Source of the DNA: Thalassococcus sp. S3
GTDB taxonomy: Bacteria; Pseudomonadota; Alphaproteobacteria; Rhodobacterales; Rhodobacteraceae
Assembly (NCBI RefSeq): GCF_004216475.1
Contig: NZ_CP022303.1
Coordinates: forward strand, 1,054,001-1,118,000
Length of the DNA: 64,000 bases
Direction of reading: 5' to 3'
In this document: piece after piece, positions 1 through 64,000 of the stretch
How the letters are laid out: each line of letters starts with the position of its first letter
How positions within the stretch are numbered: position 1 is the first letter of the stretch
Translations under genes and position numbers: made by a program
Notes under the pieces: generated by a model
The model's input: the letters and a program-made list of their open reading frames with translations, nothing else
Told to the model about the DNA's origin: nothing
Databases searched by the model: none

Positions 1-1026
1 GGAATTGCGGTCCACCAGCTCCTTTTGCACCTTGTCCCGCATGTCGTTCACGACTTCGCTGATCTGGAACTGCGTTTTCTGAAGCGAGATTTGCAGCTTG
101 TTCTGCAGGATCGGAACGAACGCTTCGCAAAGCTGCCGAATGCGCAGTTGAGGGATCCGGGGACGTTGGTGATGAAACGAAATCATGCCCCAAAGGCTGC
201 CCTCTATCACGATGGACATCGTCATCGTGGCCTGGCTTCCCATATTTCGAAGGTATTGCAGATGGATCGGTGACGTCCCCCGGAAATGGGACGGTGTTAG
301 GTCAAGCTCAGGCAAAGTCGCTGTGGCCTTGATCAGCGCGATGGGTTCCTGTGCGCTGTCGGAGATAAAGCGCAGCGGCACTTTCGCCATGATCGCCCGC
401 GCCTGGGCGGGAATGTCCCAATGCGGGAAGTTCAGGCCAACGAAGGGATCCAGGTTAGCACGGCGCGCTTCGGCCAGAACTTCGCCGTTGAAGTCGTGGT
501 CGAACCGGTAGGCCATCACGCGATCATATCCGGTAATGGTCCTGAGAAGTTTGACCGTCCGGTTCAGCAGGTCGATCTCGTCCGCCTGTGTGTCCACGCG
601 CAGCGTCAGTTGCGTCAGATCGGTCAGCACATTCGCATCGAGGGCCTTGATGTCGCCGACCTCTTCCAATTCGAGAACCCAGATGTCTCCCGAGGCAAAA
701 CCGTGGGTGGCATAGGCAGCCCCTTCCACCCCGATCACGCCGGCCTGTACGCGACCTGACCGGAATGCAGGATGAGAGGCCGCATTTTTTATGTCGTGCC
801 AGCCTTCGGCCCCGAAGAGCTCACGCAAATCGGCCGAAAGAAGTTCGGAGCCTGTCATGCGAAGGGCCTCTGGTGCATTCTCGCTGTAATAGAGCACGCG
901 TCGCGTGTCGGGGTCGAAGGCGATGAGGGCGCCGACCGGCTGGATGCAGCCGGGGATGTGAACCGGCTCGCTTTCGCAAACGGCAAGCGCCTCTTGCATG
1001 GCATCCGACATCAGTTCATTTGTCAT
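1..1026 (-). CDS. bphP: Bacteriophytochrome, N-terminal photosensory part (3' end beyond window)
   Basis: Red/far-red photoreceptor using biliverdin. The visible 342 residues cover the PAS and GAF domains and the start of the next region; the PHY and output domains lie outside the window. Near the N-terminus the motif C-x-x-EPVHIPG-x-IQP contains Cys17, at the position where bacteriophytochromes attach biliverdin covalently. The GAF domain carries FPHWDIPAQAR, the usual DIP pyrrole-water motif, and SPIHLQYLRNMG followed by ISFHH, both family hallmarks. The start chosen is the ATG at 1026, which overlaps the heme oxygenase gene by 11 bp; an in-frame ATG at 1011 is an alternative. The overlap implies translational coupling with the gene that makes its chromophore. 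Whether the output is a histidine kinase cannot be seen here. Confidence 0.93.
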   Translation of the reverse strand, partial: MTNELMSDAMQEALAVCESEPVHIPGCIQPVGALIAFDPDTRRVLYYSENAPEALRMTGSELLSADLRELFGAEGWHDIKNAASHPAFRSGRVQAGVIGVEGAAYATHGFASGDIWVLELEEVGDIKALDANVLTDLTQLTLRVDTQADEIDLLNRTVKLLRTITGYDRVMAYRFDHDFNGEVLAEARRANLDPFVGLNFPHWDIPAQARAIMAKVPLRFISDSAQEPIALIKATATLPELDLTPSHFRGTSPIHLQYLRNMGSQATMTMSIVIEGSLWGMISFHHQRPRIPQLRIRQLCEAFVPILQNKLQISLQKTQFQISEVVNDMRDKVQKELVDRNS

Positions 1027-1567
1027 CGGTCTTTTCGATCATCATGGTCTGAAGTCTTTCGAACAGGTGAATTGCGGCGGCTTTGGTCCGGGCCAAGTCA
1101 ATCGTGGCGGCATCAAGGGCGTCGAAGAACCGCCTTAATCCACCCGATCTGGCGAAGTCCCGTTGATACTCAAGATAGGCCTGCGGCCATTCCGGTTTCA
1201 TACTCTCTGAATTCAGGATTGTTTTTGCCCCGGCGGTCGAACCAATCAAGACGTAAGAGACGCCCCAGGCTTCGGCTTCTGACAACGGCCGTTTGCCCGC
1301 CGACCGGGATGTCGGACCCAGATCCTGGTCGAGGCATCTCAGTGCGGCATATTCATGATCGGCAGCTTGCCGGTCGGCCCGGCCCAGTGCCGCGCGCAGC
1401 CCGACCTCAAGGTGGGCGGAACGAAGCGCTTCGAGCAGGCGAACGTAGTGGGCCTTGCCCGAAAACCCGCCTGCCGGCCATACTTCTGCTTCAAGCTGGA
1501 TATGCGGGCATCGGGTGCTCACCTGAAGCTGTTCGCGGTTTTTCAATGATCGCGTCAGATCCAGCAC
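1016..1567 (-). CDS. bphO: Biliverdin-forming heme oxygenase (BphO-like)
   Basis: Predicted 183-residue heme oxygenase that would cleave heme to biliverdin for the adjoining phytochrome. The distal-helix segment GVSYVLIGSTAGAK matches the glycine-rich heme-contact helix of bacterial heme oxygenases, and an N-terminal His followed by a Y-x-x-LL segment fits the proximal helix. The frame stays open upstream to 1720, but a GTG at 1567 is preceded by AGGAAGGA at good spacing and gives the normal family length, so I use it. The gene overlaps bphP by 11 bp at its 3' end and sits 91 bp after the methyltransferase gene, on the same strand. Overall similarity is inferred from motifs and context, so the call is good but not certain. 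Confidence 0.8.
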   Translation of the reverse strand: MLDLTRSLKNREQLQVSTRCPHIQLEAEVWPAGGFSGKAHYVRLLEALRSAHLEVGLRAALGRADRQAADHEYAALRCLDQDLGPTSRSAGKRPLSEAEAWGVSYVLIGSTAGAKTILNSESMKPEWPQAYLEYQRDFARSGGLRRFFDALDAATIDLARTKAAAIHLFERLQTMMIEKTDDK

Positions 1568-1658
1568 CTGATCCTTCCTGCATTCTGCTTCCGGTTGCGC
1601 CTTAGCTATGCCTAAAGACGCACATGTCGAATGATTAAGCAATGTTTCCGCCGGATCA

Positions 1659-2135
1659 TCAGCTGCGATAAAAGAGGTAACGGTCAGGTGCGATCTCGCT
1701 TGGGCCTGAAAGCTCTTCAAAGCCGATGAGGGGCTGGCCGGAGACGATCAGACCGTCGGGTTTCATCACCGCCGCGATAAGGGGGCTCAGCCGGGCGGCT
1801 TCGGCGACGTCCTTCTCCTTCACTCCGAACCCGAAATCATAGTGTGCCAAAACGATGCCGGCACTGCGCGTGGCGAGTTCTTCAAGCATCGCTTCGGCTT
1901 CTCCTTGTAGGAGATCATCTTCCGGCGGCACGCAGGAGGGGTGGCATTGCAAAACCCGGTCGATCACCCAGATCCGGCGCTGAGGAAGGACTTCACGGAG
2001 GTGATCATAAGTGCGGCCATTTCCGAGACCGAGATCAAGGACATCTCCGGGTTTGTCGGCCACGGAATGGGCGGCCCAATTCAACCCATCCCGCTGTGCG
2101 GCAAGGCGGCGCAGCATGCTGTCGAGACGGCTCAT
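1659..2135 (-). CDS. Small class I SAM-dependent methyltransferase (copy 1)
   Basis: 158-residue protein with a Rossmann SAM-binding motif LGLGNGRTYDHLRE near residues 35-48 and little beyond the core fold. The substrate is unknown. The family resembles the short S-adenosylmethionine methyltransferases grouped as Methyltransf_17; that assignment is from memory of the motif and is not verified. The ATG overlaps the stop of the upstream deacetylase gene by 4 bp (ATGA, 2132-2135), so it is the last gene of the glycan operon and may modify the same product. A clear paralogue lies at 18682-19176, sharing MSRLD at the start, the LGLGNGRTY-x-HLRE motif and the PPED segment. Confidence 0.8.
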   Translation of the reverse strand: MSRLDSMLRRLAAQRDGLNWAAHSVADKPGDVLDLGLGNGRTYDHLREVLPQRRIWVIDRVLQCHPSCVPPEDDLLQGEAEAMLEELATRSAGIVLAHYDFGFGVKEKDVAEAARLSPLIAAVMKPDGLIVSGQPLIGFEELSGPSEIAPDRYLFYRS

Positions 2136-2902
2136 GGCAAGGTATCCTTTCCTGGCGCGGGGTGAGTCCAGATCTCGGTCGGCCCGGCCCGCAATTCTTC
2201 GATCAGCTGTTTCATGAAGACCCAGACATCGGTGTCGTGAACAAGGTGATGGGTCAAAAGACCCAGGGGTTCGCTGGCATCGGTGATGCCCCGGCGACGA
2301 TCTTCGAGCAGCTTGACGAGATGCGCGATCAGACGGTCGGGTTCGATCAGCCCCCGCGTGCCTTTCCAGTCGATCGGGTCAAGATGCGTATTGATCTGTA
2401 CCAGTCCCGGCGCCGCTTTGCGCGCCTTGCGGGGCAGGTAGGTAGAGACGCTTTGATATCCCGCCTTCGCAAGATGAAGGGGAAGATCGTCTGCGATTCG
2501 GTTCCAAGGCGGCACGAACATGTGGCGCAGCCGATCTTTGAAGAGTTCAGACAGGCGCGCGCGCCCCTGATCAGCCTCCGTCGCCATCTGTGCGATGGGG
2601 CGATGCGCGCCGAACTCAGCCTTCTTCTCGCCTGACGGAGCATGTGAGACATGCGCCCATCCGTGGACGACCGGTATGACCTGTGGGGTTGCTGCAACCT
2701 TCCGGCCCAGATCAGCCTGCGCGTGGTGGGGGATGACGGCAAGATGCACGGGAAGGCCGGTCTGCGTGCTCAACCGCGCCAATTCATCAAGTGCGGGTGT
2801 GGCGGCCACCGCGTCATCGTCGCGCCACCAAATTGGCAAACGAAGTCCGTCCTCACGCCACTTGTCGAGTTCTTGCCGAAGGGGGCGCCAGATGGCCGTC
2901 AC
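2132..2902 (-). CDS. Polysaccharide deacetylase family protein (NodB-like)
   Basis: 256-residue member of the carbohydrate esterase 4/NodB-homology fold. The metal-binding acidic motif appears as WWRDDDA near residue 20 and the His motif as HGWAHVSH near residue 80, followed by VPPWNRI, which matches the conserved catalytic-strand proline/tryptophan region. There is no signal peptide, so it probably acts in the cytoplasm on an N-acetylated sugar intermediate. The frame is open upstream to 2995, but the GTG at 2902 makes a 4-bp GTGA overlap with the glycosyltransferase stop, as at other junctions in this operon, and I use it. The acceptor sugar cannot be read from sequence. Confidence 0.8.
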   Translation of the reverse strand: MTAIWRPLRQELDKWREDGLRLPIWWRDDDAVAATPALDELARLSTQTGLPVHLAVIPHHAQADLGRKVAATPQVIPVVHGWAHVSHAPSGEKKAEFGAHRPIAQMATEADQGRARLSELFKDRLRHMFVPPWNRIADDLPLHLAKAGYQSVSTYLPRKARKAAPGLVQINTHLDPIDWKGTRGLIEPDRLIAHLVKLLEDRRRGITDASEPLGLLTHHLVHDTDVWVFMKQLIEELRAGPTEIWTHPAPGKDTLP

Positions 2903-4038
2903 GGAGCGGTCCTCGCATGTTCTTTCGCGATCCGGACCGTTTCGGATGCGCCGGACATCCGCAGTTTCGATGGCTCTCTGCGTGGTTCCGCGCACAGCTT
3001 CGAGACAGCGTCGGCAAGACCCGCGGCTGTCATCTCGGCGGCGCGCATCACCGAAATCGCGGGCAGGGATGAAAGGCTTTGTGCGCGAAGACCCTGTTCC
3101 ACCTCCTTGCCATCGTCAAAGGGCACGAAAAGGGCCGGGATCCCCGTTTGCAGAACGTCAAGTGCCGTGTTGTACCCGCAGAGGCTGACGGAGCAGGCCG
3201 CATGACGCAGCATTTGACGGAAATCCGATCGTGCCGGCTCCACGATGAGATTTGCGGGCGCGCCGGCTTTGAGCGCGGTCACAACGCTCGCAGGTTCTGA
3301 ACCGCCCACCAAAAGCCGCCATGTCCGGTCGGGCAGATCAGACGCAGCCCGGGCCGCGGTTTCAAAAAGATGATTGCCGACCGGACCGCCACCGGCGCTG
3401 ACAATGATGTCGTCCGCGCCTAGCTGCCGGGGATGGGCTTCTGGCGGCTCCGGAGCGACATAGCCGGTATATCTGAGATAAGGGGAAAGACGATCCGAGA
3501 CGGGCCAACTTGCCTCAAGCGGGGTCGCATCTGGATCGGAGTGGACCAGGACCCCGTCATAGTACCGGGTGACGATGTCATCCGTGCGCTCTGCCTTGGC
3601 AGGTTTCGAGGGGGGCGCCAGGATATCGCGGATCGAGCAATAGATGCGCGGCCGGGGCTGCATGTCGTGCGCGCGCTCCAGAAGGGCCAGAAACTCGTCG
3701 TTCAGGCTGCGCCGGCCAAAAGGGAAAAGCTCTGTGATCAGAATATCCGGCTTGGCCTGAACCATCGCGTTGCAGAGCGTTGCGGTGCGATTGGCAAGGT
3801 AAGCGGACGATGCCGGACTGCCGTCCGCTGTCAGCAGCCGAGAAAAGTCGGTGCCATCGGATTTCAGAGGTGGCAACTGAATGCGGGAGATGCCGGGCAT
3901 TTCGGGCAACGCCAGGGCAAGGCCCCCGGATGCGATGCAGACGCTGTCGCCCCTGGCGGCAAAGGCGCGCGCCAGCATGTCGGCGCGGCGCAGGTGCCCG
4001 GTTCCCAAAAGATGCGTGACAGCGATGAAAACCTTCAT
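2899..4038 (-). CDS. MurG-like glycosyltransferase (GT-B, GT28-type C-terminal domain)
   Basis: 379-residue GT-B fold protein. It opens with a short strand and the motif GTGHLRRADMLA, a nucleotide-sugar transferase N-terminal feature shared with the second MurG-like enzyme of this operon at 6930-8147. The C-terminal half carries VSAGGGPVG at the start of the donor domain and CGYNTALDVLQTGIPALFVPF, the usual donor-binding region of MurG/GT28 proteins. No membrane segment is evident, so it probably works at the inner face of the membrane. It has 4-bp overlaps with the genes on both sides (4035-4038 and 2899-2902), placing it in the middle of a translationally coupled chain. Donor and acceptor are unknown. 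Confidence 0.82.
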   Translation of the reverse strand: MKVFIAVTHLLGTGHLRRADMLARAFAARGDSVCIASGGLALALPEMPGISRIQLPPLKSDGTDFSRLLTADGSPASSAYLANRTATLCNAMVQAKPDILITELFPFGRRSLNDEFLALLERAHDMQPRPRIYCSIRDILAPPSKPAKAERTDDIVTRYYDGVLVHSDPDATPLEASWPVSDRLSPYLRYTGYVAPEPPEAHPRQLGADDIIVSAGGGPVGNHLFETAARAASDLPDRTWRLLVGGSEPASVVTALKAGAPANLIVEPARSDFRQMLRHAACSVSLCGYNTALDVLQTGIPALFVPFDDGKEVEQGLRAQSLSSLPAISVMRAAEMTAAGLADAVSKLCAEPRREPSKLRMSGASETVRIAKEHARTAP

Positions 4039-4622
4039 AAGGCATCCTGAGAAACAAGGCGGATGGGCGCATCGGTCTCGGCGCCAAGCGACGACCCAAG
4101 CGTGATCACATATAAGCGGTTCCGCTTGATACGGAACGGTGCCGGACCCGAAAAATCCCAGCCATGCGCCATTGCAAGCAGAACCCGCATTACGCCAATA
4201 TGCGTAACGGCAACCGTGTCCCGTTTCAGCGTTGCAAGCCAGGGCGAAAGGCGCGCCCTGATCTCGTCAGGGCTTTCCCCGCCCGGTGGACGATAGCTCC
4301 AGCCCCAATGCTCGATCGGCAGGTATCCCGAACCGGGTCTGTCGGCCAGTTCTGCTCCGTATTGCCCCTCCCAATCACCCCAGTTCATCTCGATCAGGGC
4401 GGGCTCTGTCGTTGCTTCCCGTTTGGCCACCAGGCGCGCGGTTTCTGTTGCGCGGCCAAGCGGACTGGCCACAAGATCGGCCTCCTCCCAAGGGGAGGGC
4501 AGGCCGAGATTGCCAAGGCTCACGCGGGCATCCTGATCGAGCGGGACGTCGCTGCGCCCCTGTATCCGACCGGCCCGGTTCCAGGCGGTATGGCCATGTC
4601 GAAGCAATGCAAGGCGGATCAC
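4035..4622 (-). CDS. Histidine phosphatase (phosphoglycerate mutase-like)
   Basis: 195-residue branch-1 histidine phosphatase. The catalytic RHG motif is at residues 8-10 (LLRHGHTAWN), the second arginine is in GRIQGRSD, an acidic pair follows in EMNWGDWEGQ, and the second catalytic histidine is in VTHIGVMR. Within a glycan operon it may dephosphorylate a sugar phosphate or release a phosphorylated intermediate, by analogy with alpha-ribazole phosphatase and sugar phosphatases; the substrate is not determined. The start is a GTG at 4622 forming a GTGA overlap with the preceding glycosyltransferase gene. Confidence 0.87.
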   Translation of the reverse strand: MIRLALLRHGHTAWNRAGRIQGRSDVPLDQDARVSLGNLGLPSPWEEADLVASPLGRATETARLVAKREATTEPALIEMNWGDWEGQYGAELADRPGSGYLPIEHWGWSYRPPGGESPDEIRARLSPWLATLKRDTVAVTHIGVMRVLLAMAHGWDFSGPAPFRIKRNRLYVITLGSSLGAETDAPIRLVSQDAL

Positions 4623-5695
4623 GGCGCATTCTCCGCAAGTGGGCGCAAGGCGTCCGAAAGACGTTTCGCTGCCGACGCCAGAAGATGGTCGGCCGCGACC
4701 TTGGCGCGGGCTGCGTGCCCCTCTGCCGCGCGCAAATGGGGATTTGTCATCAGGCTCTCTATCCGTGCTGCCAGCGCGCGTGGACCGTCCTCGACGGTCG
4801 GTTGCGCGGCTTCGGCCAGCACGTCGATCACGCCCGGGCGGTTTTGCGCGACGACCGGCAAGCCAGCGGCTTGCGCCTCAAGATAGACCATTCCGAAGGC
4901 TTCGTTCACGCCCGGCCAGAAAAAGAGCGCCGCATCGCGGTAGGCTGACTGCAGCGCGTCCGGGGACAACTCTCCCAGAAATCTGACCCTTTCGGATGTC
5001 TCCTCAAAAAGCGCCTCGACGCTGGAACGGTTCGGACCGTCGCCTGCGATATCGAGCTTCCAGCCGGGTGTGCGCAGAAGGGGGAGCGTTTCGGCAATCA
5101 GGCGGTAGCTTTCCTGCTTGTCCCCTGCGCGCATCATTCCGGCGCTCAGAACGATGCTGTGTTTCTCGGGCCGGGCGGCTTCGGGCAGGGCGAGCCTTGG
5201 CAGGAAAGGGGGCAGGTGGATCAGACGCTGATGGGCGGGCCGGTATGCCTCCAGTGTTTCCTTGTCCTGAGCGGTCAGATAGAAAATCACGTCGGCCACA
5301 TCGCAGGCCTTCTCCGCCGCTTCGGCAAATCGTGCCCAGCGGCCTGACAAACGCTTTCGCGCGCGCGTGGCCTCGATCTGGACATAGGGTTTGCCCTGTG
5401 CCCGGCTGAGCGTGGGTCCAAGAAGATCGGGCGCCTTGTAGTAGCTATGATAGGTCAGCCAGATGTCGAATTCTGCCGCTGACACGGCTTCGATCTCCGC
5501 CTTTGCCTGACGGAGTATCTGCTGCTGGCGTGAGGCATCTCCCTTGCCGTCACGGCTTTTGAACCTTGAGATCAGCGACACTTCGAACCCTGCATGTTCC
5601 AGTGCTTTGATCAATCCTCGCGCCATTTGGCGATCTCCCGACGGGACGGGATCGTCCGGCGCCTTCATGGGCGCATAGAACGCGATGCGGGTCAT
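4619..5695 (-). CDS. GT4-family glycosyltransferase
   Basis: 358-residue glycosyltransferase with a GT-B fold. It begins TRIAFYAPMKAPDD and contains the donor-domain motifs SAGMMRAGDKQESY, an acidic FWPGVNEAFGMVYLEAQAAGLP segment (the EX7E-type motif that binds the nucleotide-sugar phosphate) and VVAQNRPGV. This is typical of retaining GT4 enzymes such as mannosyl- or glucosyltransferases. The frame is open much further upstream, but the ATG at 5695 overlaps the stop of the upstream gene by 4 bp and begins exactly at the conserved first strand, so the longer frame is a coincidence. It is coupled to the histidine phosphatase gene by a GTGA overlap. Confidence 0.87.
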   Translation of the reverse strand: MTRIAFYAPMKAPDDPVPSGDRQMARGLIKALEHAGFEVSLISRFKSRDGKGDASRQQQILRQAKAEIEAVSAAEFDIWLTYHSYYKAPDLLGPTLSRAQGKPYVQIEATRARKRLSGRWARFAEAAEKACDVADVIFYLTAQDKETLEAYRPAHQRLIHLPPFLPRLALPEAARPEKHSIVLSAGMMRAGDKQESYRLIAETLPLLRTPGWKLDIAGDGPNRSSVEALFEETSERVRFLGELSPDALQSAYRDAALFFWPGVNEAFGMVYLEAQAAGLPVVAQNRPGVIDVLAEAAQPTVEDGPRALAARIESLMTNPHLRAAEGHAARAKVAADHLLASAAKRLSDALRPLAENAP

Positions 5696-6933
5696 GCGCC
5701 TGACAGCATCTCGCTCAGACGGCGGGACAGCCGCTGGATCCCCGGTTCCATCTGAAAATCGGCGCGCAGCCGATGATAGGAGGCGTCGGCCATTTGCGCG
5801 GCGCGGTCGGGGTTTTCCGACAACGCGACGATGGCTTCGGCAAGGGTCTGCGGGTCGTCGCCCACCAAGGTGCCTTCGACACCGTCGGTGATGAATTCCG
5901 GAATGGCCGACACCGGGGTGGACAGGATCGGCAGGCGCTGGGACGCGGCTTCCATCAGCACATTTGGCAAACCGTCCCGATCCCCGTCCTCGGCCACGCG
6001 ACTGGGCAGCACAAAAAGGTCGGCATGGCGCATCGCCTCGATCACCTCGGGCTGATCGCAGGCGCCGCGCCACGTAATGCGGGCGGAGATCCCGGCGGCA
6101 TCGGCCTGCGCCGCAAGCGTCGTCTTCAGATCGCCGCCCCCGATATGGGTCCAGTGCCAATCGACGGTTTCGGGAAGCCGGGCAAAAGCGGCGAGCAGAC
6201 GGTCAAAGCCTTTCTTTTCGACCAGACGTCCGACGGAGAGCATCGAAAACCGCCCCTGTGGGCTGCGCAAGATACGCGCGGGCGGAGGCGGAAAGCGGGC
6301 AAGATCCAGACCATGATAGACCAGATCAATCCGGTCGGGTGCCGCGGCCATATCCTTGAGGTGCTGGGCGCCGAACCCGGTGCATGTGGCACCAAAGGCC
6401 GCACCGGCCCGTGCCGGATCAAGCTTTTCCTGGATCTCCCAATCAGGGGAGGTCCAGATATCCTTTGCGTGGGCCGAAAAGCTCCAGGGCAGGCCGCGCA
6501 TCACGGCTGCATATCGCGTGACCGATGCGGGCGTATGCAGGAAATGCGCATAAAGTCCTTGTGTTGCCTGCGGCAGTTCGGCGGCCATCACGCATGCTTG
6601 TCCAAAGCGGCGGATACGATTGTGCGACCGGTCACGCGCAAGATCCGACCGCCACAGGTCGTAGGCTTCGCGATATCCCGGCAGGCCGCGTGCGATCTCC
6701 CGGCACCGGGCGACGCGATCCGGTGCGTCGTGCAGATATTCGGGCAGATACCGCACCCTGGCTTTCAGCCTGTCATGCAGCGGATGGGTTTTCTGGTCCG
6801 TGGGATGTCTCAGCGACCAGATATCGAAACGATGGCCGCCTTCCTCCAGCGCGACGAGTTCCTGCGCGATGAAGGTTTCGGACAATCTGGGCCATCCCTT
6901 TACGACGACGGCGAGTGTAGGATTTTCAGTCAT
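5692..6933 (-). CDS. GT4-family glycosyltransferase
   Basis: 413-residue GT-B glycosyltransferase. The N-terminal acceptor domain contains WPRLSETFIAQEL, a signature of colanic-acid/exopolysaccharide GT4 enzymes (WcaL/AmsK-like), and YAHFLHTPASVT. The C-terminal donor domain has LSVGRLVEKKGFD and LPSRVAEDGDRDGLPNVLMEA with the paired acidic residues that contact donor phosphates. It likely adds a sugar to a lipid-linked or soluble glycan intermediate at the cytoplasmic membrane. It overlaps both neighbours by 4 bp. The WPRLSETF motif favours an extracellular polysaccharide over glycogen- or sucrose-type metabolism. Confidence 0.9.
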   Translation of the reverse strand: MTENPTLAVVVKGWPRLSETFIAQELVALEEGGHRFDIWSLRHPTDQKTHPLHDRLKARVRYLPEYLHDAPDRVARCREIARGLPGYREAYDLWRSDLARDRSHNRIRRFGQACVMAAELPQATQGLYAHFLHTPASVTRYAAVMRGLPWSFSAHAKDIWTSPDWEIQEKLDPARAGAAFGATCTGFGAQHLKDMAAAPDRIDLVYHGLDLARFPPPPARILRSPQGRFSMLSVGRLVEKKGFDRLLAAFARLPETVDWHWTHIGGGDLKTTLAAQADAAGISARITWRGACDQPEVIEAMRHADLFVLPSRVAEDGDRDGLPNVLMEAASQRLPILSTPVSAIPEFITDGVEGTLVGDDPQTLAEAIVALSENPDRAAQMADASYHRLRADFQMEPGIQRLSRRLSEMLSGA

Positions 6934-8147
6934 TCGGCTGCGCAGCGCCTTTCGGGGTTCAGCAGATGCGCAACCCGGCGTGTCACATAGTCCAGCCCAT
7001 CAAGCACGCCGTCGGACATCGCGGCGGATGGTGGCGATTGCTCCGGCAAGGACCGGATGGCGCGGATCATGGCCTCGGTCGTCATGCCGTCGCGCTTTTC
7101 ATCCAGCATGCGCACAAGGCCCAGATCCTCCGCACGGCTGGCGCGGATATATTGTTCAAGACGCGGCACCGTGCGGGGCACGATAACGGCAGGTTTGTCG
7201 AAGGACAAAACCTCGCAAAAAGTGTTGTAGCCGCCCATACAGATGACGCCCTGGGCGCCGGCGAACAGGGTTTCGATCTCGGATTCGAAGCCCACCGCAC
7301 TCACACGACCATTCAGCCGCGCAACGCGGGCTTCAAAATCCTCCCGCGTGTCACCGGAAAGGAACGGACCATAGACCAGCTTGGCATCCGGTGTCAGATC
7401 GGGATCACGTTCGTAGGCCGAAAGGACGAGGTTCACGAGCGCCTTCCCATCCCCTCCGCCGCCCGGCGTGATCAGGATGTAGGGCGGCGCCTCCGCCGGA
7501 TCAGGCTCTTCCTGCACCGTGCGGCGGAGATAGCCGGTCCAGTGCATTCTGGCCCTGACGGCATCGCTCAGCGGCAATCCTTCGGTCGGGTCATAGATCG
7601 AGCGCAGTCCGTAAACCCAGATTTCATCATAGAAGGTTTCCGCCGCGGTCAGTGCGCCCTTGCGGTCCCATTCCGCCGACAGCACTTCGGGTTCATCCAG
7701 AACGTCCCGCAGGCCCAGCACGATCTTGGTGCTGCCAGCCGTTCGCAACGTCTCAAGCGCAGGCAGCAACTCGCCGCGAAAGCCCGTGGGTTCCTTATCG
7801 ACGACCAGCAGATCTGGTTCGTATTGCTCGATCGCGGACTGGATCAGCCCCGAGCGCAGAGCGGTCGTGCTGTCGATGTCCATCCCCAGCGTTTGCGAGA
7901 CGTAGGTTCCGTCCCGGCGTTTGGTCACGCCGGGCAGGCGAATATGATCGACCCGCTGGGGAAAGGCAAAGCGGCCAGCCACCGGAGACCCGGTCAGAAT
8001 CAGCGCAGAGGCCGTCGGATCCGCACGCGTGATCGCCGTCGCAAGCGTCTTGGAGCGACGCAAATGGCCCAGCCCGAACGTGTCGTGACTGTACAACATG
8101 ACCCGCGCGGGCAGGTGTGGTGAGGACGATGCGGAGGCCTGAACCAT
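6930..8147 (-). CDS. MurG-like glycosyltransferase
   Basis: 405-residue protein with the same N-terminal motif as the GT at 2899-4038 (TFGLGHLRRSKTLA here). The donor domain shows ITPGGGGDGKALV and CMGGYNTFCEVLSFDKPAVIVPR, the glycine-rich and acidic region of MurG/GT28-type enzymes. The two enzymes are divergent paralogues acting in one pathway. The stop overlaps the next GT by 4 bp (6930-6933). The upstream nucleotide-sugar dehydrogenase ends 30 bp before its ATG, so these genes are almost certainly one transcript. Confidence 0.82.
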   Translation of the reverse strand: MVQASASSSPHLPARVMLYSHDTFGLGHLRRSKTLATAITRADPTASALILTGSPVAGRFAFPQRVDHIRLPGVTKRRDGTYVSQTLGMDIDSTTALRSGLIQSAIEQYEPDLLVVDKEPTGFRGELLPALETLRTAGSTKIVLGLRDVLDEPEVLSAEWDRKGALTAAETFYDEIWVYGLRSIYDPTEGLPLSDAVRARMHWTGYLRRTVQEEPDPAEAPPYILITPGGGGDGKALVNLVLSAYERDPDLTPDAKLVYGPFLSGDTREDFEARVARLNGRVSAVGFESEIETLFAGAQGVICMGGYNTFCEVLSFDKPAVIVPRTVPRLEQYIRASRAEDLGLVRMLDEKRDGMTTEAMIRAIRSLPEQSPPSAAMSDGVLDGLDYVTRRVAHLLNPERRCAAE

Positions 8148-8177
8148 GGTCTTGCCTTTGTCTTGTGCCAGGTCGGA

Positions 8178-9458
8178 CTAAAGCCTCAGGTCGGCGCCTG
8201 ATTTGCCGAATATCCCCTTGATGTCATAAAGAACGGCCCCCGTTTTGCCCAGCCTGCGGATGGCATCGCTTCCCATTGTGACGAATTGGTGATGAGCAAC
8301 GGCCACAATAACGGCATCATAGGCCCCTTCTTGGGGGCTTTCGACGACGTTCACCCCGTGCTCTTCGCCCACTTTGGCCGCATCGACCCACGGATCATAA
8401 AGGTCCGCGGACACCGAATAGGATGCAAGCTCTTCAAAGATATCGGCTACGCGGGTGTTGCGTGTATCGGCGCAGTTTTCCTTGAAGGTGAACCCCATGA
8501 TCAAAACGCGGGCTTGGGAAAGATCCATTTTCCGGGCCAGCATTTCCTTGATCAGCGTCTGGGTGACATGCTTGCCCATTTGATCGTTGATGCGGCGACC
8601 GGCCAGGATCACCTCCGGGTGATAGCCAAGCTGCTCCGCGCGGTAGGTCAGATAATAGGGATCGACGCCAATGCAGTGCCCCCCGACCAATCCCGGCTTA
8701 AAGGGTAGAAAGTTCCATTTCGTCCCAGCGGCTTCCAGCACTTCCAGGGTGTCGAGGCCGAGACGCGAGAAGATCAGCGAAAACTCGTTCACAAGAGCGA
8801 TGTTGAGATCCCTTTGCGTGTTCTCGATCACCTTGGCTGCCTCAGCCGTCATGATAGAACTGGCACGGTGCAGCCCGGACTTCACGACGGGGGTATAAAG
8901 CGCCTCGACCCGGTCAAGGGTTTCGTCGTCCTGGGCCGAGATGATCTTGACGACATTCTCCATCGAATGTTCGGCATCGCCGGGGTTCACGCGTTCGGGT
9001 GAATAGGCAAGCTTTATCTGCTCACGCAGTTTCAGCCCGCTTCCGTCTGCCAGCGCTGGGCCGCAGATCTCCTCGGTCACGCCGGGGTAGACGGTGGATT
9101 CAACAACCACCAATGCGCCTTCGGTCAGATGCGGGGCAATCATCGCGCAAGCCGACAGAAGCGGAGACAGGTCGGGCTTGCGGGCGTCCGTGATTGGCGT
9201 CGGAACGGCAATGATGAAGACGGTGCAGCCCGCAAGGTCCTGCGAAGAGGTGCTGAACCGGGCGTTTGTCGCCTTCAGCGAGGTCTCGGACACTTCTCCA
9301 TTGCGGTCCTGCCCTGCCGTCAGACCGGAGACCAGATCTGTATCGGTGTCAAAACCAAGCGTGTCGAAACCCGCGCGTGCCAGGGCCAGCGCAAGCGGCA
9401 AGCCGACATATCCCAGACCCAGAACGGCGATCTGTTCTTTCGCCAAATCCCTTGCCAT
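8178..9458 (-). CDS. UDP-sugar 6-dehydrogenase (TviB/WbpA-type nucleotide-sugar dehydrogenase)
   Basis: 426-residue NAD-dependent enzyme that oxidises C6 of a UDP-sugar to a uronic acid. It has the Rossmann motif VLGLGYVGLPLA at residues 9-20, the central helix segment EAAKVIENTQRDLNIAL, and the active-site motif GGHCIGVDPYYLTYRAE containing the catalytic cysteine. The pattern fits UDP-N-acetylglucosamine/galactosamine dehydrogenases (TviB/WbpA type) better than plain UDP-glucose dehydrogenase, but substrate choice is not certain. Translation could begin at 9536, which would add 26 residues with no match to the family; the ATG at 9458 follows GGGGTGG and starts just before the conserved strand. 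As first gene of the operon it would supply an acidic sugar donor to the four downstream glycosyltransferases. Confidence 0.88.
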   Translation of the reverse strand: MARDLAKEQIAVLGLGYVGLPLALALARAGFDTLGFDTDTDLVSGLTAGQDRNGEVSETSLKATNARFSTSSQDLAGCTVFIIAVPTPITDARKPDLSPLLSACAMIAPHLTEGALVVVESTVYPGVTEEICGPALADGSGLKLREQIKLAYSPERVNPGDAEHSMENVVKIISAQDDETLDRVEALYTPVVKSGLHRASSIMTAEAAKVIENTQRDLNIALVNEFSLIFSRLGLDTLEVLEAAGTKWNFLPFKPGLVGGHCIGVDPYYLTYRAEQLGYHPEVILAGRRINDQMGKHVTQTLIKEMLARKMDLSQARVLIMGFTFKENCADTRNTRVADIFEELASYSVSADLYDPWVDAAKVGEEHGVNVVESPQEGAYDAVIVAVAHHQFVTMGSDAIRRLGKTGAVLYDIKGIFGKSGADLRL

Positions 9459-9568
9459 TTCGCCACCCCATGCGCGTTTCGATGGCGAGGGTGCATCGTG
9501 CGACCCCTCTCGTCCGAACTTGCCTTCGGACCTCATCAATCTCCACGCCTAGGTATTCAAAACCGTCT

Positions 9569-9597
9569 GGAATGCAATCGCACATTCCGGAATGTGC
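9569..9597. promoter_or_regulatory. Perfect 18-bp palindrome with an additional half-site, candidate operator
   Basis: Positions 9580-9597 read GCACATTCCGGAATGTGC, a perfect 18-bp palindrome. A further GGAATGC half-site starts at 9569. It lies in the 265-bp gap between the divergent glycan operon (start 9458) and the mscS-type gene (start 9724), so it could control either or both. I do not recognise the cognate regulator. Confidence 0.5.
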
Positions 9598-9723
9598 CAT
9601 TTCGGCCACCTTATCGGACATGTTGTGAGCCTTCGTGATCGACGGAGATGGCCTTTTCGGGCTTTAATCTTGCAGACATGCAACGACGCGCTGGCTTTTT
9701 TGCGTGAGGACGAGGTTTCGATA

Positions 9724-12075
9724 ATGCGTTTGTTTCTTGCGGCTCTCTTTACCTTGATCGTCGGCCTGTCCGGAGGCCTCCCGGCGCAAGCGCAAAGCCT
9801 CTTGGGCCTTGGGACCTCGTCGGGGGAGACAGCGGAAACGCCCCCTGAAAACGATCTGGCAGAGACGCTGCGCGAAGCCGCCGAAGCCGGGCTGAGTGTT
9901 ATCGTGGTCGATGGCAACGGAACCCTCCTTTCGGCGCCGCCGCCCGAGGTCGAGCCGGAAGAGGCGCCCGGCATGGGCATGGAGGGCGCGTCTGAGCTGA
10001 TGAAAGTCCAGGCACGGACGCAGGCCTTTCGCGAGACGCTAGAGGAACGGCTGGCTGCCTTCCCGGATTCTGTGGACGAGGTCGCCTACATCCTCAGAGC
10101 GACAAGCCCCGACGGTCGGATCATGACCTATGTCGAGGCGCTGTTCTGGAGCGTTATCCTGTTCGCCGTGGGGCGGGTGGTCACTGTCGAGATTTACGGC
10201 AAACGCTTTGCCCGCCGGTTTGTGGTCGCGCGGATCCTTGAAAACCCGCAGGGTTATCGCGAGAAGATGCCCTTTCTCGTCTTCCGCTTTATCATGGGGA
10301 TCGGGGGCACGTTGGTCACCATGCTCGTGGCCTATGTCCTAGGATCGCTCATCTTTGGGCCGGTCGAGGATCTTTCGCTTCAATTCACGATCACCGCGAT
10401 CTACGTGACGTTTTTTCTTGCGCGGACGGTCGGGGATCTCTGGCGCATGGTTCTGTCGCCGTTTCTCAGTCAATACCGGATCCCGAAGTTTTCGGACCGG
10501 GATGCCAAGCGCCTGTATCATTTCCTGTTCTGGACAGCCGCCCTGGATATCTCGGTCATCATGTTCAGCACCTGGCTGGCCGATTTCGGGCTGAACTATA
10601 ACGTCTATGCGATCGTCTACGGCGCGCTTTCGCTGGTGGTGCTCTTTGCCGAGATCCTGATGGTGCTGTTCAACAAGGCGGCCATCTCGAACGCGATCCG
10701 CAACGGGCGCCCCGCGGACGAGGTGCCCTGGCTGACGCGTTATCTGTCCTATCTCTGGGCCCCGGTGGTCATCGGCTATTTCATCTTCGGATGGTTCGAA
10801 CTGGCCTTCGACCTGGTGTTGGAGCAAGACACCTCCATCCCGCTGATTGCTGGCGCTTATGGCGTGCTTCTGTCGATCATCGTGGTCTACGGCGTGATCA
10901 ATTATCTCATCGAAAGCTACTTCGAACGGTCGCGCAGGCTGCAAGCCTTGAACGAGGCCGGCGGGGATGCGGATACGGATGAGGCTGCCGAGGAGCAGAT
11001 CCTACCGCAAGAACAGCACCGAATGACGACCTATCAGCAATTGGCCCATCGCGTTTCGGGTATCCTTGCCTTTGTGGCGGGCAGCTATGCGTTGATCCGC
11101 ATCTGGGACAGCGACAACGACATTCTGATGGATTCCGCTGTCGACCGGGCGCTTGACGTCGTCTTTATCATGTTCATCGGATACATCGTCTACCACGTCT
11201 TCCGCATCTGGATCGACAGCAAGATCGCGGAAGAAACCAGCGACATGCCCGAGGCGGAATTGGGCGACGAAGGCGGTGGCGCATCAAGTGCCAGCCGGCT
11301 TGCCACGCTCCTGCCGCTTTTCCGCAACTTCATCCTGGCGGTCGTTGTGGTGTCGATCATTCTGGTTGCGCTGCTTGAGCTGGGGATCAACGTCAGCCCG
11401 CTTTTCGCCGGGGCCGGTGTTGTCGGCCTTGCCGTGGGCTTTGGGGCGCAGACCCTTGTGAGGGATATCTTTTCCGGGGCCTTTTTCCTGCTCGACGATG
11501 CATTCCGCAAAGGGGAATATATCGACATCGGTGACGTGAAAGGGACGGTCGAGAAAATCTCGGTCCGCTCCTTTCAGCTTCGCCATCATCTGGGCGCTCT
11601 GCACACGATCCCGTTTGGCGAAATTCAAGTGCTGACCAATTACTCACGAGACTGGGTGATGATGAAGCTGCCGTTGCGCGTGACCTACGACACCGACGTC
11701 GAGAAGGTGCGCAAGCTGATCAAGAAGCTGGGGCAGGACTTGCTCAGCGACCCGGTGATCGGAGATACATTCATTCAGCCGCTCAAATCGCAAGGCGTGA
11801 TCGAGATGCAGGACAGCGCGATGATCATTCGGGTGAAGTTCATGACCAAGCCCGGTGATCAATGGCTTGTCCGCAAGAAGGTCTTCCAGGAAATCCGGGA
11901 TCTTTTTGAAAAGGAAGGCATCAAATTCGCGCATCGCGAGGTGACGGTCAGGCTGGCCGATGAGCCGAATGGCCCGATGACGCCAAAGCAAAAAGAGGCT
12001 GTGACCGGCGCCGTTCAGGCAGCGATGGACGAGGATCTTTTGGACGTCCACGAAGGGTCGGGAGACGACAGGTAA
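9724..12075 (+). CDS. Large MscS-family mechanosensitive ion channel
   Basis: 783-residue inner-membrane channel. A signal-like first segment ends near AQAQ (residues 20-24), followed by an acidic periplasmic stretch, several predicted membrane helices between about 135 and 520, and the MscS pore helix VGLAVGFGAQTLVRDIFSG near residues 565-583. The beta domain follows (YIDIGDVKGTVEKIS, then PFGEIQVLTNYSRDW), with a charged C-terminal tail. It resembles the long MscK/YnaI/YbdG-like members more than the 286-residue MscS. The ATG at 9724 is used because GAGGACGAGG precedes it and a secretion signal begins there; the frame is open further upstream but without family features. It would release ions under hypo-osmotic stress. 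It stands alone, divergent from the glycan operon. Confidence 0.93.
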   Translation: MRLFLAALFTLIVGLSGGLPAQAQSLLGLGTSSGETAETPPENDLAETLREAAEAGLSVIVVDGNGTLLSAPPPEVEPEEAPGMGMEGASELMKVQARTQAFRETLEERLAAFPDSVDEVAYILRATSPDGRIMTYVEALFWSVILFAVGRVVTVEIYGKRFARRFVVARILENPQGYREKMPFLVFRFIMGIGGTLVTMLVAYVLGSLIFGPVEDLSLQFTITAIYVTFFLARTVGDLWRMVLSPFLSQYRIPKFSDRDAKRLYHFLFWTAALDISVIMFSTWLADFGLNYNVYAIVYGALSLVVLFAEILMVLFNKAAISNAIRNGRPADEVPWLTRYLSYLWAPVVIGYFIFGWFELAFDLVLEQDTSIPLIAGAYGVLLSIIVVYGVINYLIESYFERSRRLQALNEAGGDADTDEAAEEQILPQEQHRMTTYQQLAHRVSGILAFVAGSYALIRIWDSDNDILMDSAVDRALDVVFIMFIGYIVYHVFRIWIDSKIAEETSDMPEAELGDEGGGASSASRLATLLPLFRNFILAVVVVSIILVALLELGINVSPLFAGAGVVGLAVGFGAQTLVRDIFSGAFFLLDDAFRKGEYIDIGDVKGTVEKISVRSFQLRHHLGALHTIPFGEIQVLTNYSRDWVMMKLPLRVTYDTDVEKVRKLIKKLGQDLLSDPVIGDTFIQPLKSQGVIEMQDSAMIIRVKFMTKPGDQWLVRKKVFQEIRDLFEKEGIKFAHREVTVRLADEPNGPMTPKQKEAVTGAVQAAMDEDLLDVHEGSGDDR

Positions 12076-12084
12076 TCCGAGCCG

Positions 12085-12525
12085 TCACTCCGATCCCTTC
12101 GAGTGCTTGAGAAGCTGTGCCAGATCATGCCGCATCGCGCAGATGGCATGGCATTGCGGAAATCCCATCATCTCCTCAAGCGCCTCGTCAAAGCTTTTGA
12201 GAACTTCGACTTCGCTTTCATACATCCGCTCCAAAGCGTCTGCATCCACGTCTCCGACAAGGGCTTGCAACGAAATCATGGTGTCGTTGACGGTAGGCAT
12301 CAAAGACCCGTTCAGGTCTGGTGTGACGCCGAACCCTCGCAGCATACCAGACAATTCCGCCACATGGTTCTCATGCAGTCCGCGCAAACTTTGTGCGACG
12401 GCGCGTATTTCCGGCTCGGCCTCGTCCACGATGATCGAATATCCCGACAATGCATCGCGGCTGCGCGTGACGATAGTCTGAAGTTTTATCAGTGCTTCGT
12501 GGCTCGGGATCGTATCGACGTCCAT
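12085..12525 (-). CDS. DUF2383/PA2169-family four-helix-bundle protein
   Basis: 146-residue predominantly helical, acidic protein. It shows the heptad-like pattern of the PA2169/DUF2383 ferritin-like bundle (LQTIVTRSRDALSGYSII and LRGLHENHVAELSGML). No enzymatic motif is confirmed. The ATG at 12525 has an excellent AAGGAGA ribosome site, whereas the open frame upstream to 12597 does not. Its 3' end converges on the mscS gene 9 bp away. It is separated by 83 bp from the ABC permease gene upstream and may be co-transcribed with it; a link to stress or envelope function is only a family-level guess. Confidence 0.75.
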   Translation of the reverse strand: MDVDTIPSHEALIKLQTIVTRSRDALSGYSIIVDEAEPEIRAVAQSLRGLHENHVAELSGMLRGFGVTPDLNGSLMPTVNDTMISLQALVGDVDADALERMYESEVEVLKSFDEALEEMMGFPQCHAICAMRHDLAQLLKHSKGSE

Positions 12526-12608
12526 TCCGCTCTCCTTCGCGTTCCTCTTTTCGGTAAACGCAAAGCCGGCACGGTCAGTTCCCGTGCCAGGCAGCAAAGA
12601 TGGCCCGG

Positions 12609-13763
12609 CTAGTTTTCATAGGGGTCCAGACTGTCCCTGAGACCGTCGCCAAGAAAGTTGAACGCCAGCACGACGATCACGATCGGCAGCATCGGGATTG
12701 CCGTCCATGGATAGATCTCGATATTTGCGAGGTTCTGAGCGTCGTTGAGCATCACGCCCCAGCTGACCGCGGGCGCCCGCAGGCCAAGGCCAAGAAAGCT
12801 CAATGCCGTCTCACCCAGGATCATCGCAGGGATGGAGAGTGTAGCCGAGGCGATCAGGTGACTGACGAAATTCGGAAGCAAATGTCGTCGGATGACCCGG
12901 CCCGACGAGGCCCCCATCATTTCCGCTGCCCGCACATATTCTTCCTCACGCAGTGACAGGAACTTGGCCCGCACCGCCCGGGCGAGGCCGGGCCAATCCA
13001 GGATGCCCAGGATGATCGAGATTATGAAGAAAACGGCCACCGGCCCCCAATTGGACGGTACGGCCGCAGACAATGCAAGCCAGAGCGGCAATTCGGGCAA
13101 AGACCTGAGAACTTCGATTGTGCGCTGGATAAGCCAGTCAATCTTGCCGCCGAAATAGCCCGCGATGCTGCCAAAGCCGATGCCAAGGAAGAAAGAGACC
13201 GAGATGCCGATCAGCCCCACCGTCAGCGATAATTGTGCGCCGTAAAGAATGCGGCTGAAAACATCCCGCCCCAACCTGTCAGAGCCCAGGAGGAAAACCG
13301 TCGCACCTTCCGGCGCGCAGAAGAGATGCCGGTCGGTGCTGACAAGGCCTGCGAGCCGGTATGTTCCGCCGCGACAGAAAAACTGCAGCGGCATGGGACG
13401 GGAGAGGTCCGTTTCATATTGCCAGCGGAAGTTTTCCAGATCGACAAGCGCCGTTCGGGGATAGACGAACGGGCCCACAAACTCGCCCTCGTGGAACCAG
13501 TTGATGGATTGCGGCGGAGCGTAGAGGTAGTCGGCGTTCCGCTCGTTGGCCGTATAGGGTGCGATAAAGCCCGCGAATGGAAGCATCAGATAGCTGAACA
13601 GCAGGAAGATCCCCGAGATCAGGCCCAGCCTGTGACTGCGAAACTTCCGCCACACCAGCAGCCAGTTCGGCGCATCCATATCCGCCCGCTCGATCCGGTT
13701 GATATTCTCGTTCGGATCATAGGGCGCATCATCGACATAGCGGCCGTCGGGCAAGGTGGTCAT
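12609..13763 (-). CDS. ABC transporter permease (OppC/DppC type)
   Basis: 384-residue inner-membrane permease. One membrane helix near residues 47-68 is followed by a long periplasmic insertion (about 70-165), then LLGSDRLGRDVFSRILYG and five further helices. The cytoplasmic EAA loop is EEYVRAAEMMGASSGRVIRRHLLPN, which contacts the ATPase. The long insertion with two cysteines occurs in permeases partnered with roughly 650-residue binding proteins and not in the short DppC form. It overlaps the partner permease gene by 4 bp (13760-13763). It is the last gene of the four-gene importer. Confidence 0.92.
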   Translation of the reverse strand: MTTLPDGRYVDDAPYDPNENINRIERADMDAPNWLLVWRKFRSHRLGLISGIFLLFSYLMLPFAGFIAPYTANERNADYLYAPPQSINWFHEGEFVGPFVYPRTALVDLENFRWQYETDLSRPMPLQFFCRGGTYRLAGLVSTDRHLFCAPEGATVFLLGSDRLGRDVFSRILYGAQLSLTVGLIGISVSFFLGIGFGSIAGYFGGKIDWLIQRTIEVLRSLPELPLWLALSAAVPSNWGPVAVFFIISIILGILDWPGLARAVRAKFLSLREEEYVRAAEMMGASSGRVIRRHLLPNFVSHLIASATLSIPAMILGETALSFLGLGLRAPAVSWGVMLNDAQNLANIEIYPWTAIPMLPIVIVVLAFNFLGDGLRDSLDPYEN

Positions 13764-14788
13764 GTCTCACGGGCTCCGTATCGGATGCGCGGATCGAGCA
13801 GCATGAGAAGAACGTCCGATATCATCGTTCCAATCAATGTGAGCAGTGCCACGAACATCAAGATGAACCCTGCAAGAAATTGGTCCTGGCTTTTGAGTGC
13901 CGCCAGAAGGGCAGGACCGATGGTCTGAAGGCCAAGCACGACAGAGACAAGGACCGATCCCGACACCATGGCGGGCAGCAGGTTGCCGATATCGGCGACA
14001 AAAGGATTGAAGGCCATACGGAGCGGATATTTCGTCAGCATACGCGCCGGGCTTAGCCCCTTGGCCCGCGCGGTTTCGACATAAGGTTTGCCCAGCTCAT
14101 CCAGCAGGTTCGCCCGCAGCCGTTGCATCATGGCCGCCGCGCCGGACGTCCCGATGACGAAGGTCGGGACGATCAGATGCACCAGGATGGACCGCACCTT
14201 GTCCCAACTCATCGGCTCGCCCTCGAATTCCGGAGCCATCAGCCCGCCGATGGGCAGATCGAAGTATTTGTTGCCGTAGTAAAACAGGATCAGCGCAAGC
14301 AGGAAGTTGGGTGTGGCCAGCCCAAGATATCCGACGAAGGCGGCGGAATAATCGACCCAACTTTTGGACCGCGCAGCGGCGATTACCCCCAGGGGTAAAG
14401 CGACCATATAGACAAAGAGCACTGCCGCCAGATTGACCAGAACGGTCAGCCAGAGCGTGTCGCCAACAATCTCGGCCACGGGCTGATCGAATTCGAACGA
14501 CCAGCCGAAATCGCCCTGGATAAGCCCCGAGAACCCGTTGGGACCGGGCGCGAACCCGATCCAGATGAGGTACTGTTCCCAAAGCGGCCGGTCGAGCGCG
14601 TATTCGCTGCGCAGGAACTCGGCCTGCGCCACGCCCTGGCTTTGTCCCGTGGCCCGTAACTCATTGATCTGGTTTGACAGATAGTCGCCGGGCGGCAGAT
14701 TGATGATGATGAAGATGAGGGCTGACACGACAAGCAGGGTCAGCAGCATCGTCATCAGACGGTAGACCGCGTAGCGGAGTATGATCAT
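13760..14788 (-). CDS. ABC transporter permease (OppB/DppB type)
   Basis: 342-residue permease with an N-terminal membrane helix (residues 8-28), a periplasmic loop containing LRSEYALDRPLWEQYLIW, a typical OppB feature, and five C-terminal helices. The EAA loop PYVETARAKGLSPARMLTKYPLRMA is clear. It pairs with the OppC-type protein as the two membrane subunits. It overlaps the binding-protein gene by 4 bp at 14785-14788. Confidence 0.92.
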   Translation of the reverse strand: MIILRYAVYRLMTMLLTLLVVSALIFIIINLPPGDYLSNQINELRATGQSQGVAQAEFLRSEYALDRPLWEQYLIWIGFAPGPNGFSGLIQGDFGWSFEFDQPVAEIVGDTLWLTVLVNLAAVLFVYMVALPLGVIAAARSKSWVDYSAAFVGYLGLATPNFLLALILFYYGNKYFDLPIGGLMAPEFEGEPMSWDKVRSILVHLIVPTFVIGTSGAAAMMQRLRANLLDELGKPYVETARAKGLSPARMLTKYPLRMAFNPFVADIGNLLPAMVSGSVLVSVVLGLQTIGPALLAALKSQDQFLAGFILMFVALLTLIGTMISDVLLMLLDPRIRYGARET

Positions 14789-16719
14789 TCGGCGGCCTCG
14801 GGCGCGAAATAGAACTCATCAACCCGATAGATGCCGAAATGCGAGCCCGGATCCCAAGACCAGGTGGCGCGTTCCGGCACGTTCCGAAGCCGGTTCGACA
14901 CCACGACGGGTTGCGGCGCTTCGGCCATCAGACCGATGGCAAACACCTGATCGGCATGGATTTTCAGCATCTTTTGCCAGATGCGCGCACGCTCTTCGTC
15001 GGATTGAGAGTGTTCCCAGGCTTTCGCGTGCTTCATAAGAACCTGAGCGGCATCCATGTCGGGCGCTTCGCCTGCTTCGCCATGCGTTTGATAGAACTGG
15101 CCCCATTTCGGCCAGGCAAAGAACTCCTGATGCATCGGTGCCAGGTAGTCGGGAGACGTGTAGGGCTGCGGTAGACCGTTGTCCCAGCCAAACCAGACGG
15201 CGGCCATCGTGACGCCGGCGTTCACGCGGTTTCGCAGAATGTCGCGGTCCAGCGGGCGCATGACAAGTTTCACGCCCACATCGCGCCAGGTATCTGTGAT
15301 GATCTGCAATGCATTCTCGACTTCCTGCCGTTCGCCGGCGGTTTCGATGACAACTTCCATCGGTCGTCCATCCGGCAGAAGGCGGATCCCGTCGGGGCCG
15401 CGTTCGGCAAGGCCCGCCTCGTCCAGAAGCGCGTTGGCCATGTCCGGGTCATAGAGCGCCCAGGCCGACAGATTGGCCGTGTCAAAGAAGGGGCTGCGGG
15501 AGAGCACGCTCATCCCCCCCTCCTTGGCCAGCCCGAAATAGAGTGCGCGATTGATCATCCGCCGGTCGATGGCCAGGGAGAGAGCGCGCCGGACGCGGAC
15601 GTCCCGCAGAACGTCCCGCCAGACATCATCCGCGAAGTTCAGATTGGGATAGATGGCGATCTGCGATGCCGCCCCGTTGGCCCAGAGCAGTGTTTTGTAA
15701 TTGCCCCCATCGGTCTCCCCCTTCTTGAGGACGGATATATCCCGAAAGCTGAGGCCGCGGGCCTGAAGATCGACTTCCCCCGCATTGGTCTTGGCCGCGA
15801 TCAGGCCGCTGCCGACCACGTTCATCTCGACAACATCGATATAGGGCAGCTGCACCCCATTGGCATCGATGCGGTGATAGTAGGGGTTGCGGACAAAAAT
15901 GTGTCGGCTCGACTTCTTGTCGCTCGCGCTCATCCACGGCTGAAGGGTGGGCAACAGCGGGTTGTCGAACTTGTACATATTGTCGAGCTTGTTGTGCAAA
16001 GCGGCCCAGCTGCGGACGCGCTTTTTCTCGATCGCGGCGGCAAGCTTTTCGGGGTCGGCAAAGGACGCATGAAACTGTTTGAGGTAATTGGCGGGCCTGT
16101 AGATGAACGGCGGTCTTGCCTGTGCGAGGGCGCGCAGGAAATAGGGGTTCGGCGCCTGCCATTCAAAGATGACCGTATGCTCGTCCGGAAAGGTAACCTC
16201 CGGCATCTGACCATCCACCCGCATCAGCTCTGACGGGCCGCTTGGGCTTAGCTCTTCGTTGTTGGCGACATGCACCCACCAATATTCAAAATCGGCCGAG
16301 GTGAAGGGGTGTCCGTCCGACCACTTGTGGCCAGGGCGCAGACGGAAGATGAACTTGCGCTCGTCGATTTTCTCGACCGCGGCCAGCAGATCGGGCACTA
16401 GATTGTATTCGTGATCATACCCCACCAGACGCGCATAACCGTAAACGACCATTTGCCGGATATCCTTGGAGCGCGACACCATCGTGCGAACGGTCCCTCC
16501 GGGGATGCCCAAGGTGCGACCCTTGGCCTCCAGCTCGACGATAAGCGGCAGGTCGGGGACCCGTTCGTCAATGGCTGGCATATCGCCCTTTTCGACTTCG
16601 TCGCTCCAGAACGGGGTCTCCTGCAGAACCGGTCGCGCCAATGTCGGCTGCGCCAGACATGCAATGCAGATCCCGAAAAACAGGGCAAAAAAGGTCTTCG
16701 ACAGTGCGGTCCTAGACAT
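14785..16719 (-). CDS. ABC transporter substrate-binding protein, family 5
   Basis: 644-residue periplasmic binding protein with an N-terminal secretion signal (FFALFFGICIACLAQPTLA). Typical SBP_bac_5 segments are present: VPDLLAAVEKIDERKFIFRLRPG, KWSDGHPFTSADFEYWW, and RRALSLAIDRRMINRALYFG. At about 620 mature residues it is longer than OppA/DppA and resembles the long family 5 proteins used for microcin-like peptides or oligosaccharides (YejA- or AgpA-like); the ligand is not predictable. The ATG at 16719 is chosen because the signal peptide begins there; it overlaps the ATPase stop by 8 bp. Confidence 0.92.
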   Translation of the reverse strand: MSRTALSKTFFALFFGICIACLAQPTLARPVLQETPFWSDEVEKGDMPAIDERVPDLPLIVELEAKGRTLGIPGGTVRTMVSRSKDIRQMVVYGYARLVGYDHEYNLVPDLLAAVEKIDERKFIFRLRPGHKWSDGHPFTSADFEYWWVHVANNEELSPSGPSELMRVDGQMPEVTFPDEHTVIFEWQAPNPYFLRALAQARPPFIYRPANYLKQFHASFADPEKLAAAIEKKRVRSWAALHNKLDNMYKFDNPLLPTLQPWMSASDKKSSRHIFVRNPYYHRIDANGVQLPYIDVVEMNVVGSGLIAAKTNAGEVDLQARGLSFRDISVLKKGETDGGNYKTLLWANGAASQIAIYPNLNFADDVWRDVLRDVRVRRALSLAIDRRMINRALYFGLAKEGGMSVLSRSPFFDTANLSAWALYDPDMANALLDEAGLAERGPDGIRLLPDGRPMEVVIETAGERQEVENALQIITDTWRDVGVKLVMRPLDRDILRNRVNAGVTMAAVWFGWDNGLPQPYTSPDYLAPMHQEFFAWPKWGQFYQTHGEAGEAPDMDAAQVLMKHAKAWEHSQSDEERARIWQKMLKIHADQVFAIGLMAEAPQPVVVSNRLRNVPERATWSWDPGSHFGIYRVDEFYFAPEAAE

Positions 16720-18484
16720 AGCAGCGTACCTTATGGCCTGGCTCAACCTCGGTCAGGTTTGGAGCTTGGTCTCGGGTGAACCGGAAAGCATCGGGCCAGC
16801 TTTCCGGGCTTCCCGCGCCGTGCGCGACAAGCTTGAGATCGATGGGGCGCCCGATATCCGGTTCGGGCTGGGCGGCAATCAGCGCCTTGGTGTAGGGGTG
16901 TTTGGGATTGTAGAAGAGCGTCGCGGGCGGCGCCTGTTCCACGACCAGCCCTTGCCGCATCACGGCCACTTCGTCGGCAATCCGTGCCACAACGGCAAGG
17001 TCATGGCTGATGAAAAGATAAGACAGGCCCGCGCGATCCCGGATGTCTTCCAGCAAGGTCAGGATCTGTTCCTGAACCGAGACGTCAAGCGCGGAGGTCG
17101 GTTCATCGCAAACCAGTAAAGACGGATCGAGCGTGAGCGCCCGCGCAATCGACAGGCGCTGCCGTTGACCGCCAGAAAACGCATGTGGGTAGCGATAGAG
17201 CATATCGCGTTTCAGACCGACCCATTTCAGCATCTCCGCCGCGCGGTCCCGCCGTTCGCTGCGATTGCCGATCTTGTGGATCTCCATTGGCTCGGTCAGG
17301 GCATCCACGATCCGCATGCGCGGACTGAGCGACGAATAAGGGTCCTGAAAGACCATCTGCGCCTTTTTCTGAAATTCGATCCGTGCCCTGCGGTCCATGT
17401 CATGGACCGGTATCGCGGGTCCGTCCCTGTCGGGGTGAAACGTCACGAGGCTCCCCTCGTCGGGCTTCTCTGCACCCAGGGCGATACGGGCGCATGTGGT
17501 CTTGCCCGACCCGCTTTCGCCCACGATGGCAAGGGTCTTGCCCCGTGGCACGGTCAAATCCACGCCGCGACAGGCGTGGACATAAAGGCTGGGCTGCCAG
17601 GCCATGCCGCCCCGCATCTTGTACGTCTTCGAGACATTTCTCATCTCCAGGATGAGATCGTTGCGCACCGGCGCCGGGGCGGGCTTGGCGACGTCTGGAA
17701 TGCTGGGCGCCGCGGCAAAGAGTTTTCGGGTATAGCCGTGGGCCGGGTCCTGCAGCACGGCCTTTGCCGGTCCCGCCTCCATGACGCGACCCTTGTTCAT
17801 GACGACCACCTGCTCGGCCATGTTGGCGACGACACCCAGGTCGTGGGTGACCAGGATCAAAGCCATGCCAAGGTCCCTTTGCAGGTCCTTGATCAGGCCA
17901 AGCACTTGGGCCTGCGTCGTGACGTCAAGCGCTGTCGTCGGCTCATCCGCGATCATGAGTTCGGGCCTGGACACCATGGCCATCGCGATCATGGCCCTCT
18001 GGCGCATGCCGCCGGACAGCTCGAACGGATAGGCCGCGTATGCGCGCTCGGCATCCGGAAAGCCCACGCGCTCGAATGTCTCCAGGACGCGCTTGCGTGC
18101 GTCATCCATGCTGAGGCGGTCATGCAGGCAGAGCACTTCGCTCACCTGGTTGCCGATCCGGTGCAGCGGCGACAGCGACCGCATCGGCTCTTGGAAAATC
18201 ATCGACACCTGGTTGCCGCGAACCGACCGCATCTGACGTTCGCTGATATCCGAAAGCACCAGTGAACCGGACCGACTGTTCAGCGTGACACGGCCCGACG
18301 TAAGGCGCGCGGATTTGGGCAGGATGCGCAGGATGGCCCGGCAGGAGATCGTCTTGCCCGACCCGGATTCACCCACCAAAGCGAGCGTTTCACCCGCGTT
18401 CACCGAAAAGCTGACATTCTGCACAACCGGATCTGCATCGCGAAAGGCGATGCTGAGGTCCTCAACGGTCAGCACAGCGGTCAT
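16712..18484 (-). CDS. Fused two-domain ABC importer ATPase (OppD-OppF type)
   Basis: 590-residue cytoplasmic ATPase with two complete nucleotide-binding domains. Domain 1 has [24 protein letters not shown] and [11 protein letters not shown]. Domain 2 has [23 protein letters not shown] and [10 protein letters not shown], followed by the oligopeptide-transporter C-terminal region ([19 protein letters not shown]). One polypeptide therefore powers both halves of the importer. The frame extends to a GTG at 18499, but the ATG at 18484 starts at the conserved first strand. It is the promoter-proximal gene of the importer operon, an order (ATPase, binding protein, permeases) that differs from dpp/opp. 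Confidence 0.93.
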
Positions 18485-18681
18485 TTTTTCCGAATCCACC
18501 CGGTTTTTTACTCATAAATCGCGCCAACACGGACACCGGCACGGAATCTTATCTTCACATTCGCCCCGGTCGTACACATGTGTCAAACCCCAAATCGTGA
18601 TGCGCTCCGCTGCGTCATGGCCTACACATCGCACCGCGTCTCTGGCATCAGGGCGGTGCCGGACCATGCAAGGAGCAAAAG

Positions 18682-19176
18682 ATGAGCCGCCTCGACCTGT
18701 TTATTGACCGCATGGTTTCGCAACGCGCCTGCCTGGATCTCGCCGTCGCCGAGACCGAGGATTTGCAGGGCCCGATCTACGAACTGGGTCTGGGGAATGG
18801 ACGCACCTATCATCATTTGCGCGAGAAAGGTCTGTCCCGGGATATCTATGTTTTCGAGCGAGCCGTCGCGTCGCATCCCGATTCCACTCCGCCCGAAGAT
18901 CGGTTGATCCTGGGCGAGGTGACCGACACCCTGCCGGATATTCTTGGGCGCTGGGGCCCAACCGCAAGTCTGATCCATGCGGATCTGGGCGGCCACAACC
19001 GGGAAAAGAACGATCTCTTTGCCCGAAAGATCTCGCCCCTGATCGAACCGATGTTGGCGATTGGCGGTATGATGGTGTCGTCCGACAGGATGTATTTCGA
19101 GCGGCTCAGCCAACAGCCTTTGCCAGAGGGCGCGGTGGAGGGCCGCTGTTTCATCTACCGTCGTGACGGCGCGTGA
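18682..19176 (+). CDS. Small class I SAM-dependent methyltransferase (copy 2)
   Basis: 164-residue protein with the SAM-binding motif LGLGNGRTYHHLRE near residue 35 and a single-domain Rossmann fold. It is a paralogue of the protein encoded at 1659-2135, with matching start, motif 1 and the PPED segment. A strong AAGGAGC ribosome site lies 6 bp before the ATG. It stands alone on the plus strand between a divergent importer operon and the downstream binding-protein gene, 151 bp away. The substrate is unknown; the context gives no help, in contrast to the copy in the glycan operon. Confidence 0.8.
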   Translation: MSRLDLFIDRMVSQRACLDLAVAETEDLQGPIYELGLGNGRTYHHLREKGLSRDIYVFERAVASHPDSTPPEDRLILGEVTDTLPDILGRWGPTASLIHADLGGHNREKNDLFARKISPLIEPMLAIGGMMVSSDRMYFERLSQQPLPEGAVEGRCFIYRRDGA

Positions 19177-19227
19177 CCGCGCACGCGCTTCTTTTTTGGG
19201 CAGCCTGTCGGCAATCGTGCATATTTC

Positions 19228-19255
19228 TTGCAACATTGTCCCGTGGCTCTAGGGT
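19228..19255 (+). promoter_or_regulatory. Possible sigma70 promoter for the 19.3-27.7 kb operon
   Basis: TTGCAA at 19228-19233 and TAGGGT at 19250-19255, separated by 16 bp, would give a leader of roughly 65 nt before the ATG at 19328. The -10 match is poor. I looked for a TPP riboswitch here because of the ThiY-like binding protein and saw none of its conserved boxes. Confidence 0.25.
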
Positions 19256-19327
19256 CGTGTTCATAGAATTTGCATTCTGCGACGGTCGCACCAGCGTCTG
19301 ATGCGCAGATATGACAGGAGGATGGGG

Positions 19328-20335
19328 ATGTCTCACTTTAAGCTTGCACCAATGATCGTGGCCATGGGACTGGCGGCATCTGCCGCCACGGCCGACGATC
19401 ATGGTGAGAAAGTGGTGTTTGGTACGAACTGGCTGGCGCAGGCCGAACATGGCGGGTTTTACCAGTCTGTGGCGGACGGCACCTATGCGGAATGCGGACT
19501 GGACGTGGAGATTATCTCGGGCGGCCCGCAGGTGAACAACCGCGCGCTGATGCTGGCAGGACGGATCGACTTCCACATGGGCGGCGACATGCTGCAGGCC
19601 TTCAACGCGGTGAAGGAAGGGATCCCGGTCGTTTCGGTCGCGGCGATCTTTCAGAAACACCCGCAGGTCATCGTGGCCCATCCCGGCGAGGCGGATAGCT
19701 GGGAAGAGTTGAAAGACCTCACGCTGCTGATCGGCGACAATGGCTTTACCTCCTACTATCAGTGGATGATCGCGGAGCACGGCTTCACCGTCGAACAGCG
19801 GGAGCCCTATACCTTCAACCCCGCGCCTTTCCTGGCCGACAAGCGCAAGGGGATGCAGGGCTATCTGAGTTCCGAGCCATACCTGGTGCAAAAGGAAGCG
19901 GGGTTTGAGCCCAACGTCTTCCTGATCGCCGACGCGGGCTATTCTTCCTACGCCACAACCATCGAGACGATGGCGGACACGATCGAGAATGAGCCGGAAA
20001 AGGTGAAATGCTTCGTCGATGGTTCGCTGACCGGCTGGTACAACTACCTTTATGGCGACAGCAGTGCGGCGGATGAACTTATCAAGGCAGCCAATCCGGA
20101 CATGACGCAGGACAAGATCGACTTTGCCAAGGCCATGATGCGGGATGAAGGCATCGTGGACAGCGGCGCGGCCCTTGAGCTGGGCATCGGTTCGATGACG
20201 GACGAAGTGATTGGCGATTTCTATCAGAAGATGGTCGATGCGGGTGTGTTGGAAGACGGGCTCGACTGGCAATCCGCCTATACGCTGGAATTCACCAACC
20301 AGAAGGTTGGAATGGATCTGCGCCCGGGCAACTGA
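19328..20335 (+). CDS. NMT1/THI5-like (ThiY-type) ABC transporter substrate-binding protein
   Basis: 335-residue periplasmic protein with a signal peptide ending near ASAATA (about residue 23). The family feature NWLAQAEHGGFYQS near residue 35 is the pyrimidine/thiamine-precursor binding-protein signature, followed by GPQVNNRALMLAGRIDF. Proteins of this family bind hydroxymethylpyrimidine-type compounds, riboflavin, aromatic sulfonates or similar small rings. The ATG at 19328 has AGGAGG exactly 6 bp upstream, which rules out the ATG two codons earlier, since that one abuts the SD. It heads a ten-gene same-strand unit that continues with the ATPase, the permease and catabolic enzymes. Confidence 0.92.
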   Translation: MSHFKLAPMIVAMGLAASAATADDHGEKVVFGTNWLAQAEHGGFYQSVADGTYAECGLDVEIISGGPQVNNRALMLAGRIDFHMGGDMLQAFNAVKEGIPVVSVAAIFQKHPQVIVAHPGEADSWEELKDLTLLIGDNGFTSYYQWMIAEHGFTVEQREPYTFNPAPFLADKRKGMQGYLSSEPYLVQKEAGFEPNVFLIADAGYSSYATTIETMADTIENEPEKVKCFVDGSLTGWYNYLYGDSSAADELIKAANPDMTQDKIDFAKAMMRDEGIVDSGAALELGIGSMTDEVIGDFYQKMVDAGVLEDGLDWQSAYTLEFTNQKVGMDLRPGN

Positions 20336-20343
20336 GCCTTTCC

Positions 20344-20369
20344 GCGCCGGGACGTGCGCGTCCCGGTGC
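20344..20369 (+). promoter_or_regulatory. Intercistronic hairpin after the binding-protein gene
   Basis: CCGGGACG-TGCG-CGTCCCGG at 20347-20366 forms an 8-bp stem with a 4-nt loop. Three more pairs including one G-U extend it to 20344-20369. There is no T-run. Such elements between an importer binding protein and its ATPase usually stabilise the upstream message or attenuate readthrough, giving excess binding protein. It also argues against a GTG start at 20354 for the next gene. Confidence 0.6.
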
Positions 20370-20389
20370 CTGACATCCGAAAGACGTCG

Positions 20390-21172
20390 ATGACCGCTGC
20401 CGCTCCGAAAGACGCCCGTCCGCTCCTTCTGCGTATGGAAGGGGTCGACAAGACTTTTGCCGGGCAGGTTGTGGCATTGAAAGGCATGTCTCTCGACGTG
20501 CGACAGGGTGACTTTATCTCGCTGCTCGGCCCGTCCGGATGTGGCAAGTCCACCGCATTGCGCTTGATTTCGGACCTGCTGCATCCGACAGCGGGGCGGA
20601 TCGCTTGGGAAGGGCGCCACGATCATGGTGATCTGGGTGTGGTCTTTCAGGAACCTACCCTCATGCCGTGGGCGACGGTGGCACAGAATGTCTGGCTGCC
20701 TTTCCGGTTGCAGGGCCGCAGCTACAACGCGGTCAAGGACGAGATCCTAGAGGCATTGAAGCTGGTCGGTTTAGAGAATTTCCAGAACGCTTACCCGCGT
20801 GAATTGTCGGGCGGCATGAAAATGCGCGTCTCGATCGCGCGGGCCATGGTCACGCGGCCCCGGCTGATCCTGATGGACGAACCCTTCGCCGCTTTGGACG
20901 AGATCACACGCTTCAAGCTGAACAACGATCTGCTGGAGCTGAAAGAAAAAATCGGCTGCACGGTTATCTTCGTCACCCATTCCGTTTTCGAAAGCGTGTT
21001 CCTGTCCGACCGGATCGTGGTGATGGCCGCCCGGCCGGGCAGGGTGATCCGTGAACTGAGCGTGGATGCCCCTTATCCACGCGACGACGTGTTCCGCACC
21101 TCGGCCGACTACGCGGCCCATACCCGCGAGGCCACGGACGCGCTGCACGCGGCGATGGGAGAGGCGGCATGA
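20390..21172 (+). CDS. ABC transporter ATP-binding protein (nitrate/taurine/ThiZ type)
   Basis: 260-residue ATPase. Walker A is GPSGCGKST, the Q-loop is VVFQEPTLMPW, the signature is LSGGMKMRVSIARAM, Walker B is LILMDEPFAALDE, and the switch histidine is in VFVTHS-like VIFVTHSV. This subgroup energises importers with NMT1/SsuA-type binding proteins. The ATG at 20390 is used, placing the start beyond the intercistronic hairpin. The stop lies 55 bp before the permease ATG. Confidence 0.93.
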   Translation: MTAAAPKDARPLLLRMEGVDKTFAGQVVALKGMSLDVRQGDFISLLGPSGCGKSTALRLISDLLHPTAGRIAWEGRHDHGDLGVVFQEPTLMPWATVAQNVWLPFRLQGRSYNAVKDEILEALKLVGLENFQNAYPRELSGGMKMRVSIARAMVTRPRLILMDEPFAALDEITRFKLNNDLLELKEKIGCTVIFVTHSVFESVFLSDRIVVMAARPGRVIRELSVDAPYPRDDVFRTSADYAAHTREATDALHAAMGEAA

Positions 21173-21227
21173 TCTTCTTCTCGATGAAAATACGGATAGT
21201 CCCGCCGGGCATCATGGAGCGCACCGC

Positions 21228-22085
21228 ATGAGCATCGTCGAAGAGCGCCCGCAAAGCCCGGTGATCGACGCCGACGAGGCCGCGCGCCTGCGCGCGGCCC
21301 GGTTCGAGCGGATCGGCAAGTGGACCCTTCCGGTCCTCACATTGCTGGCCGGGCTGCTGGTCTGGGACCGGATCGTCGTCTGGAACGAGATCCCGCATTA
21401 CATCCTGCCAGGGCCGCTTCTGGTCTTTGAGACGTTGATCAAGGATTGGGCCATCCTGTTCAACGCGCTGCTGGTGACGTTGCAGATCACACTCATGGCG
21501 TTGGCGGCCGCGGTTCTGGGCGGGGTCGGCCTTGCTGTGCTCTTCACCCAAAGCCGCTGGGTTGAAATGTCGTTTTATCCTTATGCGGTGATCTTGCAGG
21601 TCACACCGATCGTTGCGATCGCGCCTTTGATTTTCATCTATGTCGACAGCCGTCTTGCCGGGCTCTTGCTCTGTGCCTGGCTGGTGGCGTTCTTTCCGGT
21701 TTTGTCGAACACCACGCTGGGGCTCAACTCGGCCGACCACAACCTGCGGGACCTTTTTCGCATCTACGGCGCCACGCGCTGGCAGAAGCTGCGCTATCTG
21801 CAATTGCCTTCCGCCTTGCCCTATTTTCTGGGTGGTCTGCGCATCGCAGGCGGGTTGAGCCTGATCGGCGCGGTGGTGGCTGAATATGTCGCCGGCACGG
21901 GCGGTCTGGAATCGGGTCTGGCCTTCCGGATCCTCGAAGCGGGCTACCGCCTGAATATTCCGCGCATGTTCGCGGCCCTGATCCTGATCGCGGGGACGGG
22001 TGTGATTATCTTTGCAGGGCTCAGCTTTCTCAGCCATATGTTGCTGCGCAAGTGGCATGAGAGTGCCATCAAACGTGAGGGTTAA
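21228..22085 (+). CDS. ABC transporter permease (SsuC/ThiX type)
   Basis: 285-residue BPD_transp_1 permease with about six membrane helices between residues 28 and 275. The EAA loop is RIYGATRWQKLRYLQLPSALPYFLGG. It would act as a homodimer with the ATPase at 20390-21172 and the binding protein at 19328-20335. The frame is open upstream inside the ATPase gene, but the ATG at 21228 begins the typical charged N-terminus. Its TAA overlaps the next gene's ATG by one base (TAATG), so the deaminase gene is translationally coupled to it. Confidence 0.92.
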   Translation: MSIVEERPQSPVIDADEAARLRAARFERIGKWTLPVLTLLAGLLVWDRIVVWNEIPHYILPGPLLVFETLIKDWAILFNALLVTLQITLMALAAAVLGGVGLAVLFTQSRWVEMSFYPYAVILQVTPIVAIAPLIFIYVDSRLAGLLLCAWLVAFFPVLSNTTLGLNSADHNLRDLFRIYGATRWQKLRYLQLPSALPYFLGGLRIAGGLSLIGAVVAEYVAGTGGLESGLAFRILEAGYRLNIPRMFAALILIAGTGVIIFAGLSFLSHMLLRKWHESAIKREG

Positions 22086-23350
22086 TGCAATTCCGCGCTC
22101 TGCCCAGCGGCCCGATCACACTTGAGAATGTCACGATCCCGGCCTGCCTTCTGGGACGACAAGGCGATCTGATCCGGACCGATCTGTCCATTGCCGAGGG
22201 TCGTATTGCAGAGCCGCAGCCGTTGGCCATCGACATGAACGGCGCGATGGCGTTTCCGGCTTTCATCGACATGCACGTTCATCTCGACAAGGGCCATATC
22301 TGGGGCCGCGCGCCCAATCCCGATGGTACGTTCACCGGTGCGATTGAAACGGTGGGCGCCGACCGGCAGGCGCATTGGAGCGCCGAGGATGTGCGCCGCC
22401 GAATGGAATTCTCGCTGCGCTGCGCCTATGCGCACGGGACCCGCGCGGTGCGCACCCATCTCGACAGTATCCCGCCGCAGGATGACATCACATGGCCGGT
22501 GTTCCGCGAGTTACGCGCGGCCTGGGCGGGCCGGGTCGATCTGCAAGCTGCCTGCCTGATCGGGTGCGACGGATTCTCGGAGGACGGCGCATTCGTGCAT
22601 ACGGCTGATCTGGTGGCGGAATCCGGCGGCGTTCTGGGCATGGTGACCTATCCCGTCCCTGATCTGCGCGAGCGGCTGACAGGCTTTTTCCGCATGGCGG
22701 AGGCGCGGGGGCTGTCCGCGGATTTCCACGTGGACGAAACGATGGACCCGGAGGCCGAAAGCCTGCGCCTGATTGCCGAAGTCGCGCTTGAGACGGGATT
22801 TGCCAGGCCGGTCGTTGTGGGTCATTGCTGTTCGCTGTCGACCCAGGACGAGGCGCGTGCGATGGAGACGCTGGACCTCGTCGCGCGGGCGGGACTTCAC
22901 GTCGTGAGCCTGCCGCTCTGCAACCTCTACCTTCAGGACCGGCATGCGGGGCGAACACCGCGCGGGCGGGGCATCACATTGGTGCACGAGATGAAAGAGC
23001 GGGGGATCAACGTGTCGTTCGCCTCGGACAATACGCGCGATCCGTTCTATGCGTATGGCGACATGGACATGCTGGAGGTCATGCGGGAGGCCACGCGGAT
23101 CGGGCATCTCGATCACTCCGCCCCCGATTGGAGCCATGCCTTTCTGACCAATCCCGCCCGGGCCTGCGGCTTCGACGCACCCTCGCTTGCTGTCGGCGCA
23201 CCCGCCGATCTGGTGATCTGCAAGGCGCGGAGCTGGACGGAGCTGTTCGCCCGTCCGCAGGCGGACCGGATCGTGCTGCGCGAGGGGGAGCCGATTGACC
23301 GGACCTTGCCGGATTACGCTGAACTGGACGATTTGATGAGGATGCCATGA
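22085..23350 (+). CDS. Cytosine deaminase-like amidohydrolase
   Basis: 421-residue metal-dependent amidohydrolase of the CodA group. Metal ligands are visible as HVHLDKGH (first pair, near residue 63), HVDET (near 218), GHCCSL (near 246) and the aspartate in SFASDNTRDPF (near 313). CodA deaminates cytosine to uracil and also acts on isocytosine or 5-substituted cytosines in some members. Fusion to the transporter by a one-base overlap indicates that the imported compound, or a close derivative, is its substrate. It overlaps the FAD-oxidase gene by 4 bp. The precise substrate is inference. Confidence 0.87.
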   Translation: MQFRALPSGPITLENVTIPACLLGRQGDLIRTDLSIAEGRIAEPQPLAIDMNGAMAFPAFIDMHVHLDKGHIWGRAPNPDGTFTGAIETVGADRQAHWSAEDVRRRMEFSLRCAYAHGTRAVRTHLDSIPPQDDITWPVFRELRAAWAGRVDLQAACLIGCDGFSEDGAFVHTADLVAESGGVLGMVTYPVPDLRERLTGFFRMAEARGLSADFHVDETMDPEAESLRLIAEVALETGFARPVVVGHCCSLSTQDEARAMETLDLVARAGLHVVSLPLCNLYLQDRHAGRTPRGRGITLVHEMKERGINVSFASDNTRDPFYAYGDMDMLEVMREATRIGHLDHSAPDWSHAFLTNPARACGFDAPSLAVGAPADLVICKARSWTELFARPQADRIVLREGEPIDRTLPDYAELDDLMRMP

Positions 23351-24747
23351 CACCGAATGTCGCCGCCGCAAAGGCCGCTTTGAGCCATCTGGAGATCGAA
23401 GAAAGCGATGCTGCGATCAAGTCGAAGAGCCGCGACTTTTTCTGGTATTCGCCGGTTCTGAAAGACCGGCTGGATCATGTGGTGGCCGATTTCGTGGTCT
23501 CGCCCAAAAGCGAGGCGGAGGTGATCGAGATCCTCAAGGTCTGCTATCAGCACGATTGCCCGGTCACGACCCGAGGGGCGGGGACGGGCAATTACGGGCA
23601 GGCTATGCCGCTGGCGGGGGGCTGCGTGATGCATCTCAAGCACATGAGTGCGGTCAAGGAGGTGCATCCGGGCCGGGTGATCGTGGAGCCGGGCTGCCTG
23701 CTGAAAGATCTGGACGCGGAATGCATCGCGCAATCAGGGCAGGAGATCCGGATGTTCTCCTCGACCTGGGCTACGGCGACGATTGGAGGATTCATCGCGG
23801 GCGGTTCGGGCGGTGTGGGGTCGTGCACTTGGGGGGCGCTGCGCGATCTGGGTAACATCATCCGGCTGCGCGTGGTGACGATGGAGGAAGAGCCGCGCGT
23901 GCTGGAGTTTCGCGGGGAGGAGCTGGCCCGGGTCAGCCACGCCTACGGCACGAACGGAATCATCACGGAGATTGAGATGCCGTTGGCACCGGCCTACGAC
24001 TGGGTGCATATGTTTGTGACGTGCGAGGACTTTCCGGATGCGGTGCGCTTTGCGGAGGATCTGGCCAACGAGGACGGCATTCTGATCAAGCTCGTCTCGG
24101 TCTACGAGGCGCCGGTGGCGTTTGATTATTTCCAGCGGGTGAAGCCGCATGTGGATACAGATGCGAACCTGATCGGGCTGATGGTGGCGCCGCATTCGAT
24201 GGACGGGTTCGAGACGTTTCTGGCGCGGCGACCGGAAGCAAAGCTGATCTATCGCAGCGATGCGAGCACATGGGAGAGGCAGCCGGGGCCGGTTTTTGAA
24301 TATGGCTGGAACCACACGACGTTGCGCGCGCTGAAGGTCGATCCGTCGATCACCTATCTGCAGGTGCGCTATGCGGATCCGGATCAGTTGAAGCTGATCG
24401 AGCAGATCCGGGAAGAGTTCAGCCCGGAAGTGCTGCAGCATCTTGAGGTGATGCGGGATGGGGGAAAAGTCATCTTCGCGGGCCTGTCGCTGGTGAAATT
24501 CACGACGGAAGAGCGGCTGGACGAGATTATCGCGCGGCACGAGGCGGTTGGGGCGATGGTCTTTAATCCGCATCGCTATACGCTGGAAGAAGGCGGACGG
24601 CAGACGGTGGATGACACGCAGCTTGCATTCAAGAGGGAAGCGGATCCAAAAGGGCTGCTGAACCCGGGCAAGATGATTGCCTGGGACGATTCGGATTGGG
24701 GATATGAAAGGATGTATGCCTATCCGGGGTTGAAGGCGGCGGAGTGA
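23347..24747 (+). CDS. FAD-binding oxidoreductase (GlcD/vanillyl-alcohol-oxidase superfamily)
   Basis: 466-residue flavoprotein with an FAD_binding_4 domain. The pyrophosphate-binding segment is TTRGAGTGNYGQAMPL near residues 77-92, followed by VEPGCLLKDLD and GGFIAGGSGGVGSCTWG. The C-terminal cap ends with LLNPGKMI, a hallmark of the family. Members oxidise hydroxy acids, alcohols or heterocycles. In this operon it probably performs an oxidation after the deaminase step, but its substrate is unknown. It is coupled to the deaminase gene by an ATGA overlap at 23347-23350, and the next gene starts 37 bp downstream. Confidence 0.88.
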   Translation: MTPNVAAAKAALSHLEIEESDAAIKSKSRDFFWYSPVLKDRLDHVVADFVVSPKSEAEVIEILKVCYQHDCPVTTRGAGTGNYGQAMPLAGGCVMHLKHMSAVKEVHPGRVIVEPGCLLKDLDAECIAQSGQEIRMFSSTWATATIGGFIAGGSGGVGSCTWGALRDLGNIIRLRVVTMEEEPRVLEFRGEELARVSHAYGTNGIITEIEMPLAPAYDWVHMFVTCEDFPDAVRFAEDLANEDGILIKLVSVYEAPVAFDYFQRVKPHVDTDANLIGLMVAPHSMDGFETFLARRPEAKLIYRSDASTWERQPGPVFEYGWNHTTLRALKVDPSITYLQVRYADPDQLKLIEQIREEFSPEVLQHLEVMRDGGKVIFAGLSLVKFTTEERLDEIIARHEAVGAMVFNPHRYTLEEGGRQTVDDTQLAFKREADPKGLLNPGKMIAWDDSDWGYERMYAYPGLKAAE

Positions 24748-24784
24748 GGCGGGCCGCTCATCCGCCCTGGCGGGCGTCTTCGCG

Positions 24785-25366
24785 GTGAAGCGGGCGCTGG
24801 TGCTCTTCGCGCATCCCTGTGCGGAAAGCTTTTCGGCGGCTTTGAACGCGCAAGTGGTGGCACAGTTGCAGGCGAGTGGCTGGGATGTGGATGTTTGCGA
24901 TCTGAATGCCGAAGGGTTTGACCCGGTGCTGAGCGAAGCGGAGCGCAGAGGCTATCATGACGTGGGCCGCAACCGGGCGCCGGTCAGCGCATATGTCGAG
25001 CGTTTGCACGCAGCCGAGGCACTCGTGATGGTCTTTCCGGTCTGGAACTTCGGATATCCGGCTATCCTGAAAGGGTTCCTTGACCGGGTCTTCTTGCCGG
25101 GGGTGTCTTTTCGGCTGGAAGAGGGGCGGGTGGTACCGAACCTTACGCATATCCGACGGTTGGCGGCGGTCACGACTTACGGCGGCACGCGCCTGCGTGC
25201 CCTTTTATGCGGCGATCCCCCGCGTAAATGCGTCACACGTGCAGTTTGGCACGTATGCCGTCCCGAAAAAATGCGGTATCTTGCGCTTTACGACATGAAC
25301 CGGGCGAGCGAACAGAGACGAGCGCAGTTTCTGGACCGGGTGGGGCAGGAGATGGAGGCATTTTGA
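24785..25366 (+). CDS. NAD(P)H-dependent oxidoreductase, flavodoxin-fold (Flavodoxin_2), tandem copy 1
   Basis: 193-residue flavoprotein of the NQO2/MdaB/KefF group. The N-terminal strand LVLFAHPCAESFSAALN binds FMN/FAD phosphate, and FPVWNFGYPAILKGFLDRVF is the isoalloxazine-contact motif. The start is a GTG at 24785. It is followed with no gap by a second member of the family at 25367. It may reduce a quinone-like or nitroso intermediate, or supply reduced flavin to a partner enzyme; the role in this operon is not known. Confidence 0.85.
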   Translation: MKRALVLFAHPCAESFSAALNAQVVAQLQASGWDVDVCDLNAEGFDPVLSEAERRGYHDVGRNRAPVSAYVERLHAAEALVMVFPVWNFGYPAILKGFLDRVFLPGVSFRLEEGRVVPNLTHIRRLAAVTTYGGTRLRALLCGDPPRKCVTRAVWHVCRPEKMRYLALYDMNRASEQRRAQFLDRVGQEMEAF

Positions 25367-25993
25367 ATGCGGGCACTCGTTGTCTATTCACACCCCCGAG
25401 AGGGCAGTTTCAACGCGGCCATTAGGGACCTCGTTCTGGACAAGCTTCAGGCGGCCGGGGCAGAGATCCGGCTTATTGATCTTTACAAGAGCGGGTTTGA
25501 TCCGCGGCTCACCTCTCATGAACTGGATATCTACGAAGATACCAGCATGAACACACACCACATCGCGGAGCAGGTGGATGCGCTGCGTTGGTGTGATACT
25601 CTGATTTTTGTCTATCCCACCTGGTGGTACGGTTTGCCGGCGATGCTGAAGGGCTGGCTGGACCGGATCATGGTGCCGGGCATTGCGTTTCTGATGCCGG
25701 ATGAGGCCAATCCCGATATTCGCCCGGGCCTGACCCACGTCAAGAGGCTGGCCGTTTTCACCACCTGCGGCGCAAGTTGGTGGCTCACCCGGCTTGTGGG
25801 CGCTCCGGGCAAGCGCACACTTCTGCGTGGCGTGCGATTTATCTGCGCCAAGAGGTGCAAGACGGCGTTTGCGGCCCATTACCTGATGGATAGTTCGACA
25901 CCGGAGAGCCGGGCCGCCCATCTTGGAAAGGTGGCGCGCAAGATGGATCGGTTCATCGGAGACGTGCCGGTTCCGCAACCGGTTCGCGCATGA
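25367..25993 (+). CDS. NAD(P)H-dependent oxidoreductase, flavodoxin-fold, tandem copy 2
   Basis: 208-residue relative of the preceding protein, with VVYSHPREGSFNAAIRD at the phosphate site and YPTWWYGLPAMLKGWLDRIM at the flavin ring site. The WWYG form is common in NQO-like reductases, and the two copies differ enough to suggest distinct partners or heterodimerisation. The ATG directly follows the TGA of the upstream gene (TGAATG), and the stop overlaps the next gene by 4 bp. Confidence 0.85.
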   Translation: MRALVVYSHPREGSFNAAIRDLVLDKLQAAGAEIRLIDLYKSGFDPRLTSHELDIYEDTSMNTHHIAEQVDALRWCDTLIFVYPTWWYGLPAMLKGWLDRIMVPGIAFLMPDEANPDIRPGLTHVKRLAVFTTCGASWWLTRLVGAPGKRTLLRGVRFICAKRCKTAFAAHYLMDSSTPESRAAHLGKVARKMDRFIGDVPVPQPVRA

Positions 25994-26910
25994 TCCCGGT
26001 CCTGGATGCGCGCGAGATCGAAAGCGATCCGGATCACTTTGCACACGAGATCGGACGGGCCTGCCGTGAGGTGGGCTTTTTCCTGCTTGAAGGGCACGAA
26101 ATAGACGAGCAGCTGATTGCCGCTGTCTTTGAGCAGGGAGATGGGTTTTTCGCCCAGTCTGACGAAGCAAAAGCCCCCCTCTCGATCCTGAAAAACCCGC
26201 ATAATCGGGGGTGGGCCGCTCTGGGCAGCGAGCGGCTTGATAGCGAAAGCGGGCAGGTGGATCGGAAAGAGGCGTTCAATGTCGGTTTCGACCTGGCCTC
26301 TGATGACCCGCGTGTCGTGGCCGGAGAACCGTTTCGCGGTGTCAATGTGTGGCCCGACTTGCCCATGTTCGAAGAGACGTTGCTGAGCTACTACGATGCG
26401 GTTTGGCGCTTGGGGGTCCGAGTACATGGCGGTCTGGCGCGTGATCTGGGACTGGAGCCCGGCTATTTCGACCCGTTCTTTGATGCCCCGATGGCAACAC
26501 TGCGATTGCTGAGCTATCCTGCCGGAACGGGTGTGGCGGGCGAGATCGGCGCGGGCGCACATACCGACTACGGCTCTATCACGCTGTTGATGACGGACGG
26601 AGAGGCCGGACTTCAGGTGCGACCCCGCGGTGGGGATTGGATCGATGTCCCCCATAAGCCGGGTGCCTTCGTCGTGAACATCGGGGACTGTCTGATGCGG
26701 TGGAGCAATGATATCTATGTATCAAACCCGCACAGGGTCCTGCCGCCGGCCCGGCCGCGCCGGTCCATTGCGTTCTTTCTTGATCCCAATCCGGACGCTC
26801 TCATCACGGCCTTGCCGGGCACGGGAACGCCGAAATACACGCCGGTGACGGGCGCGGACTATCTCCGCTCCAGACTGGATGCGACATATGAAAGGGAGAG
26901 CGACGCCTGA
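25990..26910 (+). CDS. Fe(II)/2-oxoglutarate-dependent oxygenase, isopenicillin N synthase-like
   Basis: 306-residue member of the DIOX_N plus 2OG-FeII_Oxy architecture. The iron ligands are HTD (in GAHTDYGSITLL, near residue 190) and the distal histidine of SNPHRV. The RRSIAFF arginine/serine pair binds 2-oxoglutarate. Relatives include thymine 7-hydroxylase, ethylene-forming enzyme and isopenicillin N synthase. Given the cytosine-deaminase-like and pyrimidine-type importer genes in the same unit, hydroxylation of a methylated pyrimidine is an attractive guess but unproven. It has 4-bp and 1-bp overlaps with its neighbours. Confidence 0.88.
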   Translation: MIPVLDAREIESDPDHFAHEIGRACREVGFFLLEGHEIDEQLIAAVFEQGDGFFAQSDEAKAPLSILKNPHNRGWAALGSERLDSESGQVDRKEAFNVGFDLASDDPRVVAGEPFRGVNVWPDLPMFEETLLSYYDAVWRLGVRVHGGLARDLGLEPGYFDPFFDAPMATLRLLSYPAGTGVAGEIGAGAHTDYGSITLLMTDGEAGLQVRPRGGDWIDVPHKPGAFVVNIGDCLMRWSNDIYVSNPHRVLPPARPRRSIAFFLDPNPDALITALPGTGTPKYTPVTGADYLRSRLDATYERESDA

Positions 26911-27674
26911 TGCGCCGACTTGATTGGGCGGAATACCGTTACGCGGAATTTGCCGCCTGCGATCCGATGGAGACCATAGCGATCCTGCCGACCGCGGCGA
27001 TCGAGCAGCACGGTCCGCATCTGCCGGTCGGGACGGACGCGATGATCGCACAAGGGATGCTGTCGGAGTTGCGAGAGCAGTTGCCCGACGACCTTGATGT
27101 GCGGATCCTCCCGATCCAGTCAATTGGCAAGTCCAACGAGCATCTCTGGGCTGGCGGAACCCTCACCCTGAGTGCCGCCACGGCGCTTGCGGCCTGGACC
27201 GAAATTGGCCTGTCGGTCGCGCGGGCGGGTCTTCGGAAGATTGTGATCGTGAACTCTCATGGCGGCAATCTCGATCTGATCTCTGTACTGAGCCGGGAAT
27301 TGCGCGTGCAGGCAGACATGCTTGCGATAAAGTGCCAATGGGGAAGCTTCGGATATCCGCCGGAGATGTTCAGCGAGAGGGAGCTGACATTCGGGATCCA
27401 TGGTGGAGATATCGAAACCTCGCTTATGCTGGCGTTTCAGCCGCATACCGTGGATATGGCACAGGCGGCGGATTTTCCGTCTACGGCCGAGACGACCGAG
27501 ATTTCGCCAATCGGGCCGATCAGCCATGGCTGGATCGCCAGCGATCTGAATCCAGCCGGTACGGTGGGAGAGGCGCATCTGGCGACAGCCGAAAAAGGGC
27601 GGTTGACGGCGGAACATCAGGTTCGGGGTTTGATCGATCTGCTTTATAAGGTGAAGGCGATGCCACTTCCGTGA
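26910..27674 (+). CDS. Creatininase-family amidohydrolase
   Basis: 254-residue metal-dependent hydrolase. The family motifs are ILPTAAIEQHGPHLPVGTD (metal ligands E, H and D near residue 34), NSHGGN (near 112) and GIHGGDIETSLML (near 158). Members open cyclic amides or hydrolyse formamides, for example creatinine and formamidopyrimidine substrates. As last gene of the operon it could open a ring or remove an amide from the product of the oxygenase. It overlaps the oxygenase by one base (TGATG). A 79-bp gap separates it from the next gene. Confidence 0.88.
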   Translation: MRRLDWAEYRYAEFAACDPMETIAILPTAAIEQHGPHLPVGTDAMIAQGMLSELREQLPDDLDVRILPIQSIGKSNEHLWAGGTLTLSAATALAAWTEIGLSVARAGLRKIVIVNSHGGNLDLISVLSRELRVQADMLAIKCQWGSFGYPPEMFSERELTFGIHGGDIETSLMLAFQPHTVDMAQAADFPSTAETTEISPIGPISHGWIASDLNPAGTVGEAHLATAEKGRLTAEHQVRGLIDLLYKVKAMPLP

Positions 27675-27753
27675 CGGAGTGTCGCAAAGGCCGGCTTGTA
27701 ATCCCGATGTTGCACTTGCCGGGCACCCTGAGCTTTAGCATGGAGGCCGGGTT

Positions 27754-29136
27754 ATGAAAGACACGTTGAACAACAAAACCTACGACGATCTAGAGGTTGG
27801 CATGACCGCGCATCAGACGCGGCTTTGCCGGGCGGATGATCTTTATGTTTTTGCCAATGCGTCGGGAAATCTGAACCCGATGCATCTCCCGAAAGCCGAT
27901 GGCGACGGAGATGGGGAGCCGGAGGCGCTGGCGCCCGGCATGTGGGTCGCCTCGCTCATCTCGGGCGTTTTGGGGTGCCAGTTGCCCGGCCCGGGAACGC
28001 TCTATCACAGTCAGAACCTCAGGTTTGTGAACCGTGCCCACGCGGGCGACGAGCTGACGGCCCATGTCCGGCTGACCGCCAAGGGGGCGGACCGGAAGGT
28101 GCGTTTCGACACCTGGGTGGATCGCGCCGATGGGGTGCGCATCCTGGAAGGGGAGGCAGAGGTTTTTGCCCCGGAACGTTCGGTGCAGTTCAGCACCGGC
28201 GACTTGCCCGGCCTGACCGTCCGCCGGCACGAGCATTTCGACCGGCTTCTGGAAAAGGCGGCGCCCTTGCCTGCCATCCCGACGGCGGTTGTCGCACCAG
28301 AGGAGCCTGACGCGTTGGCCGGGGCGATCCTGGGGGCGGAGCATACGCTGATCACGCCGATCCTGATCGGGGATCCGGCCAAGATTGAAGCGGCCGCGGA
28401 AGTCGAACGCATCGACCTTGCCCCGTACCGGATCGTTGCGGAGCCAAGCCACAAGGCCGCGGCTGCCCGCGCCGTTGCGATGGTGCATGAAGGCGAGGCG
28501 GCAGCGGTCATGAAAGGGCATCTGCACACGGACGTTCTGCTGGCCCAGATCGTCAAAAGTGACGGTGGTCTGCGCATCGGGCGGCGGTTGAGCCATGTCT
28601 TCGTGATGGATGTGCCGGGGCTTGAGCATCTGCTGATGGTCACGGATGCGGCGATCAACATCTCGCCTGATCTGCAAACGAAGGCCGACATCATTCAGAA
28701 CGCGATCGATCTGGCCCTCTCACTTGGGATCGAGGAGCCGAAGGTCGGTGTTCTTTCCGCGGTCGAGGTGGTCAATCCGGCCATCCCGTCCACGCTGGAT
28801 GCTGCGATCTTGTCCAAGATGGCCGAGCGTGGACAGATCACCGGCGGGCTGGTCGACGGCCCACTGGCGATGGACAATGCCATCGATCTTGGGGCCGCAC
28901 AGACCAAGGGCATCCGGTCGCTTGTCGCCGGGCGCGCGGAAATCCTGGTCGCGCCCAACATGGAAGCGGGCAACATGCTGGCCAAGGAGTTGACGTTCCT
29001 GGCCCATGCAGAGGCGGGCGGCGTAGTGATGGGCGCGAAATGCCCGATCATCCTGAACAGCCGGGCAGATGATGAGCAAGCGCGCCTTGCCTCCTGCGCC
29101 GTGGCGGCTTTGAACGCCTGGGCCCGAACTGGATGA
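27754..29136 (+). CDS. Bifunctional MaoC-like hydratase / phosphate acetyl(butyryl)transferase
   Basis: 460-residue fusion. Residues 1-150 form a MaoC hot-dog domain (DDLYVFANASGNLNPMH with the hydratase Asp/His pattern). Residues 165-455 form the PTA/PTB acyltransferase, including AVMKGHLHTDVLL, THVFVMDVPG-like VFVMDVPG, ADIIQNAIDLAL and GPLAMDNAIDLGAA. The enzyme would interconvert acetyl-CoA and acetyl phosphate, possibly also with longer acyl groups. Coupling by ATGA to acetate kinase (29133) gives a complete acyl-CoA to acetate module. This fusion is known in alphaproteobacteria; the MaoC function there is unclear. Confidence 0.92.
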   Translation: MKDTLNNKTYDDLEVGMTAHQTRLCRADDLYVFANASGNLNPMHLPKADGDGDGEPEALAPGMWVASLISGVLGCQLPGPGTLYHSQNLRFVNRAHAGDELTAHVRLTAKGADRKVRFDTWVDRADGVRILEGEAEVFAPERSVQFSTGDLPGLTVRRHEHFDRLLEKAAPLPAIPTAVVAPEEPDALAGAILGAEHTLITPILIGDPAKIEAAAEVERIDLAPYRIVAEPSHKAAAARAVAMVHEGEAAAVMKGHLHTDVLLAQIVKSDGGLRIGRRLSHVFVMDVPGLEHLLMVTDAAINISPDLQTKADIIQNAIDLALSLGIEEPKVGVLSAVEVVNPAIPSTLDAAILSKMAERGQITGGLVDGPLAMDNAIDLGAAQTKGIRSLVAGRAEILVAPNMEAGNMLAKELTFLAHAEAGGVVMGAKCPIILNSRADDEQARLASCAVAALNAWARTG

Positions 29137-30284
29137 GTGCGATCCTGACGCTGAACGCGGGCAGTTCGTCGCTTAAGTTTTCAGTGTATCGGGCGGGTGA
29201 AGACCCTCAACTGGTCGGGCAAGGCCAGGTCGAAAACCTGGGAGACGCGGCGCGGCTCTTGCGCGACGGCGCTGATCCCGTCGAGATCGGTGCGGCGGAT
29301 CATGCGATTGCCCTTGGCGCTATTTTCGAGGCCGCGCGCCCCTGGCTGGGGGAGGGGCCACCGGTTGGCGTGGGTCATCGGATTGTCCATGGCGGGGTGG
29401 ACTTTGCCGGACCGGAGCGCCTGAGCGATGACGTCATGACGCTTCTGAGGGCGTTGGAGCCGCTGGCGCCGTTGCATCAGCCCCATAACCTTGCCGCCGT
29501 TGACGCCGCGCGCCAGGCCTTTCCCGATGCGGTGCAGATCGGCTGCTTTGACACCGCGTTTCACAACGGTCACCCCTTCGTCAACGACATCTTCGCGCTG
29601 CCGCGCCGCTTCTATGAAGAGGGCGTGCGTCGCTACGGGTTTCATGGCCTCAGCTATGATTTCATCACCGGACAATTGACGCGGGATTGGCCGGAGCTTG
29701 CCGAGGGACGGGTCGTAATCGCGCATCTGGGCAACGGCGCGTCCATGTGTGCCGTGCGCAACGGCCAAAGTGTCGGCTCCACGATGGGTTTTTCTGCGCT
29801 GGACGGGCTGCCAATGGGCACGCGGTGCGGGCAGCTTGATCCGGGCGTTCTGCTCTATCTGATGGACCAGGGCATGACATCGAAGGAGATCGCCCGCCTG
29901 CTGTATCAGGAAAGCGGGCTCAAAGGCCTGTCAGGGATGACCCACGACATGCGGACGCTTCTGGCGAGTGGTGCGCCCGAGGCTGGGCAGGCGATTGATT
30001 ACTATGTCTTTCGGATCCGGCGGGAACTGGGCGCGATGGCCGCGGTTCTGGGCGGGCTGGACGCCTTTGTCTTTACCGGGGGCATCGGGGAAAACGCGGC
30101 TGAAATACGCGCCCGTGTGTTGGACGGTATGGATTTCCTGGGGCTGGCCGTCGATGCCGGGGCCAACATATCAGGTGCTGCGCGGATCAGCAGCGGCCCA
30201 GTGCCGGTCCTTGTAATCCCGACCGACGAAGAACGTGTGATCGCGCGGGCTGTCAGTGAATGGCAGCGGCAGCATGCGATGTAA
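29133..30284 (+). CDS. ackA: Acetate kinase
   Basis: 383-residue ASKHA-fold kinase. It starts with LTLNAGSSSLKFS, the phosphate-binding signature. VGHRIVHGG, DTAFHNGHP and RRYGFHGLSYDF carry catalytic and substrate residues, and HLGNGASMCAVRNG-x-SVGSTMGFSALDGLPMGTRCG is diagnostic. It transfers phosphate between acetyl phosphate and ADP. It is translationally coupled to the upstream phosphotransacetylase. A hairpin 12 bp downstream likely ends the transcript. Confidence 0.96.
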   Translation: MSAILTLNAGSSSLKFSVYRAGEDPQLVGQGQVENLGDAARLLRDGADPVEIGAADHAIALGAIFEAARPWLGEGPPVGVGHRIVHGGVDFAGPERLSDDVMTLLRALEPLAPLHQPHNLAAVDAARQAFPDAVQIGCFDTAFHNGHPFVNDIFALPRRFYEEGVRRYGFHGLSYDFITGQLTRDWPELAEGRVVIAHLGNGASMCAVRNGQSVGSTMGFSALDGLPMGTRCGQLDPGVLLYLMDQGMTSKEIARLLYQESGLKGLSGMTHDMRTLLASGAPEAGQAIDYYVFRIRRELGAMAAVLGGLDAFVFTGGIGENAAEIRARVLDGMDFLGLAVDAGANISGAARISSGPVPVLVIPTDEERVIARAVSEWQRQHAM

Positions 30285-30295
30285 AAGGCAACGCG

Positions 30296-30334
30296 CGGAG
30301 GGGGACAATCCTGGGACCGTTCTGTCCCCCTCCG
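30296..30334. terminator. Strong 12-bp hairpin after ackA, terminator-like
   Basis: CGGAGGGGGACA at 30296-30307 pairs perfectly with TGTCCCCCTCCG at 30323-30334 around a 15-nt loop. No T-run follows on either strand, so it could be an atypical or bidirectional terminator between ackA and the convergent small gene at 30395, or an mRNA 3'-end stabiliser. Confidence 0.6.
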
Positions 30335-30394
30335 ACGGCAACAGCCAGAACCGGCGCGACGCTCAATGGGATGCATATGCGCCGGGAGTGGTGG

Positions 30395-30739
30395 CTATTG
30401 CAAACTCATCGTCATGCCCTGAGACGTTCGAAACTGGTTCGCGCTGAGCCTCTCCAGATAGCCGCATCGCGGCTGGTTGCCCCGAACACCGCTGATACAA
30501 AGCTGGCCATCTGCGAAATACCATTCTCCGTCACGGTTCATCCGGTTCGAACGGACGGCAACTGTCCCGTCGGCTGAATACATCATGGTGAACGTCATAC
30601 CGCGCAGTTGCGCCGTCAAAGGTTTGTCGAGGATGTGCTGCTGGAACGCAATCTCGTCCACGATCTCGCCTTGCGCGCGCACCGGATGCGTCATCCAAAG
30701 ACCAATCAAGATCGCAATGCTCAAAAACATGATCCGCAT
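30395..30739 (-). CDS. Small secreted hypothetical protein
   Basis: 114-residue protein with a clear signal peptide (MFLSIAILIGLWMTHPVRA, cleavage near AQG). The mature part is about 90 residues, with a beta-rich pattern and two cysteines in GQLCISGVRGNQPRCGYLE that could form a disulfide. The pattern (tryptophan/tyrosine then ADGQLCI, then RCG) recalls DUF995-like or lipocalin-like periplasmic proteins, but I cannot assign a family. The ATG at 30739 is preceded by GAGGG and begins the signal; the frame is open further upstream without support. It is transcribed towards ackA. The 278-bp gap on its upstream side (30740-31017) shows no gene. Confidence 0.65.
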   Translation of the reverse strand: MRIMFLSIAILIGLWMTHPVRAQGEIVDEIAFQQHILDKPLTAQLRGMTFTMMYSADGTVAVRSNRMNRDGEWYFADGQLCISGVRGNQPRCGYLERLSANQFRTSQGMTMSLQ

Positions 30740-31017
30740 GGGGCGTACCCTCTGTGTTCGTCGTGATCGTGTAACGAGCACGCGGACTGCTTCCGTCGCG
30801 GAAATCTCTCTTTTGAAAATCGCTGTTTGAAGGGGGATGTCGCTGAAGGCTCTTGTGACCCAAAGGGCTTCTAGCGTCAGTGTATCGGGGCTCACATTAC
30901 GTGTCCCCGACGATCCGGGCCAAAGCTTTGCGGCCAAACCTGTCGTGGTTCGTTAAAGGCCGAGCATAGGCGGCCCGCGCCGTCGTCATCGGGCGGACCG
31001 CTTGGCTTTGGGCGAGG

Positions 31018-33420
31018 TTATTCGGCCGCGATCGCGTCCATTTTGGCGGCCTCTGACGTGGTCCGTGTCCACGTCAGATCGCCGGTGTAGCGCCAGGCCA
31101 TGCGGCCATCGTCGTCCATGGCGAAAAGGCTGAGCCAGCCATTGTCGAACAAAGCCCGCACGTCCGCGTGACGCGACAGGATGTCGGTCATCGCTTCGCA
31201 AGGGGCTTCGATCACGACAGTCAGGCGCAGCGGATCGTGCACCAAACGCTCGCCATCATGAACCGATTGCAGCGGCAGGCCCGCGCGCAGCGCCCCGCCA
31301 TTGCCCTCCAGAACGCCGATGCCGCCAGTCACGTTGTGCAAGAGCTTGTTGCCGCCGCCAAACGTATCCGGTGCCACTGACGAGCCGTAATATTGCAGGC
31401 TGATCCAGCTTGCCACCACAACGGGCGCGGTCATGATCAACTCCAGCACGCCAAAGCCCTCATCCGCGCGCCAGTCGTAGCTATGCAGGAAACTGCGCCC
31501 GCCGAGGTCCAGTTCGGATGTCCGGCCGCGCGGTGCTGCGACAAAGGCGCTGCATCCCGCCAGGCCCCATTCCGCCCGCAATTCGGCCCAGTCGGTGCTG
31601 CGGCGGGCGATGTCTGCCTCTCCCGCGGCGCGGGGCAGGCGCAGGGCACGCTCGGCCCGTGCCAGACGCCCGGCATCGCGCAGCCAGCGCCGCAGCAGGA
31701 TCAGATCCTGCGCATGATCCGCCGACGGGCAATCATCCTCGTAAAGCGTGACGTCGTCCGTCGTTGTGTGATGCAGCGCGGGAACGAACAGCGTGTCGCT
31801 TGGGATGGCGATGCCACGATCCGACAGGCCCGCGCGAATGTCAGGGTCGTTCAGCAGGCCGGTCAGCAGACGCGCGTTGACTTCGCCCGAAAAGCCACCA
31901 CAGGCGCCGCATTGCAAGGCGCTGGCATGGGCGTTGTTGACCACATCCGCACCATGGCCCGCCAGCATCACGATCCGCGCGAAATTGTCGGTGAGAGACA
32001 TCGCCTTGAGGATCGTTTCCGCCGTCTGCAACCGCGTCTCGGTGTCAAGGTTGGGGTCGAATTGCGGCGCGGGATCAGCCTTGCCCTTTTTGCCGATGCC
32101 CATGGCATCCCGCAGCAGCTTACCGGCATAGATGGGGCCCGTCGCCTCGACAAAGGCAAACGACGATACTGCGGCAAGCTTGAAACGGCCCCAGGCCCGT
32201 GCCGCCCGCGCGGCGTAGCGTTTGGCCAGATCATCTTCCTCGGGTTCGTTCACGCTGCTCATCATGCCCGCAGGCAGCAGGACGGGGCCGCGTCCTTCGA
32301 CCACGTCCGACGCACTTGCCTTGTGGGCGACCGGCAGGCCGAAAAACCCGGCGAAACCGATGGTGTCGATCCCCGGATCGAGGCTTTCAAGGGCGCGGCG
32401 GAACACTTCGGACCTGACATCGATGCAGAAGGCGGCCTGAATGGCCGGTCTGTTAGTCCGTTCAGGCTGCTTTGCAAGGGTTTCGAACCGGTCCGCGAGC
32501 AACCGCTGCGCTGCGCCTTCGGCAGCGCTTTGCAAAAGGCTGTCGAGGATGTCGTCCTGGGATGGAACAAGCGGTTCGACATGCGCCGAAAGCACTTCGG
32601 TCCACCGCTCCTCGATCTGGTCCTGATACTGGATGAAAAGGGCTTCTTCCCAGATCAGGCGAATTGCCAGCAGATCGGTCACCGTCGTCACCGTGTCCCC
32701 GGCAAGCTCCGCCTGCCAAAGCTGATAGCGGGCGTATTGCGACCAGCCGCCGAGATCCATCAGAAGCCGATGGAACGCGGTATCGGCGGCATCGGGCAAG
32801 ATCCCCAGGCGCTCGGCGGCAGCGCCAAGGGCCCGCCAGGCATTCCGGGAGGTGCGATCGACATGGGCGGCAAATTTGTTGAGCCCCAATATCTCGGGCG
32901 TCAGATCCCGGGTCGCAAAGGCGCGCCAGGCCGCGAATGCGCCGCCACGCCGCTGAATGTGCCACAGGGCCTGACCGGCATCAAAATAGCTCGCCGCCCA
33001 GACACCGATCCGTTCGTCGATGATGCCGGGCCAGTCAATGCCCGAGACCTCGGCTGCCAGGTCGGCGATTGTCGGCAAAGCCTCGGCCTGCGCGCGCGGG
33101 GTATTCGCTTGCTCCTTGAGCATAGCGATATCGACATCGATATCCGCGCCTCCGCAGGCTGCACGCAGGTCGTCATCGGTGAGGGTGCCGTCAGCGATCC
33201 GTTGAGCAAAGTGCGCCCGATCCGGGGTGACAGGTGTCCCGCTGACCCGCGCCAGGCGTGCAGCCGTCTGCGGAAGCGTCTCGTGAACCTGGCCCAGATA
33301 GGGGTTCACAGCCACGCTGGAGGACAGCGGAAAGAGCGGCGGGATCTGGCGCGCGGCGGCATCGGCCTTTGCGACAAGCTCCAGAAGAGCGGCGGAATAG
33401 ACGTGGTGTTGGTTGCTCAT
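31018..33420 (-). CDS. dabA: DabA inorganic-carbon transporter subunit (DUF2309)
   Basis: 800-residue cytoplasmic-facing subunit of the DAB inorganic-carbon accumulation complex, related to beta-carbonic anhydrases. The zinc-site elements expected for DabA are visible: [16 protein letters not shown] (cysteine and aspartate near residue 335) and [40 protein letters not shown] residues (histidine and cysteine near 500-515). It would convert CO2 to bicarbonate directionally, driven by DabB. The ATG at 33420, with GGAGG upstream, starts 1 bp after the dabB stop; the frame extends upstream but without the SD. The pair lies divergent from a LysR gene, as in other dab loci. Confidence 0.92.
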
Positions 33421-33421
33421 A

Positions 33422-34999
33422 TCAGCCTCCGGTCGAAACGCGCTGGGATGTTGGGGATGCGGGGCGGGACCATCCGCCCAGCACGCGGTCAAAGATCGCA
33501 TTGGCGTAAAGACCGTTGTTCAGATGCACCCGCAGACCGGCCGCAGCCGGATGTCCGGCCCAAAGCGGGAAGGTGGCCTGCGCGATGGCAACCGCGCCAA
33601 AGCTGATCAGTGCAAGCACGATGAGAGCCCATTCCAAAGGTCCGGGTCCCGGTGTCGCGGGCAGGGTGCCTGCGGTCAGGGCTTCGGCTCCGGCTTGCAA
33701 CACGAAATAGCTGATCGATGCGGCAAGCGCATAGATCGCTGTGCGTTGGGTCAACACCCGTGGTGCCGCATCGGCCAGGCCCTGAGCGATCAGATAGGCC
33801 ACGCCGAAGATCAGGATGGCACCCAGGGCAACCGCTTGCGGCGACTTCTCGACCAGGCCGAAGGCAAATCCGACCACGGCATAGATTGCGAGCGCGGCAA
33901 GAAAGGCGCGCGCGACGGCGCCGGCGCTGGGCACCGCGACCGGACCCGGTTTGCGAACTGACGTCACCACATCCACTGCTGTCGCGGAGGCAAGGAAGGC
34001 ATGCGCCTTATAAAGCGAATGCGCGACGATATGGAGCAGCGCGAGCGGGAAGAGCGCCAGACCACATTGCAGAACCATAAAGCCCATCTGGGCGATGGTG
34101 GACCAGGCAAGCGACGTCTTGACCGATGGCTGTGTGAGCATCACCAGACCGCCAAAGAGCGCCGTAAAACCGCCGAGCATAACAAGCAACGCCATGATGC
34201 CGGGGGCGGTCAGCATGACGTCGGCAAAGCGGATGAGGAGGAACCCGCCCGCATTGACCACCCCTGCATGCAGCAGCGCGGAGACGGGGGTCGGCGCCTC
34301 CATCACCTCGGTCAGCCATCCATGGCTGGGAAATTGCGCCGATTGCAGCACGGCAGAGAGCGCGATCAGGCCTGCCGCCCCGTAAAAGAGGGGGCTCGTT
34401 TCCGCAATTGTGAGGATCGTGGCGATATCGGTCGTCCCGGCTGCGATATAAAGAAGAACAGCAGCACCGATCAGCGACAGGTCAGCAACACGCGAGGTTA
34501 CGGCCTTTTTGCGCGCGGCGCGCTGGGCGGTCACCCGGTTTGGATAATGCAGAAGCAGACGATGCAAACCGAGGCCCGTCGCGATCCAGGCAAGCGCCAG
34601 CTGCGCCACGTTCCCGGATTGAACCAGCAGAAGGACAGCGGCCAGCGTTGCACAGAGCCATCCGGTGAACGCACCTTGCCGTTCCTCTCCGTCCATTGCC
34701 GTAGCACTGTAGCGCAGCACCACCCACCCGATGAAGGACACGAGCATCAGCATGATGACACTGACCGCGTCAAGGCGCGCCGAGAGGCCAATTCCCTCGA
34801 TGCCGATCAGGGGTGATGTGACGGGGCCCTGGAAGATCAGCGCCAAGGCGGATGCGGCCGACACCACAAAGGCCAGCACCGCGGCCGCTTCGGCAAGTTT
34901 TGGATAGGCGCCGGGTCTCTGTCCCGGGGACTTCAACGCCCAACAGGCGGCCAGCGCCAGGAAAATAGGCGCCAGAAGTGGCAGAAAACTGAATGTCAT
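33422..34999 (-). CDS. dabB: DabB inorganic-carbon transporter subunit (NuoL/MrpA-like)
   Basis: About 525-residue polytopic membrane protein of the proton-conducting NADH-dehydrogenase/antiporter family, with roughly 13-15 helices. The segment [37 protein letters not shown] is the conserved antiporter helix 7-8 region, cited here by its ends near residues 225-262, including the key glutamate and histidine. DabB couples cation flow to DabA. The ATGs at 35005 and 34999 are both possible; the second sits 9 bp from GAGGGG and is used. The dabA gene follows with a 1-bp gap. Confidence 0.92.
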
Positions 35000-35053
35000 G
35001 ATCATATGCCCCTCGCATGCATCTGTCGTGAGGCATGAAGTAGGTGTGTGGTG

Positions 35054-35097
35054 TTGACATGAAAAATACATTGTTCACGCGGTAACGTTCTATTATT
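35054..35097. promoter_or_regulatory. Divergent dabBA / lysR control region with possible LysR box
   Basis: The interval between the divergent dabB and lysR genes is AT-richer than its surroundings. It holds an imperfect palindrome GTTCACGCGGTAAC at 35073-35086 (outer GTT/AAC, inner CGCG) and fits a T-N11-A pattern at 35072-35084, as expected for a LysR binding site. TTGACA occurs at 35054-35059 on the plus strand without a convincing partner -10. Confidence 0.35.
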
Positions 35098-35994
35098 ATG
35101 AACGATATGGCGGAGCTGAATTATCACCACCTGCGGTACTTTTGGGCGGTCGCGCATGATGGCAACCTGACCCGCACGGCCGAGCGTTTGAACCTGTCGC
35201 AATCGGCCCTATCCACGCAGATCAAGACGTTGGAAGACCGCCTTGGCCATGCGCTTTTTGAACGGCGCGGACGACAGTTGCACCTGACCGAGGCCGGGCG
35301 CATCGCGCTGGATCATGCCGATGCGATCTTTGCCACGGGTCAGGAGCTGCTGGGGACCCTGCGGCAGACCGGACGGACCCGAAAGGCGTTGCGCGTCGGT
35401 GCGGAGGCAACGCTGTCGCGTAACTTTCAGCTCGCGTTTCTAAGACCCGTTCTGGGTCAGCCGGATGTCGAGGTGATCTTGCGGTCCGGAGGGCCGGGGG
35501 AATTGCTGCGGGCGCTTGAAGCGCACAACCTCGATGTTGTCCTGACCAATCGGGCGCCGGCGCGCGACGCGGTCACGCCTTTCGTGGCACATCGCGTAGC
35601 CGAACAGCCCGTTGGTCTGGTTGGTACGCCAAGACGCATGAATGCCAAAGCGCCCTTGACGGATTTGCTGCATGACCAGCCCGTCATCCTGCCGACACCG
35701 GACAGTGCGGTGCGGACGGCCTTTGATGCCTTGACCTCCCGAATGGGATTGCGCCCGCAAATCGCCGCCGAGGTGGACGATATGGCGATGATGCGTCTTT
35801 TGGCGCGCGAAGACATCGGCCTCGCCCTTGTGCCGCCCATCGTCGTCCGCGACGAGCTGGCTTCGGGCCGCCTGCTTGAGGCGACAGACCACCCGGATAT
35901 CTCTGAGGTTTTCTATGCCATCACGCTTGAACGGCGTTTTCCCAACCCTTTGATCCAGACCCTTCTGAAAGCGGATCAAAGCGCGGAGAGATGA
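35098..35994 (+). CDS. LysR-family transcriptional regulator (NhaR/CbbR-like)
   Basis: 298-residue regulator. The N-terminal winged helix-turn-helix is YHHLRYFWAVAHDGNLTRTAERLNLSQSALSTQIK-type at residues 10-45, with the periplasmic-binding-like effector domain at about 95-290. LNYHHLRYFW is the form seen in NhaR-like LysR proteins. Divergent orientation and a 98-bp gap from dabBA indicate control of inorganic-carbon uptake. Start at 35098; an in-frame ATG at 35107 is as plausible. Its 3' end overlaps the convergent oxidoreductase gene by 19 bp (35976-35994). Confidence 0.9.
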   Translation: MNDMAELNYHHLRYFWAVAHDGNLTRTAERLNLSQSALSTQIKTLEDRLGHALFERRGRQLHLTEAGRIALDHADAIFATGQELLGTLRQTGRTRKALRVGAEATLSRNFQLAFLRPVLGQPDVEVILRSGGPGELLRALEAHNLDVVLTNRAPARDAVTPFVAHRVAEQPVGLVGTPRRMNAKAPLTDLLHDQPVILPTPDSAVRTAFDALTSRMGLRPQIAAEVDDMAMMRLLAREDIGLALVPPIVVRDELASGRLLEATDHPDISEVFYAITLERRFPNPLIQTLLKADQSAER

Positions 35995-38900
35995 CCGCGC
36001 GCCGCATCGCGCGCTGTTTCCACCGCTTCCTCGCGCACCGGGCCATAGCCCCGGATCTCGTTCGGCAGGGCGAGCAGTGCCGCGCATGTCTCTTTGGTGT
36101 CGGGGCGGTAAGACGTTGCCACCCGGTCCAGGATGTCTTCGTACCATGCCAGCGTGTCGCGGTGCATGCGGGCCTCGCCATGCCAGCGTAGGGGGTCTGC
36201 GAGTGTTCCCCGCAGCCGTCGCATGCGCGCCATGAGCCGAAGGACCGGGGTCAGCCAGGGCCCGAAGGCCCGTTTCTGCGGGCGTCCCCGCGCATCCTTT
36301 TTCCAGGAGAGGAGGGGCGGGGCCAAATGGTATTTCAGTTTGAATTCACCGCTGAATGCGTCGGCGAGATGTTCCTGAAAGCCGGTTTCGGTGTGCAGTC
36401 GCGCGACCTCGTATTCATCCTTGTAAGCCATCAGCTTGAAAAGGCCCTTCGCGGCGTCGATCAAAAGGGTTTCGTCGACATCGGACGGCAATGCGGCCTT
36501 CAGGCTTTCAATGCGCGATTGGTAGCGTTCCGCATATGCCGGATCCTGATAGTCAGTCAGAAACGCCGCCCGGTGGGCGACGATGTCATCCAGCGTCGCG
36601 GGAATGTCCTGCGTTGGGGAAAGCAGCGCGCGGACCGCTTCGGGACGCTCAGCCATCACGCGCCCCAGATCGAACGCCGCGTGGTTCATGTCGATAGCGG
36701 TGCCGTTCAGGACGATGGCCTGACGCAACGCGGTGTCGCTGACCGGGACCAGGCCCTTTTGCCATGCAAAGCCAAGCATCATGACATTGGCGAAGACCGC
36801 GTCGCCCAGCAACTGCTCGGCCAGGTCATTAGCGTTTATCCCGCTGACATGGCTCTCACCCACGGCGTCGCGGATGGCCGCCTCGCGCGTATCAATGCGC
36901 AAGTCCGCGTCGCGTCTGAGGACGACATCCCCGGTTGGCATCTCTGCGCGGTTCAAAACGACCTGCGTGCCCCGCCGATAATGAGCCGATGCTTTCGGAG
37001 CGGACGAGACCACGATGTCACAGCCGATCACCGCATCCGCCGCGCCCGGATCAATACGCACCTGATGCAGGTCGCTTGGTTGCGCCGAGAGGCGAATGTA
37101 GCTCAGCACGGTCCCGAACTTCTGCGCAAAACCGGTGAAATCGAGCACGCTGGACCCTTTGCCCTCAAGATGTGCTGCCATCGTGATGAGCGCGCCAACG
37201 GTCACCACACCCGTGCCGCCGACCCCGGTGACCAGAAGGTCGAACGGTGTCGCAAGGTTGACCGGTTCGGGAGGGCGCAGGCCGTCGGTTAGCTTGGACA
37301 TGTCGATCTTGATGCCTTGGCTCTTTTTCCGCGTCGCACCTTCGACAGTGACAAAGCTGGGGCAGAACCCGCCCATGCATGAGAAATCCTTGTTGCAACT
37401 CGATTGATTGATCTGCCGTTTTCGGCCCAGCGGTGTGTCCTTGGGCTCCACGCTCAGGCAGTTGGACGCGACCGAGCAATCGCCGCAGCCTTCACAGACC
37501 AGATCGTTGATAAGAACAAAGCGCTTGGGATCTTCCATCGTGCCGCGCTTTCGGCGTCGACGCTTCTCTGTTGCGCAGGTCTGCTCGTATATGAGGACGG
37601 TCACGCCCGGAATGTCCCGCAAGTCCCGCTGCACGCGGTCAAGATCGGCCCGGTCATCGAATGTGGTGCCGGCGGGAAACTCCTTTTGGTCGAACTTGGC
37701 GATGTCGTCGGAGACAAGTGCGATCCGGTCCACACCTTCGGCCCGGCATGTCTGGGCGATGCCGTGAACGCTGACGGGGCCATCAACAGGCTGTCCGCCG
37801 GTCATCGCAACGGCATCGTTGTAAAGGATCTTGTAGGTGATGTTGGTTCCGGCGGCGACGGCCTGCCGGATCGCGAGTGAGCCGGAATGATACCATGTCC
37901 CCTCGCCGAGGTTTTGGAAGATATGCTTGTCGCCGTTGAATTTGGAGGCCGCGACCCAAGGAACGCCTTCGCCGCCCATCTGCGCATAACCTGCGGTCTC
38001 ACGGTCCATCCAAGACGCCATGACATGACAGCCGATGCCGGAATTGGCCTGGCTGCCATCCGGCACTTTGGTCGATGTGTTGTGCGGGCAGCCCGAGCAA
38101 AAATAGGGCGTTCGTGTCGCCCCTTCGACGTTGAGAAGCCGGGGCGGCTGATCGGTGATTGCGCGGGCCTTCTCCGGCAGGTTCTCGTCCGGGAAGAACC
38201 GGTGCAGACGATCCGCGACAATCGGCAACAGCAGGCGCGGGCTCAACTCTCCGGTCCAGGGGATCAAGGGGTTTCCCTGGCTGTCATATTTGCCCACCAT
38301 CTTTTCGGGCTTGTCGCCTGGCCAGTCGTAGAAGTATTCCTTGAACTGGCTTTCGATGATGCCGCGCTTTTCTTCGACCACCAGCACTTCGCGCTTGCCC
38401 CGGACGAAACGAAGCGCGTCGCGGCGGGCCAGCGGCCAGACCATACCGACCTTGTAGATGTCGATGCCCAGAGATCGGCATCTGGCCTCATCAAGGCCAA
38501 GAAGCCGCAACGCCTCCAGAAGGTCCGCATGACCTTTTCCCGTCGTGACAAACCCGAACACCGCATCCTGGATGCCGTAAAGCGCGCGGTCCAACGGGTT
38601 GGCTTCGACAAAGGCGCGGACGGCTTCGAGCTTGGCACCCATGCGGGTTTCGATTTCAGGACTGGGCAGGTCCGCGTTGCGCACGTGGAGCCCGCCGGGA
38701 GGGGCGGCGAAATCGGGCGTTGCGAATGTCCGGTCCGGGCGCAGCAGCACGGAGCGGCCGGATTCAACCGTTTCCGAAATGGCCTTCAAACCGACCCAGG
38801 TGCCGGAGAACCGGGAAAGCGCGATGCCGTATTCCCCGTATTCGAGATATTCGTCCACCGTTGCGGGGTTCAGCGTCGGCATGAACCACGCCATGAATGC

Positions 38901-39398
38901 AACATCTGACTGGTGCGGCATTGATGACGACACACAGCCGTGATCATCACCGGCGACGACAAGCACGCCGCCCTTGGGCGCGCTGCCATAGGCATTGCCG
39001 TGTTTCAACGCGTCGCCCGACCGGTCGACCCCGGGGCCCTTGCCGTACCACATGGAAAAAACGCCATCCACGGTACAATGGGGATCAAGGCTGGCCTGCT
39101 GGGCGCCCAAAACCGCCGTTGCGCCCAGATCCTCGTTCACTGCCGGCATGAACGTGATCTTGTCGGTGTTGAGACGCTCGCGAGACCGCCAGAGCTCAAG
39201 GTCGAGCCCGCCCAGGGGAGATCCGCGATAGCCCGAGACGAACCCGGCTGTCTGCAATCCGTTCATCCGATCGCGACGGGCCTGGTCCATCATGATCCGA
39301 ACCAGAGCCTGTGTGCCGGTCAGAAAGACACGTCCCTCGGTTAGCGCATACCGGTCTTCAAGGGCATATGTCGCGAAGGTCGCCTCGTGACGCGTCAT
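35976..39398 (-). CDS. iorAB: Indolepyruvate:ferredoxin oxidoreductase, fused alpha-beta
   Basis: 1140-residue fused enzyme that oxidatively decarboxylates arylpyruvates to aryl-acyl-CoA with ferredoxin. The N-terminal TPP/pyrimidine-type domain has GYRGSPLGGLD and PAVNEDLGATAVLGAQQ. The TPP-pyrophosphate domain has FCSGCPHNTSTKVPDGS and GEGTWYHSGSLA. A cysteine-rich region, CEGCGDCSVASNC then CNKDFSCMGGFCPS (near residues 640-695), binds a 4Fe-4S cluster. The C-terminal gamma-type domain starts near TGVGGTGVVTVGA. The ATG at 39398 follows AGGAATAAG and yields the usual family length; the longer open frame upstream is rejected. It would act in aromatic amino acid catabolism. Divergent from an Lrp/AsnC regulator. 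Confidence 0.95.
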   Translation of the reverse strand: MTRHEATFATYALEDRYALTEGRVFLTGTQALVRIMMDQARRDRMNGLQTAGFVSGYRGSPLGGLDLELWRSRERLNTDKITFMPAVNEDLGATAVLGAQQASLDPHCTVDGVFSMWYGKGPGVDRSGDALKHGNAYGSAPKGGVLVVAGDDHGCVSSSMPHQSDVAFMAWFMPTLNPATVDEYLEYGEYGIALSRFSGTWVGLKAISETVESGRSVLLRPDRTFATPDFAAPPGGLHVRNADLPSPEIETRMGAKLEAVRAFVEANPLDRALYGIQDAVFGFVTTGKGHADLLEALRLLGLDEARCRSLGIDIYKVGMVWPLARRDALRFVRGKREVLVVEEKRGIIESQFKEYFYDWPGDKPEKMVGKYDSQGNPLIPWTGELSPRLLLPIVADRLHRFFPDENLPEKARAITDQPPRLLNVEGATRTPYFCSGCPHNTSTKVPDGSQANSGIGCHVMASWMDRETAGYAQMGGEGVPWVAASKFNGDKHIFQNLGEGTWYHSGSLAIRQAVAAGTNITYKILYNDAVAMTGGQPVDGPVSVHGIAQTCRAEGVDRIALVSDDIAKFDQKEFPAGTTFDDRADLDRVQRDLRDIPGVTVLIYEQTCATEKRRRRKRGTMEDPKRFVLINDLVCEGCGDCSVASNCLSVEPKDTPLGRKRQINQSSCNKDFSCMGGFCPSFVTVEGATRKKSQGIKIDMSKLTDGLRPPEPVNLATPFDLLVTGVGGTGVVTVGALITMAAHLEGKGSSVLDFTGFAQKFGTVLSYIRLSAQPSDLHQVRIDPGAADAVIGCDIVVSSAPKASAHYRRGTQVVLNRAEMPTGDVVLRRDADLRIDTREAAIRDAVGESHVSGINANDLAEQLLGDAVFANVMMLGFAWQKGLVPVSDTALRQAIVLNGTAIDMNHAAFDLGRVMAERPEAVRALLSPTQDIPATLDDIVAHRAAFLTDYQDPAYAERYQSRIESLKAALPSDVDETLLIDAAKGLFKLMAYKDEYEVARLHTETGFQEHLADAFSGEFKLKYHLAPPLLSWKKDARGRPQKRAFGPWLTPVLRLMARMRRLRGTLADPLRWHGEARMHRDTLAWYEDILDRVATSYRPDTKETCAALLALPNEIRGYGPVREEAVETARDAARGHLSAL

Positions 39399-39407
39399 CT
39401 TATTCCT

Positions 39408-39422
39408 CCCCAATGTTTGGGG
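39408..39422 (-). promoter_or_regulatory. Hairpin abutting the iorAB ribosome-binding site
   Basis: On the minus strand CCCCAA-ACA-TTGGGG (39422 to 39408) forms a 6-bp stem with a 3-nt loop, immediately followed by AGGAATAAG and the ATG at 39398. The 3' arm supplies the G-run next to the SD, so folding could limit initiation. On the plus strand the same element is followed by GTATTTTT, but no plus-strand gene ends there. Confidence 0.4.
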
Positions 39423-39533
39423 GTATTTTTGCCGGGTTGACGTGAAAATGGCTTCCAAGATGCCTATATCGAGAGGGGAAGACTGGATATTCGTTCCACT
39501 TTTTGATGCGTATTCGAAAGGAATTACCATCTT

Positions 39534-39992
39534 ATGGAGATCGACGGCAGGGATCTGAAGATCCTCGCTCTGCTTCAGGACGATTGCCGCATACCGAATG
39601 CCGAGCTTGCGCAACGCGTCGGTATGTCAGCTTCGGCCTGTTGGCGCAGGGTCCGCGCGCTCGAAGAGGCGGGGGTGATCGAGAAGTATTCCGCGCAGAT
39701 CAGTCCGGCGGGCATCGGGTTCGACTTCCATGCCATCGTTCATGTGCATCTCACGCGGCATGATCCGGATCGTCTGGGGGAGTTTATTCGGGCGGTTGAG
39801 AATTGCCCGGACGTTCAGGAATGCTATGCGACGACGGGGCAGGCTGATTATCACCTCAAGGTTATGTGCCGCGATCTTGAGGCCTATAATCATTTCCTCG
39901 AAAAGTTCCTTTTCCGGCTGCCTGCTGTTGCCAGCGCGCAAACCAATCTGGTGTTGCGGACCATCAAGAACGATCCGTCCTTGGCGCGTTGA
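39534..39992 (+). CDS. Lrp/AsnC-family transcriptional regulator
   Basis: 152-residue feast/famine regulator. The N-terminal HTH is LDLKILALLQ-like DLKILALLQDDCRIPNAELAQRVGMS at residues 7-32, followed by SACWRRVRALEEAGVI (recognition helix and wing). A C-terminal RAM ligand domain contains ECYATTGQADYHLKV. The 135-bp divergent spacing from iorAB points to control of that gene in response to an aromatic amino acid or its keto acid. The SD is modest (AAAGGA about 11 bp upstream). Confidence 0.92.
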   Translation: MEIDGRDLKILALLQDDCRIPNAELAQRVGMSASACWRRVRALEEAGVIEKYSAQISPAGIGFDFHAIVHVHLTRHDPDRLGEFIRAVENCPDVQECYATTGQADYHLKVMCRDLEAYNHFLEKFLFRLPAVASAQTNLVLRTIKNDPSLAR

Positions 39993-40163
39993 ATGGTCGT
40001 TTTCGCCTTGTAAACAATTTCTTGGTCAGCTTCCGCCTGTTTCCATTTTATCTCAAATTCCCCAAAAAATTTGCCATTTGGTAAAAACGGTCTTGCTCCC
40101 AAAGCTGTTCGTCTGGAAACTGCGTCAATTGGGTGCGCCCTTGTCAGGGTCGTAAAAAGGTGT

Positions 40164-42521
40164 GTGTTTTTGGGGATTTTGGTTGCCTTGGGAAGGCTGC
40201 GACTGAAGTGTCGTACCCTTTTATCGGTAAGCGCTATCGCGGCTTACCTGCCGGCAACGCCTGCAATACCGCAAATTGATCTGCTCAATGCGCCGCTTGA
40301 GATCGTGCGATTTGGGGAAACAGACACCCTGCGCGATATCGTGGCCGAGCATCTGAGTGATCCGGATCTTTGGCCGAACGTGCTGGCATTGAATGGCATA
40401 GCCTCCCCCGCCGATCTGGTGCCCGGGGTCGAGCTGAAAATGCCCGTTATGCAGGTTCGCGCCGCGGACAACGCGCTGCTTGCATCGCTAAAGGCCATCC
40501 AACTGGCCACGGCGGAAGGGGCACGCATCTTTGCGCCCATTGAAATCGGGTCGGCCATCGAAAATCGCGATACGGCGGTCCTGAGGCGGGAAGTCGGGGA
40601 ATGGGCCCAGGTGGTCGATTTCGCGGGGACAGCGACGGATTACGCCAATGAAGCCCTCGACATCTCGATCGCACAGCGCGACCGGTCGGCCGAAGCGGTG
40701 GTGTCGGACGTGCACGGATCGGTTGAGGGGCGCGCACCGGCGGAGCCGCGTTGGTCAGGGCGCGAACTGGATGACGTTCTGGTCGAGTTCGAGCGTCTGA
40801 GAACGCTGTCTGACAGCACCACGCAGATCACGTTCCGTGATCTCAGCCGCCTGCGTCTGAACCCGAACTCCAACGCCACGATCCAACGCATGCGGTCGGA
40901 CCCGCTGACCGGGGGCGAGGTGACGAAAGTCAGCCTGGTTAACGGTGATTTCTATGCCCTGCTGAACCAGTTGTCCGACAAAACCTCGTTTGAGATCGAG
41001 GTGCCGGGGGTGGAGACGACCACCAACTCGGCGGATTTCTGGATCAAGAATGACCGCAGCGGCGCGCGTTTCGTTAACTATGATGAACCGGAACTTGAGA
41101 TTGTGCGGGGCGGTGACCGCATTCGCCTTGGTGAAAACGAAGGTGTGGTGCTCACCGGCGCGCGTGCCGAACGCGCGGAGGTGTTGAATGCACCGCGACT
41201 CAGCGGTCCCGTGCTGGGCGATATCCTCTATTCGGGTGACGTGCCGCTGAATTGGGACGATTTTGACGGCGCGGAGGCCTATTGGTTGGAGGTCGCGGTG
41301 GATCCCGGCTTTAACCACATGCAGGTGTCGGAATGGGGCATTTCGGACAGCGCCTTTTTGACCACTGCCTTGCCGCCTGCGCGGTATTTCTGGCGGGTGG
41401 CTGCCCTGGATCGTCTTGGATTGCCGGGACAATGGAGCAAGCCGCGCGACTTTACCGTGCGCGTGGATACGACGCCTCCGTTCCTGACCTTGCTGTCTCC
41501 GGCATCGGGGGCGATGTCCAGCGCGCCCACGATCGAAATTCTGGGTGCCACCGAAAGCGATGCCATCCTTCTTTTGAACGGAGAGGCGCTTGCCGTGGAT
41601 CGGGATGGCAGCTTTGTGACCCGTCTTGCGCTGGCGCCGGGGACAAATGTGATCGAGCTTTTGGCGACGGATGCTGCGGGCAATCAAACAACACGTCGCC
41701 ATGAGGTGATCTATCGTCCTAGTGCGGCCGTTGAAATCACTCTTGCGGATACGATCCCGCGGATGATGGATGCGTTGGCCACGCGGTCTGCCGACCTGTC
41801 GGTCTTTGCCCAGACCAATGCTCAACCCGGGTCAGATGTCGTCGTGCGTGGCGCCGACGAAATGGTGGTGGTGCGCACAGAGGTCCAAAACGATGGCACG
41901 CTGACCTTTACCGTCCCGGTCCTGGAAACACCCACATCCTACCGCATTGAAGTGCTGTCGCCGGACGGTACGGTCGAGGGCAAGGCCGAGTTTCGGGCAT
42001 TGCGCGATCAGGTCGCGCCCGAGATCACCTTCGATCTGCCGCCCCCAAGGGCGACCGGCGAGCCGGTGCTGGAACTGACGGGGCAGGTGCCCGAAGCAGT
42101 AACGCTTTCTCTTGCGGATCGCCCTATCGGATTGTCCGACGGTCGGTTTGAAGCGGTTGTTGATCTGGCGCCCGGTGTCAACGCATTCGACCTTGTGGCC
42201 ACGGATGCGGTTGGAAATGTCAGCGTTGCGCGGCTTCGGACCGTCTACGATATCGACCCGCCGGACATTCTGAGGGTGGATCTGGGGCGCCCGTCCGGCC
42301 GGTTCGGTCCGATTGAGATCGAAGTCGAAGCCCGTGATGCCAGCGGCATCCTGCAGGCTGCACCCTATCTCATCGAAGTCGGGGGCGCCGAGCGCGAAGG
42401 GTTTCTGAGATGTGACGCTACAACTGGTCTTTGCCGGGCCAGCCTGCCCGCGGAGCCGGGCGATCTGCGCCTTATTGAGGTCAGCATTGAAGATTATGCG
42501 GGGAACGTGGCGTTCGAATAG
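40164..42521 (+). CDS. Secreted LysM / FecR / Ig-like domain protein
   Basis: About 785-residue exported protein. After a basic hydrophobic segment (CRTLLSVSAIAAYLPATPA) come a LysM peptidoglycan-binding domain (about 35-100: LEIVRFGETDTLRDIV ... LWPNVLALNG ... LVPGVELKMP), a FecR domain (about 220-345: SLVNGDFYALLNQ ... SADFWIKNDRSGARF), a fibronectin-like module (about 355-430: YFWRVAALDRLGLPGQWSKPRDF) and three bacterial Ig-like modules with the NVIELLATDAAGNQT / NAFDLVATDAVGNVS repeat. Start is uncertain: no ATG fits. GTG 40164 or TTG 40170 after AAAAAGG are candidates; the frame is open from a TTG at 40071. The 171 bp upstream is AT-rich and probably holds the promoter. It is followed 30 bp later by the PKD-repeat gene. 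Confidence 0.82.
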   Translation: MFLGILVALGRLRLKCRTLLSVSAIAAYLPATPAIPQIDLLNAPLEIVRFGETDTLRDIVAEHLSDPDLWPNVLALNGIASPADLVPGVELKMPVMQVRAADNALLASLKAIQLATAEGARIFAPIEIGSAIENRDTAVLRREVGEWAQVVDFAGTATDYANEALDISIAQRDRSAEAVVSDVHGSVEGRAPAEPRWSGRELDDVLVEFERLRTLSDSTTQITFRDLSRLRLNPNSNATIQRMRSDPLTGGEVTKVSLVNGDFYALLNQLSDKTSFEIEVPGVETTTNSADFWIKNDRSGARFVNYDEPELEIVRGGDRIRLGENEGVVLTGARAERAEVLNAPRLSGPVLGDILYSGDVPLNWDDFDGAEAYWLEVAVDPGFNHMQVSEWGISDSAFLTTALPPARYFWRVAALDRLGLPGQWSKPRDFTVRVDTTPPFLTLLSPASGAMSSAPTIEILGATESDAILLLNGEALAVDRDGSFVTRLALAPGTNVIELLATDAAGNQTTRRHEVIYRPSAAVEITLADTIPRMMDALATRSADLSVFAQTNAQPGSDVVVRGADEMVVVRTEVQNDGTLTFTVPVLETPTSYRIEVLSPDGTVEGKAEFRALRDQVAPEITFDLPPPRATGEPVLELTGQVPEAVTLSLADRPIGLSDGRFEAVVDLAPGVNAFDLVATDAVGNVSVARLRTVYDIDPPDILRVDLGRPSGRFGPIEIEVEARDASGILQAAPYLIEVGGAEREGFLRCDATTGLCRASLPAEPGDLRLIEVSIEDYAGNVAFE

Positions 42522-42551
42522 ACGCGCCCACCCGGCGCAATGGAGTTTGGC

Positions 42552-45500
42552 ATGGCGACAAGATCGACATTTGCGTTTCTGGTAAGCATCGCGCTGGCGG
42601 GATTGCCGCTTCAGGCGGTGGCCCAGTCCAACGCTCCGACCGAGGGGCTTCTTGTCGTCTACGGCTCCGCCGCGCCCAGCCGCGAAGGCGACGTCGACAG
42701 GCGCGAGCAGATCTTCTTTAGCGTGCCCGCCGAGATGTCGGAGCGTCTGTTCGTCCGGATTTTTGACCCCGAAGTGTCCGGCAGTTCGGATTTCACCTAT
42801 GGCGGCACGGGCAACGCCAACACGACATTCCGCCTTTTTGGCGGTGAGGGAGCCTTTTCGCAGGCAGACCGACCCAGCCAGGTCGAAGACGGCGCACGGG
42901 CGCCACGCGTGAACCGCGATCCTGTCACCGGACCCGGAGAGATGCTTCGCGAAGAGGTCTATACCAATGATCGGGCGACAGATGGCAGGTGGGTCACCCT
43001 GTCAACGCTACGGGCACGCCAGGGCGAAATCATAGATGGTCGCGCCTATTTCCGGATCGACGTGCAGGGGACGGGTGGTGACGATGGAAACGGCTTTTCC
43101 GTCGGCGTCAGTCTGGCCCGCGACCGGGATCGCCCGCCCGAAGGTCTTGCGATGTTTGCCTACCAGCCCACGATCCGGTGGCTGAAAGATCGCCCGCCGA
43201 CACGGGTGCGCTTTGACGGCTCAGTCGGCGGGCCATTCACGGTGCAGAGTTTCGATGCCGCCAACGGAACGCTTTCGGTGGTTACCGATTTCGCCGATCT
43301 GCCCGTCCGCGCATCTGGTCAGGACTTCTGGAGCATCGATACGGTCGAGACATCGGAAACCAATCTCGCGCTGAGCCTGTCGGGTGGATTTGAGACGCCG
43401 AACGACGTGACAGTCTCGGTCTTCGATGGCAGTGGCGCGCCTGTTCCCTTGTCGATGCCACCTGCCAAGGCGCCCGATCCCGCACGCCCGACCGCCCTCG
43501 CGACAGGCCGTCCGCTGGCCGATTGCCGTGCGGTGGCATTTGACGCCAGTGGATCCACGGGGCGGGCGCCGCTGTCCTACCTTTGGGATTTCGGGGATGG
43601 GAAAAGCGCGACAATTCCGGTCATCGCTCATCGTTATGATGAGCCGGGCCGCTACGTCGCCGAATTGCAGGTCACGGAGGCGGGGACAAGACCTGGACGC
43701 GGCCAGGCCGTGTCCGTGCCGGTTCACGTGCGCTCCGCCCCGGTGTCGGTCCCGGGTGATCGGATCGTGGTTGCGCCGGGCGACGCGGTGATCTTCGACG
43801 GCACCGGGTCCGTTGCGTCGGACAGCCCGATCACCCGTTATCTCTGGACCTTCGGGGACGGTAACAGTGCCGAAGGGCCCACGGCAGAGACCCGCTATGA
43901 CCAGCCCGGCTCTTATCGCGCGGTTCTGAGGGTGGAGGATGACAGCGATCATCCTTGCAATTTCGGTGTGGAAACACGTGAAGTCGTGGTCAATTCCCAA
44001 CCCGTCGCCGAAGCGGGGACCGATCAGATTACCGTCGTTGGCCAGCCGGTTATCCTTGCCGGCGGTGCGAGCTATGATGTGGACGGCAGCATTGCCGACT
44101 ACCGTTGGGATATGGGGGACGGCACCGCGCTTCAGGGCGACAGCGTGACCCATGCTTTCACTGCGCCCGGCACATACGAAGTCCGCTTGACCGTGCGGGA
44201 CGACAGCGGCGTCAGCAATGACCTGGCCGATGATACCATGCTCGTCGTGGTCAATGCGCCGCCTGAACCGGTCATTGGGCTGCCCTCGCGACCCGTCTCG
44301 GTCTCCGAAGCCACGCAACTTGATGCGAGTGCTTCGAGCGACGCCGATGGCGAGATCCTGACCTATATGTGGGATTTCGGCGATGGGGCCACCGGAGAGG
44401 GAGAGACGGTCAGCTATGCCTGGACGCGTCCGGGTCTCTTCGATGTCACGCTCACGGTGACTGATGACAGCGGAACCGCCTCGGCCACGCAACAGACCAC
44501 TTTGCAAGTCGTCGTGGACGCGGCCCCCGTTTCGGATGCGGGGCCGGATCAGTTCGTAACCGCAAGCGACGTGATATTCGACGGCGGCGGATCGACCGAC
44601 ACCGACGGGCAGATCACCGCCTGGGAGTGGGATTTCGGGGATGGCGCGACTGCATCCGGCAAAACCGTCAGCCATGCCTATGCCCGTCCGGGGATTTATG
44701 AGGTCGCGCTTTTGGTTCGCGATGACAGCGGCGCCCCTCTCAACCAGGACCGGGACACGATGCAGGTGACGGTGAATTCCGTTCCAATCGCCGATGCCGG
44801 GCCGCCACAGACCGTGGCACCGGGTGAGACATTCGTTGTGAATGGCCGTGCCTCCGTCGACCCCGATGGCGCCATTGCCGAATATGTCTGGGATTTTCCG
44901 GATGGCAGCACCGCGCGCGGGCAACGGGCCTCCTTCACGTTAAACGAGCCGGGCCTGCACCGGATCGGTTTGACCGTTTATGATGACTTTCGCGGTGGCG
45001 CTGCCAGCGATCAATCCGAAGTTCTTGTCACCGTGAACGCGCCGCCTGTGGCCGTCGCGGGGGCGGATTTGCTCATCGCGCCGGGTGAAAGTGTGCTTTT
45101 TGATGCCGGTCACTCCTTTGATCCGGACGGTGAACTCTCCAGCTATCGTTGGGAATTCGACGATCTGGGCGCCCCTCTGGACAGCGCGGCAGTCGAACGC
45201 GCCTACGAGACGCCCGGTGTCTGGTCGGCGCAATTGGTGGTCACGGACGACAGCGGTGTGCTGAACGCCACGGCAACCGACACCAAGACGATCCGGGTGA
45301 ACCATCCTCCGGTAGCTGAGGCAGGTGCGCCGATCGAAACGGAGGTTCTTTTCGTAACCCTGGATGCGTCGGGGTCGAGCGACGCCGATGGCGACGCCTT
45401 GATCTATCGCTGGGATTTCGGTGACGGCTCGCCCCCGGCATTCGGGGAGGTCGTTGACCATGCCTATCCACGTTCAGGTGTCTTTCCGGTGACGCTTCGC

Positions 45501-47402
45501 GTTGATGACGGCACGGGCCTGTCCAATGCCACGGCGATTGATGCCACGACCGTCACCATTAAGGCGCGTCCGGTCGCCGATGCCGGCGGCAATCGCGATG
45601 TCTGCTCGGGGGAGCCGATCCTTTTTGACGCCTCCGGAAGCCTCGATCCCGACGGCGGCTTGCTGCTTTACTCCTGGGATTTCGGCGATGGCAGCGGGTC
45701 CGACCTGATCAATCCGACCAAGACCTATGAAGAGCCGGGGGTCTATCCCGTCACGCTCAGGATCCAGAACGAGACGGGCACCTCTTGGGGCAGCGATATC
45801 GACCGGATCGCCGCACTGGTGCGGGAAGGTCCCCTGGCCAATGCCGGGAAGGACATGACGGTCTGCACCAACCAGCCTGTGCGCTTTGACGGGTCGGGAT
45901 CGACCGATGCCGACGGCGCCGTCAACGCGTTCTCCTGGACCTTTGGCGACGGCGGAACCGCAAGCGGTGAGCGCCCGGAATACCTTTTCAAGGCGCCGGG
46001 CAATTATGCCGTGACCCTCACGATTACCGGGGAGGCCATGGGCGCTTGCAGCCCGCTCGATACCGATGTCGTGAATGTCGAAGTGGTTGCGGCACCCGAA
46101 TTGCAGATCCGCGGTGCGGAACGGGCAGCAGCGGGCCTGCCTGCGGATTTCAAGGCTCAGTTAAGTGATCTGGGGGGAGCGACGCCGATTGGCTTTGACT
46201 GGACGTTCTCGGACGGTGCAACCGCGACGGGCGATGACGTGCGCCATACGTTCGCAGAACCGGGCGAACACTTTATAGCGGTCACGGTGCAACTGGCCGG
46301 CGGCAATCCCGGGTGTAGTACGATTGAGGTCAGGCGAAAGGTGATCGTGAACGAGGCGCCTCAGCCGGTCATCGAAGCCCCGGACCGTGTGGCCACCGGC
46401 GACGCGATCATATTTGATGCGGCGTCCTCATTCGACGCAGACGGGGCGATCACCGGTTTTGTCTGGGCTTTCGGCGATGGTACAACCGCCCAAGGCATCC
46501 GCGCCGCGCATCGCTTTGCAGAGCCGGGCGATCACACCGTCACCCTTTCTGTGACCGACGATGCGGGTGTCGGCAACAGCACGGTGCTGGCCAGCAAGAC
46601 GGTCATGGTCAATCCCGCGCCCCGCGCAGGGCTGAAAGCACCGCCGCCGGTTTGTCCGGCGGTCGATGTGCCCTGGTCTATCGAGGCATCGGAGGGCACC
46701 GCCGTGAGCTGGCTTTTCGAAGAGAGCCGGACGGCGGAAGGCCCCTCGGTCAGCCATCGGTTTGCCCAGTCCGGTCTCTTTCCTGTCCGGGCCACGCTGG
46801 ATGACGGGACGGGACTGCCCAATGCGCGTCGAAGCGAGGAGGTTTACGTCCGTGTGAACTCGGCCCCGACGGCGCTGGCCGGCCCCGACCGCGTCGTTTG
46901 TCCCGGAGATACCGTGACCTTCGATGCCGGGCGATCCGGCGATTTGGACGGACAGATCGTTGAGTGGCTTTGGGAGTTCAGCGATGGCGTCACCCTGAGC
47001 GGGGAGCAGGTCGAGCGCGCCTTTGAGCAAAGCGGGCCCATCGATGTGCGCCTGACAGTCCGTGATGACAGTGGATCGGCCTGCAGCATCGGCACCGATA
47101 CGGCTGCCTTGCTGGTGAATTCCACGCCGCTGGTTGATGCCGGGCCGGATCTGACCGTGCCCGTTGGTGCCGCCCATGATGTTGCCCGCTTCGATGCGGG
47201 GGCCGCACGGGATGTGGATGGTCAGGGCCTTCGCCTGAGCTGGGATTTCGGTGACGGTGCCGAAGCATCGGGTGCCGTGGCGCGACACAGTTATAGCACC
47301 CCGGGCACTTACACTGTAACGGTCATGGCGCAGGACACGACGGGGCTTGCCTGTGGCGTGGCGACCGACACTGCCACTGTCCAGGCCCTGCCACGGCAAT
47401 AG
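42552..47402 (+). CDS. Secreted giant protein with about 15 PKD repeats
   Basis: 1616-residue exported protein. A signal peptide (FAFLVSIALAGLPLQAVA) is followed by a unique beta-rich N-terminal domain (about 25-320) containing VYGSAAPSREGDVDRREQIFF and a YGGTGNANTTFRLFGG segment, then about 15 PKD-type Ig folds to the C-terminus. There is no C-terminal anchor, sorting signal or RTX repeat. PKD repeats mediate extracellular binding to proteins or polysaccharides. The ATG at 42552 is preceded by GGAG 7 bp upstream and begins the signal, so the ATG at 42540 is rejected. It lies between the LysM/FecR gene and the adenylate cyclase gene on the same strand. Confidence 0.9.
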   Translation: MATRSTFAFLVSIALAGLPLQAVAQSNAPTEGLLVVYGSAAPSREGDVDRREQIFFSVPAEMSERLFVRIFDPEVSGSSDFTYGGTGNANTTFRLFGGEGAFSQADRPSQVEDGARAPRVNRDPVTGPGEMLREEVYTNDRATDGRWVTLSTLRARQGEIIDGRAYFRIDVQGTGGDDGNGFSVGVSLARDRDRPPEGLAMFAYQPTIRWLKDRPPTRVRFDGSVGGPFTVQSFDAANGTLSVVTDFADLPVRASGQDFWSIDTVETSETNLALSLSGGFETPNDVTVSVFDGSGAPVPLSMPPAKAPDPARPTALATGRPLADCRAVAFDASGSTGRAPLSYLWDFGDGKSATIPVIAHRYDEPGRYVAELQVTEAGTRPGRGQAVSVPVHVRSAPVSVPGDRIVVAPGDAVIFDGTGSVASDSPITRYLWTFGDGNSAEGPTAETRYDQPGSYRAVLRVEDDSDHPCNFGVETREVVVNSQPVAEAGTDQITVVGQPVILAGGASYDVDGSIADYRWDMGDGTALQGDSVTHAFTAPGTYEVRLTVRDDSGVSNDLADDTMLVVVNAPPEPVIGLPSRPVSVSEATQLDASASSDADGEILTYMWDFGDGATGEGETVSYAWTRPGLFDVTLTVTDDSGTASATQQTTLQVVVDAAPVSDAGPDQFVTASDVIFDGGGSTDTDGQITAWEWDFGDGATASGKTVSHAYARPGIYEVALLVRDDSGAPLNQDRDTMQVTVNSVPIADAGPPQTVAPGETFVVNGRASVDPDGAIAEYVWDFPDGSTARGQRASFTLNEPGLHRIGLTVYDDFRGGAASDQSEVLVTVNAPPVAVAGADLLIAPGESVLFDAGHSFDPDGELSSYRWEFDDLGAPLDSAAVERAYETPGVWSAQLVVTDDSGVLNATATDTKTIRVNHPPVAEAGAPIETEVLFVTLDASGSSDADGDALIYRWDFGDGSPPAFGEVVDHAYPRSGVFPVTLRVDDGTGLSNATAIDATTVTIKARPVADAGGNRDVCSGEPILFDASGSLDPDGGLLLYSWDFGDGSGSDLINPTKTYEEPGVYPVTLRIQNETGTSWGSDIDRIAALVREGPLANAGKDMTVCTNQPVRFDGSGSTDADGAVNAFSWTFGDGGTASGERPEYLFKAPGNYAVTLTITGEAMGACSPLDTDVVNVEVVAAPELQIRGAERAAAGLPADFKAQLSDLGGATPIGFDWTFSDGATATGDDVRHTFAEPGEHFIAVTVQLAGGNPGCSTIEVRRKVIVNEAPQPVIEAPDRVATGDAIIFDAASSFDADGAITGFVWAFGDGTTAQGIRAAHRFAEPGDHTVTLSVTDDAGVGNSTVLASKTVMVNPAPRAGLKAPPPVCPAVDVPWSIEASEGTAVSWLFEESRTAEGPSVSHRFAQSGLFPVRATLDDGTGLPNARRSEEVYVRVNSAPTALAGPDRVVCPGDTVTFDAGRSGDLDGQIVEWLWEFSDGVTLSGEQVERAFEQSGPIDVRLTVRDDSGSACSIGTDTAALLVNSTPLVDAGPDLTVPVGAAHDVARFDAGAARDVDGQGLRLSWDFGDGAEASGAVARHSYSTPGTYTVTVMAQDTTGLACGVATDTATVQALPRQ
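43515..47390 (+). repeat. Tandem array of about 15 PKD-domain repeats (coding)
   Basis: Each unit is 80-95 codons with the core pattern FDASGSxDxDG ... YxWDFGDG ... HxYxxPGxYxVxLxVxDDS, then a linker of the VNxxPVAxAGxD type. I count 15 units. Units 3-12, 14 and 15 are well conserved. Unit 7 has WEFDDLG, and unit 13 lacks the acidic FGDG turn (WLFEESRTAEG). The repeats are diverged at DNA level, so they are old and not a recent slippage expansion. Confidence 0.8.
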
Positions 47403-47413
47403 TCTGTGCAGGC

Positions 47414-47436
47414 CCGCGGCGGAGAGGCCGCCGCGG
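47414..47436. promoter_or_regulatory. 9-bp GC-rich hairpin between the PKD and cyclase genes
   Basis: CCGCGGCGG at 47414-47422 pairs with CCGCCGCGG at 47428-47436 around an AGAGG loop, 12 bp after the PKD stop. No T-run follows, so it may be a processing or partial attenuation element separating the giant gene from the cyclase gene at 47473. Confidence 0.5.
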
Positions 47437-47472
47437 CGCGTAACATAAGGGTGAGAAGCAAGGTTTTGCTCA

Positions 47473-49203
47473 ATGCGGTTTCCTTTGCGTCTGAAATTCT
47501 TCCTGTTCGCAACGCTGATCGCTGTTGCGCCCCTTGCCTTGGTCGGCCAGAACCTGACCACGCTGACCCGGGACGAATTGAAATCGGCGGCTAACGAAGA
47601 CCTCACGACCGTTGCCGCGCAACTGAGAACCGAATTCGATAGCACATTTCAGGGCCGCTGGCTGTCGCCGCTGATGGTGATCCGCAACGGCGTTGACAGC
47701 GATGAGCTGGGCGTCCCGCAAAAGGTCTCTCTGCTGACGCTCGGTCTGCAGGAGTTGCCTCATATCGTGGCGTTGCAATTGACCGTTGACGGCTCATCCC
47801 TGCCGATCCTGGCGACGGATGAGGCGTTTGCCGACCGTCTGGTCGCGGCGGGGCTGGATCCGGTCGACGCGCTTACCACGTCCAGCCAGTTGATCCGGAG
47901 TATCGAAAGCACGGGACAGTACGGGCGTCCCCTGGTGTCCCAATTGCCGGAAACCGGCGATTGGATGGCAACCCTTGCACTTCCGCTCAAAACCCAGATC
48001 GCGGGGCGGCAGGTGACCCTTTCGGCCAAGATCGAGCTTTCGTCGCTCTGGCGTCTGGTGGAGACCCACCCGTTTCGTCAGCGCGGCGAGATCACGGTGA
48101 TCGACCATGCCGGGCGGACGGTTCTGGGTCCAGATATCGATTTGCTGACCGACCGCTCGATTGTGCAATCTGCATTGCCTCTGATCGTCGCAGGTGCGCG
48201 TGCGGATGCTCTGGAAAACTACACGCGTCCCGATGGCACGGCGATGCTGGGCGCCTATGCCTTTCCGGATTGGTTCCAATGGGCCGTGGTGACAGAGCTT
48301 TCTGAAGACAAAGCCTATGCCGTAGTCAACGCCATCACCCGCCAGATCCTGCTGGTCGGTCTGATCGGCTTTGCGGTGGCCAGCGCTGTCGCTTTGATCT
48401 TCGCACGCCAGTTGACGGGGCCAATCCTGAAAATCGGGCAGGTGGCCCAGCGTGTCGGCGACGGCGACTTTGCCGCGCGGGTCGAGAATGTGCGCACAAG
48501 AGACGAGATCGGAGATCTCGCCACCCGGATCAACGAGATGATCGCCCATCTGGGGGAACGCTTGGAACTTATGAAATTCGTTTCGCGTGGGACGGTTTCG
48601 GCGATCCAGCAAGCAGATGAGGAGGGCATGTCGCGGGGCGGCGAGCGGCGCAGGGTCTCGGTCCTTTTCACCGACATCCGGGGATATACCGAATTCTCGG
48701 AACGTGTTCCGCCCGAAGTCGTGATCGAGGCATTGAACCATTACTTCGATGCGCAGACAGATATCGTGGAGCGCCACGGCGGCGATGTGGACAAGTTTAT
48801 CGGCGACGCACTTGTGGCCGTCTTCGAAGGCGCCGACATGGAACAGCGCGCGGCCTCCTGTGCGGTCGAGATTACCGAAGCCATGATGAAGCTACTCGAT
48901 GAATTCCCAGACTACGATCTGCATGTGGGCATCGGGGTGGCATCGGGCGAGGTGGTCATGGGCGCCATGGGCGCGCGTGAACGCATGGACTTTACCGTGC
49001 TGGGATCAACCGTGAACCGTGCGGCGCGCCTGTGCAGCAAGGCGGATGCCGATCAGGTGCTGGTCGATGCCCCGACACGTGACGCCAGCATTGGCCATTC
49101 AGAGATCTATTTTGAGACGCTCGACCCGATCCCTCTCAAAGGCTATGCCGATCCTGTCCCGGCCTTTGCCGCCGTCCGCCCAGCCGTACCGATGTCAGCC
49201 TAG
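47473..49203 (+). CDS. Membrane class III adenylate cyclase with periplasmic sensor and HAMP
   Basis: 576-residue cyclase. Helix 1 is at residues 8-25; a periplasmic Cache-like sensor spans about 30-285; helix 2 is near 290-311 (LVGLIGFAVASAVALIFA); HAMP is about 312-365; the cyclase homology domain is about 385-565. Metal-binding aspartates are in VLFTDIRGYTEF (near 398) and FIGDALVAVFEG. The lysine of VDKFIGD and the DFT of MDFTVLGSTVNRAARL are the adenine-specifying pair, and the Asn/Arg in VNRAAR stabilise the transition state. All catalytic positions are therefore present, and cAMP is the predicted product. It lies 70 bp after the PKD gene and close to an ABC-like protein bearing a cyclic-nucleotide-binding domain. 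Confidence 0.93.
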   Translation: MRFPLRLKFFLFATLIAVAPLALVGQNLTTLTRDELKSAANEDLTTVAAQLRTEFDSTFQGRWLSPLMVIRNGVDSDELGVPQKVSLLTLGLQELPHIVALQLTVDGSSLPILATDEAFADRLVAAGLDPVDALTTSSQLIRSIESTGQYGRPLVSQLPETGDWMATLALPLKTQIAGRQVTLSAKIELSSLWRLVETHPFRQRGEITVIDHAGRTVLGPDIDLLTDRSIVQSALPLIVAGARADALENYTRPDGTAMLGAYAFPDWFQWAVVTELSEDKAYAVVNAITRQILLVGLIGFAVASAVALIFARQLTGPILKIGQVAQRVGDGDFAARVENVRTRDEIGDLATRINEMIAHLGERLELMKFVSRGTVSAIQQADEEGMSRGGERRRVSVLFTDIRGYTEFSERVPPEVVIEALNHYFDAQTDIVERHGGDVDKFIGDALVAVFEGADMEQRAASCAVEITEAMMKLLDEFPDYDLHVGIGVASGEVVMGAMGARERMDFTVLGSTVNRAARLCSKADADQVLVDAPTRDASIGHSEIYFETLDPIPLKGYADPVPAFAAVRPAVPMSA

Positions 49204-49586
49204 GGCCACTCCACCCATGCCCAAACCATGGCAATATAGGTCAGTTGATGAAGCGCCTGGTCAAATCCGGCCGCGCGCCAGAAACCGGCCTGGGCGGGGG
49301 TGTAGGCTTTGGCATCCGAATAGCTGGCCTTGCCCCAGTCTATGTGGAAATGCACGATCCACTCCGCCACGATCAGGAAAAGCAGAAGGGGCAGTGAGGT
49401 GCCCACGATCACCAGGGCAAGGGCCGACCCGACCGCGTGAACGCCAGCATGCTGCGCCCGCCCCATATGAAAATAGGTGGCACGCCCCGCAAGCATCTTG
49501 GGCGTTTGTAGAAAGTAGTCTGCGAACATGTGCTTGAACTGCAATAGGCACAGCAGGATCAGAACTGCTTTGATCGCGTCGGTCAC
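49200..49586 (-). CDS. DUF3307-family small membrane protein
   Basis: 128-residue protein with about three hydrophobic segments and the family features LQFKHMFADYFLQT near the N-terminus and WIVHFHIDWGK in the middle. DUF3307 proteins have no established biochemical role. The GTG at 49586 has an AAGGAGA ribosome site. Its stop overlaps the convergent cyclase gene by 4 bp, so the two 3' ends are locked together. The 267 bp upstream of its start (49587-49853) also contain the leader of the ABC-like gene. Confidence 0.8.
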   Translation of the reverse strand: MTDAIKAVLILLCLLQFKHMFADYFLQTPKMLAGRATYFHMGRAQHAGVHAVGSALALVIVGTSLPLLLFLIVAEWIVHFHIDWGKASYSDAKAYTPAQAGFWRAAGFDQALHQLTYIAMVWAWVEWP

Positions 49587-49853
49587 ACGCCGTCTCCTTT
49601 CCGGTCATCGGCACCTGGCTTTGGCCGTGCCAATGGCTCCGTCTTCTTCACGGCGCACATCCCCGCAACAGATATTCTGTCAATTCCTTACGATTGCAAG
49701 TGTTAAGCAGCGCTTGAGTTTTGCGTTTTTTGCTAACCTGCGCTATCCAAAGGCGGTTTCCGCGATGTTTAAGAACCAGATCGGACCAAGACCATAGAAC
49801 GCACGCTGTTTTCGTTCATCTGGAAATACTCCAAGCGCGATCAACTGATCCTG

Positions 49854-52793
49854 TTGCTCGTTACATCGCTCCTGTTTCCGCTGCTCTATCTCACGCTGGA
49901 ACTGCCAAAGCGTATCATCAACGACGCGATCGACGCCCCCGAGACCCCGATCCGGGTTTACGGGATGGAATTCGAGCAGGTCCAATTCCTTGCGATCCTA
50001 TGCGGTGGCTTTCTGATTGCCGTGCTGGCCCACGGTCTGCTGAAAATGCGGATCAACACGATGAAGGGCGTGCTGGCCGAGCGGTTGCTGCGTCGCTTTC
50101 GGTACACGCTGATCGCCCGCATCCTGCGGTTCCCGCAGCCCTATTTCGAACGGACCAGTCAGGGCGAGTTGGTGTCGATGGTCACGTCAGAGGCGGAGCC
50201 GATGGGCGGTCTTATGGGCGATGCGATTGCCCAGCCGGTCTTGCAGGCCGGTCAGATGCTGACCATCCTGACCTTCCTGTTCCTGCAAAGCTTTTGGTTC
50301 GGTCTTGCAGCCTGCGCGCTGATCCCGCTGCAAGCCTGGCTGATCCCCAAGCTTCAGCGCCAAATCAACCTTCTCAATAAAAAGCGGGTGATCCAGGTGC
50401 GCGGGCTGGCAGCCGAGATCGGCGAAAGTGCGGCCGGCGCGGCGGCTTTGCGCACCAATGGCGGTTGGCGTTATCGGCTGGCGATGATCACGGACCGGCT
50501 GGGACATCTGTTCGAGATCCGGTTCGAGATCTACCAGAAAAAGTTCTTTATGAAGTTTCTCAACAACTTCATCACCCAACTGACGCCTTTCTTTTTCTTT
50601 TCGGTGGGCGGGTATCTTGTCATCCAGGGCAGCGTCACTTTGGGGGCACTGGTCGCCGCTCTGGCCGCTTACAAGGATCTCTCCAGCCCCTGGAAGGAGC
50701 TTCTGGCCTATTACAACCAGGTCCAGGACATGTCCCTACGCTGGGAGATCATCATCGAGCGGTTTGCCCCCGACGGCATGGTCGATGAGGCGTTGTTCAA
50801 GGGGGTGGAGGAGGACGCGCCGCGCCTGAACGGAGATATCGTTCTCGACGGGGTGACGGTGCGGGACGCGGACGGCAATGCGGTTCTGGAAGACATCAAT
50901 GTGACCCTGCCGAAACAGACGGTCGTCGGGATAGCAGCGCCCAGCGAAGAGGACCGCCGCGCCATGGCGGAGGTTTTGACGCGCGAAGTCACGCCGTCCT
51001 CTGGGAAGGTCTTGGTCGCCGGACACGAGATGTCAGGCTTGCATCAATCCGTGATCGCCGCGCGGATTGGCCATGCAACGGGCCGTCCGATCCTGTTTCA
51101 GGGCACCTTTGCCGACAATATGATGATGCCGCTGAAGACGGGGCCGCGTCCGGACAGTGTCGATCCGGCAAGCATCGTCGAAGCCGAGCGCGCGGGAAAC
51201 AGCATCGATGCATTGCAGGCGGAGTGGCTTGATCCTGCGCGGGCCGGGGCGGCCGATGTCGCAGAGCTGCGGGCTTGGTGGATTTCGCTTCTGGACGGGA
51301 TTGGCACAGGCACCGCGCTCTTTCGTCGTGGTCTTGATCAGCGGTTCGACCCGAAGGCCCATCCAGAATTGGCCGAACACCTTGTGGCCCTGCGCGGCAA
51401 GGTGAAGGACGCGGTGGCCGCCGCTGGGCTCTCCCGGCACGTCTACCGGTTTGAAGATGACCGCTACAATCCCGCCCTTCCGGTCGCGGACAACCTGATC
51501 TTTGCCACGCCGCTGCGCCCGATCACCGAGGAGGTCCTCGCGAACGAAACCGAATTCATGGACTTTCTGCGCGCGCTAGAGCTTGATGAAGACCTGCTGG
51601 GTCTCACGCGCGAAGTGGTCGAGCTGCTGCGTCAGATCTTCGGTCTTGACGGGACCGATCATCCGCTGTTCCGCAAGCTGGGTCTGGAGGTGCAAACCTA
51701 TGAACGCGCGGTTGAGCTGCTCGGCAAAGGCAATCCGAAGGGGGCCTCCGACAAGGAGCTTGCCCTTCTGATGACCATTCCCTTTCGCATCTCAGCCGAA
51801 CAGATCGGCCCGGCTTTCCCCGAGGAGATGAAGACACGGTTGCTGGAACTGAGGGCCGCGCATTCTGCGGAGCTGAGAGAGGCGCTGGCCGAGGTCTACA
51901 CGCCCCTGGAACCGGATCTTTTCGTGCCGGGTCTCACGGTTCTGGAGAACGCCCTTTTTGGAAAGATATCGGATGCCGCCGGCGCCAAGGCCGATGAGTT
52001 GCGCAAGATCGTTGCCGATATTCTGGTGGAAGAGGGACTTAAGTCGCTCGTCATTCAACTGATCTATGACATGCCGATTGCCCTGGGGGGCGCAAATCTG
52101 CCTGCTCTTTTCGCAGAACCGCTTTCCTTTTGCCGGGCCACGATCAAACGACCCGATATCCTGATCCTCGATGGCGCCCTGGTCCGGTTTGAGCCGGATG
52201 TCGAGGGGTCGGTGCATGAAAATCTGCGGCGACTGCTGCCAGAGACGACGCTGATCTATCTTGCGAGCGGGTTTGAGGATCCCGAAGGCTTTGACACATA
52301 TATCGAGATCCAACAGGGGCGGATCATCCGCGACGAGCGTGAAGCCGAAGAAACGACAGACAGCGCGGCCAGTGCGGATCTGGCGCGCAAGCTGCGCGCG
52401 CTTGAACAGACACCATTGTTTTCAGGCCTGAACCGCAGGCAGCTTCGGCTACTGGCTTTCGGCGCGCGCTGGTACCGGGCGCCGGCCGGGGAATACGTCT
52501 TTTACAAGGACGACGATCCCTCTGACGGGGCCTATATGGTTTTGGAAGGGGAGGCGGGCCTTTACCTTCCAAAGCCGGACACCGAGGACGAGATGATCGC
52601 CAAGGTGGGCCCAGGCACCCTTGTTGGTGAGCTTGGGTTGATCCGCAACGTACCACGCGCGCTGGACATGAAGGCCGAGACCGATCTGATGTGCCTGCGC
52701 ATTGGCGCCGAAGAGTTCCTGGCCGTCGTCGAGAACGATGCGGCAACCGCCTTCAAGGTGTTGCAGGTGGTTGCCGGCTACGTCTCGAACTAG
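49854..52793 (+). CDS. ABC-exporter-like protein with degenerate ATPase and C-terminal cyclic-nucleotide-binding domain
   Basis: At least 979 residues. An exporter-type membrane domain (about 1-310) includes FPQPYFERTSQGELVSMVTSE, a normal coupling region. The nucleotide-binding domain (about 325-835) is degenerate: the Walker A position reads GIAAPSEEDRRA with no GKS/T, the signature is ALGGANL, and after Walker B aspartate (ILILD, near 770) Gly replaces the catalytic Glu. About 250 extra residues are inserted between the Q-loop (LFQGTFADNM) and the signature. A CRP-type cNMP domain (about 850-975) has an intact phosphate cassette, GELGLIRNVPRA. First standard start in frame is TTG 49854, but the conserved-looking N-terminus (ERTLFSFIWKYSKRDQ) lies upstream in the same frame, open from 49773. 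See findings. Confidence 0.85.
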   Translation: MLVTSLLFPLLYLTLELPKRIINDAIDAPETPIRVYGMEFEQVQFLAILCGGFLIAVLAHGLLKMRINTMKGVLAERLLRRFRYTLIARILRFPQPYFERTSQGELVSMVTSEAEPMGGLMGDAIAQPVLQAGQMLTILTFLFLQSFWFGLAACALIPLQAWLIPKLQRQINLLNKKRVIQVRGLAAEIGESAAGAAALRTNGGWRYRLAMITDRLGHLFEIRFEIYQKKFFMKFLNNFITQLTPFFFFSVGGYLVIQGSVTLGALVAALAAYKDLSSPWKELLAYYNQVQDMSLRWEIIIERFAPDGMVDEALFKGVEEDAPRLNGDIVLDGVTVRDADGNAVLEDINVTLPKQTVVGIAAPSEEDRRAMAEVLTREVTPSSGKVLVAGHEMSGLHQSVIAARIGHATGRPILFQGTFADNMMMPLKTGPRPDSVDPASIVEAERAGNSIDALQAEWLDPARAGAADVAELRAWWISLLDGIGTGTALFRRGLDQRFDPKAHPELAEHLVALRGKVKDAVAAAGLSRHVYRFEDDRYNPALPVADNLIFATPLRPITEEVLANETEFMDFLRALELDEDLLGLTREVVELLRQIFGLDGTDHPLFRKLGLEVQTYERAVELLGKGNPKGASDKELALLMTIPFRISAEQIGPAFPEEMKTRLLELRAAHSAELREALAEVYTPLEPDLFVPGLTVLENALFGKISDAAGAKADELRKIVADILVEEGLKSLVIQLIYDMPIALGGANLPALFAEPLSFCRATIKRPDILILDGALVRFEPDVEGSVHENLRRLLPETTLIYLASGFEDPEGFDTYIEIQQGRIIRDEREAEETTDSAASADLARKLRALEQTPLFSGLNRRQLRLLAFGARWYRAPAGEYVFYKDDDPSDGAYMVLEGEAGLYLPKPDTEDEMIAKVGPGTLVGELGLIRNVPRALDMKAETDLMCLRIGAEEFLAVVENDAATAFKVLQVVAGYVSN

Positions 52794-53468
52794 TCACTTT
52801 CCAAAACGATATCCGGCGCCCCGTACGGTGCTGATCAGATCGCCGTAGGGCGCGATCTTCTTGCGCAGCCGGGCGATATATACATCGACCACATTCGTGA
52901 GCGGATCCTCTTGAGTGCCCCAGACAGCATTCAGGATCCGCTCGCGGCTGTGGACTTTCCCCGGACTTGCCATGAGCATCGAGATCAGCTCGCGCTCTTT
53001 TGCCGACAATGTCACTTCCTGCCCGTCAACGCTCAGCTGCAAGGCGCTGCGATCGTATTTCAGGCCGTCATGGGCCAGCACATCGTCAGAGGCGCCTTTC
53101 GAGAATTCGTGCGCACGGCGACGCAGCGCTTCGATCCGGGCGATCAACTCGTCAAAGTCGAAGGGCTTGGGCAGATAGTCGTCAGCGCCCAGTTTAAGGC
53201 CCGCAACCCGTTCATCCGTCGAATCCAATGCTGTGAGCATCAGGATCGGTGTGTGGTTCTTGCGCGCCCGCATTCTTTGGCAGACATCCTGCCCCGAGAT
53301 ACCGGGGAGCATCAGGTCAAGGACCACGACATCGAAAGGGTAAGCCCCGACCAGTTCCAGACCGGTTTCTCCATCGGGTGCGTGCTCTACCTGCCAGCCT
53401 TCCGCCTTGAGCCCCCGCCGGATGAAATCGGCCACGCGAAGTTCATCTTCTATAAGCAAAATATTCAT
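52794..53468 (-). CDS. OmpR/PhoB-family response regulator
   Basis: 224 residues. The receiver domain is 1-115, with acidic pair ED at 7-8, phospho-acceptor Asp51 in VVLDLMLPG and lysine in YLPKPFDF. A winged-helix effector at about 130-222 contains LSAKERELISMLMASPGKVHSRERIL and VVDVYIARLRKKI. The ATG at 53468 starts the receiver fold exactly; the frame upstream to 53579 is ignored. The partner kinase gene is upstream on the same strand, 141 bp away, with a repeat-rich promoter region between them. Its stop abuts the stop of the ABC-like gene with no gap (52793/52794). Confidence 0.95.
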   Translation of the reverse strand: MNILLIEDELRVADFIRRGLKAEGWQVEHAPDGETGLELVGAYPFDVVVLDLMLPGISGQDVCQRMRARKNHTPILMLTALDSTDERVAGLKLGADDYLPKPFDFDELIARIEALRRRAHEFSKGASDDVLAHDGLKYDRSALQLSVDGQEVTLSAKERELISMLMASPGKVHSRERILNAVWGTQEDPLTNVVDVYIARLRKKIAPYGDLISTVRGAGYRFGK

Positions 53469-53537
53469 CAGTCCGTCCAATTGCAGTTCCGTCTGGGCAG
53501 ACAAAAAGCAATCAGACGGGCCCAAATCTATGCGCTC

Positions 53538-53603
53538 GGGGTTTATATAATTGATGCTATCGTAGGGGTTTAGGCCCATAAACCAGAGTTTAATCCGGGT
53601 TTA
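53538..53603. promoter_or_regulatory. Cluster of five GGGTTTA-type half-sites upstream of the response regulator gene
   Basis: On the plus strand GGGGTTTA occurs at 53538-53545 and 53565-53572, GAGTTTA at 53586-53592 and GGGTTTA at 53597-53603, with an inverted TAAACC at 53579-53584. The last two direct copies are exactly 11 bp apart, the spacing used by OmpR/PhoB dimers. The array lies 70-135 bp upstream of the regulator ATG and includes an AT-rich TATATAAT core. Autoregulation is a reasonable inference. Confidence 0.55.
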
Positions 53604-53609
53604 TGATGC

Positions 53610-55169
53610 TCATGAAACCGCCTGAAGACGGGGGCGGCCCGGCAAATGGATGCTTACGACCAGGCCAGAGCCCTCGGCATCCGCCAGAGCGACCGAGCCG
53701 CCATGCGCTTCGGCGATGGACTTCACAACCGGCAGGCCCAGCCCGGTGCCTTCGGCATAATCCTCCGCCGCGTTGGAGCCGCGGAAGAAACGGCTGAAGG
53801 CCTGCTGCTTTTCCGCATCCGACATGCCGGGCCCGTGGTCCGCGACCGACAGCACAAAGCCGTCTTGCGTGGCGTCAAGCCGCGCCTCGATCTGATCGCC
53901 GCCATAGCGTCGGGCATTCTGCAGCAAAGCGATGATGCATTGTCTGATGCGCATCGGATCGACCCGCGTCGGTGCGTTGTTGATCGTGGTGACAAACGGG
54001 ATCGAGGGCGCAACCATGGAGAGGGTCTCGGTCATCAAGCTGGCCAGATCGACCTCCTGCAGGTCCAGCTTGGCGACACCTGCCTCCCGGCGGGCGATGA
54101 AGAGCAGGTCATCAACCAGTCGATTCGTGTGTTTGGCCGTATCGCGGGCGCGGCGCAGGGCCTCCTGGTATTCTTCTGCTGTCTTCTCGGCCCCTCTCAA
54201 TGCGACCTCCGTCTCACCCTGGATGATGGTCAGCGGCGTCCGCAGCTCGTGGCTGACGTCGGCCATCAGACGGCGCCGGTTGGTTTCGGCCGTCTGGGCA
54301 TCCTCCAGAAGGCGCTCCAGTTCCACGGTGCGGCTGCGCACCGCGTCTTCCAGTTTGGCGTTCTGACTTTCCAGTGAGCGTGTCCGCTCCTCGACCTGGG
54401 CCGCCATATCGTCGAGCACGGTGGCGACCTGGGCGATTTCATCGCGCCCCTTCAGCCCGATCACCTTGTTGAAGTGTCCGGCCGAAAACATCTCGACGCC
54501 GGACATAAGCTGGTGCAGCGGTCTCTGGATGCGCGAGCGGTAGCTCCAAAGCGCAAAGCCGGTAAACGTGATTGCCAGCAAGGCAAAGCTGATCGCCAGA
54601 CGGTTGGCAAATTTCTCGTGTGTCTTGGCCGCGAGCCGGGTTTCCTCGGTCTCTTCCAGCTCCTCGGCCAAGGCCGCTTCGATCAACGACTGGAAATCGC
54701 GGTCGATCTCGTTGTCTAGGATCAGCGACAGACCGGACCAGTTCTGGGCCAGAACCTCCGGCGCGCCTTGCGACGTGATCTGTTTGAATTTGACAATGAG
54801 GCCATTGATCTTGGTTTCAAGCAAGGCCAGCGTTGCCAGCTCGTCGATTTCTTCTTCGCCGACAAGGTCGATCTCCTCGCCGATGATCTGGCGGATTTCG
54901 GTGATGTTGCCACGGATCTCCTGGATCAGGACGGCGCGTTCAAAGGTCCGTCCTTCGCCGCCGATCAAAATCCGGTCGCCATATTGCTTGAAGAGACGGT
55001 AGGTGGCGTTGGCCAGCTTCAGATGTGCCTCATAGCTGGCATGTGCAAGCATGATGCGGTCATTGTAATAAGCGGCGCGATTGGTCGTCCATATCGAGAT
55101 CGCGGTGCCGCCCAGAACGAGGATCAGCATCACAATCGCATAGAGATTAACCAGACTAAGGATGCGCAA
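53610..55169 (-). CDS. Membrane sensor histidine kinase
   Basis: 519 residues. Helix 1 is at about 5-27. A roughly 170-residue periplasmic, helical, acid-rich sensor follows (GGEGRTFERAVLIQEIRGNI and the EELEETEETRLAAK helix), then helix 2 near 192-210 (LAISFALLAITFTGFALWSY), HAMP, and a coiled coil (VEERTRSLESQNAKLEDAVRSR). HisKA has the phospho-acceptor in ADVSHELRTPLT. The HATPase domain has N-box LLQNARRYG, DHGPGMSD and GTGLGLPVV. It would phosphorylate the response regulator at 52794-53468. It is 27 bp after the ABC exporter gene, suggesting one transcript with the exporter. Confidence 0.94.
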   Translation of the reverse strand: MRILSLVNLYAIVMLILVLGGTAISIWTTNRAAYYNDRIMLAHASYEAHLKLANATYRLFKQYGDRILIGGEGRTFERAVLIQEIRGNITEIRQIIGEEIDLVGEEEIDELATLALLETKINGLIVKFKQITSQGAPEVLAQNWSGLSLILDNEIDRDFQSLIEAALAEELEETEETRLAAKTHEKFANRLAISFALLAITFTGFALWSYRSRIQRPLHQLMSGVEMFSAGHFNKVIGLKGRDEIAQVATVLDDMAAQVEERTRSLESQNAKLEDAVRSRTVELERLLEDAQTAETNRRRLMADVSHELRTPLTIIQGETEVALRGAEKTAEEYQEALRRARDTAKHTNRLVDDLLFIARREAGVAKLDLQEVDLASLMTETLSMVAPSIPFVTTINNAPTRVDPMRIRQCIIALLQNARRYGGDQIEARLDATQDGFVLSVADHGPGMSDAEKQQAFSRFFRGSNAAEDYAEGTGLGLPVVKSIAEAHGGSVALADAEGSGLVVSIHLPGRPRLQAVS

Positions 55170-55196
55170 GGCATAGCTCCAATCTTGTTTCGCACG

Positions 55197-56768
55197 TCAA
55201 TCATGGGACAGGATGGCGCGGCGGTCCGCCAATACAAGTGTTCTTGCGTTTGTGAAGCCTGTCATGCGCGGACCTGTGACCAAAACCGTCGCCTTCGTCT
55301 TGGTGCGCAAGCGTTTTAGCAGCAGCGCGCCCTCGGGGTCGGCGCGAAGCTGGGCGTTGTCGACAACGATCAGGTCGGCGCGCGAGAGAATAGCGCGGGC
55401 CAGCGCGATTCGCAGCGCTTCGCCATTCGATATCACCGACGCACCGGACGGCAGGCTGCCATCAATGCCTCCAATCCGTGACAGCAGGCCGCCTAGTCCC
55501 ATCTGTTGCGCGACACGATCGGTCTTGCGGCGGGACGGGCGGGGCGAAAGCCCAAGGGACAAGCTCCGCCGCAAGCTGCCGCGAAGCATCGCGGGACGAT
55601 CCGGCACATAAGCGACCGAGGGCAGCGCCACACGTCCTTCGTCATAAAGAACGTGCCCCTGTTCCGGCGGGCTGAGGCCGGCAACCATCGCGGCCAGGCT
55701 GGATTTGCCGGATCCGTTCGGGCCGGAGACGAACGTGAGCGAGCCGGCCGGCAAGACGGCATTCACGGTCAGCGCCCGCAATTTGGCATTGTCCAGGGTG
55801 ACGGATACCGGCCGACCCTGACGCTCTGACAGGCGCCGGGTGCTGGGTTGCGCCAGCAACTTTCCGCATTTCTCGCGCGCGACGCGCCAGCCGCAATAGC
55901 GATCCCAGACACCTGCAAGTTCCTGCAATGGCAACATCAGGATCCCCAGCATCGCAAGGGCCGCTGCCGCCTCCGCGGCGGCGATGTCGGGCCGGGCCGC
56001 GGCCCACAGGATCGCCACGCCGCCAAGGGCGGCCCCGATCTGGGGGATGGCCCGCAGCAGGCTGCTTCGCGTGACACGGGCGGTGGCCTGCTGGCGCAGC
56101 CTGTCGCCGTTCTCGTCCAGCACTTCGAGTTCCTTGCCCGTGCGTCCGGCCAGATCGAGATCCGGCGCCTGGGCGATCCGCTCCATCATGTTGATGGCGA
56201 TCCGGGCCCGTCGGCTGCGCAGGCGGCGGTGGTAGTGTTCAAGACCGATGGCCAGGCCGAACGCCAGCAAAAGTGAGGCGGCAACCGGCAGGCTGGCGGC
56301 AAGCGCGAGGTACGGGTTCAAGAGGTAAAGCACCAGCGCGGCCCCGGGAAGCACCACCACGGCCGAGACGAGGCGCGTGATCCCCAGGCCAACCCAGCCC
56401 CGCGCCGCCGACAGATCGCCGACGAAGCGCAGAGAGAGTGCGCCGGTGCGCCGCTTGGCCAGATCGGATTCGGACATGCCGGCGATATGGTCATAAAGAC
56501 GGTGTCTGAGCGACTTTGCATAATGTTGGCCAAGCGATTCGGCGCGCGCCCGGGCCAGAACACGAAGAAGCGCAACAGCAACGCCCGCTCCGACCAGGAT
56601 CGCCAGGGTGAGCGGGCGTTGCGATTGAGCCTGATGCAGGGCCGCGAAGGCATCGCGCGTTGCGAAGGCCGCGATCCCCATGGCGATCCCTTGCAGGATG
56701 CCGATGGCGGCGACGAGGGCCACGCTGCGTGCGCGGCCCTCGCTGAGTGGTGCGGGAACGTGGGTCAT
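55197..56768 (-). CDS. ABC exporter half-transporter lacking the catalytic glutamate
   Basis: 523 residues: exporter-type membrane domain (about 15-305, five to six helices) and one nucleotide-binding domain (about 325-520). Walker A is intact (GPNGSGKSS, near 345). The signature is ISNGEALRIALARAI in place of LSGGQ. Walker B reads LIVVDNAQL, so the catalytic Glu is Asn. The switch-His position is VLVTGPRM, with no His. ATP binding is likely but hydrolysis should be impaired in a homodimer. The ATG at 56768 overlaps the upstream gene's TGA by 4 bp. The frame is open upstream to 56912 without support. The linkage with a kinase/regulator pair recalls peptide-sensing or lipid exporters, but substrate is unknown. 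Confidence 0.85.
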   Translation of the reverse strand: MTHVPAPLSEGRARSVALVAAIGILQGIAMGIAAFATRDAFAALHQAQSQRPLTLAILVGAGVAVALLRVLARARAESLGQHYAKSLRHRLYDHIAGMSESDLAKRRTGALSLRFVGDLSAARGWVGLGITRLVSAVVVLPGAALVLYLLNPYLALAASLPVAASLLLAFGLAIGLEHYHRRLRSRRARIAINMMERIAQAPDLDLAGRTGKELEVLDENGDRLRQQATARVTRSSLLRAIPQIGAALGGVAILWAAARPDIAAAEAAAALAMLGILMLPLQELAGVWDRYCGWRVAREKCGKLLAQPSTRRLSERQGRPVSVTLDNAKLRALTVNAVLPAGSLTFVSGPNGSGKSSLAAMVAGLSPPEQGHVLYDEGRVALPSVAYVPDRPAMLRGSLRRSLSLGLSPRPSRRKTDRVAQQMGLGGLLSRIGGIDGSLPSGASVISNGEALRIALARAILSRADLIVVDNAQLRADPEGALLLKRLRTKTKATVLVTGPRMTGFTNARTLVLADRRAILSHD

Positions 56769-57823
56769 GCCGCTGTCTTCTGCAAAAGGCCGGCGCGGCG
56801 CATCAGTGGGGAAACAAGGCTCATCACCTTGACGGGGTCGCACAATTCGGCGCGCGACAGATGCGGCACTCCGGTGGCGCGCATGGCTTCCCGGGTGGCC
56901 AGGGGGGAGCATGTGACCATGCCGGATACGGCCATCGGGCGAACTCCGTAGCTTTGCAGAACCTGAACGCCTCCGACGGATCCCAGGGCATCGGGAGCGG
57001 CGAACATCAATCCATCCATGCGCTTCAGAATGGGGGAGCCTTCGAGAATGGCGGAGGTTTCGCGCTGAAAGACGCCATCGGCGATTTCGACCACCGCGAT
57101 CTCGGCGCCTTGAGCCGCCGCGTTGCCGACAAGGGTTTCAAACCCACGCTCGATCCGCTCCATCGGCATACGGTAAGTGGTGGGCATGCCCGCATCGGTA
57201 AAGTCGGTGACGGGAACACCTGCATCCATGAAGGCATTGAAATCACCAAAGGCACCGGTGCCTGTTGCTTTTATACCCGCCACGTTGAACCCGGCCCGTG
57301 CGAGGCCATGGGCCAGGCTCACCGCGGCGGTGGTCTTGCCTGCATTCATCGAGGCACCGAAGACACCCAGTACCGTGACATCGTCGGGGATCGTCTGGTG
57401 GGGCATGGCATAGCGGGCGACATTCATCACTTCGCCTGCCGCGTCGACCAGAAGACCCAGCGGCTGCACCTGTGTCGGACGGTTCATCCGGCCATGGGCC
57501 GTTTCGACGAGCCCCACAATGCCCCCGCCAGCAATCAGATCAACGCCGTCGGGAGAGAGTTCGGCGCGTCCTTCGAACTGGTCGGGGGCATACCGGTCAC
57601 CCACGCAGGCCACGAACACATCGCCGGGGTAGCTGAGGGAATAGCGCTGGTCCGAAAGCTGGAGTTTCTTGTGCTGACCCAACTGGGTGATGCGGCACAG
57701 GACAAGATCGCCAGCGGTGGCGTAGGTGACGTTCGGGTCGAGCGAGGCCACGTCGTCGCGGTTCACACGACGGGTGGAGAAGGTCCATTTGGCCTGGGCG
57801 GGGATGGCGGTGTTCAGTGTCAT
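56765..57823 (-). CDS. MobB/DUF1611-like P-loop NTPase
   Basis: 352 residues. An N-terminal beta-rich domain (about 1-145) is followed by a P-loop domain with GVFGASMNAGKTTAAVSLAHGL near residue 150 (Walker A GxxxxGKT), a switch-like AGIKATGTGAFGDFNAFMDAG and VVEIADGVFQRET. The pattern resembles the DUF1611/MobB group of ATP/GTPases related to cofactor biosynthesis proteins, but I cannot name a reaction. It is the first gene of a four-gene minus-strand unit (NTPase, ABC exporter, kinase, regulator) and overlaps the exporter by 4 bp. A pair of direct repeats lies about 80-110 bp upstream of its start. Confidence 0.7.
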   Translation of the reverse strand: MTLNTAIPAQAKWTFSTRRVNRDDVASLDPNVTYATAGDLVLCRITQLGQHKKLQLSDQRYSLSYPGDVFVACVGDRYAPDQFEGRAELSPDGVDLIAGGGIVGLVETAHGRMNRPTQVQPLGLLVDAAGEVMNVARYAMPHQTIPDDVTVLGVFGASMNAGKTTAAVSLAHGLARAGFNVAGIKATGTGAFGDFNAFMDAGVPVTDFTDAGMPTTYRMPMERIERGFETLVGNAAAQGAEIAVVEIADGVFQRETSAILEGSPILKRMDGLMFAAPDALGSVGGVQVLQSYGVRPMAVSGMVTCSPLATREAMRATGVPHLSRAELCDPVKVMSLVSPLMRRAGLLQKTAA

Positions 57824-57901
57824 TTTTCGAAATCTCCGTTCGGGGGTAACCTTGTTGATGACACCAACTTAGGCAGGGTCCCTTGCAACCACATTTCGGC
57901 A

Positions 57902-57933
57902 AAATGAACGGCCTTTCATCCTTAAATGAACGG
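57902..57933. promoter_or_regulatory. Two AAATGAACGG direct repeats 22 bp apart, candidate response-regulator site
   Basis: AAATGAACGG occurs at 57902-57911 and again at 57924-57933, start-to-start spacing 22 bp (two helical turns). It sits upstream of the P-loop NTPase / ABC / kinase / regulator unit. The spacing fits an OmpR-type dimer, but the motif differs from the GGGTTTA array near the regulator gene, so another factor is equally possible. Confidence 0.4.
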
Positions 57934-57997
57934 ATCATGAATACCGCATGTCGGTGTGGTGTCGGTTGAGGACCGAAGCCTTCAAAGGCCCTATTTC

Positions 57998-58573
57998 TTA
58001 TCGAGCAGGCCCGTTGATCCAGCGGTCCAGGGCGGTTCGAAGACGCGCCAGCGCCTCGTCATCCGTCTTGATCCATCCGCCTAGCCGATAGGTCACGATC
58101 TGAAGGAAGAAGGCCTGTGCCCCGTTGGTCAACAATGTCTGCTCATCGCCATCTTGCGCGACCTTTCGCAGTTCCCGCGCCACGACTTCTTCTAGCTGAT
58201 GGCAACTTTGCGCGAACGCGGCGCTCATCGGTCCGTCGGGCAGGGCGGATTGATCGATAAAGAGCCGCGCGAAATCCGGTGTGTCCACGAAGAAGCTGAG
58301 AAGCGGGTGATAGATTTCGACGATCCGGCTGACCGGATCAGCTTCTGTGAACGCAATATCGGTGACAATGCCGTCCATCCGCCGAATCCCCAGGGCCGCC
58401 AGCAGATGACTGCGATCTCCGAAATGAGCAAAGACGGTTCCCTTCGCTACATTTGCGGTCTCAGCGATCATATCGGTGGTCACACTGCGATAGCCATGCC
58501 GGGCGGCCAGCTGTGCCGCCGCATCCAGAATACGCTCCCGTGTCTGCCGGCTGCGGGCTTGTGCGTGTTTCAG
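57998..58573 (-). CDS. TetR-family repressor, apparent CTG start
   Basis: 191 residues if translation begins at CTG 58573. The N-terminal HTH is complete only then: RSRQTRERILDAAAQLAARHGY, given here by ends at residues 7-28, followed by VTTDMIAETANVAKGTVFAHFGDRSHLL. A GGAGG lies 6 bp before the CTG, and an in-frame TGA sits just upstream, so no ATG, GTG or TTG can give the full domain. A GTG at 58483 would remove helix 1 and is unlikely. The C-terminal ligand domain is helical. The gene is divergent from a quinone-reductase-like gene with palindromes between them, so it probably represses that gene and itself. Confidence 0.87.
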   Translation of the reverse strand: MKHAQARSRQTRERILDAAAQLAARHGYRSVTTDMIAETANVAKGTVFAHFGDRSHLLAALGIRRMDGIVTDIAFTEADPVSRIVEIYHPLLSFFVDTPDFARLFIDQSALPDGPMSAAFAQSCHQLEEVVARELRKVAQDGDEQTLLTNGAQAFFLQIVTYRLGGWIKTDDEALARLRTALDRWINGPAR

Positions 58574-58584
58574 GATCGTCCTCC

Positions 58585-58643
58585 GTCAAAAGTTGACCGT
58601 GGTCAAATTTTAATCTAGCAAATCAAAAATATGACCGCAGTCA
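58585..58643. promoter_or_regulatory. Paired palindromic operators between tetR and the reductase gene
   Basis: TTGACCGTGGTCAA at 58593-58606 is a palindrome with 6-bp arms. A related site TGACCGCAGTCA lies at 58632-58643, 38 bp away centre to centre, and both are followed by an A/T-rich CAATTTT-type tract. A third overlapping arrangement GTCAA-AAG-TTGAC is at 58585-58597. This is typical TetR operator organisation in a divergent promoter. Confidence 0.7.
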
Positions 58644-58659
58644 ATTTTTGGAGTGACGT

Positions 58660-59244
58660 ATGACGCGCAAGATCCTGATCCTGGACGGCCACCCGAACGG
58701 GGCCGCCTTTTGCGGAGCGCTTGCCCGAGAGGCGGAAGAGGGTGCTCGTGCCAAGGATGCCGAAACGCGGATTTTCAGGTTGTCCGAGATGCGCTTTGAT
58801 CCGGATCTGACCGGCGCCTATAAGGTGGACCAGCCGTTGGAGCCGGATCTGGAGGCGTTCTGGAACGCTCTTTTATGGTGCGATCATTTCATCCTGGTGC
58901 ATCCGCTCTGGTGGGGGTCTGCACCCGCCAAGCTGAAAGGCCTCTTTGACCGGATCTTCAAGCCAGGCATCGCGTTCAGATATGTCGAGGGCAAGGCGCT
59001 TCCAGACGGTCTTCTCGCGGGACGTAACGCGGATGTTCTGATCACGTCGGATACGCCGACGTGGTATTTCCGACTGGTCTATCGGCTGGCCTGGCCAAGG
59101 ATCCTCCGCAAGCAGATCCTGGGCTTTTGCGGGCTGAACGTCCGCCACATTCGCAATCTCGCGACGATCCGCAACGCCTCGCCCCGCCAGCGCGAGGGGT
59201 TTTTGGCCGCGGCACGCAGCCTTGGCGCGCTTAGTGCCGGATGA
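58660..59244 (+). CDS. NAD(P)H-dependent oxidoreductase, flavodoxin-fold (TetR-controlled)
   Basis: 194-residue Flavodoxin_2 protein with ILDGHPNGAAFCGALA at the phosphate site and HPLWWGSAPAKLKGLFDRIF at the flavin site, closest in type to NQO/MdaB quinone reductases. A GGAG ribosome site lies upstream. The promoter region holds the paired palindromes next to the divergent TetR gene, so induction by a quinone-like or electrophilic compound is likely. It is the third member of this family in the window, but under separate control. Its 3' end overlaps the convergent amidase gene by 14 bp. Confidence 0.88.
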   Translation: MTRKILILDGHPNGAAFCGALAREAEEGARAKDAETRIFRLSEMRFDPDLTGAYKVDQPLEPDLEAFWNALLWCDHFILVHPLWWGSAPAKLKGLFDRIFKPGIAFRYVEGKALPDGLLAGRNADVLITSDTPTWYFRLVYRLAWPRILRKQILGFCGLNVRHIRNLATIRNASPRQREGFLAAARSLGALSAG

Positions 59245-60670
59245 CGGGGTCGATTGGCCTGTTGCCCAGATCCAGGGCCTCCTCGATGAAAAGGGCGGTG
59301 CGCAGCAGCACCGCCTCGCCGCGGGGAGGGCCGACAAGCTGCAGGCCGACAGGTAAGCCACCTGCGGTAAACCCCGCTGGCATGGACAAGGCGGGCAGCA
59401 GGGTGGTCGTGGCAAGAAATGAAAAGCGTAGCCAATCCTCGTAGGTTCCAATCTCGGCCCCGTCGACATGACGCGGATAGTCATGTTCGACGAGGTCCGG
59501 TGCGATGCCGACCACGGGAATGGCCAGAACGTCAAAGCGGGTCAGAAACCCGCGCATGATCTCGTAGAGCGTGGTGCGCGCGCGCATGGCATCATAGATC
59601 GCCTGGGCGGTCAGCCGTTTGGCATAGGCGACGTTGTCGGACAACCGCTCTCCAAAAACCGCGCGCACGGGCTCGGGCAGGGATGCGATGACAGAACCAT
59701 AGTGAAGTCCGCGCAATGCCAGATATGTTTCGTTGAGATCGGGAAGATCCGGACAGGTCTCCTCGACCGTTGCACCGGCTTTCATGACCTCCTCCATGGC
59801 GCCTCTTAGAACGGTCCGGATTTCCCGCTCTACGGCTGCAAAACCGTTCTGATCCTCGGAAAAGGCGATCCGTGGAGGTTTGCTTTGTCGATCAAGTTCC
59901 GCCTGAAAGGATGTGGCCGGAGCGTCCAGACTGATCGGCATGCGCGGATCATACCCGGTCATAGCGTCCAGAAAGAGCGCCAGATCCCGAACATCCCGGG
60001 CCATCGGCCCCTGAAGCCCTTCGGTCAGGAATGCCGCACTGCCCGGCCCTCCGCCACATCGTCCCGGTGACGGGCGTAGCCCCAGGACCGAACAATGCGC
60101 CGCCGGTGTCCGCAAGGATCCCATCAGATCGGAGCCGTGGCTGAGCCAAACCTCTCCCGTTGCCAGAGAGGCCGCCGCTCCACCCGACGAGCCCCCGGCA
60201 TTCATCCGTGTGTCCCATGGGTTCCGGGTTGCGCCGAATACGGGATTGGTCGAATTCCCGCCCGCGCCGAATTCGGGCGTGTTGGTCTTGCCCATAACCA
60301 ACCCTCCGCGGGCTTCAAGCCGCTCGACCATCGGGTCGGACGCGTCTGGTACGAAGTCTTTCAGCGTCAGGTTGCCCCAGGTCGTGCGAACACCCTCGAC
60401 CGCGTTCAGATCCTTGATGCCGATGGGCAGGCCCGCCAACCAGCCGACGTGATCCGCCTCTCCTTGGCCCAATTCCGCGATCTTCGCTTCTGCCCGCTCC
60501 GCGCAGACCGTTGGCATGGCGTTAACCGCCGGTTCGACATCCGCGATCCGTTGCGCCGAGGCGGCAACAACCTCGGTTGGAGAGATCTCGCGCTTGCGCA
60601 AGGCCGCCACGACTTCCCGCGCTGGCAAGGCGCAGACATCTGGTCCGGTAAATGGGGTGTCAGGCTTCAT
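59231..60670 (-). CDS. Amidase (amidase signature family)
   Basis: 479-residue hydrolase with the Ser-cisSer-Lys triad: lysine in LPIGIKDLNAV (near residue 82), cis-serine in HGSDLMGSLRTPA (near 155-165) and nucleophilic serine in NAGGSSGGAAASLA. A Met replaces the usual Gly in the GSDxGGS motif. Members hydrolyse carboxamides, indoleacetamide or glutaminyl-tRNA intermediates; this resembles a catabolic amidase more than GatA. The ATG at 60670 has AAGGAGGAG 7 bp upstream. It follows the enolase-superfamily gene by 44 bp and is last in a catabolic set. Confidence 0.9.
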   Translation of the reverse strand: MKPDTPFTGPDVCALPAREVVAALRKREISPTEVVAASAQRIADVEPAVNAMPTVCAERAEAKIAELGQGEADHVGWLAGLPIGIKDLNAVEGVRTTWGNLTLKDFVPDASDPMVERLEARGGLVMGKTNTPEFGAGGNSTNPVFGATRNPWDTRMNAGGSSGGAAASLATGEVWLSHGSDLMGSLRTPAAHCSVLGLRPSPGRCGGGPGSAAFLTEGLQGPMARDVRDLALFLDAMTGYDPRMPISLDAPATSFQAELDRQSKPPRIAFSEDQNGFAAVEREIRTVLRGAMEEVMKAGATVEETCPDLPDLNETYLALRGLHYGSVIASLPEPVRAVFGERLSDNVAYAKRLTAQAIYDAMRARTTLYEIMRGFLTRFDVLAIPVVGIAPDLVEHDYPRHVDGAEIGTYEDWLRFSFLATTTLLPALSMPAGFTAGGLPVGLQLVGPPRGEAVLLRTALFIEEALDLGNRPIDPVIRH

Positions 60671-60714
60671 GAACGCTCCTCCTTCTGGCATTCTGGCGGA
60701 GCCGTCACGCCCTG

Positions 60715-61947
60715 TCACCCTGTCTTGACCGGTGCGCCCCCCTGAAAGGCATTGCCGTTGACATAATCACAGGGTGCTTCCTGCATCTCCAGATGAAGGC
60801 CGTCGCCAAGATAGGGATGGGCGCGCGCCAGCGCCTCGTCCACATCAATGCCCAGACCCGGCGTATCCGGCGGGGTGATGAAGCCGTCCTCTACCTGGAT
60901 CGAACCTTTGATCAGCGCGTCATGAAACGGTGTCTCTATCGTTTCCGCCATCAGAATGTTCGGAATGGATGCCGCGAAATGCACATTCGCGGCCCATTCC
61001 ACCGGACCCGCATAAAGATGAGGGGCCATCTGGGCGTTGTAGACTTCGGCCATCGCCGCCACTTTCTTCATCTCCCAGATGCCGCCAGCGCGCCCCAGTG
61101 CAGGCTGCAGGATCGTTGCCGCGCCAGCGCGCAGGACAGGGGCGAATTCTGCCTTCGTGCACAGCCGTTCACCTGTGGCGACCGGGATGCGGACCGACGC
61201 GGCGATTTTCGCCATTTCTGCCGTATTGTCCGGTGGGATCGGCTCTTCGAACCACATCGGTGAGAACGGCTCCAACGCCTGGCCCAGCCGGATCGCGCCT
61301 GCCGTTGTGAACTGCCCATGCGTGCCAAAGAGAAGATCCGCCCGATCGCCGACAGCGTCCCGGATCGCCTGACAAAAGGCGACGGACATCGAGATATCGC
61401 TCATCGCGGGCATATGCCCACCGCGAAGCGTGTAAGGGCCGGCAGGGTCGAACTTCACCGCGGTGTAGCCACGTGTCACGCAATCCGCCGCCGCCTCCGC
61501 CGCCATATCCGGCGAGGTCCAGAACGCGTTGATGTCGTGCTGGGGCAGAGGGTAAAGATAAGTATAGGCGCGGATGCGGTCATTGGTCCGGCCTCCCAAA
61601 AGGGCATGGACGGGACGCTCTCGCGCTTTGCCCAGGATATCCCAACACGCGATCTCAAGACCCGAAAACGCGCCGATCACGGTCAGATCCGGGCGCTGCG
61701 TGAACCCGCTGGAATAGGCGCGCCGGAACATCAATTCGATGTTTTCCGGATTCTCGCCCTGCATGTGCCGTGCGAAGACGTCCCCGATCACCGCACGCAT
61801 TGCTTCGGGCCCGACCGAAGCGGCATAACATTCGCCCCAGCCCACGATCCCGCAGGCTGTCGTCAGCTTGACCAAAATCCAGTACCGACCGCCCCATCCG
61901 GGGGCGGGGGGCGCCGTCACGATGATGTCGAGGTCCTGCAGCTTCAT
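60715..61947 (-). CDS. Mandelate racemase/muconate lactonizing enzyme-like (enolase superfamily)
   Basis: 410 residues. The N-terminal capping domain contains GWGECYAASVGPEAMRAVI; the TIM-barrel has a lysine in GYTAVKFDPAGPY, metal-ligand glutamates in MWFEEPIPP and VATGERL, and a C-terminal histidine in MAPHLYAGPVEWAANVHFA, similar to sugar-acid dehydratases such as galactonate dehydratase. The position where the first acidic metal ligand is usually found reads LLFGTHGQFT. The reaction is likely dehydration or cycloisomerisation of an acid sugar, but the substrate is not predictable. The ATG at 61947 with GGGAGG upstream is chosen over 61983. Confidence 0.88.
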   Translation of the reverse strand: MKLQDLDIIVTAPPAPGWGGRYWILVKLTTACGIVGWGECYAASVGPEAMRAVIGDVFARHMQGENPENIELMFRRAYSSGFTQRPDLTVIGAFSGLEIACWDILGKARERPVHALLGGRTNDRIRAYTYLYPLPQHDINAFWTSPDMAAEAAADCVTRGYTAVKFDPAGPYTLRGGHMPAMSDISMSVAFCQAIRDAVGDRADLLFGTHGQFTTAGAIRLGQALEPFSPMWFEEPIPPDNTAEMAKIAASVRIPVATGERLCTKAEFAPVLRAGAATILQPALGRAGGIWEMKKVAAMAEVYNAQMAPHLYAGPVEWAANVHFAASIPNILMAETIETPFHDALIKGSIQVEDGFITPPDTPGLGIDVDEALARAHPYLGDGLHLEMQEAPCDYVNGNAFQGGAPVKTG

Positions 61948-61993
61948 CCCCACGCCTCCCGTCTGGATCCCGAATACCGTCAATGTGACCCGG

Positions 61994-63085
61994 TTATCTC
62001 TCGAATACGATCACGTTCCGCTTCGCCGCGCCTGTCTTGGTGTCCGCGATCGCCTCATTGATCTGATCGAGGGTCCAGGTTCCCGAAATCAGCTCGTCCA
62101 GCTTGAGCCGCCCTTGCTGATAAAGATCCACCATCCAGGGAATATCCCGCTGGATGACCACATCGCCCATCTTGGACCCGATAAGGCCCTGGCCGACAGC
62201 GGCCATCATCACCGGTTCATAGGTTGCTTTCGCTCCCGAATGCGGCATCCCGATGAGGATCGCGCGCCCCGCGCGCCCCAGATAGCGCAGCGCCTGTTCA
62301 TAGGCGGGAATGGCACCCACCGTGACAATCACTGCGTCCGCGCCGCGCCCGCCCAAGGCTTTGTAGGACGCGCGCCAGGGCGACTTGTCCGTTGCCAGAA
62401 CGCCATGCGTCGCACCGAAGCTTTTGGCGATCTCAAGCTTCTCCTCGGTCATGTCCACCGCCACGATCCGCCTCGCCCCGGCGATCCTTGCGCCTTGTAT
62501 CGCGTTCAGCCCGACACCCCCGGCGCCGATCACGACCACGTCCTGACCCGCGCGCAAGCCCGCCGCATTCACTACGGCGCCGACGCCGGTGATCACGCCG
62601 CAGGACAAAAGACATGCGGCGGGGCGGGACATTTCGGTGGGAATTTTTACGATCTGGCCCTGATGTACCACAACCTTTTCGGCAAAGGCGCCACAGGACA
62701 TGGCCTGATCGACCTTGCTGCCGTCTACGGTCGTGATCGGACCCGCTGTCGTGTCAAAGCGCCCCTCGCAGACGGTGGGTTTGCCGCTTGCGCAGGTCGG
62801 GCAGGTTCCGCAGGACCGGATAAGCGTGACCACCACGGCGTCGCCCACCGCGACATTCGACACACCGTCGCCGATCGCGGTGATCTGGCCCGCGGCTTCA
62901 TGACCGTAAACCGCCGGCAGATGCCCACCCCAAGCGCCTTCCGCATACGAGATATCGGAGTGACAGATCGCGACCGCATCTAGGGTCACCTCGACCTCGC
63001 CCATTGCGGGGGCCGCGAGTTTGATATCCTCGATCACAAGCGGGGCGCCGTGATCATGGCATACGGCGGCTTTGATGGTTTGCAT
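61994..63085 (-). CDS. Zinc-dependent alcohol dehydrogenase (MDR family)
   Basis: 363 residues. Catalytic zinc ligands are in AICHSDISY (near residue 40) and YGHEAAGQI; a structural zinc site is CGTCPTCASGKPTVC (near 90-104). The NAD site is VIGAGGVGLNAIQGA (near 190). The layout is that of class III-like and aryl-alcohol dehydrogenases. The ATG at 63085 begins the standard QTIKAAV strand; upstream codons to 63160 are excluded. It sits 46 bp before the enolase-superfamily gene and 87 bp after the transporter gene, so the four genes may form one pathway: import, oxidation, dehydration and amide hydrolysis. Confidence 0.92.
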   Translation of the reverse strand: MQTIKAAVCHDHGAPLVIEDIKLAAPAMGEVEVTLDAVAICHSDISYAEGAWGGHLPAVYGHEAAGQITAIGDGVSNVAVGDAVVVTLIRSCGTCPTCASGKPTVCEGRFDTTAGPITTVDGSKVDQAMSCGAFAEKVVVHQGQIVKIPTEMSRPAACLLSCGVITGVGAVVNAAGLRAGQDVVVIGAGGVGLNAIQGARIAGARRIVAVDMTEEKLEIAKSFGATHGVLATDKSPWRASYKALGGRGADAVIVTVGAIPAYEQALRYLGRAGRAILIGMPHSGAKATYEPVMMAAVGQGLIGSKMGDVVIQRDIPWMVDLYQQGRLKLDELISGTWTLDQINEAIADTKTGAAKRNVIVFER

Positions 63086-63172
63086 GGGCTCTTCCCTCGT
63101 CCAGGTCTTGATGTCGACGTTGACCGCAGCATTGCAGGCCCGCAAGTCGGAAAGCGCCATGCGACGCCGCGT

Positions 63173-64000
63173 TTAAGTCATGCCAGACGGCCGTCTTGCG
63201 AAAATCACCAGCGCCACGCCCACCAGAACCATCGACAGCAAAAACGGTGCGCCGGGCAGGTAAACGGGGGTGTTGGGGGCCGTGAAAAGAGCAAAGGTGG
63301 AGGTCATCGTCAGCGGCGCAAGGATGGTCGCCAAAGCGTTCATGCTGCCCAAAACCCCCTGAAGTTCCCCTTGAGCGTCGTTGCTAACCCTTTGTGACAT
63401 CATCCCCTGAAGCGCGGGCGTGATGACAGCGCCCAGGGCCGCGAGCGGGGTGAGAACCAGGGCAATCGCTCCGCTGCTGATGATCGCAATCAGGCCAAAG
63501 ACCAGAATGTCGAAGACATGACCGTAGATAACGGTCCTCCGCTCTCCCCACCATCTCAACACCAGCCGGATCAGACCGCCTTGCACAATGGCCATCATGA
63601 TCCCGAACAGAGCCAGCGACAGGCCGATCGTCTGCGCGCTCCAGCCAAATCGCTCTTGTGTATAGAAGGACCAGACCGACGGATAGACGTTAAAGGCTAC
63701 CTGATAAATGAAATAGACGGCCAGCAAGTGACCGATCCCTGGCAGTTTTGCCACCTGCCGAAAGGCGCCCAGCGGATTGGCCCGCCGCCAGTCAAACGGG
63801 CGGCGGATTGCGTCTGTCACCGTCTCTTTCAGGACAAAAAAGCCGAAGACGGTGTTCAGCGCCGCCAACCCCGCCGCTGCATAGAACGGCGCGCGGGGTC
63901 CCAGCTCTCCCAAAAAGCCGCCGATCAGGGGGCCGAGAACAAATCCCGCTCCGAAGCCGGCTCCGATCAGTCCGAAATTCGCGGCCTTTTCGTGTGGTTT
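63173..64000 (-). CDS. MFS transporter, TCR/Tet-like, C-terminal part (5' end beyond window)
   Basis: Partial gene, open to the right edge; the visible 275 codons cover about seven or eight helices. At the edge the frame reads [23 protein letters not shown], the TM5 motif C of drug:H+ antiporters of the TetA type. The central loop ([23 protein letters not shown]) and later helices ([13 protein letters not shown]) also match the TCR/Tet group. It may instead import the substrate of the downstream catabolic genes. The true start is outside the window. Confidence 0.9.

Follow-up and report, generated by a model that had tools for sequence, protein, structure and literature searches.

What does a protein with the membrane domain of an ABC exporter do when its only ATPase domain (NBD) is degenerate and a cyclic nucleotide-binding domain (CNBD) is fused to its end? 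The question is raised by an open reading frame at positions 49854-52793 (plus strand) of the window, by which we mean the whole stretch of 64,000 nucleotides of Thalassococcus sp. S3 that was analysed. The frame encodes 979 residues and has no internal stops; the product of the gene (49794/49854..52793, plus strand) is called here the window protein. The original prediction saw a transporter turned into a receptor or scaffold, or one for which a second ABC subunit supplies ATP. As regards the first idea, the loss of the ATPase motifs proved real and conserved, the phosphate cassette (PBC) of the CNBD is intact, and a regulatory rather than a pumping role is our best reading.

Orthologues of the window gene are referred to as type A and paralogues as type B. 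The 99 roseobacter loci compared (65 type A and 34 type B) were chosen or tool-capped samples and not random draws; many of them are congeneric, and among the 99 coding matches there are 3 identical duplicates.

Domain architecture of the window protein

Pfam detected an exporter transmembrane domain (PF00664 ABC_membrane, 65.3 bits, cut-off 28), normal as the original prediction had described it, and a CNBD (PF00027 cNMP_binding, 57.7 bits, cut-off 27.5). ABC_tran reached 14.8 bits, under its cut-off of 25. These three families were the only ones returned by the scan of the window protein (E up to 0.1), and neither a C39 nor any other peptidase domain was among them. An Rfam scan of positions 46500-53800 (E up to 1) gave zero matches. 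The structure model, of a single chain, leaves out the first 20 residues of the corrected gene product and is weak around residues 110-170 and 271-290. The features are collected in Table 1.

Table 1. Features of the locus (positions in the window)
Feature	Position	Strand	Basis
HAMP-class III nucleotide cyclase	47473..49203	+	PF00211 80.1 bits; weak Cache match (dCache_1 27 bits, cut-off 45)
Divergent DUF3307 membrane protein, conserved neighbour	49200..49586	-	PF11750 35.9 bits, cut-off 23
Shine-Dalgarno core GGA, 9-11 nt before the start codon	49783..49785	+	Upstream base conservation
Start codon ATA, assigned as the true gene start	49794..49796	+	ATA/ATC conserved at this position in type A
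Whole gene as corrected: transmembrane domain, degenerate NBD with insert and CNBD, 999 aa	49794..52793	+	Translation, Pfam, start-codon comparison; structure model covers 49854 onward
Exporter-type transmembrane domain with coupling segment RFPQPYF..SQGE	49794..50813	+	PF00664; lowest pN/pS (0.25); coupling segment retained
Degenerate NBD, N-terminal part	50835..51161	+	
Substitute P-loop GIAAPSEEDRRAM	50928..50966	+	Arg at the Lys position in close and roseobacter rows
NBD insert, about 300 residues (roughly 437-735)	51162..52058	+	Mostly high-confidence helical model
Duplicated segment, earlier copy, residues 500-600, ADNLIF motif	51351..51653	+	hhalign
Duplicated segment, later copy, residues 655-740, LENALF motif	51816..52073	+	hhalign
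Degenerate NBD, C-terminal part	52059..52343	+	Walker B DILILD at 52155-52172; catalytic Glu absent
C-terminal CNBD	52404..52790	+	PF00027; PBC GELGLIRNVPRA at 52626-52661

The lost ATPase motifs are conserved in their altered form

The Walker A motif GxxGxGK[ST] is missing from the window protein, which has GIAAPSEEDRRA in its place at residues 359-370, with APSEEDRRA where the motif would be read. The LSGGQ position reads LPALF and the H-loop histidine is also lost. In the Walker B stretch, DILILDGAL, the aspartate is present and glycine stands at the position of the catalytic glutamate. A homologue search returned 119 proteins besides the window protein's own (67-72% identity), some of them named Ruegeria, Leisingera, Phaeobacter or other Roseobacter-group bacteria. 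In the alignment of 121 close rows (which include the window protein twice) the Walker lysine position was arginine in 121/121 and lysine in none, the catalytic position was glutamate in 0/121, and GIAAPSEEDRRA was exact in 58/121. The replaced Walker A and the missing glutamate after the Walker B aspartate, both read by the original prediction from a single copy, recur in all 121 close rows.

The same positions were compared in 33 roseobacter and 47 distant rows (80 rows in the motif table, 79 of them distinct; chosen samples, not random draws). The full set of lysine, serine/threonine, Walker B aspartate and catalytic glutamate was found in 0/80 aligned rows, the window protein included. The roseobacter rows had arginine (31) and never lysine at the Walker lysine position; the Walker B aspartate was retained in 27/33, and aspartate and glutamate together in 0/33. 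Both checked P-loop glycines were replaced in 33/33 (by A, S, V or T and by D, E or A respectively), as were the signature serine (P, A or E) and the signature glutamine (F, L, I, Y or V). The distant rows carried the Walker lysine in 32 cases and arginine in 13, with aspartate or glutamate at the serine/threonine position in 39 and serine or threonine in 4; the Walker B aspartate was asparagine in 34, and the catalytic glutamate was retained in 33. GK[ST] was found in 4 of these 47 rows. As judged from the alignments, the window protein has lost its ATPase motifs other than the Walker B aspartate, and new conserved residues have taken the place of some of them.

Nucleotide binding by such a domain could persist, because arginine (31/33) and the Walker B aspartate (27/33) are kept in the roseobacter rows and lysine (32/47) in the distant ones. 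The NBD might then bind ATP or another nucleotide without hydrolysis, through the arginine and the remaining scaffold, and serve as a sensor alongside the CNBD. We consider this unlikely, given that P-loop glycines, signature serine and signature glutamine are replaced in every roseobacter row.

The insert inside the NBD contains an internal duplication

The original prediction correctly placed an insertion inside the ATPase domain, at about 250 residues; we measured about 300. The insert has invariant columns, which also occur in relatives of about 30% identity. Comparison of residues 500-600 with residues 655-740 in hhalign gave a probability of 98.6 and an E-value of 5.8e-15. In the controls, which used residues 500-680, the E-values were 0.12 for the reversed second segment, 0.17-0.98 for six other segments and 0.059-0.9 for 20 column shuffles. 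On these profile comparisons, an internal duplication makes up at least part of the insert. Residues 396-436, a possible first copy, matched the second weakly (E 4.3e-4, probability 14%; longer cut, E 1.4e-4 and 26%), so that a third, weaker copy is only suggested and we claim a duplication, not a triplication. The duplicated motif resembles the ENI segment found after the Q-loop. VIA-align and Foldseek searches with the whole model returned ABC exporters and were uninformative on the insert.

Paralogues and gene neighbourhood

The genome carries a second copy (C1:262889-265831, 55% identical), likewise without a P-loop, and type B proteins in general are P-loop-dead like type A. Could the window protein nevertheless be one half of a heteromeric transporter, in which a separate, unlinked ABC subunit gives the working ATP site, as in heterodimeric degenerate-site exporters? 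According to one review, 21 of 29 human non-homodimeric ABC transporters have a degenerate site (PMC7756269). Types A and B could pair, since 21 of the 25 same-family genomes with a type A gene also carry type B (counted by eye), but type B is P-loop-dead as well. The half-transporter encoded nearby in the window (55197-56912) was not matched (E up to 1e-8, 40% coverage) in the flanks of any of the 99 loci (type A, 65; type B, 34). It was rejected as a partner because its linkage is not conserved across these 99 loci, and the neighbourhood tables showed no conserved ABC partner gene that stood out. We hold the heteromeric transporter to be quite improbable, and within these neighbourhoods the second ABC subunit that the original prediction had offered as a source of ATP found no support.

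The conserved neighbour is the DUF3307 gene, which adjoins in 62/65 type A loci (five loci have less than 5 kb upstream) and in 2/34 type B loci, both from Shimia (L172 and L184). The HAMP-cyclase gene was found in 14/65 type A and 0/34 type B loci, which counts against the regulatory reading, and a PKD protein gene was present in the same 14 type A loci. A cyclase catalytic-domain match occurred in 6/40 distant loci.

In other Alphaproteobacteria the CNBD was fused or encoded by the next gene on the same strand in 40/40 distant loci: it was fused in 4, overlapping in 2 and started 10-125 bp after the stop of the ABC-like gene in 33 (the spacing in L079 was not counted). The same 40 loci, with neighbour Pfam names taken from one locus (L089), gave matches to a divergent set of glycosyltransferases in 27-31, counts that are not independent because two GT4-type queries may match the same gene, together with histidine phosphatase (28) and methyltransferase (21). 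The setting of most distant relatives, with a downstream CNBD and glycosyltransferases, points to an origin that was envelope-glycan or lipid-linked; we can only infer that it is the ancestral setting, because the tree is not rooted. The glycosyltransferase queries had zero matches in 21 roseobacter loci, which also counts against the regulatory reading.

The C-terminal CNBD

The CRP-like C-terminal domain with an intact phosphate cassette, as originally predicted, is borne out by the profile match and by the cassette glutamate and arginine (E926 and R935), found in 56/56 type A loci of the genome-contig set. This count used 79 of the 80 loci of that set; L135, with a stop inside the matched stretch, was left out. 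The strict glutamate-to-arginine pattern was found in 36/40 distant loci. From these residues the CNBD is apparently competent and is predicted to bind a cyclic or related nucleotide. In type B the glutamate was aspartate in 20/23, which counts against the regulatory reading.

CNBD-like folds can bind other things. The domain might no longer bind nucleotides and instead dock a protein, the whole protein being a structural scaffold; the aspartate of type B and the rarity of an adjacent cyclase fit such a role, but the invariant glutamate and arginine of type A and the pattern in distant loci oppose it, and we regard it as very doubtful. As for the ligand, a report on HetC of Nostoc describes a CNBD that bound ppGpp, with no significant protection by cAMP (PMC10986499), so the ligand of the window protein may not be a cyclic nucleotide.

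Distribution, selection and phylogeny

Matches (E up to 1e-40) were found in 32/149 genomes of the same-family set and in 129/385 of the class set. In the phylum-wide set 32/398 genomes matched; 31 were the window's own genome or members of its family or class, and the other one matched in the membrane domain only. The frames were open in 25 same-family genomes, one being cut by a contig end (checked by eye), and one type A locus, the MAG locus L135, has a stop inside the matched stretch. In type A the pN/pS ratios, which are rough because synonymous sites are near saturation, were 0.25 in the membrane domain, 0.27 in the former P-loop (13 residues), 0.42 in the N-terminal part of the NBD and 0.42-0.49 in the rest of the NBD and the insert. 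Every domain is under purifying selection. In type B the former P-loop (0.49) was not specially constrained compared with the N-terminal part of the NBD (0.39), and this counts against the regulatory reading.

The original prediction held that homologues with an intact Walker A would mark the window copy as simply decayed. GK[ST] occurs in a few distant rows, yet the form found in the window is clade-wide, and simple decay is excluded because the substitute P-loop is conserved across the whole clade; the window copy is not decayed, its arginine being present in all close rows and its substitute P-loop about as constrained as the membrane domain. A decaying pseudogene is hardly credible: several catalytic motifs are lost, distant homologues with GK[ST] exist and L135 has a stop, but frames stay open, selection is purifying (type A pN/pS 0.25-0.49) and the substitute motif is conserved.

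When the NBD motif columns were left out, the tree (unrooted, no bootstrap) placed the 33 roseobacter rows on one side of a branch with an SH-aLRT of 100. CNBD fusion and P-loop loss gave one independent pair on starred branches and two in all, too few for a comparison across the tree.

Relatives without an NBD were sampled at ten places where the membrane domain alone matched in the family, class and phylum-wide searches. L214, L215, L216 and L218 lie near multicopper oxidase- and cupredoxin-like genes, and the neighbours of L217 are similar (all assigned from the sequences by eye); L223 sits in a glycosyltransferase operon. The branch of L220 is long and uncertain, L221 is possibly truncated at its start, and L222 runs off the contig end and groups with NBD-bearing rows. 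The coupling consensus FPxPxF, retained in the window's clade and the roseobacter rows, was found in 0/9 of the NBD-less rows that end inside the contig. The coupling region was shorter in the NBD-less rows, by 4-5 residues in eight rows and by one residue in L223. Coupling between the dead NBD and the membrane domain seems to persist, because the consensus is kept where the NBD is present and missing from the NBD-less rows. The NBD-less forms may be derived or a sister group, both being compatible with the unrooted tree.

The gene starts at a conserved ATA/ATC codon

Mechanical ORF calling picks a TTG, but the conserved N-terminus, xERTLFxFIWKYSKRDQ, begins 20 codons further upstream. At this position type A had ATA in 43, ATC in 17 and ATG in 3 of the 63 loci parsed out of 65 (ATA/ATC 60/63), while type B had ATG in 27 and ATA in 2 (L172 and L184) of 29 parsed out of 34. 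In distant relatives the codon at this exact offset was ATG (32) or GTG (5) (37 parsed of 40 loci; counted by eye). The counts are not independent events, because many loci come from the same genus, chiefly Ruegeria. Codons 2-20 had a pN/pS of 0.15, compared to about 1.0-1.1 upstream (near-copies removed). Between the upstream in-frame stop and the ATA/ATC codon, ATG, GTG or TTG was absent in 37/61 loci and present in 24/61, and in the latter the ATA/ATC start rests on conservation. ATA makes up 2.6% of the isoleucine codons elsewhere in these genes (86/3329) versus 45/61 at the start position.

The only strongly conserved upstream bases in the 61 loci were G at -11 (57), G at -10 (54) and A/G at -9 (59), and GG[AG] occurred within -15 to -6 in 58/61 loci compared to 9/61 and 18/61 in two control stretches. 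The duplex energies of the Shine-Dalgarno site were weakly separated from shuffles in type A (-5.58 vs. -4.41) and equal to them in type B (-4.82 vs. -4.82); the base-by-base conservation is the stronger evidence. Taken together, the comparison of loci places the true start at the ATA at 49794, 20 codons upstream of 49854. The 979 residues of the original prediction are thus correct for the frame as translated, but not for the gene, which would encode 999.

The infC gene starts with ATA in 22/23 and ATC in 1/23 genomes (the window's genome and 22 related ones). In Staphylococcus aureus, one study describes conserved non-canonical starts, including the AUA of ccpN, and an AUA start of infC that is said to allow autoregulation as in Escherichia coli (PMC13009471). 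The window gene is like infC and ccpN in its conserved AUA start and Shine-Dalgarno site, and differs in being an alphaproteobacterial membrane protein gene. By analogy, the conserved AUA/AUC start would keep the protein scarce and tie its translation to IF3 as for infC.

Discussion

On sequence grounds the window protein belongs to the type IV (exporter-fold) ABC superfamily as a pseudo-ATPase. It is common for ABC exporters to have a degenerate ATP site, usually alongside one that still works; TM287/288, TAP, CFTR and SUR share the exporter fold and the loss of catalytic residues and keep one canonical site, and SUR and CFTR use the fold for regulation or gating. In the window protein, by contrast, the chain has a single NBD, which is dead, and the same holds for the paralogue in this genome. 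The structures of PCAT1 and TM287-288 lack both the NBD insert and the CNBD, and it is these additions, together with the domain arrangement, that keep the Foldseek TM-scores against them low (about 0.2-0.34 by query length). The CNBD family TIGR03896 (cyc_nuc_ocin) is linked by name to bacteriocin-type transport, but the window protein scores 25.6 bits against its cut-off of 161.05.

A close likeness in overall plan is HetC, which combines an ABC exporter membrane domain with a fused CRP-like domain needed for its function, and is thus a case of an ABC exporter that relies on a fused CNBD (PMC10986499). HetC differs, according to the same text, in its N-terminal CNBD, its C39 peptidase and an ATPase catalytic residue that is essential, whereas the window protein has a C-terminal CNBD, no peptidase found and lost ATPase motifs. 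Besides HetC, a literature search for the family or architecture gave no relevant title among open-access papers, a result that does not make the family undescribed.

The lost ATPase parts, the retained CNBD and the unusual start codon shared with its marine relatives point to a regulator or a gated channel instead of a pump. Our best reading, with a probability of roughly one half, is a nucleotide-controlled membrane device that works without ATP and that a weak start codon keeps scarce. As it has no canonical ATP site, its natural input would be the CNBD. Exporters of the type IV fold are dimers. The CNBD would bind a cyclic or related nucleotide, binding would alter the packing of the two dead NBDs in the dimer, the coupling helices would relay this change to the membrane domain, and the membrane domain would then gate a path or a partner in the envelope without ATP-driven pumping. 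The protein would be a ligand-gated membrane device, probably a dimer, acting in the envelope.

A fuller history can be offered tentatively. The ATPase may have eroded stepwise (it is absent in the NBD-less relatives), the neighbouring CNBD may have become a fused controller, and in the window's clade IF3 may throttle synthesis through the AUA/AUC start, in which case a second messenger and the translation machinery would jointly set activity; the order of these steps (erosion, fusion, start codon) is one that we infer from unrooted trees.

Shorter database entries (e.g. 973-985 residues) seem to miss the true N-terminus, and through its conserved AUA/AUC start the window gene becomes a candidate for IF3 control in addition to infC. 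A clade whose chains each carry a single, dead NBD, and which still has living relatives with less degenerate NBDs or none at all, would probe what an ABC membrane domain does without ATP, and the fused CNBD would offer a direct handle on the input to a former pump.

Gene neighbourhood and relatives of the CNBD-bearing ABC-exporter-like gene

Upstream of the main gene, the PKD-repeat protein is 1620 residues long, and it occurs together with the HAMP-cyclase in the identical 14 of the 65 type A (orthologous) loci; the FecR/Ig protein is present in 11 of these 14. Downstream, the CydD-like ABC half-transporter had no match within the flanks of the 99 related loci.

Features of the window and type B loci
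Feature	Position or loci	Orientation and context
FecR/Ig protein, PKD-repeat protein and HAMP-cyclase	40071-49203	all same strand
DUF3307 membrane protein	49200-49586	divergent; adjoins type A genes
Two-component pair, CydD-like ABC half-transporter, small P-loop-like protein	52794-57823	minus strand
Type B (paralogue) loci	L119, L105, L109, L111, L118, L120	

The main gene (start codon at 49794-49796) and infC of related genomes (L224-L246) have in common an ATA start codon, rarely ATC, and the base directly 5' of it is frequently C.

Relatives of the same ABC family with the membrane domain only were seen at L214-L219, L221 and L223; copper-related-looking genes adjoin several of them, and one lies within a glycosyltransferase operon. 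The neighbours of the type B gene at L105, named by reading only, resemble dihydroxy-acid dehydratase, a CPBP-type protease, accD and folC. In the type B CNBD cassette, Glu is replaced by Asp in 20 of the 23 loci of the genome_contigs set.
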